A stretch of 64,000 nt of DNA from Gyrodactylus bullatarudis. Taxonomy: Eukaryota; Platyhelminthes; Monogenea; Gyrodactylidea; Gyrodactylidae. A program made the translations under genes and the position numbers. The notes under the pieces were generated by a model. The model did not search any database and had not been told where the DNA came from. It was given only the letters and a program-made list of their open reading frames with translations. Positions 1 to 64,000 of this stretch are shown one piece after another. The stretch covers positions 186,001 through 250,000 of the forward strand of contig SSNU01000272.1 in the NCBI GenBank assembly GCA_012064415.1. The letters run 5' to 3'. How positions within the stretch are numbered: the first letter of the stretch is position 1; every line of letters starts with the position of its first letter.

Positions 1-3000
1 CCATACAAAGGCCTGATAGATAATCATGGCAAGGAAGGTCTGCAGTGGCCTCTCCCATGATGTTATATAGTCAACGAACCTTTTGGCTTCATTTATATTC
101 TCATAAAAGTGTAGGACACGATTAGCATTCTTTTTTATTCTCTAAAATGTTATTGATTCTCGTGAAATGGTTAAACTCACATGAAAATATTGTTCCACTT
201 GCTGGTTTGAAAAAGAGTGCAATCAATTCTGGCTTATTTATGATAAAAATTATAACAATTATACGGTCTAATGAATTCTGAGAATGAATATACAGAAAAT
301 CAAAGTTAATTTTTGAATGTTATCGATAGAGCCATAAAAAAATTAACCTTAAGCAATGCATAGCTTGAATCAAGAGCTCAAAATCGATCGCCTTGAATAC
401 AAAAACCTTCTCTGAATTCAGCGAAAATAAATTCCTCGAAGAAGCCAGTATGACTCTCTCTCATTGGAACGAAGAGTCTTCAATCTAAATCTTTTTCAGC
501 TTCTTTATAAAGTCTTGTTCAAATCAACCCTGTGTATTTCATTTTTAAAAAGTAACTCTAAATTGCTAAATGTTCATTTTATCAAAGTCATAGAATTCAA
601 AAGAAAAATCGTACAGGTTCATTCATTTATCATAATTATGGGAATTATTTTTTTTAAGATGTAGTTGAAGGTCAATTTTCTAACTTCTTACATTAATCTT
701 AAAGTATTTTTCCTCGTCCAAGTAATCATCCTCTTTAGGCTTAAATGTTACCAAAATGGCCCTTATCGGGTTGTAGTGAATATTCGCCTTGAATTTTATC
801 GTTGACTTTCCATTCTCAACAAAACGATATCCAACTGTCTTACCATTCTGGAACTTCAAAAGTGGTATACTAATACGACCCAGAACCTCTGGGTCATCCT
901 TATCCTCAATAATGGAGATGGTGACCAGAGAGTGAATATCTTTAATTGGCCTTTGATACAAGTTAGAATTTAAATATAATTACAAGACAAAGGATTTGTT
1001 CCAGTCAATAGTTGTCTGATTTTTGTAGGCTCTTGTCCTAGCGATCACGTTTGGAAGTTGAACTGAACAATAATATTCTCCGTTTGGAATATTCTGAGAG
1101 GATAAAATCTGAATATTGAACCAGCCAACATCATAGATGGATTCTAACGATTTGGATAATTTCTATAAGATATTTTTGTAACTAAAGCATAAACTTACGT
1201 AGTAAGACGTTACTCTTTGAACGCATTCAAGTTCTACATCTTTGAATTCCTGACTTTTCAAGTCATAGTCAGTAAAATTGGCTGAACTCTCTTCCGAATC
1301 TGAAGTGATTCTTTTGTTAGCTTTCATTGAGACACAATCCGATAATGCAGTCAAGGTGACGAGCACGGTTAAATGTGTCTTAAATTTCGTCATATTTTTT
1401 AAAGGAATCTGAAATTTCTTGGTTAAATCGAATGGAAGTTTCGATACATCAATAGAGCCTCTAAAATTAATTTAAAACAATATTTTCATACATTCCTAGA
1501 CTGACGTGTTCATTGCCAGAATCGTGCCAGAGCGAAAAATGAATCATTGGATCTGTGTCATGAGAAACTTTAAGGTCAAAGGTAGAGTTCCACACAGGAT
1601 TTCGTGTGTTGGACAAAGTCTAAAAAAGTTTATGAATAAATAAATACAGACTCTTGTATTCTTTTTCACTGAGCCAATCTGAGCTTTGATAAAAGGATTC
1701 GGAAGATCGTTCTTTGAGCTATAGCTTGCAGTATTTTGTTCCGGATTCCAGAGGCCAGAAGCGCCTTTTTTATGAGCCTCCAAATAAACATTGCTAGCAC
1801 TGACAATTGTTACAACAACATAGCCTAAGCAGAAAAAAGCAAAAGAATATGAAGATGAGTGCCACTGACTGTAACTTCCTTCTACAACTTCTTACGTTTC
1901 ATCTTTCGAATGTGGCCGAATAATCTTTACACAAAACATTATAAAGTCTCTTAATTTTGATAATCTCAAGATGACTTCCTGTCTATGGAAAAATAATCGA
2001 CCCCGACGTCTTCAACTCACCGTTAGCATAGGAATAATTATCACCCATTGAATAGAATGATGCCAATCCCCAAAAGTCAAGATTCCAATCTAATTTTTCA
2101 CTCAGGCATATTGCATCCTCTTCTTTCTTGGAAAAGTTTTTATCCTTCAATGTGTAAGAGAAGCGCTTGTTCAACGTGGATTTGCCTGCCTGAAGAATTG
2201 TTGTAGTCTTTTCATCGTAGTGCTGAGAGAAGGTCATGAGTTTTATTAAATCAAAGATAAAATAACCAGCTTACTAACAAGTAGATGGAATTGTATTAAA
2301 ATTATTTTAAATTTAAAATTAACTTTAAGTTATGCTTGGTTATGACTCATAACTTATGAGCGTAGTGAAGTTTTCTTTTTACCTTATTAAACTTGGCTAC
2401 TAGATCTTAATAACTGCTAGATTTGAAGTACTTCTTACCATGAAAATTTCAAAAAGTGAAATACAAAACTGTCGTCAATTTGTTTCATTTCCCCCCAAAA
2501 TTATTCCATGTTTAAATCAAATACAATACTGTAATATTATTACAAATTCAATCATCATTAAATTGCCCGAAATTCAGTACGATTAAGGATACTACATATT
2601 CCAGGACAAGAAAAATTTTGATAAAGTCTATTTTTCTTTAAAGTTTATGAAGTTACTACTGCGATTCTCGATGAATTTGAGAATTTATAATTGTTACATA
2701 TCAATTTTTCATGAAGGTATCAAAATTTTCTGAAAATATTTTTGAAACCGAATCAAAAGGAACACTTTCACTGATTTAAGAAAAAATTAATTTTTGTAGA
2801 GTTCAAAATTTTTGTATGCGATGAATAAAATGTAATTTTTCGGGATTAACGATTGACAAGTAGACCAAAAAAGTAGAGATTCACATGCAAAAGGTTACTT
2901 CCTATTTTTTGATAATTTTACTGTTTGGAAATTGATAAATTAGGTTGATACAAAAATGAATGAGGTTTCCTTATCTACTGATGATCCGATGAACAATTGA

Positions 3001-4033
3001 TTCCTTACATACAAAAATTTTCAACTCAGAATTTAAAAAAATGTAAAATTCGTGCCAGCTCGAAATTTACAAAAAATAATTTCTTTCAAGAATTTCTAGA
3101 CCTTGATGTGAAAATCATCATCGAGAATAGCTTTAGTTAGTACATGCAAAAAAGAAATACTCACCGGCGAAACAATAGATTGTTGGTCAGGACCTCTGTC
3201 ATCATTTCGTGATTCTAATGGCTTTATAATAAACTTGATCAGTACAGTTCCATTTCGTATAGTTTCGGAAACTTTTGAATTAACAATCTGGTTAAGTTGT
3301 ATAGTGGCCTCTTGAGTTCTTGAGTAAAATTAATGTTTCTTAAAGTTACTTACACTCCAATTTCAAAATCCTTCAAATTCAACGATCCCTGAGCTATTTC
3401 AACTCCCTTAAAGTGCTCAGAATCATAAACAATAACCTATAAGAGATTTTAAGGATCTTTCGAACCTCTAGTTTTGAGTCCAGGTCATAAAGTTTTAGCT
3501 CCACTAACTGACACCATACAGGATTTATATTGTGATGAACAATTTTACTCTTGGTTACAGTCTTTCCTGACTGTTTCAACCGGACATAAGATGTTGTTGA
3601 GCCTAAATTAAAACATATTCTGAAGAATTACTTTTATTTGTGTTTCTATCCCAAATCTCTGTACCACAAATCAGGTAGATTTTCATCTTGAATACTCTTT
3701 TAGTCCGTATTTCCGACCCCTTGTGATCGGAGTTAGTGTCAGACCTTTTTAAAAAGATTCCATAGAACTGAATGAAATAGCTTACAAAACTCCACTATTG
3801 TCATTATTTTGCTTCTTCAGTTTAAACTGTTCAAATTTATTCTTAACATTGGTAGTTTTTCGTCTGAGAATATTCCTAAAGGATTCATCAGGTTGTAGAC
3901 TCGATGAAGCACTTTTTTTGCCATTCATTTCTACATTTTCCTCATCAAAATCCTCATAAACGTCAGGTTGTACTGAGATGAACTCATTCGAGCTCGTTCG
4001 TGAGAGCATCCCTGAATCATTCGGTGATGACAT
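1..4033 (-). CDS. MCTP-like gene, copy A (partial, 3' end off window)
   Basis: MCTP proteins are ER/endosomal membrane proteins with three C2 domains and two C-terminal hydrophobic segments. Approximate exons, 5' to 3': 4033-3786, 3744-3632, 3602-3466, 3436-3356, 3308-3165, 2222-2021, 1824-1652, 1619-1492, 1460-1199, 1162-984, 950-692 and 141-1. The start (MSSPNDSGML) opens a Ser/Lys-rich disordered region like that of copy C. A degenerate C2A follows (YVRLKQSGKT, NPVWCQLVELKL), then C2B (NPFIKAQIGSVKKNT, TRNPVWNSTFDLK) and C2C (EVLGRISIPLLKFQNGKTV). After C2C comes the MCTP connector NPIRAILVTFKPKEDDYLDE, then the first membrane segment (SWERPLQTFLAMIIYQAFVW) cut by base 1. The C2A lacks the usual Asp-Pro-Phe calcium loop. 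A short exon equivalent to the 21-nt microexons of copies B and C should lie between 692 and 141 but was not found. Family identity is firm; individual exon ends are less so. Confidence 0.82.
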
Positions 4034-4401
4034 AGTTCAGAAATTCTGTGAAACACTCGAATGCGAAATCAACTAACTCAAATCTACAAGTTTCAATTTG
4101 AATAAAATATCAAATCTCTTGTTAGAAAGATTGCATCACGAAAGAAAAGTGTATTGTTGAATTTCAATTGGAGCAAGTCTAGTCTGAGCCATTGCATAAC
4201 CAGCTTTTAATGATTTTTCAAAAAATTAACATGTGTCTCTGCTAAGTATCTATATTTTGGTAAATGTTATTTTGCTGAATATCATCTGTATTCGATTTTA
4301 CATAAAAATTCCTAAATTATATTAGATAGAAGATAACCTCGTTTGTAGTAAGGAAAAACAAATTCAGTGATAAAAGATATTTATTTGATAAAATTAATTC
4401 T

Positions 4402-7400
4402 CTAAATTTCTGTGAGTTCTTCCTAAATTGAAATAATATGAAATAGGAAATCTTACAAAATCCTGATTTGATGGTATTCTCAGAGCTGCATTGACCACAC
4501 TCAACTTTCCAATTGATTGGGGTTTGAAAAATATGAAAATACCTAAAAATTACAATTGAATTTTATGAACTTCTTTCTTTTCTCTGGACTTACCCAACAC
4601 AACGAGAGTCAATCGAAAGGGAAAATATGCGAGAATCAAGGTTAGAATAAACCAGGCCCCTACAACAGATACGCTAATGGCAGTAATCTTCCAATGGAAA
4701 AGACTAAATAGAACATTATTTGAAATTGCATCTACCCGTGTATAGAGTCAAGGAATCCGACAAGATTTTTTAGCGAATTTTCCACTGTTATCAAGATCCG
4801 CATTGGATAAATAAAATTGAAATTTTTGTTAATACTGAGTTTTGTTGATTCCTTTCAAAAGTAAGATACAATACAATTCAAATTCAGAATGCCATCATGA
4901 CTCACCTCCAGCTGTTCTTCGTCAATCTGAATCAAATTAAATTTATTTTTTCTATTGAAAATTTATAAATTTTATGAATAATTATTCATTAGTAAACTGT
5001 ATGTACTTATAAACCTTTCACTTCATGGACCTTTTACTATTTTTTCATCAAGATTATAAACTGTTTCTTCAAGAGATTAACTTAGGGTGAAATTTTACTA
5101 CGTAATCCAGAATATATTTAAAGGTTTTTTACACTGGAACTAAGAATTTCACAATGATGTGGGTTTTTATACTGAAATTCATTGTTCATTGATGAAAAAT
5201 GGCTCACAAATACGCAATTTATATTGGGGTAGAAAGGGTTCATAGATGACGTTCACTTGAACAATGAAAATTCACGAAAATCTCGTCGTTTTACAGAGCT
5301 TTTAAAGAGATCATCTTCGTTTCACATAATGTTGAAAATAAGCAAATAACCAATTGCACATTTTATGCCTCAAAGAACTACTCGGTTTAAAATTATATAG
5401 CAGTATTTTTAAGTTTTTAATCAGGACTACATCATATTTTGGTTGATTCTACTTACCGGGATAATTTCTATTAGGTTACTTTCCGTGTGGCATAGTTTAT
5501 GAATTTCAAGATTTTGAAAACGCATAAAAATCATAGAGACAGCCAAGACCAGGGGTATTTGCCATATTTCAAAGAAGAATATTGAAATATTATAAAATAT
5601 AAATGAAAAAAGAGAAAGATAAAAGTTATCCCAAGACTTGAGAAGTCTGAATGTATCAACGATCACTTTTGCAGATGAGATATATTTTTTCAGGTATTTC
5701 ACATTCTTCCGAATTGCCTGTATAAAAAGAATGAAAATTAGCTGTATTATTTTATTGCAGGCATTTCTCACATTTATATGCTCTTCAATATCCTAGAAAG
5801 ATTACAATTATTAATGAAAAAGCCAGTTCCTGAATACATATGGCAAGAATAGATAACTCACGAGAAGTCCACAACTTGGCTTTATTTGAGTATAATCTCT
5901 TGGATAAGGAGTTAGTGCCTTGATATACGCCTTTTTCTAAAATAAATGAGAAAATCTATAGTGTATTTCTCAATTTCATATTCAAATTCTCAATAATTAC
6001 CTTTAAAAATTTAATATTCTTAAATATTGGAGGAAATGAGTTATGGACGAACGAAAGATCATTAAAGCTTTACTTTGGAGGTGTTAATGTAAAATGATTT
6101 CGAGGTTTGGTCGGTAATTATTGAACTAATTTTCACTAAAATTCGTAATTTTTAGCGTGGTTGCGAACACAAATCGAACTGATTTTATAGCAACCGACGA
6201 AAATGAAACTTTATTCACCGTTCTTAGTCAGCAAACTCAAATGATAAAACTTAAAAAGGATAAACTAGATATATTATATATATATAATATAATATATATT
6301 TATATATAGAAAGTATAAAGTATGAACAGGGGTTACTACTCTCAAATCATACTGGTTATTGTTTTTAGACTTTAAACCCTACTAGCTTAGTTTGGTCACA
6401 TGTTATTACTATGAAATCTAACTTGATGGAGGTTGTCTTTTCACACCTAGATTTAATAAATCGGATAAGCAAGTGTCACTCTCACTATGGACATGGTAAT
6501 AACCTGTAGTAAGTCTAATTTCTAAAAACCGGTGATTCATCAAACTTATACGAAACAAGAGCCACAAATTAACTCGATCAGAGATTTACTGATGTCTGGC
6601 ATGATATATATAGCATGATAGCAAAGGGTTAAAACTATTTCTGACTGATGATCATGTTCGCTCTTTAATAAAATATTTTCCAATTGCTGTTCTCTTCAAC
6701 TCAAAGACTTATTATTTTTCTACTGTCAAATATTCCCCTAGTTCTACTTAGAGCTTACCCAATTTGTTGTCAATGTGAATCCAAAGGTGAGTTTATCCTT
6801 GAGCTCTTTACAGTCTTTTTGTCTTTTGAAGGCAATTTTACACGATTTCGTTTCAGTTAGCTTGAGTCATGAGCTTAACTAACTCACATGATAAATGGGA
6901 AATTTTATTGTCCCACAGATGGATGAACGTCCCTGAATATCATCGCACAAGTTAATTGTGACAAAACTATAGATATCCTCAATCGGCCTATCATTCATGT
7001 TAATAATTATTCTGAATTTACAAGAGGAAATCTCGGTTGAATTCACAAAATTTGCTCCTTGTCACATAATGAGTCTTGCAGGTAAAGTTGGTTACCCTTA
7101 TTTCTATTAGAGTTAGCGAATTAATCTGATGGACTGGGGATGGCCTTTCAACATTGAAAACTATAGAACAGTATAAATATGAATCAAAATTTCATACTTC
7201 TCAAATACAGCATGCCAACATAACGTGAATCTTTGAAGAATTTTGCTGAGTGCTATAGTAAAATAAACTATTTTCAATTTACCAGGTAATCACTAATCTC
7301 CAATATCGTTTTCTGAATGCATCTTGTGTCCTCTTGATTAAAATAACTATGATTCGTTATCAATGATGATTTAATTTGAATACACGTCTTGGTTATCGCA

Positions 7401-8412
7401 AGGATCAACTTTGGCCTTGAAAATTGTCGACTCTCGAGTTCTATTTGAATAACATGAGTCAAATCTAATGGTATTCTCTTCAGATCAATGCAACCGCTTG
7501 AAAATGTATTTATATGACACTCACGATCCAAGAGAATTTTCCTGGCTCATTAGTGTCACCACTAGAGTGTCAATATTCTCCAACTTGAAGCCGAACCTTT
7601 CCTGCCATTTCACGTTGTTTTGGATGGGATATTTCTTGAAGAGAAAGACCCCTTTATGTTATTATGAGCTTACGCTACTATTTCTTTTCTTGTTCCCAAT
7701 TTTCAAGGTCACGAAAATCTTGTTTGATTTCATACTATCTTCGAATGATTGATTGACTATGTAGTTGCTATTGCGCTTGTTTCTCTCGAGTGAGTCCTGA
7801 CGCCTTGCGAGGTCTATACCCTCGACAAGGATTACTTCTAGACTGCCACTAAGAAAATCATGATAAAGGGAATTTTCATATTTGAAATTTGCCAACAAAA
7901 TTTTATTGGTTGTTGTGAGGTTGAAAAAATCACGCGGTAAACTCTCCTCCGGACTAAGTAGGATAGTATCCGTCAGCTCTTGAGAATTTCTAAATATATT
8001 ATATTCCGATGAATAGACTCTGAGAAGTTTTCTGTTCTGTATTTTAAAAAAATCGATAAACATGTAAGGAAACCAACCATGGAATTGAACTGATCGATTA
8101 TTTTCAACTGATAGTATAAGACGCCATAATTTTTTATTCCATCCTTTATATCAAGGTTCATATCTAGGTAGCTAAAAAGGTTGACAAGATTTATCTTACG
8201 TGTCCTGAGGTACATTTTCTAGAAAAATTTTTTTCTCCACTATTAATGTTGATTTATCTTGCCTATAAACGCCAATTATTAAATTCTCAAAGATATTATC
8301 ACAGGAAAATTCACATGTTTCATCTTGCTTTAGCTTAAGTATATGATCTGTCCTTTTGTGCGAAATCTTTAGTATTAATTTGCTTTTATCTAGAAACAAA
8401 ATAGACTTATCA
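4402..8412 (-). CDS. MCTP-like gene, copy B (N-terminus unresolved)
   Basis: Exons in order: about 8412-8200, 8171-8078, 8036-7674, 7634-7525, 7496-7283, 7125-7022, 6987-6888, 6860-6759, 5936-5862, 5792-5772, 5717-5457, 4926-4906, about 4786-4735, 4703-4594, 4542-4457 and 4422-4402. The first exon holds only the C-terminal half of a C2 fold and has no in-frame ATG, so either a 5' exon is missing or the locus is truncated. A clear C2B follows (LEVILVEGIDLARRQ), then C2C (THYVTRSKFCEFNRDFL, IYSFVTINLCDDIQGRS). The C-terminal module is present: connector YIKALTPYPRDYTQ, membrane segment 1 (FYNISIFFFEIWQIPLVLAV), membrane segment 2 (WFILTLILAYFPFRLTLVVL) and a short tail ending EELTEI. The join between 4926-4906 and the exon near 4786 does not keep phase as I read it. 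Introns 8199-8172, 7524-7497 and 6887-6861 are 28, 28 and 27 nt. It lies 3' of copy C in the same orientation. It could be a diverging or decaying paralog. Confidence 0.75.
6268..6311. repeat. AT dinucleotide microsatellite in a copy B intron
   Basis: This is a run of alternating TA/AT with short A or T interruptions inside the long intron between copy B exons 6860-6759 and 5936-5862. No gene-like signal was seen in the rest of that 0.8-kb intron. Confidence 0.7.
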
Positions 8413-8859
8413 CTTTTCAAATAAATTCACATTCAGGAATGGAGAGTTTAATGTATTTGAAGATAACTCGAAATTTCGTTGGAGCTTTAGATTCTCTCTG
8501 TTTTAGGGGAGAAAAATCTGATGAAATTTTAAGTTACCGAAATTTTACGTCGAAATACATTCAATGATTGATTAGAATCTGAAATTCTATAGTTAACATC
8601 AGCGAAACGAAGTGGTAGACCCATTTACGAAATAATGAAAAAAATTGATTTTCAAAGCAATTAAACCTTCCATCGCTAATACAATAACAGATATATATTG
8701 TTTTGAGACTATTGATAGGTTCACAATGCATATATAAATATATAGTGTATCTTTATACAGGTGTATTCTTATGTATGATACAGAAAATGATCAGATTTAT
8801 TAGAAAATAATGGCTTGCAATTTTCAATATACACTTTAGGTTATCTTTCATGGTTCAAA

Positions 8860-11800
8860 TCAAGTTTTCTTCTTCGTCATAATAGATACGTCTGACTCCT
8901 TGAGTTCTCGATACATTTCCTATAGAGGAAAATTATTCAATAAAATGTAAATGGAAAATTAAAAATTATAATAATCAAAAAATCCAACGATATGATAAAG
9001 TTATTATTTTGAAATTGAATAAAAACCTTAGGAATATCTAGTTCATGCATTTAAATGAAATTTTAGCAACGAATCTATAGAACATTTGCCCACTTATATT
9101 TTACAGTAATTTATCTGAATGACAAGGAGTTTGAGGACTGTTTACCATCGATTACATAAAAACGTAAAGGTTCAAAGAAATTAATCAAATTTTTAAAAAT
9201 AATTTTTGAAAACCTAAAGATGGCGGTTAATCAAATTGATTATCGCTATTGAATTTTTGAAAGATTTAATTTACTTTCAAGGAATAAAAGGGATCGAGAA
9301 ATTGTTATTCACGTCCTAAAGGATAGCAAGATGAATCTTTAGATCAGATTTTCCTATCCAATTTTGGCATATTTTGATCACCCTCTCAGCTTGAAATCAA
9401 AAAAAATTTTCGCTAAAATTTAGAATGAAAAGATATATATTTCTGTCAATGATCAGGTTCCAGGAAATCTTTATCATATTCGATTTTAAAAATAGATAAA
9501 TCTCAACTTCATATTAATTAGCTTCAGTCAAATAAAAATTCATAAAGCAATAATACCGGGAGAATTCGACCATCGGAGCATCCTCATTATATCAATAAGA
9601 GATTTTCTATTTTTCTTTAACTTTTCCCTCACCCATTTTGGTGGGATTTAACCCTTTTGATGCCAAGACTAATTCATAATTTTTATAAAAATAATTATTT
9701 AGCTATGAAAATTTAAAACTTTTTAGCCTAAAATATTACTGATGCAATTTTGGGCTTTAATTTCAACTTTAATTTATTCTGAAATTTGCCAAACTAAAAG
9801 AGTTAGAAAGGTTAGAAAATATTTTAAAAAATGGACATATATGTCCGTCGGCGCTGAAATGATTATTTTTATAATACAGTATATAATCAGAGCAAAAGGG
9901 CAAAGTATTTTGCTCTGAAACTTACCAAATCAACAAGGGATGGAATTCTTGAGATTAGATTGAATAATTCATTTGTATCCTTTATATGAGGGAATAGTAA
10001 AGGCTTCAGGAACAGCTTCATTCCTAGTAGAGTTAAAATGATCCGAAATGGCACAAAATATAATACTACAGTAACAATAGAAAAAAGGATCATTAAAACC
10101 CATGATATCCATGGAGAGCTCCAATTGAAAATTCTGAAAAATATGGATTTATTAAGAACGTTTGCTACATTCAATGATGATTACTAAGGGCCTCAAAAAG
10201 TCCTAAAGAAGTTTATTTTTACAAAGAGACTGTTTCATGCAAGGATTTAGAATTTGCTAAATTAACTTATTTTTCTAGATCTGGATCAAAATTATAAAAT
10301 CTTAGATTGGTCTATATTCATCTTTAGGTGTTAAAATTTACTGGTCTTAAATATAAAAGCTCGAAATTTTCAGTCAATTTCGCCTTTTAATAAACCTTGC
10401 CTTAAGTTGAAAATAATTGTTATTTTGAGACCCTAATGATTCATTGATCAGTTGCGGATGAAAAAAGGAAAAGAATATAACACATTACCCATAAATTTTT
10501 TCAAGAATATCAGCTGCAAACTTTATCTTTGTCTCAATTGTCATTAAAAGTCCTTGAATTGTTTTCCACTTTTCTTTGATCTTAATCTTTTTGTTTTCAT
10601 CCTTTATTAAAAAAATTCATGATATCAATGTGAAAACTCAGAATAGGAAAGATTCTTTTAATTAAGTTGATCAAAACTAGAGTATAATTTCTCAGTGAAA
10701 TTCAAGCATGATTTGTCCTAGAATATTCTTTTTAAATAATGAAAGGTCGTAAAGATGAGTATGTACCAAGGGCAGTAGAAGGGTTGGAACCAAAAAATTG
10801 TTAAAAAATTTATTTCAAGATATACTTACCTTAATTTCCTCGATACCGAATCCGGCTAGATTTAATCCATCCTTAATCAATAATTAGAAAAGAAAAATAA
10901 ATCATACATCATCGATTTCTTCGAATAGTTTTCCCTTATTGTCTGTTGTCATATTACCAATATACAAAGCTAAACTGCTCGTTATAGGTGAGAGGAATAA
11001 TCCAAGAACTAGCAGCATTGGAATCATGTAGGGTTCACTGAACCATATAGCCATATTGTAGAATATGTAGGCAACTGAAGTAATATAAGGTCGTTTCCAT
11101 TGCATAATATCAACAGCCATCCCTCCCAGCTGCTTGCCAATATTAACAAACTTGTGAAGTCTATTGACACTCTCTTTAAGATCCTTCATTATTTTCAAAT
11201 ATCATTTAGTGAAAATCATCATCGGTACAACAACGTTGATTTGAACTCACATTAATATAGTCATCAAGATTCTTTTGTTGAAATAAAATTATAATTATAA
11301 TTATTTTTATTCAAGTCTGATAATATTCAGAAAGAATTAATAATTACACTTGAAAAAATTGTAAATTTTGATTTACATTTGATTTGTGTTCTGGGTTTTT
11401 GCTTGCTTAGATTATTTGAAATTTGCAGTAAAAATATTTCTATTGAAACACGAATATTTACCCCCTAATTAAGTATTATTTATGTCGACGTATCTAAATG
11501 TATAGAAATAATTTGCTGCATTCTGATTGGTCGAGATAATACTTAATTAGGGGCTAAATAATATTTAGTAAATATTCGTGTTTCAATAAAATAAGATGTT
11601 TCAATAGAAATATTTTTACTGTAACTAAAACTCTACGATTGTTGACTTTTTAATTGTTTTATACTAAGTTCAATATAGAAATAATGGGATGGAAGTATGA
11701 AAAAATTAAGAATTATAATTATTTTTAAGGGTTAATTACAAAAGTGTAAAAGTCATTTTTTACAATTGGTCTAAGTCCATTTTACAAAAAGTCTAAGATC

Positions 11801-14800
11801 TATTCGGTGTATTATCAAATGGCCTAAGTCTGTTTACAGAAAGTACAAGTGATATATGCGGATATTATCATTTGGTCTAACAAATTTACACGTTTTATAA
11901 CTACATGAAATATTTATCATTTGGCATTTTTACACTTTTCACAAGCATGAATGAAGTAATTAACACTTTATATAAGTTATTTTACACTCTATGAGTTTTT
12001 GTGAGATCACTATCCAAAATGTGTTTACTGATCCTTTGGTTTAAACTATTCAAACCAATAGGATATATTTTTAAGTCTGAAACAACCAATCATAGGCGAG
12101 CAGTCTTTTATTTGGACCCTTAGAATTTGACATCATACATCTAGTCATTAAAATGTCTAATATATATACGGTTGCAAAGCTGATGTGATCGAACATCTTA
12201 CCCAACTTTCAGAAGAAACGAATAGATCTCATATACCTGCTAGTTCAACACCTACATATTATAAGGTGAAATGTCGAGATCAAAATTGTCCTTTCACAAG
12301 GTCCTATTATAAAAGAAAAGATGGAAACTTTCATTTATCTAAATTTCATGAGCACACGTGCTCAAAAGTAATATACATTTCTAACACTGATTTCAGCTGA
12401 ACTATAAGCCAAAAAGAATTACAGTTAAAGAAGAAATACGTACCATTGTTCAGAATTTCACAAGTTTCACTCCATCAGATTTTATCAACGTTATAAAGAG
12501 TAATAAAGGTTTGGATGTTCCTTATCAAACAGCATATCGTGCAATAAAGGATTTACAAAAAGAAAACAGTTCTTCAATTCTTCAAAGTTTCTATAAAATT
12601 CAAGAATTCTTCAAATGGCAATCTCTAAATAATCCGAATACATACACCAAGATAGAAGAAGATGGAACCTTGAAATCTGCTTTTATATGCCTAAACATTT
12701 GTCAGATAGCTTTTTCCCATAGCCTTCCACTGATAGTTCTTGATGGATGCCATTTTAAATCAAGTAACTACACGTTGTTGACAGCAACTGGCATCGATGG
12801 AGCGAATGAAATATTTCCTATTGCAATTCAGATCACATATTCTGAATGTCTTGCTTCATGGAGTTTCTTTCTATCGAATTTAAACTCCTGTCTTAAACTA
12901 AATGAAAAATCTGATTTGGTCATTTTATCCGATCGCGAAAAAGGTATAGCCTCAAGTGTAGAGAATATTTTGCCAAATACTACCCATTCTTTCTGTGTTT
13001 TCCATATCGGGAAAAATATTAAAAATCTTTTCAAGATAGATGTCAATTATCATTTATTCAATGCAGCCAAAGCAATCACAAGAAATTCATTTTTGAATTG
13101 CATGCAAAAGATAATGGAGATAAGTCCACAGGCTCATAAAAATTGGGCAGAATATGCTGAAGGACGCTGTCGATATGGTAATATAACGTCTAATATTGCA
13201 GAATCAATGAATGCCTCTTTTCTCCAATCTCGAAATCTTCATCCGTTTCACTTCATTTATAATTTTGTAAACAATACTTACGAAAGTTTCAAGAAGAAAA
13301 ATATTCGCCATCATTTCAACAAGGAACTCTATCCAGTATACTTCCAAAATAAATTGGATACTCAGATAAACGAAGCTAAATATCTAAAAATTTTGGAATC
13401 AGATGAACTGAAGGTGTATCGTGTAGGTTCCGACAGACTTAATATACTTCACCGAGTTGTGAATTTAAATAATAAATCTTGTTCCTGTAATTTTATTGCT
13501 CACAATGACTACCCATGTAAGCACCTTATAGCTTGTATATCTTCATGTGGTGATAATATCGATGATTACATTCAAGAATTTTTCAAGAGATCTAGTTTGA
13601 TAAAAGCTTATAACGCACCCTTCAATTTTTGCGATCTCCAAAATCTTGATGACATAGAATTAGAGGCTATCGAAACGAATTTGAAAAGAGGAAGACCAAA
13701 AAAGAAAAGGATGCGGTCAAAAGCGGAAAAAATTATTTGAATGATATATTTTCAATAAAAAAGCTAATTCTCAACTATTTTTTAAATTTTGAACTAAGAC
13801 TTAATGTAAAAAATCTTAGGCCAAGTGATAAATATTTCATGTAGTTATAAAACGTGTAAATTTGTTAGACCAAATGATAATATCCGCATATATCACTTGT
13901 ACTTTCTGTAAACAGACTTAGGCCATTTGATAATACACCGAATAGATCTTAGACTTTTTGTAAAAAATGACTTTTACCCTTAGACTTTTTGTAATTAACC
14001 CTATTTTTAAACGGAAACCAAACAATACTGCAACTCGAAAATAATGGTTTGACAAGCTACTTACTGAAAGTCTAAATTTTTTTCGAAACATTAGATAATT
14101 ATCATCTGGTTCCTTTGCAGCTTTTAAAACAGCTCTCACCTGAAGAGAGAGTTTTTAGAAGAAATTATCTTACCAGGTTGTATTCAATAAATAATTCTAG
14201 GATGACTGTACCTTTTGTTGGCTCTCCCTTTTCGTTTTTGAGGAAAAAGGCTTTCTTTCGATTATTTTTAATCTGTAAAAATTGAAAATTCTCTCAATGA
14301 GGGGAGAAATAGGTTGATAAGAAATACAATATTCTTTAACTAGATTATAATTATCAGTCATTTACACAGATGATAAAATGCTAGCTGGAATATAATTAAG
14401 TATTTTCATATCTCTACCCTCAACAGACTTACGAATAGATTTCGAGATTCTAAACCAATCAAAATCGAGCACATTCAAATTCTAACTTAAATCTCTGACT
14501 TTTTAATTTTTCTGGATAGTATTTCCATCAAATAACCAATCATGATTGAAAATAATCTAACTTATTCCTCTCAGCCTTTTTCCATAAAGAATTTTCAATA
14601 AATACAATTTTAATCATAAAATCCAATAGGTTTATTCATTATTCTAAAATGTAAATAAGCCTGACTGAAGTCTAGAAAATGACTGAAAACTATCATTTCA
14701 ATTATTTTAAAAGCATGAAAATTTAGCTTCAAAATTGAACCATACTGTATGTTTTATCAAAAGTATAAAATTTTCCTACTAACTACAGTCAATATATATT

Positions 14801-17800
14801 AAATCAAAATAGATTTTTTAGAATTCGATTGCTAAATCTAACAAACTATATACAACTTGAAAGCAATGAAAATAGTTAATAAAATAATAAATAATAACTT
14901 ACATTAAGAAATGGAATCAAGACTTGACCCAAGTAAACTGGTTCAGTTTTATCATCGTAAATCGCAATCTTCAAATTTCCCGTAATGTCTGTGACCGGAC
15001 TAGATTGTTAATTATGAATAATTATGAAAACTAGGAACTCTTACAAAATAAAAGTACGCTTGAATTCAGGGCATTCATCCTTGGTTACTGTGTGAGTTCT
15101 AGCATAAAAGTTTGGTAAAATAACTACAGCATAAGGGTCTACTTTGATGCCAGGATCTTTGTTTTGCAAGTTTACAGCTCTAATAACTTGAAGAAAAAAG
15201 TTTTAGAGAATAAGAGTCAACTCACTGTTTACTCGAAGGAGTCCAACATCGGAAAGGTTTGAAAATGTTCTCCATGTTGACTAAACCAATACAATTAAGC
15301 TATTTATTTAGAAATTCTACTTGGAAAGAATATTTTTACAATGAAAAAACGCTGAATCTTGTTGATATACTTCTCTACAAGATATTCTTGGGTTATATTT
15401 TGGGAAAATCAACTCACATAAGATTGGTGAATATCGTGAAGGATATTCTTTTGGATATCTGCATCAGTCTCAGTATCTGAATATTTCATAGACATCTCAG
15501 AATACGATTCTAGTTCTTTTTCCTTTGCATCTGCTAAGCCAGTCAATGTTAGAACCAAGGTTAATTTAGCTTTAGAGTTTTTTCCAAATTTCAGTGGTAT
15601 TTCCAAGACTTCACTCATATCCAATGGATAGTTATCCAGAGATATTGATGTCCTAAGATTTTTAAAAATTCCTTCTATATTACGACTTATCGAAATTAAA
15701 ATTGAATTGAAATGATTATTTTGATGATTGGTAAAGGCTTTACTCCAAGATAAAAATGAACTCTATGGCGTAAACGAATAAGGTTTATTCTAAATGAGTT
15801 TAGCTTTAATTTTTTCTTAATCATACATATTATTTATCAGAGCAATTTCGAAAATCCAGAAGAGCCCAGAACTCAAAGAATAATAAAATTGAATAAGAGC
15901 TTGAATGAAATTCTATTCTGAGAGCTTACATGGCCAAATTAGTTGACTTTTGACTAGAGGCAAGTTTGTTTGTTTTAAAATCATGTCGTAGGAAAATATC
16001 CAAAGTGTGGTTAGCGTCTGGATAGATTTTGAACTCAAAATCTTCCCTCCAAATGGGGTTTGATGATTTCCTAATCACCTGAAAAAGTATTTGTGAAAAC
16101 CAAATCTTACCTTGCTCTTCTTCTTGATATTACCATATTTGAAACAAACATAACAATCAGGTAGTTTTGTTGAGTCTATTGTCGTCTGGTTGTCCTCCTC
16201 ATTACGATAGGATGTTTGTAAAAATATGTCATTTGCTGAAACTAGAAAAATGTGTATAATTCCAGTTGAAAATTGGAACTCTTGCTTCTCAGCCAATTGA
16301 ACAGTTGATGTTAACTTGAAATAATCTGTTGGCCATAATAGATTCGGTTGAATGCGATAATTTTCAATGCAGTCTGTCTCTTGATTAACATGCTTTTTAG
16401 AGCAAAGATTTTTATATCGCTGAATAGAACTATCTCTGGATAATTCAAGGGGATGTAGAGCCTAAAAATAGAAAAGGACTATGATGAATTGTGATTTTGT
16501 TATTTCTTTTGATCAAAAATTTTTTCCTTCATCTCAAGGCTAGGATTCTTGAGTCTCTAATGCGAATCTTTTCAAGATGTTTCTTAATTTAAAATAGATT
16601 AATTTTCAAGAATTGCAAAATTTCTCAAGAATAATTCATGTCTTTTAGGCATACAATTACAACCTACCCTTTTATTCCCAAAAGCATCAGGACTATGTTT
16701 CAAGAATTCATCCACTGAATTGAACGATTCATCCACAATACTAATCATGACTTTTATTTTTCCCCAATATTTTTTCTCAGTTTCGAGGGCAAATTCATCC
16801 TTGAGTTCCAGTTCTCGTGTTGTAGAACTATTGTTTTAAAAGAATTTCACAATATATACAGATCATTTACTCACTGTGTTATTGAACTTAGATCAAAATA
16901 AGCTGTACCCATGTACTCTTGTGTAAAGGGATCTTTGTCAAAACATTTAAACTCTAAAATGCTCTTTCTACAAAGATTTATTCTCAAGTCAAAAGTCTCA
17001 TTCCAAATGGGGTGTAGATTCCTAGCGACAACTTTGGTCTTGGCCAATTCTCTTCCTTCGTGATAGATTTTTATGAATGGATCGCTTGTACCTGATAGAA
17101 AATAACAATTAATGTGAATGTATCTATATATTTTTTCTGATGAAAATTAATTTTTTCAGGCTGTTTTAACTTAGAAATATCAATTTACATGCAATCAGTT
17201 ATATGTTTAATTATATCTATTTATTAATTCTATAAAAGGTTAAGTGAGCTTGAATAGATGGGTTCAGAAGATTTTATCAATTCCTGGAATGAAATTAATA
17301 TTCACAATGCTATCTTGTTAATTTTCTGGATACAATAGAAAGAATATAATTTTGATGATGATAGTTTTGCTTCTAGTTGAAATTGAGTTTTATATTATCC
17401 TTAAAATATCACTTCTAGTTTCAAATACGTCCAGAATATATATGTCCAAAATCGTAATTGCAATCAAAAATATACTATCTTGACTCTTGACTAAAGTGTC
17501 TTTTTATAGAAAACTTTAGTCTATCTGGGAATTATTTTATTGAAAATGATTTTACTACAAAATGATTGAACCTATTGCAATTTATTCAATGTAATTTTGG
17601 CGCTAATTTTATTAAAGTTGCAAAGAAATAAAATAGATAGAATATAAAGTTTATGATATACTGTTAATTTTTTGCTTATGACTTTACGGATAGCATGCTT
17701 TCTTTTTCTTCCTGAACAAAAGAGAAATAAACAGCATCAACATTTTGAGAACTTTGTGGAATAAATCTAACACTTAAGACATACCATTTGAATCGCGAAC

Positions 17801-18172
17801 GATGAGATCCTCGCCAGATATCACATGAATAAAGACTTTTTTCAAATTATTCTTGAGTTAAAAAAATAAGTCAAGATTTAAAGAAATACTTACGGGATTC
17901 TTCTTGTTTATGTCGAAAAATTCAAGGTTTTTACGATCAGATTCCTTAGCAATACCCAAACGTCGAGATCTTAATGAAGGACTTAGTTTTGTGTAACTAG
18001 TCTCGTCATCAGTCTCATGGAAACTCATTGGAGATTCATTACTGCTCCTACTACGCTGAGAGCCAGATTTAAAAAAATTCTTTGAAATACTGAATTTAAA
18101 CTTTTCCTTTTTCCTAAATTTTATTGATGACGATCTTTCTGACTTATTCGATTCATCTTGGGAAGTTTGCAT
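8860..18172 (-). CDS. Multiple C2 domain and transmembrane region protein (MCTP), copy C, complete
   Basis: I assembled 18 exons with continuous phase, totalling 2,646 nt (881 residues), close to the size of known MCTPs: 18172-17894, 17851-17785, 17091-16875, 16827-16668, 16461-16111, 16078-15930, 15652-15418, 15280-15226, 15186-15045, 14999-14903, 14272-14174, 14139-14065, 11271-11251, 11183-10908, 10871-10830, 10601-10489, 10133-9926 and 8919-8860. Order: basic Ser-rich N-terminus; C2A with acidic loops (VISGEDLIVRDSNGTSDPFI, FDKDPF); a linker; C2B (LPDCYVCFKYGNIKKKSK, NPIWREDFEF); C2C (LLRVNIIRAVNLQNKDP, IAIYDDKTEPVYLGQVLIPF); connector AVLKAAKEPDD; membrane segment 1 (SVAYIFYNMAIWFSEPYMIP); membrane segment 2 (WVLMILFSIVTVVLYFVPFR); C-terminal ISRIPSLVDL motif and the tail EMYRELKESD. 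The family tethers membranes or acts in Ca2+-dependent trafficking and synaptic homeostasis. The 14064-11272 intron hosts a MULE and a MITE. Confidence 0.93.
11426..11621. repeat. MITE-like element with terminal inverted repeats
   Basis: The left arm (CAGTAAAAATATTTC, TATTGAAACACGAATA, CCCCTAATTAAGTATTA) reappears reverse-complemented on the right (TAATACTTAATTAGGGG, TATTCGTGTTTCAATA, GAAATATTTTTACTG). The element is about 196 bp and has no coding capacity. The right arm contains an extra partial copy of the terminal motif, which looks like a nested or slipped end. It lies in a copy C intron about 100 bp from the MULE. Small size, long inverted repeats and lack of an ORF fit a non-autonomous DNA transposon. 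The family is not known to me. Confidence 0.7.
11729..14001 (+). mobile_element. Full-length Mutator-like (MULE) DNA transposon
   Basis: The 2,273-bp element starts GGGTTAATTACAAAA and ends in its reverse complement. It has terminal inverted repeats of about 205 bp (11729-11935 and 13795-14001) with a few indels between them. It is flanked by perfect 9-bp direct repeats TATTTTTAA at 11720-11728 and 14002-14010, the duplication length typical of Mutator elements. It encodes one transposase gene on the plus strand, opposite to the host MCTP gene whose intron it occupies. Both arms contain repeated short words (TCTAAG, AAGTCTAAG), possibly transposase-binding subterminal repeats. Intact ends, a long ORF and matching target duplications suggest a recent insertion. 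Confidence 0.93.
12185..13740 (+). CDS. MULE transposase (MULE/DDE domain with SWIM zinc finger)
   Basis: Two open stretches, from 12185 and to 13740, belong together. The first has a FLYWCH/MuDR-like zinc-binding region (VKCRDQNCPFTRSYY, then HLSKFHEHTC). The second carries the MULE core: LDGCHFKS with the first catalytic Asp, ILSDREKGI with the second, HSFCVFHIGKNIK, and NIAESMNASF as the likely catalytic Glu segment. A SWIM finger follows (CSCNFIAHNDYPCKHLIA, pattern CxC...CxH), then a basic tail RGRPKKKRMR. The first stretch stops at 12398-12400 and the ATG-less second frame is open well upstream of 12511. Splicing out 29 nt with GT and CAG borders and a CTAAC branch-like word (about 12370-12398) joins TCSK to LNYKPK in phase. 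Without that splice, the stop would be a natural break. Confidence 0.9.
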
Positions 18173-18734
18173 TTGTCAAATAAGCTTAAAGACTGATAAT
18201 AAATCCAAAAGAGGGTTAACTCTTCTCGGTCTACAGTAGTAGATTCAATAGAGTAAAACTTTAATATTGAAAATGAAAAAAAAGAAAAAATTCTTTCTTT
18301 ACTTTAATATTTAGTTAATCAATTCGTTATAGATATATGAAAAAATGATTTCTCTTGTTTGCTTGTTGAGTAGAAGAAGAAGACGAGTGTTGTAGATTAT
18401 TACACAATTTAATATCGTTATGAATACAATACTTTTTTTAAAAAACATACAGAGAAGGAGTCAATTAAAAATTTGAACTCTATTCAATCTTAATGTTTAC
18501 TTGGAACTTTCAAGTTGGAAGTTGATCCAACTACTATTATTTTGAAAATGAGAAAAAATTACATCTTTAAACATGCTTTATAAATTATTCTTGTATATTG
18601 TGTATACTTCATAGTAGTCACATTATGTATTAAAAAGATAAAATGGACTAAAAATCGAAGAATGAATGTATGAAAAGAAACTCACAATTGATTGACAGCT
18701 TGTTTCTCGTTTAGATTCTTCTACATTTCAATGA

Positions 18735-19200
18735 TCAAAAGCTTTTATCTAGAATGTTACCTGATTTTGTCAAGTATGTCATTTTTTTCGATATTGTAGA
18801 TAGCATTTGCTTTTGTTTGAATAGAATGTTAGTCATTTCACTGGGTATCCCAGCAAAAACTCTACCTTTCTTAGAATTTATTTGATTTTTATCCGAAATC
18901 TTTGGAATTTTATCAAAGTTGAAATCATCAAAGTTTTCGAATGAACATGACTTCTTTAACTCCAATGAATTAAAAGTTGTTTTGGTATTGAAGGAATTGA
19001 TTGTTTCGAGTCTGTAAATTAAAATTAATTAGACAAACTCAATACTGTGGTAAGTATCTAAATCCGATAAATTCTCTGGAATGTGTAATTCAGGGTTAAT
19101 TTCCCCTGAAAAAATATATATTATGATAAATTGTACCTGATTTTTCTTCAAAATCTCTATTTGCATCATTATTCTTCATCAGATCTCCATCAAAGACTAG
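18735..19200 (-). CDS. Candidate upstream exons, gene unknown
   Basis: Two or three minus-strand open segments with splice-like borders lie between the MCTP copy C start and the malic enzyme. One, near 19200-19130, reads DGDLMKNNDANRDFEEKS before a GT. A short one near 19107-19035 reads EINPELHIPENLSDLDTYHS. The longest, about 19015-18758, reads ETINSFNTKTTFNSLELKKS and continues to YLTKSG before GTAACA. All are Ser/Asn/Lys-rich and look disordered; no domain is recognisable. The last ends in phase 1, and a phase-1 acceptor exists inside the first exon of MCTP copy C (just before DESNKSE). These could therefore be alternative 5' exons of that gene. The join between the middle and last segments does not keep frame as I read it. 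Confidence 0.35.
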
Positions 19201-19352
19201 CTTAGTGTTTCAAGGTTTATGTCTGCAAGAAATACTTATTATTTAGTAATTGATTCACAAGCAATGAAACTATTTAAACAAATGATGAAAATTTAAAACT
19301 GAACTAGTTATAATTTAATAATAAAGTTTACTAATTCAAATCAATTTTCCTT

Positions 19353-21421
19353 ATGTCATACAAATTCATACTACCATACAATCTCAATATCTTGGGACTT
19401 GTTCCTCCTATTGCTAATGACTTCAAATCTGAATCCTATAAATCTGAGATCGATTATCAAATTTCTGCTTCTATTGAAAGATTCCGCGAAATTTCCAAAC
19501 CAATTGATAAATATGACTGGCTTATGAGTCTCCTTGATCATAATAAACGTCTATTTTTCTTTTTGGTCAAGCACAACTTGGATGAAATAGTTCCTTTTAT
19601 CTATACACCTACTGTTGGTGCAGCTTGTGAACAATTGAGCAAACTTTATAGACCTGGCAGAGGTTTATTCATTACTATTGAACAAAAAGGAAAGATTCTC
19701 CAAGTTCTTGAGAACTGGCCTTCTAAATCTGTTAAAGCTATTTGTGTTACAGATGGTGAGAGAATCCTAGGTCTTGGTGATCTTGGAGCAAACGGCATGG
19801 GAATCCCAGTTGGTAAACTAGCTCTTTACACGGCATTAGCTGGAATTCCACCGAGTTATTTACTTCCAATTACTCTCGATGTCGGTACAAACAACGAATA
19901 CAATCTTAAAGATCCATTGTATATGGGCCTTAAAAAGAAGCGTGTTTCTGGTACCGAGTATGATGAATTCATGGAAGAGTTCATGGTTGCTTGTAAGAAA
20001 CGTTATGGCCAGAATATTCTTATTCAATTCGAAGATTTCGGTAATCACAATGCTTTCAGACTTCTTGAGAAATATGAGAATCAATATTCCACATTTAATG
20101 ATGATATTCAGGTATGTAAATTGTACAATTATTACTGAAAAATCTGATAGACTTTGATTAGTGACCTTTGGTTTATAATTTCACCATTTGATCACCTTTG
20201 ATCCCATCAGTTTATTTAGATTATCTAACTGAGGTTAAAAATTCCCTAGAATAAAAGCTTTAGTACAAATATTTTACTGGCCTGAAATCTCGTTCTTTTA
20301 TTTTGTTTAATTTTGATCACAGGAAAATTATCTTTACTTTTTTTTATTCCAACAGGGAACAGCAGCTGTTGTACTTGCCTCTCTCTTAGCCTCCTCCAAA
20401 ATTACTAAAAGAAAATTGTCCGAAGAGAGGATTGTTTGTTACGGTGCAGGCGAAGCTTCCCTCGGCTTTGTCGAGCTAGTTATTTTAGCTTTGGAAAAAC
20501 GGTTTGGAATTTCAAAGAGTGATAGTCTTAAAAATATTTCTCTCATTGATAGCAAAGGTCTTATTGTAAACGGAAGAAGTTCTGGAGGTCTAACTTCCAC
20601 TAAGTTGTTATTTGCTAAACCAAAAGGAACCAAAGAAATGACTGATTTGGTTGAAGTAAGTTAAAATTATATTATTTTTTGTTTTATTGTTATTTTTCGA
20701 TTTCTAATTATATAATGCCTACTCAGAGAACTTGCGGATACTTGTTTTTGATCAACTTTTATTCTCTTAGATCATCAATGAGTACAAGCCAACAGCCTTA
20801 ATTGGTGCAAGTGCTGTGCCAAACTCATTCACCAAGGCAGCTTTGGAAGCAATGTACAAGATAAACGGAGAAACCTCCCCCGCTGTTATAATGGCTCTTA
20901 GTAATCCTACCTCAAAATCTGAGTGCACAGCTCAAGAGGCATATGATGCTACAAAGGTATAAAAGAATTTTTCTTCCTCAACTTTAGTTTTTATCTCAAC
21001 CCGTTTTATTTCAAAGGGCCACTGTGTCTTTACAACGGGAAGTCCCTTTGACGAAGTCCAAACGCCATTGGGAGCAAAGGCACCTAGCCAAGCAAACAAT
21101 GCTTTCATCTTTCCGGGAATTTCCCTCGGCATCATCACGGGTAACATATTTCCTGTGACAAAATCTGATTTTTTGGTATCTGCCGAAACCCTGGCAGAAA
21201 TGGCAGATGAAAACCAACTTAAGAAGGGCTCTGTCTTGCCAAGACTCTCGGATAGTCACAAGGTAGCCACAAAGATTGCCACTAGAGTCATCGAGGAAGC
21301 CATTAAAGAAAAGCGAACTAGGACAGAATTCAAAGATCCCATCAATGAACAAATTCAACTTGAACTGATGAAAAACTCATCATATCCAGACATGCTGGAC
21401 CAAAGTGAAATCAATCCCTAA
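19353..21421 (+). CDS. NAD(P)-dependent malic enzyme
   Basis: The enzyme decarboxylates malate to pyruvate while reducing NAD(P)+. Exons 19353-20111, 20356-20655, 20771-20956 and 21017-21421 join in phase to give 549 residues. Family blocks in order: [13 protein letters not shown] (about residue 88), the malic-enzyme block [55 protein letters not shown] with metal-ligand acids, FNDDIQGTAAV spanning the first splice site, the Rossmann loop [23 protein letters not shown] sequence, [16 protein letters not shown] and FTTGSPF. AATAAA at 21500-21505 is the likely poly(A) signal. The N-terminus starts immediately before the LNILGLVPP motif, about 25-30 residues shorter than vertebrate cytosolic enzymes. 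No mitochondrial presequence is visible, so it is cytosolic unless a 5' exon was missed. Cofactor preference cannot be read reliably. Confidence 0.95.
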
Positions 21422-22722
21422 TTCAAAAGAATAATGATTGATCTGATCATTCTTTCATATTATCAATAGACCTATTTTAGTTGGATAAAATTGAAATTCA
21501 ATAAAATCATTATATCTCTTTCTTTTTTCATATTTTATGAATCAAAGACTTGACTTTTTTGCTATTCTATGAACTACACTGGGAATATTTTAGGATTTTG
21601 TAGAAATTATTTTCGAAAGGTGATCCTAATTTTATGAGACTAATTAGAGAATAATTCCAAAGTCTATGGATTAAAAATAAAAGATCAATTCCTAAAACTT
21701 TAAATTGTATCAATGATGAAAATTTTTGTAGTAAAATGGAAGAAAGTAGGCCAAAACTAGAATGTAATCCAACTTATCGTCAGATTGAATTCGACGATGG
21801 GAGTCAGGAGTAAATTTAGATAGCAGCACATCTCGTAGATTATGTTTCATAAAGGTTCAATCTGAAATCGCAAAAACTCCTGCGATATTTCAAGAATCAA
21901 TAAACACATAGCCTATAATTGTGATAAGCTCTTCAGAAGGATAGTCGCACATTTAGAATGCAGCATGATTACAGATACTGGAACAGGCTCAATAAGTCGG
22001 ATGAACTATATAATACAAAATAAACTTCAGTGAATCAAATCTGATATCGTACACATTCAGAAATTTTGTTAATGCAACTACTTGTAAAACATTATTTGGC
22101 CTAGTTTACAGAGATACTAAGTTTAAAGTAAGTCTTACAAAAAAATTTCCTTTGGATAATTCTGTTTTTCGAATAACTAAAAGACACGAAATTGGTCAAT
22201 TTTTGCTACATCTGATGGCCAGAATGCACAAGAGTTTAAAAAATTCCTTAGGAATTCTTAAATGAGGACAAGGAATCCTTCAGAAAGCAAGAGAAAAAAA
22301 GTCAATAGAGAAGCTGTGTGTTTTGAGCAGTATTGGAAATTTTTTCTTTTCTTGATTTTCATTTCTTTATTCTCATTGCTCGAAAAATTATACTTTTCCT
22401 GATTGTCTAAATTTCTGGATATGAAATTAAACATAAATCGTAAAGTGTTTTTGGCTAGCTTGTGCAACCTCTGACGAAAACATGTTCAAGTCTATCACCT
22501 TCAAACTTGGAATTATCAACAGAAACAATCTTGGAAAATCTGGAAATCATTTTCGCGATGATTGGAGGTAAGCTACAATGAACAGATACAAGTATTTGTG
22601 ACTCAATTAATTAATTGAAAATATTAGCTATTGATGATTAAATGACGCAATTTGTGGGTTAAGTTTAAGCGTAGAAAGATGATTTCAGTAATGTCATACA
22701 TTTCTGTTAAAGCTATCACTCA
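21422..22722. other. Intergenic stretch without a supportable gene
   Basis: After the malic enzyme poly(A) signal I see only AT-rich sequence with short random open frames. The only gene-like hint is at 22487-22568, where a start-like ATG precedes a GTAAGC donor. An ATTGGAG|GTAAGC to TTTTGTAG|GAGAC splice would join in phase to the collagen-like gene at 22723 and give it the start MIGGDKG instead of MAFVGDKG. Confidence 0.4.
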
Positions 22723-23271
22723 ATGGCTTTTGTAGGAGACAAAGGTCAACCTGGCGATAAAGGAGAGAAAGGCAAACCAGGCCAACAAGGCTTAAGAGGA
22801 CGCACAGGTCCACGTGGTTCTCCCGGGCCACCTGGTGATCCAGGCGAAGACGCTAAAGGACCACAAGGTAAAAAAGGTAAAAAAGGAGAAACCGGAGATG
22901 TTGGAGAGAAGGGCGATCCTGGAGAAGAGGGCGATGAAGGCCCAGTAGGAGAAGTGGGACCTCAAGGCCCTCCTGGAGCTATCCCAGAAGAAGAAGATGA
23001 CGACAATTCAACGACAACTGAGGAGAAACCTTCAGATTTTTTCAACCCCTTAAATTTAACGTTAATGGCAATTGCCTATTACCTTGGCAAGCAATACTGC
23101 AAAAGGGATGTTAAGAAGAAAAATGAAAAAGTCAATGTCTGTGCCACACAGCCGAGAGTTTATTCTTCTCCTGAATTAGATCATCATTTTCTTGAGAGCC
23201 ACACTGAGTACTGTACATCTCCTGATTGTGCATGTCGGCCAGTTAAATTTCCAAATTTAAACTTTTACTAA
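22723..23271 (+). CDS. Small collagen-like protein with C-terminal membrane segment, paralog 1
   Basis: It is a single-exon ORF of 182 residues. Residues about 4-85 are Gly-X-Y triplets (GDKGQPGDKGEKGKPG) with one short interruption (GEDAKGPQG). An acidic, Ser/Thr-containing spacer follows (EEEDDDNSTTTEE). Next is the family signature SDFFNPLNLTLMAIAYYLGK, a hydrophobic stretch of about 18 residues, then a basic Cys-containing tail ending KFPNLNFY. No signal peptide precedes the collagen region. Acidic residues before and basic residues after the membrane segment predict an N-outside, C-cytosolic orientation, so the triple helix would have to cross the membrane without a cleaved signal. That is the reverse of the usual transmembrane collagens (type II, N-terminus inside). 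An alternative 5' exon at 22556-22565 is possible. The family is not one I recognise. Confidence 0.8.
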   Translation: MAFVGDKGQPGDKGEKGKPGQQGLRGRTGPRGSPGPPGDPGEDAKGPQGKKGKKGETGDVGEKGDPGEEGDEGPVGEVGPQGPPGAIPEEEDDDNSTTTEEKPSDFFNPLNLTLMAIAYYLGKQYCKRDVKKKNEKVNVCATQPRVYSSPELDHHFLESHTEYCTSPDCACRPVKFPNLNFY

Positions 23272-23786
23272 TACACACTAGAGTTGGACGAAATGAGAAA
23301 AATTTGAGAAAATTGATACCTAGGATATGGTAAAAATAAAGAGAAAAAATTAAAAATAAGAACTGGCCTATCTTAGGCCAAAATAAAACCCAAATTACCA
23401 AAGAATTACTCAATTATGTACTACAGATTGCTTTTTCCGATGAAGAATTTTTATAATTTGCATTAATAAAATTTGGAAAAGATATTACTTTTTTATAAAA
23501 AATACAAAAGAACGCTATTGATTGATTGAAAAAAGTTTCAATTTCCAAATTTTAGAACATTTAAAATAAACATAAATTGCAAATAAATAAGGAACACCTG
23601 TGAAAACTTGAATGAGCAGTTGTGTTCAATAGAAAATGATCGACATGACTTCAACAGTTGCGCTTTTAGCATGCATAACTAACACAGTTTGATGAATTTC
23701 AAAAATAAGTTCATTAGATAATTATAAATTATATTTATCTAATTTATAATCAATTGTGAGAGAGTGTAGAACAGTTCATTGAGGTT

Positions 23787-24263
23787 ATGCCGAAAGGTCC
23801 TAAAGGAAAAGTCGGAGATCGTGGACAGGCAGGTGACCGTGGAGAACCAGGTCCAGCTGGACCTCAAGGATATAAAGGCCCTAAGGGACCTAGAGGACCG
23901 AGAGGCAAACCAGGAAAGAATCTACCTGGAGACAAAGGAGAACAAGGTGATCCAGGGGACGATGGTCCACAAGGTCCTAGAGGCTCACCAGGTCCCCAGG
24001 GTAAAAAAGGAGAAACTGGCCCTCAAGGACCTCCAGGTCCTGCACCTGAGGATGTCAAGGACGAAAAGGTAGACCTTTCTTCATCAGAGGAGAGCAGTGA
24101 CTTATTCAATCCTGTTAATCTTGCCTTGATGGCCATTGCATTTCTGCTAGGAAAACAATTTTGTAAATGTACAAATGCAGCGAAAAACTCGAATTCTTCA
24201 ATTCCTCAGAGTAGAGATCAAACTAATTACTCCCTTAATTTGCCAAATTATCATTTCAATTAA
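23787..24263 (+). CDS. Small collagen-like protein with C-terminal membrane segment, paralog 2
   Basis: The ORF has 158 residues and starts [13 protein letters not shown], with collagen triplets from residue 3 to about 93. The triplets are rich in GPRG, GDKG and GPQG, with one kink at GKNLPGDKG. The spacer [10 protein letters not shown] and the membrane signature [20 protein letters not shown] match paralog 1 closely. The tail is short ([13 protein letters not shown]) and ends NLPNYHFN, similar to the KFPNLNFY end of paralog 1. It is on the same strand as paralog 1, about 0.5 kb downstream. A second open frame over the same bases (23779-24072) is a shadow of the repetitive Gly codons. No introns or signal peptide are evident. 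Confidence 0.82.
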
Positions 24264-25305
24264 AAGTAATCATAAAGGCACAACACTATTTTAGTCTTAT
24301 CAATCATTTGGGTAAAATTTAATTTAGGATCAATCGGGTTAAGCACTTTTAGGAGTAGTATTCTATTCGGTTAAGGACTCTCTCTGTATTATAAAATATT
24401 TTCTGAAGCTTTTGAGACTCAACCGAGGAACAAGAGATTAGAAACCAGAATAAATGACCCCAGAGAGGATTTTGTTTTGGATTCATGTAAAAAAGTTTTT
24501 TTCATATGTTTTGGTGAAATAATTATCCAAGATTGATAAACTATTCGATTATGAATCGATAGAATATGCTTTCATTGATGAAATAGACAATGTACTGGAT
24601 TTATGGTCAAAGTCGAATATTTAATCTGCACATTTTGATACTAACAAATGCACACTTTCTTATTTATTTGTCTCATAGATGGACTCGAAACATTCTTGTT
24701 TTGGACAATTTATTCATGCGTCAAATTCTTGGTATCAAATTCATGGTGTATCCAGATACCGAATAATCGATCAATGTTGATTAAATTAAAAATCAGGCTA
24801 CAAGATTTTTTACCTCAGAAAATATGTATTTAAATATTTTAAAATGCTTTACATGAAAAAGGTCTAAAGTAGCAGATAATCTCACATAATTAAAGAGGGG
24901 TATTTGCAAAATAGTTTACTCGGGCATAGGTATAGTAGTAAGCCAAAATGCAATTTAGGTTACTTTTTTACATTGGATCTGAGAACCCCTAAAATTTAAT
25001 TCAATTTTGCAATACAAAACGTTAAATATTACATTTATGATTACTTTTTACTTTTTGGAAATAATTGCAGTTATGGTTATTTCTCGCTGTACTAAAGGAT
25101 ACTTACTTTACAGTTATAGTTACAATTTTTTGTTTTTTTTCATGAGAATTTTCATTAATGACTATTTCTATAGATGCTGATCAATTAAAAATATCATTCT
25201 TAAATAGAAGATCAAAATACTGAGGTCATGGATTTTCTGCACACTCATAAAGAAAATCATAAAGTCCCTTTACCTCAGACAAAAGAATAACAGCTAAAAA
25301 CTCTT
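24264..25305. other. Intergenic stretch between collagen-like paralogs 2 and 3
   Basis: AT-rich sequence separates the convergent paralogs 2 and 3. A short plus-strand open frame (24648-24833) has no splice context, no family features and a composition expected of random AT-rich DNA. Nothing else is supportable. Confidence 0.4.
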
Positions 25306-25842
25306 CTATAGTAAATTAAAATTTGGAAGTTTTATTGATATCGGTGTTCCATGGTAGCTTCCATGATTTGAACTATTATGAAATTCATCTCTGGCAGAGA
25401 AACACTTTGGAATTTTGGAGGCAACACATGAACTACGCCCGATAAAGTAGGCGAACAACATCAGTGTGATCCTCAATGGATTGAAGAAATCACTGCTCTC
25501 TTCTGAGGATTCTGTTTCTTCCCTTGGAGGCAACTTGCCAGGTGGCCCTGGTGGTCCAACCGGACCTTGATCACCTTGTTCACCAACCTCTCCCTTGGGA
25601 CCCAGGTCTCCTTTTTCGCCTTGTTTTCCCTTTTCACCTTGTTTGCCACGTTTACCCGGAATATCTCCAGCTCCATCTTCACCTTTCAAGCCTTTATCTC
25701 CTTGGTCACCCTTATCACCGGGAGGTCCTGTAGGACCTGGAGGACCTTGCTTTCCCTGAGGACCTTTTGGTCCTTTATTACCAGGATCACCTTTCTCAGT
25801 AAAGTTTGTTGGCTTTCGAGGTGGTCTTCTCCTTCTTGGCAT
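25306..25842 (-). CDS. Small collagen-like protein with C-terminal membrane segment, paralog 3
   Basis: The ORF has 178 residues on the minus strand. It starts [20 protein letters not shown]: a strongly basic 13-residue N-terminus precedes the Gly-X-Y region. The collagen stretch ([20 protein letters not shown] onward) has one interruption ([10 protein letters not shown]) and ends [11 protein letters not shown]. The spacer [13 protein letters not shown] and signature [20 protein letters not shown] follow, then a tail with two further Cys ending IKLPNFNLL. The three tails share the pattern (K/N)(F/L)PN(L/Y/F)(N/H)(F/L). The conserved spacer, membrane block and tail in three genes, one of them inverted, show a local family expansion. 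The basic N-terminus makes the topology of this copy less certain than that of the others. Confidence 0.82.
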
Positions 25843-26200
25843 ACTTTATCATGTATTTAGTAATTATTGTCAATTTGTAGTCTAAAAGACATTAAACTTT
25901 GAACGCATATCAAAGTTACGCAAATGATAAGCTATATACGTTAATAAGTAATAATTGAAAATGATGACGAATTTTGATGTAAAAATGACGCATGAAAACC
26001 AGTGTTAATAGCTTAGAGACAACATAATCGAAAAAATACCGATTTCATTCAGTTTTCACGAATATTTACTTCATACGATACTCAATCTATGTATGTAATA
26101 AAATAATTATATATGTGGATACTTGTAAGTAGTTTCATTATTAAATGAATATTTGCTGATTTATAATACAATTGTCTATGAAATTGTAATACACTAAACT

Positions 26201-26399
26201 TCGTCATATCGTGTAAGCTTTGCCATGTTAAGAGACCCCGTTCTTATTTCATTTTAACGTTGAGGTTCACTTATGAATTCAATGGTTTTGTGAAAAAGGT
26301 TGGTGTGAAGATAGGGATCTGCTAACATTATACAACATCCTTCATTATTAGAATGAGAAGGGGGTCTCCCAACATGGCAAAGCTTACATGATATGACGA
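26201..26399. repeat. MITE-like element with about 38-bp inverted repeats
   Basis: TCGTCATATCGTGTAAGCTT, continuing TGCCATGTTAAGAGACCCC, at the left end is matched by GGGGTCTCCCAACATGGCAA, continuing AGCTTACATGATATGACGA, at the right end. The match is near-perfect over about 38 bp with few mismatches. The 120-bp interior is non-coding. It lies between collagen-like paralog 3 and the 3' end of the multiplexin gene. Confidence 0.72.
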
Positions 26400-27157
26400 C
26401 ATCGGTAAGAAAAAACGGGTGACTATAACTAAAGTCAGATTAAAAATGGAATTTTATCGATTTCCATTCGAAAACGAAAATCTCGATCATATCAACTTTG
26501 AACTCGTCTAGTTTTCACCGATTATGATATTGATGCATAAAATTTGGGCAAGTGAAACAACTTTTCATTCTGCATCGGATGGAGTTATTTTTATTGATGT
26601 AGAACGAAAGAAATATATTTCGCTTATTAATGGAAAAAGGTTTAGAGGCAAGAGCATAGCCAAAATAAAAATTTTTATTATTTTATTGTGAAGTTCAAGC
26701 CTTATTTGGCGCTTCAGAACACATGAGGCTCTAAAAATATTTTTGAAAATTAATGGTCGTAATCATGAGTAATCAGGTAGAAATATTTCGATAGATTATT
26801 TTTCGGATAATACATTTTCTAGGAAGTTTAGTGTAAATAATTAGGAAAAGACAAGTCAGAATCATGAGGTTTTCGGATAAAACAAAATCATCACCAATCT
26901 ATACAGAATCATGAATCTGAAAATTGTCAATTTGATTCCCAAGAATTATTATTCGAAAAATCATCTTCGATTATAATACAAGTTAAAATAAATATTTATT
27001 TAAATACTATTTAGTGTACACATTTTTTTTAAAGAGACAATTTTCTTGGTTTTTGATAACGAAAAATTTTCTTTCTTTAAAATACAGAGCTTTTTTGTTT
27101 TTGCTGTGAGTAGGTGAATAAAAATCAAATTGGCGCAATATCAAAAAAATTTTATCT

Positions 27158-30100
27158 TTACAATCTAGGATCAATCTGCAGGCAAAGTATGTGACAAGTC
27201 TTTGAGCAGGATACATTAATCTGATTATCTGGCTCAAAGAGATATTGGGAACCAGGTTTTGGTGGGTAATTCACAGCTAGGGCCTTATTCTGTGGGTCAA
27301 TTGAATGCCAATTGTGGCATTTCAACTCGGCTGCTTTCTCATAGTTTTGCTCCACATAACTCGGAACTTTTCCAATCCATACACATTTGTTACTGAAATA
27401 GAAAAAAATTATTTCAAAATATAGGAGTCTCATGTTTTTGCTTAAATTCCGAGGTTCGTTCTATCTAAAGTTTCAGAATAAAAGATAATTATAAATAAAT
27501 CTTAATTTTTTTGTCCGAATATTTTTCCTGACGACTAGCATTTGATATTTTGTCTTTCATATGGTTTGCTGATTACAAATCTTAAATCAGATTAAAGTCC
27601 TGACAAGCAATAATACTTAGTTCAATTAAAAATAGGATCAATTTTTTGATCCGAAACTCGACTATCCCTCAAGACTTTAGTCGATTTAACAATTGAAAGC
27701 TAAGAGTTTGATTACTTGATAATCACCTAAGTTCTATGACCTCGAGAAACAAGTTTTCAAAAAATGTTAAATTTTTTCAAAATAATCCATTTTCTTTAAA
27801 CTATTATAGCTTATGACAGATTAATTATAAAGGTAAGATCCTTTCGTATTTCAGAAGATTGTATCGAATTTAACGATGTATTTTCCGAGGCTTGAATAAA
27901 TGCTTGCGAGTTTCTAGCAAAGTTTCTTACCAGTAAAGTAAGAGGATACCGGAATCAGAGAATTTAATTAAAATATATTGTGTAATTTATCGTATCTCTT
28001 TAGAACATTGATTGGCTCTTGTTTTGTCCTGAAATGGTTCTTGTTCTATGATTGTTTATATTATTTACCTGTCTGTAAAATCATTCAACTTTCATTTTAA
28101 TTTCTTAAATCTCAAATAAAGTACATTAACATCACTTTATTATTGTTTATCTCTTTTTGTCTCTCTATATATATTTTTATCCTGATTATAAATGTATACT
28201 ATTTCGATGAAGCTGTTAAAGACTGAAATTGATTTAGAGCATATTTAATTTAGAATGGTAATATTGCCGAACTTGATCAAGTACATGTATTATTATTAGA
28301 TTCGAGCAGCGAACCTTTGAACCAATGCAATGTTACTATATAAATTTAGTCCGGGGTTAAGTCTGGGGTTATACTTTTATAGATCACAAACTCTTTTTCG
28401 TTTTTAAGTGCTTTATTCAATAAAGTTTATTGTCTGTAACGTTGTTCGCTTGCTACCTGACTATATTGTCTTATGGCTTGTATTGGCATTCATATGTTAC
28501 CGTTAATATTGTTACTCTTGATAGTCCCAACTTTAGACTCTCAAGACTTCAAGTCAGATAAATTTCTTACTCGGTTTCAAGATTCAGAATCTCTTTAAGA
28601 TCCAATTAAATTAAATTTATAATTTTTATCATATTATAATCATAAGAATTATTAGAGTCCATGCTATCTCTAAACTTAATTTCGATTTTCCTTCAAGTGA
28701 TGATTTATTTTCAATCAATATAACTATCTTCAAAGAAATATCAAAATATAAATGTTTAATAAACATTCTTCATCTTTTTCTACAGAGCTATAAGCTAAGA
28801 TTCAAGCCAGAAGACAACATAGTGAGGTAGCAAGCGAACAACTTTATAGACAATGAAAAACTACTTGGTTCAAAAATATAATGTAGTGTTTCATGTTGCT
28901 AATCGTGGTAAAACCAATCAAAAGAGTCGTTGATTTGATACATTTTCGCGTACTCTTCTCTAGAGAAAATGCATAAGAATAATAAAGAAATCTGTTATTA
29001 TGGCATAGAAATAAAGTAGAGGATGAAAGCTCTCCATTTATTGATAATACTACTGACTGTTACACTGTTGGTTTTATTTCTTATTTTTGAGTATTATCGA
29101 GGTACACATGAACAAATCCCATATACTGGACTATTGAAAAAGGTAGAATGGGATAAATTGGTGAAAAAGAATTCTCTTCACTCTTTAGAAACAGATGAAT
29201 TTCCAACAATTGAAGAGCTGAGATTTCTACAAGCTTATCTCGTAAAACAAGGAGTCAACCTTTCGAGGAATACGATCAGAAAAGGCCAGAGTGTTCTCTT
29301 CTTATTACCTTATAGGAGAAGGCCGAAAAATCTCCTCTATTTTCTTTATTACATGTACATGTATCTAAGATCATACGAGGGAAATTTCAAGTTCCTAATA
29401 ATCCAACAATCAGATGGAGACAAGTTTAAAAGGGGAAATCTGTTCAATGTTGGAGTTAAGCTGGCAGACGAACGAATGAAGGAATACAGTTGCTTCTGCT
29501 TGCACGATATTGACGATGTACCTCATGATACTTCAACTAGATACTTTTGTGAAAATCATAGCATCCGACAGTTATCTAAGGGAGTAATTAACCAGAATAC
29601 AAACATAATCAGTGTTTATTACCCTGATTATACAGGGGGTGTAACAATGGTAGTTAAAGATGCCTATATCAAAATGAATGGAATGAGCAATTCCTTTTCC
29701 GGCTGGGGTGGGGAAGATGACAATTTCAAGCTAAGAGCTGATATAATGAATGTTAAGATCAATCGGAATGATCAAATACTTTTTACCACAGTCGATCATC
29801 CTGAAGACAGGGATCCTGATCAATCAAGATTTGAAAAATCAACAAAGCAATATGTGGCCGAGACTTTTGGCAAAGATGGCTACAATACAACTAAATATAA
29901 AATAAAATTCTTTGAGGAAAATAGTCTTTTTATCCGAGTTATTGTTAACCTTTGAGTCCTTTTTTATAATTTAATAAAACTGTATTTTTTTCTAAAGATT
30001 TTCAAATTATCTTGAATTGCAAAATGAGGTATTTTGATCAATTTCACATGAAGGAATACCTATCTATTAGATATTTTAAAACTGAAAGTTTAATAAATAA

Positions 30101-33100
30101 TAGTAATAAATGTAGATTTAATTGGAATATAACCTGTCCCAGAAGTTTCAGTACTGAGATAGTCAAGTACCTTCTTCAGTTGATGAGAAGATTCTTTAGT
30201 TTTTAGATAATGATAGTATCATCCTCTGAAGAAGGTGTTCGACCTGAAATTTCTGAAAGAGACTTTGGAAAATAGTTGGTTTCAATTTAAAAATACAAAG
30301 AACTCACATAGAATCATTGATTTCCTTCCCATCAAAGTCAAGGATATTAGCACTAGGAGCTTGTTCATTGCTGATCATTGATTTGAAGTCATCAAATAAT
30401 TTTTCTCCCTGATGAAAAATAAATAAAATTCTTGGCATATTAACTTGAAACTCAAGGGTATATGTATTTGAAATAGGATCAAGTTTCCCTGAGAAAAAAT
30501 GTCTGGATGAGAAACTCACGTTGAGATTTACAATTGGAATTGAATACCTCAACTCTGGTCGAAGTAAATAATTCATATTCAAAACATCAGTACTGATAAG
30601 GGGATAGTAGAAGCGGCCGAGGTTGACGTTCTTTGCAGCTGATTGACACTGGAAAATGGCACCAGAATGTGCTTTGTTTACTGTCGCTAGATCTGAGCGT
30701 AAATCTCCCCTAGCTGGCTTGGTAAGGGCAACCAAGAAAAGCTGAAAAAATTCAAATCAAAAGTACAATTCACAATCTCTCATTTCATTTTGCATGCAAT
30801 ATGTTAAATTGGGATTAGGAAAATTCAAAGTAGAGATTTCTAAGCTTTGATTGGGTTTTTGTAAGATTGATTTCCATCTGAAGAGCCTATTAACCCCTTG
30901 ATACCGACTTAATTACAAAAGGCTTATTTGTGACTACATGAAATAAACGTAAAAACAATAATCAATGGATATTGAAGCCTGATAGGGTTAAAAATGATCC
31001 GAGTTTAAATTCTATGATTAAGAAAAGGACCCAGAAATATAATTGTTATTTAATTTGTGTTACTCAAACTTACAGTTTGATTTCGATACTTTGGTCTGAC
31101 AGTGCGTAGTGGCTTTACGGTAGTCTAGAGAATAAGTGAGAATATCATCTATCATTTTTAATTTCGTGAGAGACAGTACTTACCGTGACTGGCGGTGGGA
31201 TATTGATTTTTTTATCTTCTTGATTCTGAAAAAAAATTAAAATAAATTTATGATGCAAAACAAGCAGTTTTTGTCTCTGAGTCGATTATTTCATCAGTTA
31301 TTTCTGAAACTCAATAGAAATGTATCTGGGAATAATTATTTCGATTTTTAAAAAGATAATTTTCAAATCAAGATAATATGACACACTTTTACCAATGAAA
31401 GAAAAAATATTCTGGAAAATATTTTTTTTTCAGAGAAATGTGGACATTCTAGAATTTTGATTTGGCGCAAACCTCCCGGTTTACCAAACTATGAGCTCAA
31501 AATTTTTATTGATTTAAGAGGCGAGGTTTTTAGACAAGAAACCCTATTATTACGATTGAAGTTTTGCAAGACCCGTCCAGTCTGAAGGATCTTTATAAAT
31601 CGAAAATTTAGAAATTTTTAAGCAATGATCAAGAAATCGAAATTCGACTCTTTCTCGATCCTGTGGCTAACAATCAGTGATTATTAATCAGACTATATTT
31701 GACACATTTGATTTCTCTATCTAACTTTGTAATCCTGTAAAACTTCATTTGATCCCCTCATATTTTCTAATCAATTTTTTCCGGATTTTGTTCTTGTATT
31801 GGTCAAAATCAGATTTGAAAATTATTTTTATATCCCGTCAAAGAAATTCTTGTAACAATCAAAAGTTCTCAACTTCAAATTAACTAGTTTTACTCAATTT
31901 ATTTTGGTAATCAAACCATAATGGGATCACTGAGTAGTGTACCATAACTTTGTTCAGAATTCAAAAATGACACCCAAGGAATTCTTGTTTATCCAATATG
32001 TAAGGATATGATTATACATTTAAATAATATTTTTATTTTGTTTTTCAGGATTTCTTTAATAGAAACATAACAACCACTGTCTTTTGAAGTTGTTTTTTTC
32101 ATTTATTGGAATTGAAATAAAACTTTTTGTTCAAGTGAATTTTATCGACAAACTTCACGCATTTCTTAACACTTAATTCTTTTTTGTTGTCTATCAGAGA
32201 AAAATATTTCTCAATGGGCATAACCAGACAGAAAAAATATTTTTCCATCATCAATAAACAAGCCTTGTTCTTAGTGAGTAGTTCAAATTTTGTATTTGTG
32301 TTTGAATAGGAATAAAATTTCATTTAGATCACGAGGATTTCCTGAATTTCTTCTCTCACAGATGAGATTTTTTAGACAACTGATATTTTGAGATAATTAT
32401 CAACTTGGTTGAATCGAAGCCTTGTTTGCTTGTCGTCAGATAACATTAACTAAAAGGATGCAGAGAAATTGTTAAGCTTGCATTCAATTCAATTTTATCA
32501 GCTTTATTGAGGACTCTACTTAAAAGTATTATAAAAATTAACGTAAGATGAAACATTTTTTATTAAGAATAGTTAGAATTAATAGTTACTTACAAGTATA
32601 CTCATAAAAATACTCTTCAATCACTATCAAGAAAAATAATGAATCCTAGTATTAATTCCTTTATGACTAAGTTGGTTTTCTTACGAAATACTCGAAAATA
32701 GATCAAAAACAAGTTTCATTATTCTGTTTTGTTTCAGTTTGAAGACTTTTTGGGATTCCAAAGATTCGTTTAGTGTTAATTATATAAAATAGATTGATGT
32801 GAAGCTTATTATTGAATGAAATTTAAAGCAAGAGTCGGAACGGAATTTGATAATTTGTATACCATTCACATTTCAGAACTCTCTGAAACTTGTTTTAGTC
32901 ATCAAAATATTATAATTTTTTCATTACTTATCAGCAAAATGGTAGAAGCAAAATTCAAATTATAGTACTTTGAGTGGTAGAGTTTAACACTAATAGATAT
33001 TAATTTTCAAATTAAGACTGATCCGAGTATAAAAGTTCATTTTAACTGATTATTATGCTCTGGTAGATTTTCTACAGGCTAAAAATGTTGACAATCGATT

Positions 33101-36100
33101 CAAGTACAGGCATGAATATTCATGTTGAACTTGAACTGAATAACAGAGTCATAAATAACAAAAATACAGTTAAATTGGAAAAGATGAAGCTGTTTTTTAC
33201 CCCAGATTCAAGGAAGCTACTGTGTAATGATAGATACCTTTAGGATTCTCACATATTCATGTGAAAAGATGAGAGGGGCTTCATTCCTTACAAGACAATG
33301 AATCAAAAACAAATTAATCAATCAATGGTATACTGTTCCCTGAGTGGAATAAAGGATAGTAAACTAAATCTATAGCTCTCTTTTGATCGGTTAGATTATT
33401 AATTCTGAGACAAATTGTACAAATTAAGCGTACAAACTTGAGAGAAAGAAATGTGAAACTTTCTTCAGCTCAAAAATGGGGGCATATGCTTAGATTGACA
33501 ACATGCCTTACTGTTTATTCATTTAATCATATGATAAGAGCTGTTTTCAAAAATTTATAAATTGTAAAGATTTTTTGATACTAGACCAAATTTAAGTCCG
33601 GTTTTACTGATTAGGAATACACAGTGTAATGGTTTAGATAAAACTGTAGGCTTAGTTCATAAAAAATCCCTCCACTTTTATACTGTATTACAATCCGATT
33701 TCCTTTGGTGACCTTTGTTTGTTGAATGATTAATAATAAAATAAATCGATATAACATACAAATCGGCTTGTACATGTGAATATTGTTTAGTCAGCAATAG
33801 GAAAAAGAAAACATCAGATTGTTTACGGAAACTCACTAGATTAATTAATCGCCACAAGTTATCCTCTTCAGCTGTTTTAAGATAAAAATCGCCACTCTCT
33901 TTGATGTAGGTCATAGTTCCAGCTGGAAATTTGTAAGCTAATCTTGCCAGGGATTCCTTATCCTTTAATACGATTGCCTATTTGATGATTAAAACAATAA
34001 GCATGATAAAATAGGGAAAAAATCGAATAATTAATTTCCTCAGAAGAAGGGAAATAAGAATTTGACGGGGAAATTGAAAATTGTCTGGAATATTCCTATG
34101 AATTGCCATTTCAAAAAAATGTGTGATTTCAACTCAACCCGTTTGAGAGAAGTTGCTTTTGTCATCCACCTAACATCTATCGAGGAAGTTTCGAGGTGCT
34201 TTTTATCCAAAACATAAGCAAATAGGTTCTTTGAATTTTGTTTTGGTAAGGATTGATCCTGATAATACCTAAATTATTTACCATTTTAACCCCTTCGTAG
34301 TGATCGTCTAAAATAGTTGATTAAGAAGTTGTATACGACCTCTGGGATCGACTGGGTTGATGAAAATTGACCAAAATAACTTAAATTGATTTCATTATTG
34401 AAATTGTGGCTCAAAAAAGTAACAAGATTTTCAAAAATTATTTGGCTTATTTCGAATGATGTTACAATTTTGCTTTAATATCATCATGTTTCTTTTTGAT
34501 TAATATCACAATTTGAGTTGAGACAGGACTACACTAGGGGCAGTCTTGCCATGATGATCTTTTCGTTAATATTTTGTAGTCGGGATATAGATTAAATCAC
34601 CTCGAATAAATTAGGAATACAATGGAGCCATTGAGAACAAAGTTTAGGTTCAATGAGCATTCACGAAAATGTCGGTTCTTTTACATTTGATCTGATCATA
34701 AAACGATACCTGAAATAAAGTTTGAGAAAAGCATCATTTCTATTCTCTGTGATGAAAGCGATTTTCCTATGAAATCAAAGAAGAGACGAAAAAATCAGTG
34801 TATTTACTAAATGATCACATGATCTTGCTTAACAAATCAAAAAGTGATTCAATCAGATGATTTGAAGTTGAAGCAAACAAAAGAGCTCTCAATGTGCAAT
34901 TTTTTTCATTTTTTGAGAGATAACAAATAAAATCACGATGAAAAATACAAAAGAGATTCTTTGCACAAGAACTTGAACTCACTCCATAGCCAATATTTTG
35001 AATTGCTTTGGTGATTTTATTCTCGATGGGACCTTCTTCGATTTCATCACGTTTAGTTCTACCACCATCGATTTTGATGGTGTCGGTGCCTTTACAGGAA
35101 CTTTGTTCCTTTGAGCATAAATCATTTCGTAGGGAATCAACGAAACCCTGGAGAGAAAAATAATTGTGTCACTGATGATTGATGAAAGAATTTTTGATAT
35201 TCAGATTTTAAAGCAAACAAATAGGTTAGAAAAATGTCACTATATGAAATCTTTTTAATTTGTCAAGGCACTCGGGTACTTACTACTTACTTGTTGAAAA
35301 AATCAGAAGTTTTGGATAAAATGTTATCTTTATCCATCAGCTAATCCACTAAAAACTACTTACGAACCAATTAAATTAATTTTTAATTGATTGTGTTCTC
35401 GAAAAATCAATGTTAACTTTCAATAGTTTTCAGTTCAAGCAATTTCATTTCAATTCCGCGCCAATTTAGAGCCAATTTGAAAATGTAGATTTTCGAGTTT
35501 CTGATGAGAAACTTGAGAATTTCGTAAAAGTTTTTCCTAGTATCAACCAGCTTTAAACAGAAATGCTTATAAATAAATAAAAATATGGTTCAAAACTTTG
35601 TCCAACCCGGAAACGAAATGCCTCAACCTCGCCACAGCAACCCAAAGCGAGGAGAAAACAGGGGAAGAGAGCGGCAACGGGGACCCAGATAATCCAAAAA
35701 TTCTTCACAACCCCCAAACAGTGACTATGCCGATCCCATTGGCCAGTAACACAAATAGACATTGGTTCAAAACAAATGAATAATCGCTATTGGTCAAGAC
35801 TATCTTGCCATGCTCTTTTATTATGTATATATATAATTTCTAAGTCGGTGTAAGGTCTGAAGAGAGCCGACGAAAATAAAAGCTTTTATTCACCCAAATA
35901 ACTTCGTCGTTCTAACCACCAGCATAACCATTAGTCAGCATCCACTGAATATCTTCGAGGAAATAAGGCAATTAATGTCTCAAAATTATAAATAAATAAA
36001 AATATGGTTCAAAACTTTGTTCTTCCATTACAGTATCAAAGATTGGAAATGTTTAGATTTAAATTTAGGAAATTGATTTCATATCACTCTCTTTTTAAAT

Positions 36101-39100
36101 AGAAATTTCTAATTCTCCGTCCAAGCAAAAGAGATTTAAAAGGGAAATTAGTACTGTAATTGAAACTTCCAGAAATGAGAGAAACAATATTGAAGGAATT
36201 GTAGGCAAACTTTATCAAAAAAGAGCACGACGGAATCTGATTCAGGTTAAGTAATGATTGCTAAAAACAAATTATAAATGACGGAGATCAAACTGTCGTT
36301 GGAAGGAAAAAGAGCTAAATAATTTTTAAAAATCGAAAATCAAACCTGCTCCAATGGATCATTAATAGAAAAGAAATGAATGGATCTAGTCTTTGTTTTA
36401 GACAGTAAGAATCAGCAGAAAATTCTCTATTCCAAGGACTAAACTTGAGTTTATTTTTTTGGAAATTTCGACCCTTATGGTAGTCATACATTTTTTTCAA
36501 CTGTATAAATCTTATGGAAAGTCACCTACTTGCTAAAAAAAAGAGACATTCTCAACATACAACTTATTCCTACAAGGGTTAAATCAGACAAAGATAGAAA
36601 AACATGCTAAATATGCAATAGAGGACGGCTAAACTCCTTAGTGTATTTAACCGCATATACAAGAAATTTAAGTATTGAAAGCTAAATTTAAACATATTCA
36701 GAATCCTCTGTATTTGCTTATTACTAAAATCTGTTCAAGAATTGAAGTTTTGATAGTTTTAAAAATTGAACTGTACTCTAATATGCAATATATTTGTTTC
36801 AGAGATTTTCATTAGTAATAACTTTTGCTTTCTTTATGTGTGAATCGCTTATAAGTAGATTGTACAATTTTCTATAGTCTTTTGAAAAGTAGATCAAGAT
36901 CAAGTAAAATGAAATTATCAAAGTAAACGTTATTGAGATGGTTTTCAAAAAATCAAGAAAATAAAATTTACTAAATGTGCTTAAAAGGATTCACATAAGT
37001 ATCGTATCGTATTTCGATTTCTTGATACTGCTTACAGCCAATAAAAAAATACAGATTCTCAACTTGATAACTGGACAATTTTGAGTTGAACAGGTCTTTA
37101 ACTCTTTAAAATGCTGTTAAAATCCCCCTTTGTTCATTCAATAATTGTCAATAAGAGAATTAGAATAGATTTTTGATTCGATCATTACATTTCTCACTTT
37201 GTCATTGGTGAGTATTTCCTTGATTAAACTTTTCAATCTCTCTCTAATCAGGGGATGTTCTAAGTTGGCATCACTACCCTTTGGCCCACTGGGTCCTGGT
37301 AATCCGGGGAGACCTGGATCACCTTTATCACCCTTCTCGCCTTTCTCGCCCTTCTCGCCTTTATCGCCTTTATCGCCCTTGTCGCCTTTATCACCCTTTT
37401 CACCGTTAATACCTGGTTTACCCTAGTTTAAGGAAAGATTAAATCAGATAATAATTTTGAAATTGTCTAACATGACGTACATCTTCTGTTTTGCAGACAC
37501 CTGGTGGGCCTGGATCTCCCTTTGGTCCAACAAGTTTATCTTTGTACTAAAAATTATGATAATATCATTGATTTAGCTTTAACCATAGTCGAAGAGTTGG
37601 AAAATTTTTTTATCGTTAAAAAGTTACTATGGAGTTATCAGACACTGATATCATCCTGCTTACAGGGAGATCTTGCTCCGAAAGATTATCAAAAATCATC
37701 AATTCAAGAATAGATGTTTTGGACTCACTAAACGAGTACCTGGACCAAAAACCCCTCAATGTAGAAATGTATAAAAAGAAATCTTGAGTATTTTGATGTG
37801 TAGCTTAATGGAATATATTTCACGAATTTTCCAATTAATGTTCATTATAATTTTTACAAATTTTTTTAACTTTTTAACAAAACCTAATCTATGTGTTCAG
37901 AAAAACTATTCCTATAATCTTCAACTACCTTGGCCGATGTGAGCTTTTTCACCTTTCTTTCCATTGTTGCTATTTATTGGAGAGTTTTAGTTTTTTTTCA
38001 GCTTATATTTATTCTTAATTCTTAAACTTTTGCTATTTCTCTCAAATTTGTAAATTTTCATTCAATAACTTAATTCTAATCATTTCTAAAGTGATACTAC
38101 TGATGATCCTTTTAAAAATGTGCACTTGATGTTAATACATCTTTTACTTCTATTTTAACTATCAAGGTGGAATGAACAAAGATTTAGACTAAATTGAAAA
38201 AGTGTAATAAATACTTTTAAAGTTGTGATCTTTGACATTATTGTAACTTACAATTTGTAAGGCAACATTCTTCATTTTAATCTGCTATGTGCTATGTGAG
38301 AATAAGGTGACCTCTTCTAAGAAATATACAACAAAAAAACATTGTATATGACGTTTCTGTTCAAGTACTCTTGCTTCAGCACTTGTTTTTAGTATGAGTA
38401 AAATTTGAACTTTAAAAATTCTTATAAATTTGGAAAGAAATGAAAGACTTACCTTCTCGATGAAATCATTCAAACACGAACATTGGTTCTGGATAAAGAA
38501 GAAAGAATGTATTTCTCAAATGAACTGAATATGTAAAACTATCAAAGCTGAACATACGTTGGTGTTCTCGTCTGCTCCATCCATTGATTCGGCTAAATGA
38601 AGAATAACAAATGTGAAAATTGGAAAAAAAATTTAACTCAAACACAATCGATTCTCTCTTGAATTCTGATTATTGCAGGACGAAAATAAAAGTATTTCCA
38701 TAGATAAATGTAAACAATTTGCCACAAAAAAATGATAAATCAATTCCGAATTATAATAGGGCCTCAAAAATAACAGAATATTTGTTTTAAGCGCATTAAA
38801 TTCAAAATTATTATTCTTTTCGATCCACATTACAGAAATTAATGAATTTATGACTCTGAGTTTCAGAAGCTTCAAGACTTTTCAATGCTCTGGTGATTAT
38901 TTTCTCAAAAAACATGGTGGAATTACTGCCGCTATGAAACTAAGATTTTAGATAATTTTCATAACACTATAAAAATCGAATTTCTCATGAATTCAGTCAG
39001 TTGGAATAGTTTCAATCAATTTTTCAGAGTTGATTTTCAAACATTCACTGATAGTAAATCACACAAGAATTTCAGATACAAATAAGATAGAAATAATAAT

Positions 39101-42100
39101 AATAATAGATTGATCAGTTCGTAAATTATATTAATTGGTTTGTACTTAATTGTTGCTTGGAAATGAAATTCAAAATAACCTCACACGTGTAAGCTAGGCA
39201 CAACTAAAGCAAGAAAGATGAGATGCTAAAGAAGGCTTGTCAAGAAATGAGGCTTTTCTCTCATCAACTATATCTAAGTTTTCGTTAGAAAATATCTACA
39301 TGAGTCTCAAGTGAATTCATAGCTATATCACGCTCTCTTTTTGTTTGTAATGGAAAAAATCAACATGACTCACATTTTGGCGGTACTTCCTTCATCTCCT
39401 CTTCATTTGGCTAGAAATAAAAATTGGTTAAAAATTTCTCAAAATAATTTTTTTATATTCATCCACACAAGATTATAAATTATAATCATACGTTATGAAT
39501 ACGCTTGAATGAGATAATCAAAAAACAAAATCTGTATTTCAGTTAACGTCATGCTGTTAGATTAAAAGACAAGTTGCTCATATTCTAGAAAGAATTCTGA
39601 AATTATCATGGCGATGAAACATCTTAATTATCAATCTAGTTTTTTATTATTTTTAAAATTAGGATCTAGATAAAGATTCAAGATCAGACATCAGGTGAGA
39701 TGAGAGAAATTAAAATAAACTCCTAGATAAGATCACACTACTTAAACTCTTTGTGTCTCATGACGTCAGGCATGTTGGTGTAAAATCTTTCTATCAATGA
39801 GCAACTGTCGGAGGTATAATTACAATTGAATACAGATAATTATCCAATATTATTATTAAAAGATTAACTTTATTAAGTCATTATTAAGTCTTTTAATATT
39901 TTCTGAATTAGTTGAATATTTCACTTGTCTCTTAAAAATCGTATGAGAAATAAAATACATCAAATAATTCAGAAATGAAAATACTATAAATTTTTTCATG
40001 CAGATATTGAATTATTTTCTCATTGGATTCGTAATAAAAATTTAAAACAGGAAGAATTAAGTGATTTTCGAAATATTTTCTTTTCAAATTGAGAATAAAA
40101 AACTCAAATTCGCTGTAAAATCATAATTATAAAGTCAAATGATTAGAAATTTTAACCTTCCCCTTTAAAAAGTTCTGTCAAATTCGCATAAAATATGGCT
40201 CATAATTAATTAAAACTTGTCGGCTTTGTAATTATAAAACAGCCCAAGACTCTTGGGGCCAGGAATCACAAATTTTCATACAAGTTTCGATCTGTTTTAC
40301 ATTGATATTTTATATTCGGAAATGAATACATGAGGATCAATAAATAGGTTACAAGAGAATTGATCTTCTTCCTTAAGATTGAATGTAAAGATAGATCTTA
40401 GGTGTATTTGTGCTATGAATCATTCCTCTTGTTTTTGCATTTAATTAAATATTCTGTATCAATAACATATTATTGATATATATATTGATGTGGGGAGATA
40501 CAATTCTTTTTGAATGAGGTACATTAAGATTGACGATAAGTACAAAAATTTGGGTTTTTTAATCTAATTTGAGACAAAACTACGGTAAGAGTATATCTTT
40601 ACAAGTTAAAGTCCGTTTAACGAACAAGTAATCATATATATTATTATAATAATATAATATTATATATAATTTTTGTTATTCGGAAAATAAATAAAAAAAA
40701 TTATACATTTGTTATAAACGTTTTTTATATGTATAGAGTTTGGAAAATAAAATTTAACCAATTAAACATTGAATAAGTATACAGTTCATATAATAATATA
40801 CAGGATTCTCTTTTCAACTGCTTTTCGTTATTCAGTTCTAACCTTTGGAGGATCACCTGAAAGAGTCTTTCCAGAGCACTCATGAAAGCCCTTCTCCAAC
40901 CACCTCACTCTCTCATTATTTAACCAGATGAAACCATCGTATATTTCTTTATAGTCTATACTTTTCTTACGCTCATCGTAAATAGTCATTTGCCCACCAT
41001 CTGGCATGTTAATTTCAAACCGAGGACATTTAAATAGAGGCACCCCAAATGGTTTTTCTGAATATCTGAAAAAAACTTTTGAATTGTGTATGAAAAAGTC
41101 TTTAGTAATCTTTTTCATATTCCTAAGGTCGTATAGGAAGGGTTTGCTTGAATTCTTATCATGAAACAAACGAAAGCCTTCCAGGTCGGGCGGTAAACAA
41201 TTATTTGGGATATATGCACCAGTTATCCTATTCAAAACTGGGGCATTATCGTCTGGAGTTTGTATGATGATCATCTCTTCATTATTTTTTGGCACCGAAA
41301 GAGGCTCTGAAGAGGAGTGATTCTTGAAAATGGCCCTATCATCTTTGACTCCGAGTATTTCTGTTACTCTTTCATGGCGAGAGTCCCAAATAACAGGAAC
41401 TTTGGTTTTGGGATGAATTGTTAAAATATACCTTCCACATCCAATAACACGAGTTAGTAACTCTCCAAATGTTCCATTCTGTAAGATTAGCCTGTTGTAA
41501 GGTGAATGTTTCAAGTATGATAAATTTTCAAAAGATGTTCTATCGAAAACTGAGTCATTATGATAACAATTCAAAGCGTACTCCTTGTTAATCCCTTCTG
41601 GTTTCACTTTGCCGAGAATTTTTCCACTTTTATCGTAGAGTTGTCCATACTTTTCCTTTGCATTCCAGATTAAACTTTTCGATGCAATGTCAATATATTC
41701 AAGATCCCCAGTTAACCTGTTGACTCGGGTTATAAACTTGTAGTTGATGTCTCTTTCAAAATCTGACAATAACTTGATATAGCTAATGTTCTTATCAGTC
41801 TTATTGACTGAATTGAAATCGAGAGTAGCAACAAAATCATTCTGAAAACTGTCAGCATCATCCAACTTTCGAACAGTAAAGTTTTTCGGGTTGGCTACAA
41901 GAAGCTTCAAAAGTTGTATCTTATCAAAGAGATTTTTTTCAACAAAATTCTGATTTATCTGGTCATACAAACGAATAGAATTGAGATCTTTGGATACCAA
42001 TAAAACAAAACGATTTTCATATAACTCCAATGGATCTGGTAGGAAGTAGCCACTTTTTAAGAGAATCTTCCCGTTGATGATACTTTCTATTCGGTCACTT

Positions 42101-45100
42101 TGATTTTTTCTTGAGGAAATTCGAATTTTTCCTGTCTCAAAATTGAAATCGTAGTTGAGTTCAGATTCCCGGATTTTAAACGAGCCTAGAATATCACCCT
42201 CAGAGGTATAGAGTATTCCTTTGTTCGGATAAACCTTTCTAATTATCCGATTTTCATTAAGAGTGTAGAATTCACCGATTGTTTCATTGACTTTAAGTTC
42301 AAACTGTCTAACCTCTTTGGTCTTTATGACGTTGATTGGACCATCTACTTTTTTACCTGTTAGATTGTCATAAATGTTTTCGTCTTTAACTGTTAAATAG
42401 TCAACAATCTCATTTGTTTTTGAGTTAAGGAAAAGAAATTTCAGTTCTCTCGGATGAATCAAAATCTTGAAGATTTTCCCCCGGCCAACAACTTCGGTTA
42501 TGATGTGACCGTCAGCCGAAAAAAGAAGGTCATTTTTCAGGTAATATGTCACATTTTCACCTTGACACGTTATTGGCTTATAGCTGCTTGAAGATTTTTT
42601 TATCAACTGAATTTGACTAAAGTAACCTCGTAAGAAGTACTTGTAGAAGGAATTTAACATTGATTTGTCCATAATATTTTCTTGAATCATGTCAAATGTA
42701 AGAGATTTATAAAAGGCTATCGTCCCTTGGCTTGAATTAAACTTTTTAAAGTATTTCTCCCGGAATTTGTTGAAATTAGTAAAGTAAAGACTCTGATTAC
42801 TCATGAATCGTGGCAGACCACAATTTGTTTCGATAATTTGTATATTCTCATTTGTCTCTACATCATGTAAGTAAGGCTTTGATTGGCTTTCATCAATCAT
42901 CAGATAAAATCTATCCCGCTTGACTGTCTTCAGCTCGGAAATAAAGTTAGTCTTGTTATCAAAGATGAAACGTCCATCGATAAAGTAATTATTTAAAATT
43001 TCCCCATTGTCTCGTCTGGTGAGCAATAACTTGCTGTTAACCGGTTCCACGAAAAGATTACAAAAATTTGAATTTGCCAGGTGTAAAACAGGACTCGACA
43101 AATTACAAGCTGGATTTGATATGGGCAAGACTTTGAGTTTTTCATCGTCAAAGTAATACTTTTTCTCGTCAATAAACTGATACTTGGCAAAGGTATGATT
43201 GTGCATGAACTTGACACGGTGTTTATCAAATTTTATCGGATACTCGTTCTCATTGACAGAGAGAACTAAATTTCCATCGATATAGTTGACATTTGCATTG
43301 GAGGGCCATTCTGATTTCACATAGTTGTGATTTTCAGAGATCTTTCGAAATTTTGTTTCTGTCAATGTGTCATAGATCCATGCTAAGCCCGTCTTTGGAT
43401 CAATAAACTCAACATATTCTGCAATATTGAAATCATTCGGCTCGAGAATGCCTATCAGGTTGCGTGTTTGAATATTCCAGATGAAGCCGTTCTCAATATG
43501 TAGATCGATAAGCTCCTCTTTGGTTGCAGTGTCAAGATAACGAAGCATTTCATTGCTCATGGCATCATAGTAGACGTTAATATTGCCAAATTTCCCAACG
43601 CGTGGCCAGATAATGTCAGAGACTGTTTCATTTTCCGGGAACATTACTCTACCATCCAGGTCAAATTCAAAGCTTGTATCTTCTTCATTTCTCTGCTTGA
43701 CAAGAAAGTTATTACCAAGGGAATATGTATCCAAGAGATCTTTGTCGATTAACTCGATTGGAGAAGCAGTCTCATGCATCGCTAACCTACCAACTATGGT
43801 ATATCCTTCCAGTTTCTTTTTATTAAACGCTGACTTCAAAATCAACTTGTTATTCTCGTAACTAAGATAGACATCTTTTGGTTCAAAAGTCTTTTCAATC
43901 CTATTGAAATTAGGCATTATCGGAAATCTCTTTGATCTAATGTAAACCATTGAATTGTGAATTTTTGCTAGGCCTAAATACTTTGAAGTGATTTTATCAA
44001 TAAGATATATTTTTCCATCTTTTGGATTAAGATTTAAGGTTATATTAAGTACTTGACCAATTTCTGGAATTGCTTCTAAGCCAATTGAAGTATTACCAAA
44101 GTAAACTGTTCCGTGCTTTATGTAAACACTTGTATTATTGATTTTGAAATGGTTTTCATGATCAATCCACAAATCCTCATAGTAAAAGAGATAATCTGAT
44201 TCATACTCCTTCAAGAATTCATTATAAATTCGACCATTTGTAATCTTGATGTGCTTTTTCAGACCGTTATCTCGCATTAAATCTACTGGTAGCTTTAAAT
44301 CTTTTGGCAAAAAGGGACTACTCGGATAATATCGGCAGCCATCTTCACTATAAAGAGTTCCGTTGTAATCTTTCAAAGTGGAGAAGCCATTGTTATCACT
44401 AGTCTTCTTGAGATTTCCTGAATACTTGTCAACGATTATCTTTTCTTCAATTTGAATTCCTCTAGTGATGAAAATTTTATGTTCATTAATATTGAGCATA
44501 CCGTTCTCATGTCTATATTCACTTGGATAGAGGACTAACCCAGATTTCTTTTGAATAATGAAAAATTCACCGTTCTTATAATCAAATAAGAAGGAATATT
44601 CTCCAGCCTCGCCAATACTTTTGAAGAAATTTCCATAAATTTTATTCGTTCGAATATCGATCATGTTAGGAAATTCGATATTGTGAAATTTTGAAATCAC
44701 ATCAAAATAATACAATTTCGCCTGACCATTATCAATTAACGCGTGCACTTTCGGCAAGTAATCATTGAGCGGTTCCTCTATAAAAGTACCATTCTCTTTT
44801 CTTATTGTTCCATTAATTATTTTATCAAAAGTTACTGTCCTTAAGAGTTCCTTGTCATAAATTTGAACTTTAAACAAGGAAAAATCCAAAATAGGCTCAT
44901 ACCTTGACTTTTCATGAAGAAATCGACCTATCTTTTCCCGCTTCAAATTGAAAACATAGGAGTCCGGTGAAAGATAGAAATCTTGAAGTTGATCATCGAT
45001 TTGATCAAAGTTGAGAAGGACCTGCTTCCCGGTTTCATGGTCTATTCTTAGATTATAATTTGCCATTTTATAAATATCCTGAAGACAAACCAAAATTTCA

Positions 45101-48100
45101 CCATCAACAGAGTCAGTATTGTGGAAGCAGCCATTCTCCAACTTTGTCTCATTAAGTTCCAGAATTCTCATTTCAAAGGTGTCAATCACTCTCAGCATTT
45201 GGCTTGATAGATAATCAAAAAATATGAGGTATTTCGTGTTGAGCACTGGCAAAATTATTTGACCGGCAGTCTCACCTTTTATTCTACCATAATCATCTAG
45301 CAATAAGTTGTCCTCTTCTGTTCCATCTATCGTTGATATTAGGGAGAATCTAGCCGATTCAATATCAAGGCCTAGGATCGATGTTGGTTCCAACTCCTTG
45401 ACCTGTGCGTACAGGGAGCAACTGATAATGTTCTCATTGTTCTGTAGGGAGAATATTCGACATTGATTCTCATCGATTGTCAAGTAGTCAGATGGATAAA
45501 AGTAAAAGTTACGTATCCTCCCGTAGTCCCTCAAGTAAATGTGACTGCTCGTAATTTCTTGAATGTCATATTCAATGTTATTCACTCGGTCTAAAAGGAA
45601 AATACTGCCTAGCCTCCTCTGAACAAAAGTAAACTGATTCAGGATATTTGGTTTTATTGCATTTCTTAAACTGGTGGTCAATGATAAGAATTCCCCATCC
45701 ACCTTATTGTTATGGAAAAATAAACAGCAATATTTCTTTTTAAATTGACAAATTGGCCTGTAGAATTTATTTGATGTAAATGGCAGAATTTGCCGATAAT
45801 ATTCATTCCTCTGATTTATGATAGATCCTTGTACAATGAGTAGATCTTGAATTATTTCTCCAGTATAAACATTGGTCAAGATTAGATTATTGTCAAGGAA
45901 ATTAGTCTGAATTATCAAAGAGCCTATCCTTATTGGCAGAATAAGTGGCAATTCTATTGAGTTATTAACAATCACCCTATTATTGGCGAATTTCCAGTCT
46001 CGAGTCCTCTTATGGTCTGGATATTCTTGCAGAGATATCTCGAAATTTTCAACATCAATGTCATAATAGAAATATTTATCAGATCCATTTTTTGGAATAT
46101 CTTCCCATAGAGGGATATTTATCCATGTTTCATCAGGCAACAGAAGTGAATTGGCATTAGCCAAGGTCTCAACAAAGCTAATCTTATTATTTGGGTCTTG
46201 AAAGACAATCTTAAGAGAGGTTAGGTCGAAAAAAAGGCTATCGATGAGAGCTTCTGAAAAGTTATCCTTCAATTCAGGAGGTTTTGGCGTTGACTATTCG
46301 GTGAAATATGAATATGGAATGAATTACATGAATAATGAGTAATATGTGAGTTTATTTAATCCCCTATTGACCATTAAAAAGTTTTTTCTTTAATTGATCT
46401 AATTTCATTGGTCGTTGCACATTGCAAGAGTAAACTAAGAATACCTCTTCAAAATGAAGAACTGTGTTTCAGGTGTACTTTTGGCAATACTTGAAAATAA
46501 TTAATGACTACGCTAAAATTTTTACCTAGCAAGATATATACCATGAATAGATCCCCTTGAGACTAGTGCAACAAATACAAACTGTATTTGTAAGGAAATT
46601 GAAAATATTCCTAATGGTCAAGAGGGGATTTAAGATCACCCTTAGGTAACCTCGTTATGGATGATTTGTCAGGATTAATTGGAAAAATCATAACTCAAAA
46701 GATGAAGATAATTTTTAACTTACAACTGGAACTGGTTTCTCAGTCTTTATAGAAAGAAATTAGAAAATAAATGGCGATTTTGAATCATCATCATTCTACT
46801 CACGTTTACATAGTTGTGTATGTAACCGAGATTGCTGTCGTATGGGTTTTTGTCAAATTCCTTGAAAAAATAAAATTAAACAGCAAGTGTTGGAATGCAA
46901 AATGATTTGATCAGTTAATCTGATTTTGTGAGCTACAAAATGAATTTTTTCTCTAATTTTAAAACAGTTCCTTTCTTCCTCTTCTCTTGAAAGGAAGACG
47001 AAAGACTTAATTGAAACAATTGATCAAGATTGAAGCAGATTGATATAAATTTAGATACTCCCAAAGTGGGTAGTGTATTGGATCTTTTGTATCCTCTTGA
47101 CAGATTTAAACAATGCATTGCTCAACATTAATCATGAATCTGGAAACTAATGTTACTCTTAAGACTCCCTGATGGTCTTGAAACTCCCTAGTTAGTTAGG
47201 AAATCTGGAAACTCGGTTTCTAGAATCCCTACTCGAGTTATTCATAGAAACAGGGAATCTAGAAACTCAAGGAAATCTTAAGAATCACTGGGGAATTTGG
47301 AAACTTACTTAAAGAATAAAAAGTCGGACTATTGATAGCTGATACCTATCTAGATAAACTATTATGACATCTTGAGTTACATTAAACAGTATTTCTTTTG
47401 GATTTGTACTTATTAAAAGCCCATTTTGTTTTTCAATCACATCGAATACACCCTTGGCTATTAACTGAAGATTGCAGGCTATTCAACTTTTTAACTGAAA
47501 ATAGAATCATCGGGTACATTCTCTAGTTGAATAAAATTTTCTTCGACTGGTATCAATTAACTCACGAAGTCCATCTATTCTCCCATTTGGCGTCCCAATT
47601 TTATAGGAACTATCATGTTCCTCTATTATGAATCCATCAATTTTTTTGTGATCAATATTTGATTTTTCAACCTCAGGAATTGAAATCATAACATTAGTAC
47701 CCACTGAATATTTTATTTTTGTTCTTTCATTAGTTTTCTGTTTTAACATGACCCCCTTTAATTATAACTGACAATTTATTTCTAGCTCATTTTCAAGTTT
47801 CTAAATTCCCTAAGGATTCTTAAGACTTTTCGAGTTTCTAGAAATCAAATTCCTTTGCAATGTAGGAATTCTTAAGACTTCTTTAGGCTTCAAGATTCCC
47901 TGTAACTATGAATAACTCAAGTAGGGAATCTAGAAACCGAATTTCCAGATTCCCTAACTAACTAGGGAACTTCAAGACTATCAGGGAGTCTTAAGAGTAA
48001 CATATTTATATTTTGGTGAAAGAAAAAATTTTTTCAATTAATCTGATCATCTTTTGACATTCAAATTCTATGCTCTTTCCAGTTCTCACGAGTCAAGCAT

Positions 48101-51100
48101 CTGGATAACCTCTGGCATGCTTTTCGTTTGAGTTGAATGAAGAAAAACCACAGCTACCAATTTTTGATCTTAATGTTTCTTAGAGCGATTAAAACATGAT
48201 GAAAATTTTTTCCCAAATTAATCAAGAATAACTTAACTTATATCAACTCGTTATTTCAAACTAATGTTCCCAGAGGTATGGTTAGCTTCCTGAATGTAAA
48301 TGTGTTTTCTTTGATTAAAATGTTAGTATTGGTAGGAAATTTTTGGTCATATTATTCTAATATATATCGGTGCACTTCTCTTATGACAGAATCAGAAAAT
48401 ACACCTGTCATGATATTTTTAATATTATTTTCAAAATATATTTTTATCTTCTTTTATTCAAAAAAAATATTACTAAAATAATAATAAACTCTCAAGGTGC
48501 TTATAACTTTTATCAATGTGTCACATGGTTCTTGAAAAATATTATTATCATTATATATTACAATTATAATTTCTCTCTTCTTTCTTACAATTCTAATCTG
48601 ATTAGTTACAATCAGGAGAGAGGGAGAGTTAGTCTCTTTGTGAAATTTCACCCAATTCAAAATATCTGATTTGTATTTATTTATGTATATAAATTGCATA
48701 GATGAACAAGAAAATTGTAGACAAATGTATTCTGATTTCAATTTTTGTTTTTGTAAAATATTTTCAACTTCTGATTACAGAATATATATACATTTATACT
48801 TGAACAGACTGTGGATATATCCCCTAAAAATATTCAGACTTTATCCTGATTATATAAAATCCGTGTTCTAAATAACTAACTAGTTTACTGTATTACAATT
48901 ATTGTGTTATTATCATAATCAGTTGTGAGGCATGCACTCAAGATATCTTTCCTTGTTCCTTAAGCCTTCCTTGGTTTATATTGGTAGCTCAGTCTAGAGG
49001 AAAAATTTCAAATTTAGATAAGAAAAAGTCAGCTGGTTTACCAGAACTAATTTAACTCGATGTCTCAACGAAACCAGTAATTTTTTAATGACTAAAAATT
49101 TACTTGAAATGATTTTAGTAAAAGAAGATTACAAAGTCCATTACAGTCGAAATTTGTGGTAATCAATGGCATGAAATTCCAATACCAACACGAGATTTTT
49201 CATAGTTGATTGATTAACTCTATTATTACAAGTAATGTTTAATAGATAAATTAAGAAAACTACAAACTTCTCTTTATCATTATTTATAAATAATTATGTT
49301 TAGAATAATCTGTGATCTAAATCGAAAGATATAACTTGAAACTTGGCTGGGGGGAAAATAATAATTCTTAAAAGTGTTAAATCATCTGTATATATATCTT
49401 GTGACATGGAAAACCCCTTCAAATTGTAGAGTCTACAATGTAGACTTGGATTGCACTGAACTAAAACAAATGCAATTTATGAAAAGTAAAGCTCAAGTAA
49501 GCTACATTTGAAAGGAGCTGGTTATGGTGAAGCTAAATTTTTGAAAAATTTTATCATTCAGTGATTTTTGTAAAGAAATGATTTTATAAAGCTTAAAATC
49601 AAATCTCGCCTGACTTGATTCGAATTACAAATTTAACGCCAAATTGTAATTTTTCAATGATAGATGAAATAAATAATATAAATTTATCAAATATCAAGAA
49701 GCTACAAGTTTCAGTATTTAATCAAAAATCTATTTACAGTTTTCTAGCGCCTGATAATTAATATTCTGTTTTGAAAATGATTTAAATTCCTGTCGTTTTC
49801 ATAATCGGGGAATGTGTACGGGTAGGCATTGGAGCCTTTTTAATTACGTTGGTACTGTATTATTCTGATCAAAGATCCTATTGTACTAATCATTTTGAAT
49901 TAAATAGTTCTTCATGGAGCTCTTCGGCATAGATTGACTATAGCGTTGTTCGCTTGCCAGAAAAAGAATAAGACATGTATTCGTATCTTTTAAGTCAGAT
50001 TCTCACCAGGAGGCTCAATAAAATGATCATCAAGAGACATTTGTCAACAGTATTTATGGCAAAAAAGACAAATTGTTATAAAATCAATGAGTACTTTTAG
50101 ATCAGTGTCAGTCACAACTTTTTCTTCCCTCCTGAATAAGAAAATATTTCCTCTAGACTGATCATGATTATGGATTTATGGAAAATAACTGTATTCAACA
50201 ATTTGCATGCAACTCTAACAATTTTTGTCATGAAAACTGCTTCTATTTTGTATACAAATTCATCATATCGATACTCAGTTAGGAAGCTAGTTGCATTCTC
50301 AGATGATGGATGATAATTATCTTTGGAATTCAACTTGACTTTGGCAGATATTTTTTTCTCCTAAAATACAATATGATTATTTTCCTGGTTATTGAGAAAC
50401 CCACCAAGATTCAATAAAATATCGCATTTATCCAAATTTACACGGAGTTTTGTTACTATTTATAAAACTTGAATGAAATCTTGAAAATCAAATAAAACCC
50501 TCAGCTTCCCAAAATGATTTTTCGATTTGTGATTTTGTATCACGCGTCAAAAGTTGATTTAATATCTCAGAAATATGGTAATTGAAACTTCAACTGAGGT
50601 CTTCTTACATCGTAGATAATATTTACTATTTCTTGCTATCTGATTCCGAGTGCTAATTTATTTTAGCAGAATAGCTATTTTTTGAAACTTCAATTGAGGG
50701 AATTAGTGGTATACACGTAAACCAGCTTATTAACTAAAATTAACTAGAATCTTGGTCTATAGGATGTAATTCTGACCCTGATCTCAATACTGGATTTCCA
50801 GTAAGAACAACGAGTTTTAAACATAGCTTTGCATAGGACCATCCAATATATTTTAATGTATTCAGGTTCAAAATTAAAGAAATCTTCAAATCGTTTACCC
50901 AATTTTTATTTCAATGAAATTCTTTCCATTAAATAAAATGTATTTTAAAAGTTGAGGTTTTCAGTAATTATAACTATGAATTATCAAAAATAGAGTATTC
51001 ATAAAATATTTATAAATTCAACATTAGTAACTAGAAATATTTCGTTCTAGGTGGTTAGGAAATATATCCCACAGGAACGTCTTATTTGGTAATGGATTAG

Positions 51101-54100
51101 CCCATGTCGCTGGAGGTTACAGCTTACTAATGGATCTTACCGAGACTGGTACGAAAGGAACTGGTAGTTAGAAAACCTTAGGGGTACGCCAGAACATATA
51201 GAAGTAATCCGAGTTGCATGTGATGTTGGACGAGTGGATTGAGATTTGGACTACAATGCGAGAGGTCTATATGTATACCTAGATTAGTAATACATCATCG
51301 GTGGGATCCATTAGTAAGCTGTAACATCCAGCGACATGGGCTAATCCATTACCAAATAAGACGTTCCTGTGGGATATATTTCCTAACCACCTAGAACGAA
51401 ATATTTCTAGCTAAATATAAAATAATAATAATACAATACTGTATTGACAATAATATAAAATCATAAAAATGGTCAAAAGTACATTTAATCGATGAAAAGA
51501 TTCAACATACCTGGTCTTTGATGAGACATGGTCGTTCATCCATCCTATCATAGAATGCTAATTCTCTTATGGAACCCTAAAAAAGGGGGGATAAATTAGA
51601 TACTTTATAAATTCCTTGGTATAATATTTCTCTTTTTTCTTCCCTTTCCTATTAAATTTCTTATACACTTTTTTATGTGTAGATTAGATCAGTATTATTA
51701 TTATTGTTAAATTATTCACCATGTCGAAATACAAAGTGCATATTTTCCATATTTTTGAACTGGTTCCATTAATTGTTTCATCCGAATTAAAAAAAACCAG
51801 ACATAGGCTTGAAGAGAGAGAACGTTCAAGAAAAGGGGATAGCTGATAGGAAACTGAAAGTTTCAAAACCTCTAGAAAAGAAAATAACTTCTTTTGTATA
51901 ATTTATGGTGCTTCAAGCTAGAATTTAACACCTTCTGGCTTAGTAATACTACGAGGAATTTTCTGAGAAGAATAACATTGAGATTCTAGAAATAATTCAG
52001 CGGGAGTTTAAGGGTTAAAGTTGCTTTCAGCAATGATTTAAGGAGAAAGTTAACCAATCTTACCAATTAATCCATTGTATTTTGAATCTATTTAAGAAAC
52101 TACTTCTGAAACCATTTATTGTTAGTAAAAACTTGTTACAATTGAAATATTTTACGTCCGAAAATCCACTTAAAATTAGTAGAAAGATAAAGAGATAACT
52201 AGACATCTTAGACAGGAGAAGGCTTCAATTTCTAATTTTTCTATTCTATACAGAAACCCAAGTGATGACAATACAGATGTTTGGGTGAAGGGGTAATTCT
52301 TCATCAATTTATACAAAGCAGACTTATGTGTTCAAAAGAAAAATTGCTATGGCCAATGTAAGCTTTTTCACTTTTCTCTCCATTGTTGCTATTTATTGGA
52401 AAGTTTTAGTGTTTTTTTCAGCTTAAATTTATTCTAATCTTCTTATATTCATCTTTTGACTTTATCATTTTAAAAGAGACACTACTGATGAATTTTTGAG
52501 AAATGTACATTTTGTGTATCTTTTTTTAATTTTCAAATATTCAATTGGAGTGGAAAACAATTCAGATGAATAAATCTTAATACACAATAAATCAAAATGA
52601 AAGCGCTCAGTTCTTTGTTCTCATTAAATTGAAAAGTAATTTGAAATTTTATCTCTTCTTCATGTGTTCAATTAAAAAAAGCTTTGTGTAAAGATAATAA
52701 TGATATCAGACGAGTTACTTGGCATTAGTTCAGCAAACACGAGATACATTTTAATAAAATTAATATACATTGAAACATATATATATTATACATGTGCTTC
52801 GAAGACTTTGAATAAAGGTAAAATGATTACTCGCTAGCATGTGATTGGCCACTTCCTCCAATTGATTTGATTCAGTTTTATAAGAAATTTGAAATATTTC
52901 GTAGGAGCCTTTTCGCAAAAACCTAATAGCCATTGTTATTACCCAATAAGTAAAGCTAATTGATAAATTCTTTACGAAAATCTCTATATTTTCATCAAGA
53001 AGGAACTTTTATGATTATTAAGCCCGCATTTTTTATGTTTTTGAGAGAGATAGGAAAAATTCATCTCATAAAGTGAAAATTTTTTGTAATTGATTGCTAT
53101 AGCTGGAACTCAGTAAATCCGTATCATACTCGTTTTCTTGATAGAATTCATAGATTCCTCCACTTCATACCAAACAACTTTATTACCTATTCTAACTAAA
53201 GCTAATTGATATGAAGTTGGGAATCTATGTTTTTTATAAAAATCACAATTTTTTAATCAAGATTTCGAATGTATTAAAGAATTTTAGGAAACGAGATCAT
53301 TTTCATTCTAAATCAAAAGTGATTGAATAAAGTTTTTCAGGATCAAGATAAGAGGAGAAAATCAATCATGCTAAATCTGTTCTATTGCTTCAACTCATAA
53401 TCTTTTGGTAGCTAAATTTGGATTTCTAGATCATTTTTCGATAATTCAAAATCCCTCAAAAATTCTCGTCTTGTTGTGATCTTGCAAAAGTTTTTTTGAC
53501 TCACTTTCAGATCAACAAAATAATTTTAAATCAATATTTTTCCTCAAATGATAAAATAAGGAAACATCATTTGAACTCCTAAAAATCTCCATCAAAATAT
53601 GTTTCCTGACGAAAAAATTGAGATTATTTTTAAAAATAAAAAATTCCCATCTTCAAATCAAACCACCTTAGTTTAAACGGATCCAAGAACCTTCATGGAT
53701 ATTCAAGGATTGAAAATGCAATTGGTATTTGATTTAAAATTTTATTCTCTAATCAAGATTCCTATTGAAATACAATACAATTTTTTCATTTTGATTAATG
53801 ACGTTGTTGATATAATAAAAACAGAAAAATTAATTACAGTAATATTGTTTCATGTGATTGGAAAAAATGCGTTTCTTCTACACTTCGCAATAATTTTGAT
53901 ACCAGGTTTCAGTTTGAAAGAAATTAATCAGATAAGAATTATTATTTACTGGAAGAATATGTGTATGCCTACAGACAGACTTGTGACTTGCTTCAATATT
54001 TTTCCATTATCTCAATCTAATTATAAGCATGTTTTTTTCAAGTTTAAAAATCAATGATAATGTTGTTACCTTGAATTTTTGATTCGAGTAAGATGGACCA

Positions 54101-57100
54101 CGGTTCAGAATGTAGAGAACAGCCCCCTGTCTGAAGAACTCTTGGCTCAGAGGGGATTTGCTTGATACACTGTGGTATGGTGTTAATTTAAGCTCAGAAC
54201 AGCCAGTATACAAATTGATCTGGAATAGAAATTTATGAGGTCTTTTTCCACACTAATTTTTCTCAAAAGCCCTTACCTTGTCATCAATGAATTGTAGTCC
54301 GATATTATAAAAGTCCTTCTTCTGCGGTATATAAACAACGAATTCAGTCATTTCTCCATCGATTGGCTTCAACATCATTGATAATTTTATCGTTTTTGGG
54401 AATTCCGATACCTTTTGAAAGAATCAACTTAGAAATCATTTATCATTTATGTGTATGAGAATAATTAATCCTCAAGACAGAAACCAATCAATCATTGAAA
54501 CTGCCAGAGAAGAAGATTATGTTAAAATAAAATGAAATTTAAAAGTAAACATTTATGTGTAATCACTTGGAATTTGGATTGAAAATATAATTTCCTAATT
54601 ATGTTTTGCTTCTGAATATTTGGAAAATTCAAATGATTCAATTTTCCAGTTTAATCATGGGCAGAACACTGCTTTTCTCATAAAGAATCTGAACTTAACA
54701 TGTGTAAATTGCTCAGTTTTTTTCATTGACATCATCATACCAAATTTCGGTCGAAAATATCTTTTTATTCTTCTGAGATAAAATACAAAAAACGAAATTT
54801 TCAAATAAAAATCGTTTTAGATTAATCCAAATTGTTATTCATTGAGAAGTGGACATTCAATCAATTTTATATTCAATCGAACGCTAAAAGAATCTTTACA
54901 GTTGTATCAAACTTCCTCAAACCTACATCTAATCAAAAACTGTATCTAATTTTTGAAAAACTAATAAACTGATTGGTTAATAAATTTCCTAGGGATCGAA
55001 AATGAAACTGAAGCTGTAAGTTTAATATATAGCGATAAAATATTGAATGAGTATAGTTTTCATTTCTACTGCAATTTTTTGATGTATAAGACTTGTGGAT
55101 TCTCAAAAAGTTCTAGAGGTGTTATGAATAAACTGGATGATTTCCTTTCTAAATGCATCAAGTCATAAAATTACTTATTATCAGCTAAACTTGTTACTAG
55201 TTACAAGATTCCCGGGATTCTTGAGACTATCAGATAATCTTGAAACCGAGTAAAAGGCTTTATTACTATAGTAACAAGTTTAACTGAATTTCCAGGGTGT
55301 CTTGAGACTATCAAGAATGACAAGATTAAAGGTAACATATTATACATCGAATATAAGAGAAACTGGCTTTATCATAAGTTAAAAAACAGTTTCATTCAGA
55401 TTTAACGCGGTTCTGCAACTGTTCTGAAAGAATAACGTAAATTCACGAAAATAAAAGCCAATTTTTATTTGAAAATTTTCTTACAGATTCATAGAAAGAT
55501 ATTTTTAAAATACTTGAAGAATTGGTTTAGGCGATTTTAGTAATTTTGAAAAATTTCGTTTCATTCGATTTTTTGAGATTTTCAACCTTAGTTCTCATAA
55601 AGCTACTATATACCGAAACCAAGAAACTATTTATTCTTCAACACCTCTAAAATTATTGGAGACCTTGAAAATTTTGAGGAAGATCTATCTCAGGAAAAGG
55701 ACAATATCAAAAAGTTTTGTTGAGAGAAATCTAAAAACAACAGAATTTTGTGTAAAGTATTGAAACAAATTGAATAAAATTTTCTCATTAATCTCAAGCA
55801 AAACTTTTATTTTTCTTTTAGTCTGTTTGTTACTGTGGCTTATTCAACTTGTATTTCATTTCTCTCATTCAAAAAATATAGCTTTACTCTAGTAGATAGG
55901 TTTTAATCTGATAACGATCAACAATATTTCGATTTTCTTGCCAAGTATGTACTCAGTTTAAACTGAGTAAAACCAGATGTATTTTTCGAACCTAGTTTTA
56001 ATTACCAATCTCTATATTTCCCAGTTATATCTTCTTTTAACTGCAAGTAGTTCCACTTTAGTGAAGTAAAAATATTCGTTAATAACGATTCGTTATCATA
56101 AGTGATGTGTTCTGCTTAAAGAGATCGAACTGTTCAAAGGAGGAACGTGATTTGTAAAAGATTCATTATTTCTTGTAACTATGTAATATTCATCATCATA
56201 ACTTTTATTATCAATGTTTATGATTCGGTTAAAGTAATCAAGTAAATAAAATAAATCAAAATTAAATCAGTTAAGTGAGAAATCAGGATTTTTTTCTTCA
56301 ATTAAACATGACGAGTAAATGTTTCAAAAAGAAAACATTTGCTTAGGTAATTGAATTTTGACTATGGTTTTCAGTGCTAAAACTTCTAATTTATTTCATT
56401 ATAGTTCTGCCCTCATCTTATTTTCATCATCAACCATAAATTTTTTACATGAGACATATTCAATATGAATCATTAATAGAAATGATCATTCTTAATTAAT
56501 TTCTGAGACTTTAGTCTGATGTCCCCAATGTTTCACTATCTCAAAGTCATAGAATTCTATTTTTTTGCAGAGAAAGAGAGCCAAATTATTTATCTTCTCA
56601 GGATTCTAAATCAGCGTTTATCGGTATTTTCAATTAAATTTAGTTTTCGGTCAATCAACTCTAATCAAAAAGTAATACGTATTACAATTCAAATGTCAAT
56701 CTGACAATTTCGATTTACACCAAAAACTAAACGTTCAAGGCGTACCACTAACTTGAAATCCTTGCTGTTGAAAATTGCGATTAGAAAACTTTCGAAAGAC
56801 TCACTGAAACTTTGAGGAGGAACCTCTCCACAGAATCAATATCCAAAAGAGAATAAATTGTATACTCTTCTACATCTGCGTCTGGTTTGAATATTGCATG
56901 GAGAAATAGTTCTGACTCAAACTTGCGTTCTGGAAAGACTTGGTCAGCCTCAATGGAAGGCGACCTATCTTCTAATTTAGCAATGTTGACCTCGACCGGA
57001 AATTTAGCATCAGTGGGAATGTTTACTCCATAGACTGTGTTTAAATAAACCATCATGTCCCCACGAATTTCTGTGGTAAAAGTAAAGTTATTATCAAAAA

Positions 57101-60100
57101 ATTTATTTTTAAGAGCAGGATGTGAACTCGATCGATTTACACAGTGTAACATTTTTCCACAATAAATTTATTTTAGAGAGTTAAATTGTTATTTCCATTC
57201 CCGGATGTACCTTATTTTTTAGAATATCTCTAGATTCTAATCCTAAAGCCTCACTTATAGTTTTATTCGATCTTGATTTTCACGATAATGAGATAAGCTG
57301 GGTCATTTACAATTACGATTACGGCATCAACGACATGCAAAAAACGTTAAAATTATTCTTCAACTATAATTATTGTATCAAAATCACTAATAGAATTAAA
57401 CATTTTTCTTCAAGCTGTAAAAATTTTTTAAAGAAATTTCATCCTATCGTTAAATGTTAATAAAATACAAAAATCTTGCTTCTGATTAAGCCATTTTTAT
57501 TATACAGCTCTCATTTTTTCATCAAATTTCCTTGAAAAGCTCTATCAGATTCTGATCCAAGCTAGAAATCAATATAAAAAATACATCAATATTAAAAAAT
57601 CTATCTCAAATTAAATTATCCTTTAAAGCATTAGTAAGTTTCAATAGGATATTTTTCATATATATTCAGACTGCCATGCATTAGTCATTGCTCAAATGAA
57701 AGCAAAGAATTTAAACACGTTTTTGAATTCGACAGAATTTCATATCGATGATTAGAGAATAATCTTGAAAGAATGAAGAACTAAATTACCAAAGAGTATT
57801 ACTTCTCTGTCTCTCTTTGATAAGAAATCACTAATCACATCAAAAGTAGAATTGAAAGCATGCAAATCGATAATGTAGATTCTAAGGATTCTGAGGATCG
57901 CCATTTTTTGGCATAAAACCGGAAATTAATATGACTATAAAAACTGATTTTATATGCCTTTTAATACAATTCAAACTGGTCGATTCATTCAAGACTCGAT
58001 TGATTGATATTTTTATGATTTGAAGATTTTATTTGTTAGCACAATCATCTCTGGCGAAGGCGAGAGGTAATTTCTCTAGCATAATATTGTGTGAAGATAT
58101 TCCTGAATTATTGCAACTATAAAATAGACGATGACTTGCACAGTGGAATACATGGTTAGAAGGATTATTGTCAACTTCTTCTAATAGTGCAAAAACAAAT
58201 TACATACACTTGACAATATCATCGTGATATCGGAAATCGTGGGGATATGATACGCTTCCACAATAAAACTGCATTGATTTTAGATAGTTCCAACCAGATT
58301 ACTAACAAGTGCAGAGAAATAGTTTTTGAAAAATTAAGATTTTGAAGTCTAAGACTCTTTTCTATAAATTATACTCAGATATTGATAGAATAAAATATTT
58401 GTGACATTTTTTCCCTTTCTCAAGATTCAATGAATTCTTTTACCTTTTCATTAAGAAAATGCTAATTTATCTTAACAAGATTTAATTTTCATAGAATTCT
58501 TTTATCAGGAACCAGAAAATTGTAAATTTTGTACCTAATTTAAAGACTGAATAGGATAAAAATAAGAGTCTTGGTCTTTTCAGTACGAATTAGCAGAGCA
58601 ATTTTTGTTAATTTTTACTCAAGTAAGAATTATCTACAACATGTACATTGTACAGCTATTCTCGATGGCGTGATTTTTTTAACATTGAATGCAAAGTTTC
58701 TGTTAGTTTCAACGTGTGATAAGAATCGAACGTTATTTTCCAGGATCACCAATAGAAAAAGAATTCAATTATCGCTTGTATTTTGAAAGTCAATTTGGAC
58801 TGATCTCGTATCATCCAATTTTTTTAATTTTCAAGCAGTAAAAATGGTCGAAAAATACAAAGTAGACTTTTGCAGTAATGATGAAGTGTTTCCTAAAATA
58901 TCAACAATCATAACTCTTGATCCTTCTCACGCCTTGAAAACCACAGATTTTTTCAGTTCAAAGTTAAAGAAAGAACTTAAGATATTTTTGATACACTCAC
59001 CTAATGAAAATAAAATGAATAAAACATCTAATTCCAGTAAAACATCTTAACCCTTTTTTACAATTGATTGTTTGGCGTATAAAAGTGGAATAAATGATTG
59101 TTTTAAAATTATTAATACTTTGGTAAGTTAATGTATTACAAAGAGTCTTTTCTCTTCAGCTTAGTTTTTTTATAACAAGAAATATAGTAATAATATATAA
59201 CATGTTAATTTGTAATGATTATTGTATATCATGATTAATAAATAGACCTATTAATCTTTTATTGGACAAGTACTTTGGACATGAAAATAGACATTGAATA
59301 AAATTGTAGAAGTGTATATTATTAATTATTATTAACTAACTAAAAAATGTTAACTTTTTAGAAAGAAAAGGAAACAAAAAAATGTAGTCCACTCTGTAAA
59401 GAAATTAACAACGAAAAATAAAAAAATTGAATCTTAATCGTATTCACACTGTCGGATTACTGTTATAAATATTTAAATTAACATATATAATTATATGAGT
59501 ACGAACAATTATCCGAAATAATTCATGAAACAATGAGAAGAAAATAAAAATAGAATCCCCAAAATGTAAGCCTCTTCATAGATAGAGAAGCAAATTCATT
59601 CACTTGATTGAAATAAAATTGAACTCAATATGTGATAACACTTTGAAATATAGGTTGAAAAAATATTTCTGTCTTTAATATTCGACACTGTAAGATCTTG
59701 ATTGATTTCAATTGAGAAATCTTTAAAAATAACCGGTGTATTCTAATATTTCTAGAAATTTTATCCAAGTTAAATATTTATTCTTTCCATCTGGCATTAA
59801 ATCAGGATTTTAAACGTTTCTCTTGACTAAAGTGTTACTCGAATTTCTCCTGTCAAAAGATTCATTATCCAACTTGGCTTGGTTAAATATATTCAACTTA
59901 TAAATGAAATTTTAAACAATTAAATCAGTTTAACCTTTAAAATGATCAAGAGAATAGATAACTTTCGAGTAGACAAATTATTCCCTCATATACAGAGTAG
60001 ACAAGAAGATTATGTTTTGGCGCCATATAGGCAATATAATTCAGTATAGAAAATAGTACATGGAATACACAAGAGAGATTAAGACGACCATTAAATCTTA

Positions 60101-61607
60101 TAAATGTCGAGGAATAAGTTCCAGTCAACCCAAGTCCATAGATGGTCATTCCAGATTAGTTAAAGGCGTCAGAGATCAGATGTCTACTCTCATATTCCCC
60201 CATCTAGATCAAACTATCAAGAGTTTACTCTTTTTAGTATCATAATTGATTATTCTGATTGAATTGTTCTTGGTTTATTATCATAAAAATCTGATATCTT
60301 GGATACATTAAACCAGTTTGTCTGACAATTACATTCCAAATAAACATTTTGGCTATCACTTTTCTAATGAAATCAACCAATCTCTATTACTTTAGAGTGA
60401 TTAAAACATTCAGAAAAATTCCCCAAAATCATTTACATCTCCAGAAAAGGCTTACAACAATGAAATATACTTACTTTTTAATAAATTTCCTTTACAGAAA
60501 AAGTAATTGGGTCATATCTTTATAAATATTTTTTGTATTGTAATTACATGAATTTAAAAATAAATAAATATTTTTCACCAAAAATCAATAATTAAAAAAA
60601 AAATTTATTAAAACTTGACCTTACTTATTTTGATACACGTAAATCATTTTGTCTTACTTGTAACAAGTTAGCAAATCTTTTAGATACACCAATTTTATTT
60701 AGAAAAATGTAGATATCTTAAAATTTATCAGAGAATATTCCTAAAAACCTATTTATTCTCTTAATAAAGGTGTTTGGTCCAAGTGAAGATTGAGTAATGA
60801 GTTCAACTGATCAGATCAGTTTTACCTCAGTGAAAAAAGAGAAGACTTGCAGACCAATAGCTGAGAGTACTGATGTTGACACAAGCATTACTTCTCGCAA
60901 GATTATTACGATAAAAAATAATGCAATTTCAAATGAGTAAATAAACCTTTTCAGGATATTCTATTCTACTGTTTATCAAGATTATAATCTGTCGTTCAGC
61001 GAGTCAATTATGAAGATTATTTTTTATCAGGTCTCGTTTTCATGCTAAAAACCTCAAATGTATATTCCCTAATTGGAGATTGAAAGTATTTTGACCTGTA
61101 GATTTATCAATAATATCTTTTTCTTCTCTCTCATTATTCATAAAATGATGTATTGAATAAACATCAACAAATTTATTTTTGAAAAAGTTCATTTTTGAGT
61201 TCTCTAACTGTATTGGTATGCTGTCTCTCAAGTTTGAGTTGATGAAATCTAGATCAACATTTACTACTACATTTCACTTTTAAAGTTTCTCTTCTTCAAA
61301 AGCATCTCAAGCATTCTGATATTGTTACCTTCATAATAAGAGAGAGAATATTTGAGAATTGGTTTTTACACTGTTGTTGTAACTTACAACTTGTAAGATC
61401 TGAAATTCAGATCTGGTTAATCTCATTATTTTCGACTATTTTGAAGATATTTATTTTTATAGCTAAAAAATTAACATTGAGACATTTCAAAACTGCTATA
61501 AACTTGCATAAAAAATGGGTAAAAAAGAGAAAAATCAACTCACCTCGTGATTCAATTAATCCGAGACATGCTAATATGAGGAGAGTAACAAAGGAAAGGA
61601 AATTCAT
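27158..61607 (-). CDS. Multiplexin (collagen XV/XVIII family) with giant repeat exon
   Basis: It is a secreted basement-membrane-type collagen. I assembled 25 exons whose phases all agree, giving about 2,674 residues: 61607-61544, 61266-61053, 57126-56805, 54411-54277, 54219-54070, 51576-51511, 50360-50256, 46860-46804, 46744-46724, 46293-40843, 39410-39374, 38592-38558, 38488-38453, 38281-38252, 37956-37929, 37754-37729, 37546-37481, 37422-37198, 35147-34983, 33977-33837, 31225-31184, 31124-31074, 30741-30520, 30408-30308 and 27392-27158. Domains: signal peptide ([20 protein letters not shown]), TSPN/LamG, repeat region, short Gly-X-Y region, trimerisation domain, Pro-rich hinge and endostatin. 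The TSPN-collagen-trimerisation-endostatin order defines multiplexins. The 1,817-codon repeat exon has no counterpart in family members known to me. The weakest joins are the donor GTTTTT at 61052, the acceptor at 57127 and the donor at 40842. AATAAA-type signals occur near 26995 on this strand. Gene identity is firm; inclusion of every small exon is inference. Confidence 0.88.
28330..28465 (+). repeat. LTR-like stretch (TATA box plus poly(A) signal)
   Basis: ACTATATAAATTTAG near 28333 is followed about 85 bp later by TTCAATAAAGTTTATTG and then GTTGTTCGCTTGCTACCT. A TATA box, a poly(A) signal and a GT-rich end in close succession resemble the U3-R-U5 of a solo LTR. The last 34 bases recur inverted at about 28821-28852 (AGGTAGCAAGCGAACAAC with flanking GACAATG-like sequence), about 370 bp away. 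No reverse-transcriptase fragment is seen between. It lies within the multiplexin last intron. Confidence 0.3.
29023..29955 (+). CDS. Beta-1,4-galactosyltransferase-like glycosyltransferase (GT7), intronless
   Basis: It is a 310-residue type II Golgi-style protein: a short cytosolic MKAL, then a membrane anchor at residues about 5-24 ([17 protein letters not shown]), stem and catalytic domain. GT7 blocks: [20 protein letters not shown] (the 'IPFRNRxxHL' block), [20 protein letters not shown] (the 'Q…FNR(A/G)xLxNVG' block), [13 protein letters not shown] (metal/nucleotide DxD equivalent), [20 protein letters not shown] and the hallmark [12 protein letters not shown] late His ([10 protein letters not shown]) stands where the family has its metal-binding His. 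The DVD of classical enzymes is DID here. AATAAA at 29973-29978 lies 18 bp past the stop. It is nested, antisense, inside the last multiplexin intron. Lack of introns could mean retroposition. The acceptor sugar cannot be predicted. Confidence 0.92.
   Translation: MKALHLLIILLTVTLLVLFLIFEYYRGTHEQIPYTGLLKKVEWDKLVKKNSLHSLETDEFPTIEELRFLQAYLVKQGVNLSRNTIRKGQSVLFLLPYRRRPKNLLYFLYYMYMYLRSYEGNFKFLIIQQSDGDKFKRGNLFNVGVKLADERMKEYSCFCLHDIDDVPHDTSTRYFCENHSIRQLSKGVINQNTNIISVYYPDYTGGVTMVVKDAYIKMNGMSNSFSGWGGEDDNFKLRADIMNVKINRNDQILFTTVDHPEDRDPDQSRFEKSTKQYVAETFGKDGYNTTKYKIKFFEENSLFIRVIVNL
31074..35147 (-). other. Multiplexin trimerisation domain and hinge
   Basis: Exon 35147-34983 encodes a Cys-containing linker with a dibasic RTKR site followed by [11 protein letters not shown], a possible furin-type cleavage point. 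Exon 33977-33837 (47 codons, phase 0) encodes [20 protein letters not shown], then [14 protein letters not shown] and LWRLINL. It matches the compact collagen XV/XVIII trimerisation fold (…LMxxAxxIPEGTLxFVxxxxELYVRVxxGWRxVxL). Exons 31225-31184 and 31124-31074 encode the hinge NIPPPVT and [17 protein letters not shown], which in relatives is the protease-sensitive region that releases endostatin. Confidence 0.85.
31226..33836. other. Multiplexin intron, 2.6 kb, no gene seen
   Basis: The sequence between the trimerisation and hinge exons is AT-rich with scattered short open frames, for example 32099-32323 on the minus strand. None has a plausible start, splice context or domain. I see no RNA gene or clear inverted repeat. 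Confidence 0.4.
35567..36020. repeat. GC-richer 384-bp insert between identical 35-bp direct repeats
   Basis: A 35-bp word beginning TTATAAATAAATAAAAATAT and ending TTCAAAACTTTGT occurs at 35567-35601 and again, identical, at 35986-36020. The 384 bp between have visibly higher GC. They include a small open frame (35598-35783) rich in Pro/Thr/Asn, a TATA-like run (TATGTATATATATAATTTC) and AAAATAAAAGCTTTTATTC. This looks like a retroelement fragment or retroposed transcript piece with long target-site duplications, or a partial LTR. It lies in the intron between multiplexin exons 37422-37198 and 35147-34983. Confidence 0.55.
37198..39410 (-). other. Cys-bearing junction and short collagenous region of the multiplexin
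   Basis: Eight exons of 26-225 nt follow the repeat exon. [24 protein letters not shown] and [12 protein letters not shown] give an acidic segment and a CSC pair suited to interchain disulphides. [19 protein letters not shown] and VFGPGTRL are degenerate. Next come [18 protein letters not shown] and the main Gly-X-Y block (37422-37198): [20 protein letters not shown], then EKG units, then [16 protein letters not shown], ending in an amphipathic helix [16 protein letters not shown]. The total collagen is only about 25-30 triplets, against several hundred residues in typical multiplexins. Near-identical GDK/GEK codon repeats suggest replication slippage. Confidence 0.8.
37925..38220. repeat. 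Segment duplicated at 52340-52600 (includes a collagen exon)
   Basis: From the KGEKAHIGQ exon (37956-37929) rightwards, the sequence (GTGAGCTTTTTCACCTTTCT, CCATTGTTGCTATTTATTGG, then TTTTCAGCTTA and ATACTACTGATGA) recurs diverged at 52340-52600 in the same orientation. The duplication covers an exon of the collagenous region and roughly 200 bp of adjacent intron. Confidence 0.7.
40630..40682. repeat. AT-rich palindromic run
   Basis: ATATATATTATTATAATAAT followed by ATAATATTATATATAAT forms an imperfect AT palindrome just downstream of the giant exon, in the following intron. It is probably a simple-sequence expansion. Confidence 0.5.
40843..46293 (-). other. Giant 5.45-kb exon: about 1,817-residue beta-rich degenerate repeat region
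   Basis: The exon is open for 1,817 codons. It enters after a CGAATAG acceptor in phase 0 ([12 protein letters not shown]) and probably leaves at CCAAAG|GTTAGA; unspliced, it would stop at 40828. The sequence is dominated by short beta-strand-like blocks and repeated motifs of the form hhh-(D/H/N)P-K-x-G-x-hhhhD-x-x-T followed by a DG/NG turn. Examples are [13 protein letters not shown] (near 43390), [14 protein letters not shown] (near 44015), [14 protein letters not shown] (near 42435), [15 protein letters not shown] (near 41400) and [12 protein letters not shown] (near 41150). I count at least eleven. Potential N-glycosylation sequons are numerous and Cys are few, fitting an extracellular beta-propeller or beta-solenoid-like array. 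No TM segment is seen. I do not recognise the family; it is weakly reminiscent of WG-type repeats. Confidence 0.85.
47151..48002. mobile_element. TIR element of about 850 bp with integrase-like fragment
   Basis: The left arm starts TGTTACTCTTAAGACTCCCT and the right arm ends AGGGAGTCTTAAGAGTAACA. Beyond that core the arms match as inverted repeats for about 150 bp or more (for instance CCCTAGTTAGTTAGG and GAGTTATTCATAG on the left, and their complements on the right). No clear target duplication was found. The interior holds a short ORF on the minus strand. It lies in the intron between multiplexin exons 50360-50256 and 46860-46804. Long TIRs plus a host-derived or transposon protein fragment suggest a non-autonomous derivative. 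A related arm remnant lies near 55200. Confidence 0.72.
47507..47749 (-). pseudogene. Integrase C-terminal-like fragment (KRBA2/retroelement type)
   Basis: The 80-codon ORF reads [20 protein letters not shown], then [20 protein letters not shown]. The pattern VGxxVxIxVPxVDRxKxD…GxIxxxxxxxYxLGTxxG is the chromo/SH3-like tail found after the integrase core in KRBA2-like and Ty3/Maverick-type integrases. No DDE core or zinc finger is present nearby, so this is a fragment carried inside the TIR element. Its start codon ([11 protein letters not shown]) is real but it may never be translated. Confidence 0.5.
48003..50255. other. Multiplexin intron, no gene seen
   Basis: The stretch is AT-rich. Overlapping short frames at 48278-48871 occur on both strands and are Phe/Ile/Tyr/Asn-rich, as expected from random AT-rich sequence. 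A GTTGTTCGCTTGC word at about 49947 matches the end of the LTR-like stretch near 28441, perhaps a second relic. No further structure is supportable. Confidence 0.4.
51031..51410. repeat. MITE-like element with inverted repeats over 100 bp
   Basis: CTAGAAATATTTCGTTCTAG, continuing through GTGGTTAGGAAATATATCCC and GCCCATGTCGCTGGA, is repeated almost perfectly in reverse complement at the right end (51300-51410). The element is 380 bp, with an interior of about 160 bp and no ORF. The terminal CTAG is palindromic, so a 4-bp CTAG target duplication cannot be told apart from the TIR end. Its arms are nearly identical, suggesting a young insertion. It sits about 100 bp downstream of the last TSPN exon. 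Confidence 0.82.
52340..52600 (-). pseudogene. Decayed copy of a multiplexin collagen exon
   Basis: This is the diverged counterpart of 37925-38220. On the minus strand it still reads [12 protein letters not shown] in place of [12 protein letters not shown], so one Gly of the triplet pattern is lost. It lies in the intron between two TSPN exons, where a collagen exon would break the domain, and its splice borders are degraded. I read it as a non-functional intragenic duplicate rather than an alternative exon. Confidence 0.55.
52601..54069. other. Multiplexin intron, no gene seen
   Basis: The only long frame is plus-strand 53695-54057 (120 codons). It is Ile/Phe/Lys/Asn-rich, has no recognisable motif and overlaps the end of a true minus-strand exon by proximity only. 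I treat it as chance. Confidence 0.4.
55198..55345. repeat. Degraded relative of the 47151-48002 TIR arms
   Basis: GATTCCCGGGATTCTTGAGA, CTATCAGATAATCTTGAAAC and GTGTCTTGAGACTATCAAGA echo the 'ATTCC…CTTGAGACTCC' words of the TIR element near 47151-48002. The stretch ends in GGTAACATATT, resembling that element's GTAACAT terminus. The internal structure is partly inverted. It is probably an old solo arm or deletion derivative, within the multiplexin intron upstream of exon 54411-54277. Confidence 0.45.
57127..61052. other. 3.9-kb multiplexin intron
   Basis: It is AT-rich intronic sequence between the N-terminal exon and the TSPN exons. Apart from the small plus-strand ORF at 58844-59050, it contains only short random frames. 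A weak minus-strand frame at 60149-59946 lacks splice borders in a usable phase. Confidence 0.4.
58844..59050 (+). CDS. Possible small gene or exon, unknown
   Basis: A 68-codon plus-strand ORF begins [20 protein letters not shown] and ends [11 protein letters not shown]. Its balanced use of charged residues differs from the Phe/Ile/Asn-rich random frames around it. A TTTTCAAG pyrimidine-type acceptor lies just upstream, so it could be a last exon. No domain is recognised. It lies antisense in a multiplexin intron. Confidence 0.25.
   Translation: MVEKYKVDFCSNDEVFPKISTIITLDPSHALKTTDFFSSKLKKELKIFLIHSPNENKMNKTSNSSKTS
61053..61607 (-). other. Multiplexin signal-peptide exon and novel N-terminal exon
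   Basis: Exon 1 (61607-61544) encodes [20 protein letters not shown], a clear signal peptide, and ends in phase 1 before GTGAGT. An in-frame upstream ATG at 61655 would add MEKSIQNIRKLCVTLK and weaken the signal, so I prefer 61607. Exon 2 (about 61266-61053) reads [20 protein letters not shown] and continues to [16 protein letters not shown]. It is open in the phase exon 1 requires but resembles no domain I know. Confidence 0.65.
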
Positions 61608-62320
61608 CTTTAATGTCACACACAATTTCCTAATGTTTTGAATAGATTTCTCCAAATTTTTTCAGACTTTCATAAAGAGATGTTGTGTCAGCATATATTT
61701 TATTTAGCATGAGATTTAAATAAACTTTGATGCATTTATTTATGCCTAACTCTGATTGGTTAATTTAGATGAGCCAATCAGGAGATGATGTATTTAATTC
61801 TTGGATTAATCATAATTATGAAACAAGTTTACGCTTATCTAAAATTGAATTATTTTTCTAAAATAATTGAGAATTAATAATACTCATATGTCAACTTTTT
61901 TATTTAGTCATAAAATTATTTCCAGATAATATTTCGAAAAATAAATATGCAGACAATGTTTTTAACACTGTTTAAAAGTTATTAAATGTCATTAGATTTA
62001 TGTTCTCTATGTAGAAATTCTCTATATTAAAGATAAATGAATTTTGAAAGTAGAATATAACATTTAGGTCCTAACTTTTAGGATCAGTTGAGGATCCATC
62101 TGAAAATTATAATCCTATTAATTCAAATATGCATTGAGTCAAAACTTTTGGCTTCATTGGAGTCACACTAATAAGATTTGGTTCAGGAACTGAACTTCAT
62201 GTTTCTCTATTTTATTAGACACTTTAAAGGCCAGTTTCCAATGGAATTTATTATTAATTTCCTTATGAAATAGACAAACTCTATTAGACATAATTACTTA
62301 GATAGAGTCTGAGCATTTCA
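61608..62320. promoter_or_regulatory. Multiplexin upstream region
   Basis: Sequence 5' of the multiplexin start (minus strand) and up to the LINE fragment. It is AT-rich; no unambiguous TATA box or initiator could be singled out, and no gene is seen. The promoter should lie here if exon 1 is truly first. Confidence 0.3.
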
Positions 62321-64000
62321 TTGATGAAGTTTGATAGAGAAAATTTATCTCAATTTCTTTCATTTGAGGCAACCTACCCAGATCTCATCCTCATTACTGA
62401 AACCTGGCTATCTTCTTTCATCAAGTCTGATGATAATAATATCCAGAACTATAATGTTCTCAGGTCTGACCGGACCTTCTCAAAGGGAGGTGGAGTTCTT
62501 GCCTATGTATCTAATAAGTTCACAACTGACATTCTTTCCGATTGCGCTGAAATGCTTGCCTTCAATCTATCCCCAATTTCCTCACCGACAACTAACGAGA
62601 TATCTGTCATACTTATTTATAACCCTCATCCAGTAAACTTAAATTCCGAGGTCTTAACAATAAATAATATCCAATAATTCTCAAGAAAACTCAAAGAACA
62701 CGTTATTCTCTGTGGAGATTTTAATAAACCAAAGTACACTCCTAATATGATCGATTATGCCTCGTCTATTTCGGATTTGGCTCCTTTCTCAACCTGATCC
62801 AAAAGACTGATCGTTCCACCAGAGAATCCCCAGCCGCATACCTTGATCTTTTGTTTACTAATCTCCCAATACTGACCTTTTCCACTTTCTTATCCTTAGG
62901 TCTGCCAGAATATCAAAAAACTCCATTAGTGCTACTCCTTCAGTATCTCAAAACTTATTCGAAAGCTCCATCAGGCACGACCTTGAAACTCATCCCTCAA
63001 ATACCTAGCAAATAAATCCCAGAAAAACTCTCTTCCTACCTCGACCTCAGCTGAATCACTCAATGCCTTTTTTAAATCGGTCTTCTCGACGGATTCCTCT
63101 ATCACTATCTTTCCAACTCAAACAGCATCTCCTCCTACAGTAACCAGAGAACTCATTACTGATCTCCTCCTAGACTCAAAATCAAAGAAAAGGAAAGATA
63201 TCTTTCATAACTCTAATGAACTACTGCTCTCTCTACCTGACTCCATTGCTGCTTTCTTATCCTCCGCCCTTTCTAACAATTTTATCCCCAACGAATGGAT
63301 GAAAACAAAAATCACTCCCATTTCTAAGAAATTCAAACCTGAAGTAGACTCAGATTTCAGGCCCATCTCTAATCTCTGCATATTCCTTGGTCTAGTTGAT
63401 GGCATCTGCAATCATCTCATCAGCCCACTTATTGACATAGAAAGCCTAGATCCTTCCTAACATGGTTTCCTAAAAGGACGCAGTACCTCCACCAGTCTGT
63501 TATCCTTCTTCAACAAAGCCGATCACTTAAACTACAGACGGATCCCCTGCTTAGTCATCTTCTTAGATATCGCCAAAGCCTTCGATAAGCTGCCTTTTAA
63601 AACAATCCAAAATGCCTTGATTGATTGCCACGTCGATCCCTCTGTTATTAACTGGATTACTAAATTCCAACAACAAGGTCACAGGAGGTCCATTCTGATG
63701 GACAGAATCTGTCCGACAGATCTCATCCCCAGCCTCAATAACCTCGGGAATCTCACAAGGTTCAATTATTGGCCCTCTTTAATACTTAACCTAGTTTTTT
63801 CGTCATCCTCTTCCTGCATCCACTATTATAAATATGCAGATGACCTTAGAATACTAATCCCCAACTACTCGAACGATAAAATTCGAAAAGAACTGATTCA
63901 TATAAATAATTCCCTTGTTGAAATTGGACTAAAAATCAACCAACTCAAGACTAAAATCATGATCCTTAACCCAGTCTCTACTCAATCTCTACTTGATATT
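62321..64000 (+). mobile_element. Degraded non-LTR retrotransposon (LINE), runs off right edge
   Basis: The 5' part encodes an AP-endonuclease segment (DLILITETWLSSFIKSDDNN, then RSDRTFSKGGGVLAYVSNKF) typical of Jockey/CR1/L2-type LINEs. After stops and frame changes, reverse-transcriptase blocks follow: DFRPISNLCIF near 63355, HGFLKGRSTSTSLLSFFN near 63460, CLVIFLDIAKAFDKLPF near 63550 and the catalytic KYADDLRI near 63835, then KINQLKTKIMIL. In-frame stops (near 62676 and 63460) and frameshifts show it is inactive. Its base composition is less AT-rich than the surroundings. The 5' end is truncated: no ORF1 is seen upstream. Confidence 0.88.

Follow-up and report, generated by a model that had tools for sequence, protein, structure and literature searches.

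Our analysis of a 64,000-nucleotide stretch of the Gyrodactylus bullatarudis genome (the window) identified a giant exon of 1,817 codons on the minus strand (40843..46293), which probably belongs to one spliced gene encoding a secreted multiplexin with trimeric arms of a beta-array block on a short stalk. The predicted chain would be spliced as one transcript and would run from a signal peptide through a TSPN-like head, the 1,817-residue beta array, a short collagen and a trimerization region to endostatin. After secretion, the C-terminal region would hold three chains in register and allow trimer formation, the short collagen helix would serve as the stalk, and each chain would extend a long, glycosylated, non-collagenous arm. 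The product may therefore be pictured as a three-armed multivalent matrix linker capable of binding at several points, whereas other multiplexins form a flexible collagen thread. This reading starts from features that are observed directly in the window: the frame is open and has coding statistics, collagen and endostatin modules are present, and the exon phases agree.

The original prediction had singled out one long minus-strand open frame, and the frame, its coding-type codon use and its splice sites were all recovered. On the minus strand, 46293-40831 runs through 1,821 codons without a stop, and 1,817 of these precede a donor at 40843. Among the stop-to-stop frames listed for the window, which exclude those that cross its ends, the runner-up has 449 codons. 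With a codon table trained without the giant exon (1,396 codons), the log-odds of its frame is +192. The remaining minus-strand frames of the same region score -30 (118 stops) and +54 (220 stops), and those of the opposite strand +81 (95 stops), -12 (107 stops) and +17 (125 stops). All 36 full 50-codon blocks are positive, with a minimum of +0.7 at codons 151-200, using a table that includes the giant exon, and its codon use fits that of the other genes in the window. The exon lies between an acceptor, ...CACCGAATAG/TCAACG, and a donor, CCAAAG/GTTAGA (slash, junction), and is in phase 0 at both junctions in the exon scan. The donor scores 5.5, a level reached by 46 of the 2,768 GT sites on the minus strand of the window (0.72 per kb), and the acceptor is weak (2.4), equally good sites being frequent (16.6 per kb). 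The first Met of the frame is at codon 366 or later and the earliest 50-codon blocks look coding, indicating that the 5′ end of the exon must come by splicing. The frame had also been described as uninterrupted, which holds in that no stop occurs in 1,817 codons, although an in-frame 84-base intron at 45702-45619 scores about equally, being preferred by the chain-finding script by ~0.2 units, which we counted as a tie. The 1,821-codon frame carries 29 N-glycosylation sequons.

The surrounding gene model was selected by hand from the output of the chain-finding script, using generic splice matrices typed from general knowledge and not trained on Gyrodactylus. The script yields 29 pieces; its two halves of the giant exon were merged on the score tie, and ten pieces (beginning at 51962, 51871, 51390, 50131, 47737, 47457, 35786, 34258, 29815 and 29702) were dropped as weak, transposon-like or unsupported, leaving 18 exons to which a first exon was then added. 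The resulting 19 coding exons, several of them uncertain, replace the 25 phase-consistent exons claimed originally. All lie on the minus strand. The predicted first coding exon, encoding a signal peptide (61544..61607), comes from initial-exon scans, where it ranks first of 19 signal-peptide-like first-exon candidates on the minus strand of the window; its donor of 8.3 is matched in strength by 2 of 2,768 GT sites, and its phase fits the next exon. One further place that fits, 63405-63237, emerged from a laxer scan; it has a donor of 4.9 and four nested starts. A start at 52206-52064 (donor 5.0, phase 1) also resembles a signal peptide. It is found just upstream of the last TSPN-like exon and matches no model exon in phase, but a shorter product could use it.

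Four exons would encode the TSPN-like domain: its N-terminal half (56805..57070, exon scan 23.7, TSPN by eye), two further exons (54277..54411, 17.8; 54070..54219, 14.0, by motif) and its end (51511..51576, 17.3, by motif), the last three in phase 0/0. Two small predicted linker exons, also in phase 0/0, precede the block: 46804..46860 (14.8) and the Pro-rich 46724..46744 (9.8), whose TEKPVPV continues into STPKPPELK of the block. On the 3′ side, a predicted acidic/Pro linker exon (39374..39410, 14.4) is followed by a second linker exon (38558..38592, 12.2) and an uncertain exon (38453..38488) with strong splice scores (6.6 and 8.2) and a coding signal of 0.1. By eye, the Pro/acidic linker character runs on across both block joins. 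Both neighboring exons named in the original prediction, those at 46744 and 39410, were recovered, in phase 0 where they join the block. In the hand-picked model the block provides 1,817 of ~2,440 residues.

Downstream, the modules support the identity of the gene. A collagen exon with GPKGDPGPP (37481..37546, exon scan 15.6, with Pfam Collagen across the joined part) and the main collagen exon (37198..37422, 34.7), which has ~17 Gly-X-Y triplets and then a non-collagenous tail, together give ~20 triplets in two blocks separated by VCKTED (PF01391, E 6.5e-9). A predicted exon (34983..35147, 22.7) connects these to a trimerization-domain-like exon (33837..33977), positioned before endostatin, whose PF20010 match of 19.8 bits in the genome search and 16.6 bits in the joined protein is under the cut-off of 23.8. 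Two predicted hinge exons in phase 0/0 follow (31184..31225, 17.4; 31074..31124, 11.8), and then the two endostatin exons (30520..30741 and 30308..30408). With the latter joined, the PF06482 score rises from 31.9 to 41.3 bits (cut-off 29.4, E 1.7e-10) and the match covers profile positions 1-99 of 170, so that the last ~40% of endostatin was not found in the gene model by this profile. Among PDB sequences, the endostatin part matches those of collagen XVIII (1bnl, 2.3e-7) and XV (1dy2, 4.3e-6). PF06482 occurs at one place in the assembly in an exon-by-exon search, which endostatins in small exons could escape. Collagen, the weak trimerization match and the two-exon endostatin downstream of the block make a collagen XV/XVIII (multiplexin) gene well supported on these matches. 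The TSPN-like head is assigned by motif alone, by eye: no profile, NCBIfam or PDB match was found, and Pfam gave only DUF7636 at E 0.1, far below cut-off. The modules proposed originally are borne out for collagen and endostatin, matched under cut-off for the trimerization domain, and without profile or PDB support for TSPN. The block does lie inside the gene as proposed, in phase within a stretch ending in collagen and endostatin.

A single gene is supported by the position of the best signal-peptide first exon, 61607-61544, upstream of everything and in phase; scans found no in-phase signal-peptide first exon for the block alone (51500-46300) or for the collagen part alone (42000-37560). The strongest alternative, though an unlikely one, is that two products are made: a signal peptide, TSPN-like head and block ending at the TAA at 40831, through intron retention or as a gene of its own, with collagen-endostatin as another transcript or a second gene. 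That stop is only four codons beyond the donor at 40843, and multiple isoforms are known for multiplexins, one of which lacks the central collagen region (PMC7852327). However, the donor that such a product would ignore is among the 46 strongest on the strand, the only AATAAA/ATTAAA signals within 843 bases 3′ of it are ATTAAA at 279 and 397, and scans of 42000-37560 found no signal-peptide first exon for the collagen part alone. Less probable again is a cassette exon: the main transcript would skip the block, the giant form being a minor isoform and the usual product a small multiplexin. The block is symmetrical (phase 0/0), which allows 46744 to join 39410 in frame; nothing speaks directly against skipping, and an open frame of 1,817 codons is evidence only that the block is used. 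An independent nested gene, or capture from a virus, bacterium or transposon, is very improbable, although the single very long exon amid short exons and the want of a relative in the own genome might suggest it. The block lacks a Met before codon 366, and no in-phase signal-peptide first exon was found just upstream; its codon use fits that of other genes in the window; it has no match in the protein collection or PHROGs and no close relative in viral contigs or prokaryote genomes; and no repeats of at least 16 bases bracket it.

These searches agree with the original view of the block as a new module, as it matched neither an NCBIfam nor a PHROGs family, and no Pfam family above cut-off or PDB sequence. 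In the protein collection, neither the whole block nor its residues 700-1199 had a match at E <= 1. The endostatin part (residues 370-604 of the joined protein after removal of the block) was equally matchless at this threshold, so the search says nothing about other animals, and the null would count only against a well-sampled microbial source. Scans of viral contigs and prokaryote genomes, which reach close relatives only, found no close relative of the block. In the parasite's own genome, the whole block has no second copy at E <= 0.001, and two of its pieces at E <= 10 gave one weak second match (E 0.096, C443), an Asn-rich stretch next to a kinase gene with internal stops that we judged to be chance. 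No repeats of at least 16 bases were found bracketing the block as transposon ends. An 18-base inverted pair (41070-41087 / 46370-46387, 89%), considered as an insertion scar, was also taken as chance. The units of the block are too diverged from one another for a recent tandem expansion.

Within the one-gene reading, repeat analysis describes the block as a degenerate array of ~50-residue beta units. Seeds were chosen by eye, and each was left out only after all had been aligned jointly; in 10 of 12 cases at most 2 of 200 shuffles scored as high as the left-out seed, and the other two did no better than shuffles (63/200 and 48/200 as good). On the repeat period, for which self-alignment had been proposed as a check, a weak, strand-scale lag of 10-11 residues (z 3.3, below the highest shuffle lag of 4.76) is visible beside these units, but ungapped self-matches are modest, with the best single pair equalled by 4 of 60 shuffles and the reversed sequence scoring similarly. 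The proposed motif, hhhDPKxGxhhhhDxxT, fits some units only. Structure prediction, another check proposed, gave for two units a run of beta strands forming a weakly blade-like beta meander at a mean pLDDT of 60 (residues 1-50 at ~70-85; 45 of 123 residues below 50); a 442-residue single-sequence model reached a pLDDT of only 31.6. A structure search with the two-unit model returned no significant fold match. A profile of 21 units against PDB sequences matched PriL best (E 0.092), with the propeller-bearing proteins SOQ1 and Atg16-1 only at E 0.91-2.4. The beta-repeat nature proposed for the block is partly supported, by most seeds and by the strand-rich model, but not by the two failing seeds or by a lag within the shuffle range. 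Our guess, which we put somewhat below an even chance, is that the arms consist of beta meander units ~50 residues long, which may be the blades of tandem beta-propellers.

Several known systems offer a comparison for such an architecture. Colmedins such as gliomedin combine collagen with an olfactomedin beta-propeller, and the Gyrodactylus protein may share the plan of a trimeric collagen stalk bearing beta-propeller heads, although the block has no olfactomedin match and its propeller nature is conjectural. Teneurin and Sevenless, which are tandem beta-propeller or YD-shell proteins, likewise present large extracellular beta arrays and appear among the non-significant structure matches (E-values 2.4 and 5.2), but the block has no sequence-family match. 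Collagen XV/XVIII (Drosophila Mp, C. elegans CLE-1) resembles the gene in its C-terminal endostatin, interrupted triplets, trimerization-like region and, by motif, TSPN-like head. According to PMC7852327, known multiplexins have non-collagenous linkers of 7-45 residues and a central collagen region with several COL domains; the Gyrodactylus model, in contrast, has ~20 triplets, a far shorter triple helix, and, separating the head from the collagen, a non-collagenous block of 1,817 residues. The same source describes a CLE-1 isoform with fibronectin type III repeats, a precedent for a multiplexin with extra domains; these repeats are, however, a known family, whereas the Gyrodactylus block is very large and matches no Pfam family above cut-off. 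Among flatworms, three planarian multiplexins are reported in the planarian matrisome paper (PMC6453901), and no multiplexin with a large beta block was found in the literature searched by title and start of abstract. Separately, the mitochondrial contig of the assembly (C13; 14,926 bp, TGA read as Trp) has the order COX1-T-(rRNA gap)-C-(rRNA gap)-COX2-E-ND6-Y...-ND5-G-COX3-H-CYTB-ND4L-ND4-Q-M-F-ATP6, continuing ND2-V-A-D-ND1-N-P-I-K-ND3-S1-W. This order, read from frames and tRNAs and compared with known orders and with PMC9407395, fits neodermatan flatworms. A nematode origin was rejected, the exact spliced-leader SL1 pattern being absent.

Should the block be real in the mature protein, an unclassified beta array would make up about three quarters of it, with the triple helix down to ~60 residues. 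Multiplexins are an old and conserved basement-membrane collagen, and the gene would indicate that such a collagen can retain its trimer-and-endostatin end while swapping the rest. At slightly lower odds than for the fold, a new extracellular beta-repeat family, perhaps of tandem beta-propellers, may have been built into a basement-membrane collagen of monogeneans, so that what was a thread became a trimer whose long beta-array arms sit on a minimal stalk. A block that is real in the mature chain would also provide matrix biology with a new natural trimeric scaffold, and flatworm biology with a large secreted protein of no known family.

The original prediction placed an exon of about 1,800 residues inside a collagen XV/XVIII gene, and the frame at 46293-40843 (-) is indeed open over 1,817 codons. 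A TAA at 40831, four codons beyond the donor at 40843, brings the stop-to-stop frame to 1,821 codons, and every other listed frame in the window has at most 449. Using a table from 1,396 other window codons, the codon log-odds of this frame is +192, against -30 and +54 for the remaining two same-strand frames (118 and 220 stops) and +81, -12 and +17 for the three opposite-strand frames (95, 107 and 125 stops). With a codon table that includes the giant exon itself, every one of the 36 full 50-codon blocks scores above zero, the minimum being +0.7 at codons 151-200. At 5,451 bases, the exon exceeds by a factor of 16 to 24 the mean exon length (228-347 bases) given in PMC12677651 for Gyrodactylus nuclear assemblies of 67-91 Mb and 31-39% GC. 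The GC content of the window is 31.0%. Placing an 84-base in-frame intron at 45702-45619 gives a chain-finding score about equal to that of the unbroken exon, so the giant exon may hold a small intron.

The assignment to collagen XV/XVIII is well supported by domain matches and matching exon phases. In the joined C-terminal part, Pfam detects Endostatin (PF06482) at 41.3 bits against a cut-off of 29.4, up from 31.9 before the two endostatin exons were joined, and Collagen at E 6.5e-9, while a Collagen_trimer match falls below its cut-off. Matches among solved structures include the endostatins of collagen XVIII (1bnl, 2.3e-7) and XV (1dy2, 4.3e-6), and PF06482 occurs at a single place in the 77.3-Mb assembly. 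Of the 170 profile positions, the endostatin match extends no further than position 99, and exon 30408-30300 (-) has a TGA at its donor. The rest of the domain was not found; it may have been lost by truncation, have diverged, or lie in small exons that escaped detection. At the other end of the protein, the TSPN-like head holds by motif (...INLYTGCS...FKGSIREL...PC) but not by profile: the sole Pfam match is DUF7636 at E 0.1, and there was no match in NCBIfam or among PDB sequences.

These modules were joined with an exon scorer, combining codon log-odds with generic splice matrices untrained on the species, which lists flanking exons with matching phases. The automatic chain had 29 pieces; 18 were retained once the two halves of the giant exon had been rejoined and ten weak pieces discarded. 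The full model has about 2,440 residues, 1,817 of them in the block, and about 20 collagen triplets. Its predicted first exon, 61607-61544 (-), is the top signal-peptide-like candidate among 19 on the same strand; its phase is that required by the next exon, and its donor, at 8.3, is one of just 2 among 2,768 GT sites to score that high. A laxer scan gives one other in-phase place for a first exon (63405-63237, donor 4.9). The intron preceding the block contains an open stretch, 47761-47510 (-), that by eye resembles a transposase/integrase end piece.

The earliest Met of the block is codon 366, which excludes an intronless gene that starts in the usual way. In-phase signal-peptide exons were found neither for the block alone (scan of 51500-46300) nor for the collagen part alone (scan of 42000-37560). 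A signal-peptide start candidate at 52206-52064 (phase 1, donor 5.0) matches no model exon in phase, and could serve a shorter product. Two isoforms have room beside the full-length product: the symmetrical phases of the giant exon would allow it to be skipped, and the stop four codons past its donor would allow a short form without collagen. On balance we favor one spliced gene encoding a secreted multiplexin with a giant beta-array block, with confidence tempered by the near-equal score of the intron-containing version and by the additional candidate start exons.

The block itself has no match above the Pfam cut-off (best Cbl_N3, E 0.12) and none in NCBIfam, PHROGs or PDB sequences, and searches of viral contigs and prokaryote genomes yielded no close relative. 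The protein collection also gave no match, which says nothing on other animals because the endostatin part failed there too. A search of its own genome with the whole block turned up no further copy at E <= 0.001; searches with two pieces at E <= 10 gave a single match, judged to be chance. The predicted repeats were partly borne out. Autocorrelation is strongest at 11 residues (z 3.3) and 10 residues (z 2.8), and lags 21, 31 and 40 are also high. The signal is weak, because in 200 shuffles the highest value among 319 lags is 2.87 on average and can be as large as 4.76. By eye, 36 segments can be delimited in the block, and 26 have lengths of 45-62 residues. Among 12 seeds chosen by eye and aligned together before leave-one-out scoring, 10 score against the profile of the other 11 with at most 2 of 200 shuffles as good; for the remaining two, 63 and 48 of 200 shuffles do as well. 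The case without seeds is weaker: none of 60 shuffles attains the mean score of the ten best ungapped self-matches, but 4 of 60 attain that of the best one, and a reversed-sequence comparison scores similarly. The units are probably real but old and diverged, which would argue against a recent tandem expansion.

Elsewhere in the window, three short collagen-like frames (22711-23268 (+), 23760-24260 (+) and 25309-25845 (-)) have in common a C-terminal hydrophobic stretch (..FNPLxxxLMxxAYxxGK.. and similar), and may form a small family of mini-collagens, either membrane-bound or secreted. On the strand opposite the endostatin exons, and a few hundred bases away from them, lies a beta-1,4-galactosyltransferase-like frame (29020-29952 (+); PF13733, PF02709). 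A MULE/Mutator-type transposase with a SWIM zinc finger is unbroken over 449 codons (12391-13737 (+)), and a C-rich stretch at 62360-64000 (+) by eye resembles a reverse-transcriptase element with frame breaks; GC skew is -0.31 over 62001-64000. In the rest of the assembly, two contigs (C470:654748-689356 and C443:563515-564183) together carry ten matches to the collagen IV C4 domain, which indicates that ordinary basement-membrane collagens are present. The 14,926-bp contig C13 (loci L008 and L009) is a flatworm mitochondrial genome that looks complete, with TGA read as Trp and tRNAs Q-M-F between ND4 and ATP6. Frame reading places its 12 protein genes on one strand, in what we take to be the order known for parasitic flatworms. 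Gyrodactylus mitochondrial genomes of 14.7-14.9 kb are described in PMC9407395.

According to PMC7852327, multiplexins trimerize via their C-terminal region, carry TSPN at the opposite end and have non-collagenous linkers of 7-45 residues. Both the trimerizing end and a stalk, about 60 residues in each chain, are kept here, and each chain has a 1,817-residue beta array; the 1,821-codon frame contains 29 sequons. We infer the architecture of the product from sequence, with trimer formation, secretion and binding as predictions: the C-terminal end would trimerize the chains, and each would extend its beta array from the short stalk. In planarians, expression of multiplexin-1 is enriched in intestinal and dorsoventral muscle, as reported in PMC6453901. 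The Gyrodactylus product would likely be a three-armed multivalent matrix linker, beneath or between muscle and epithelium.
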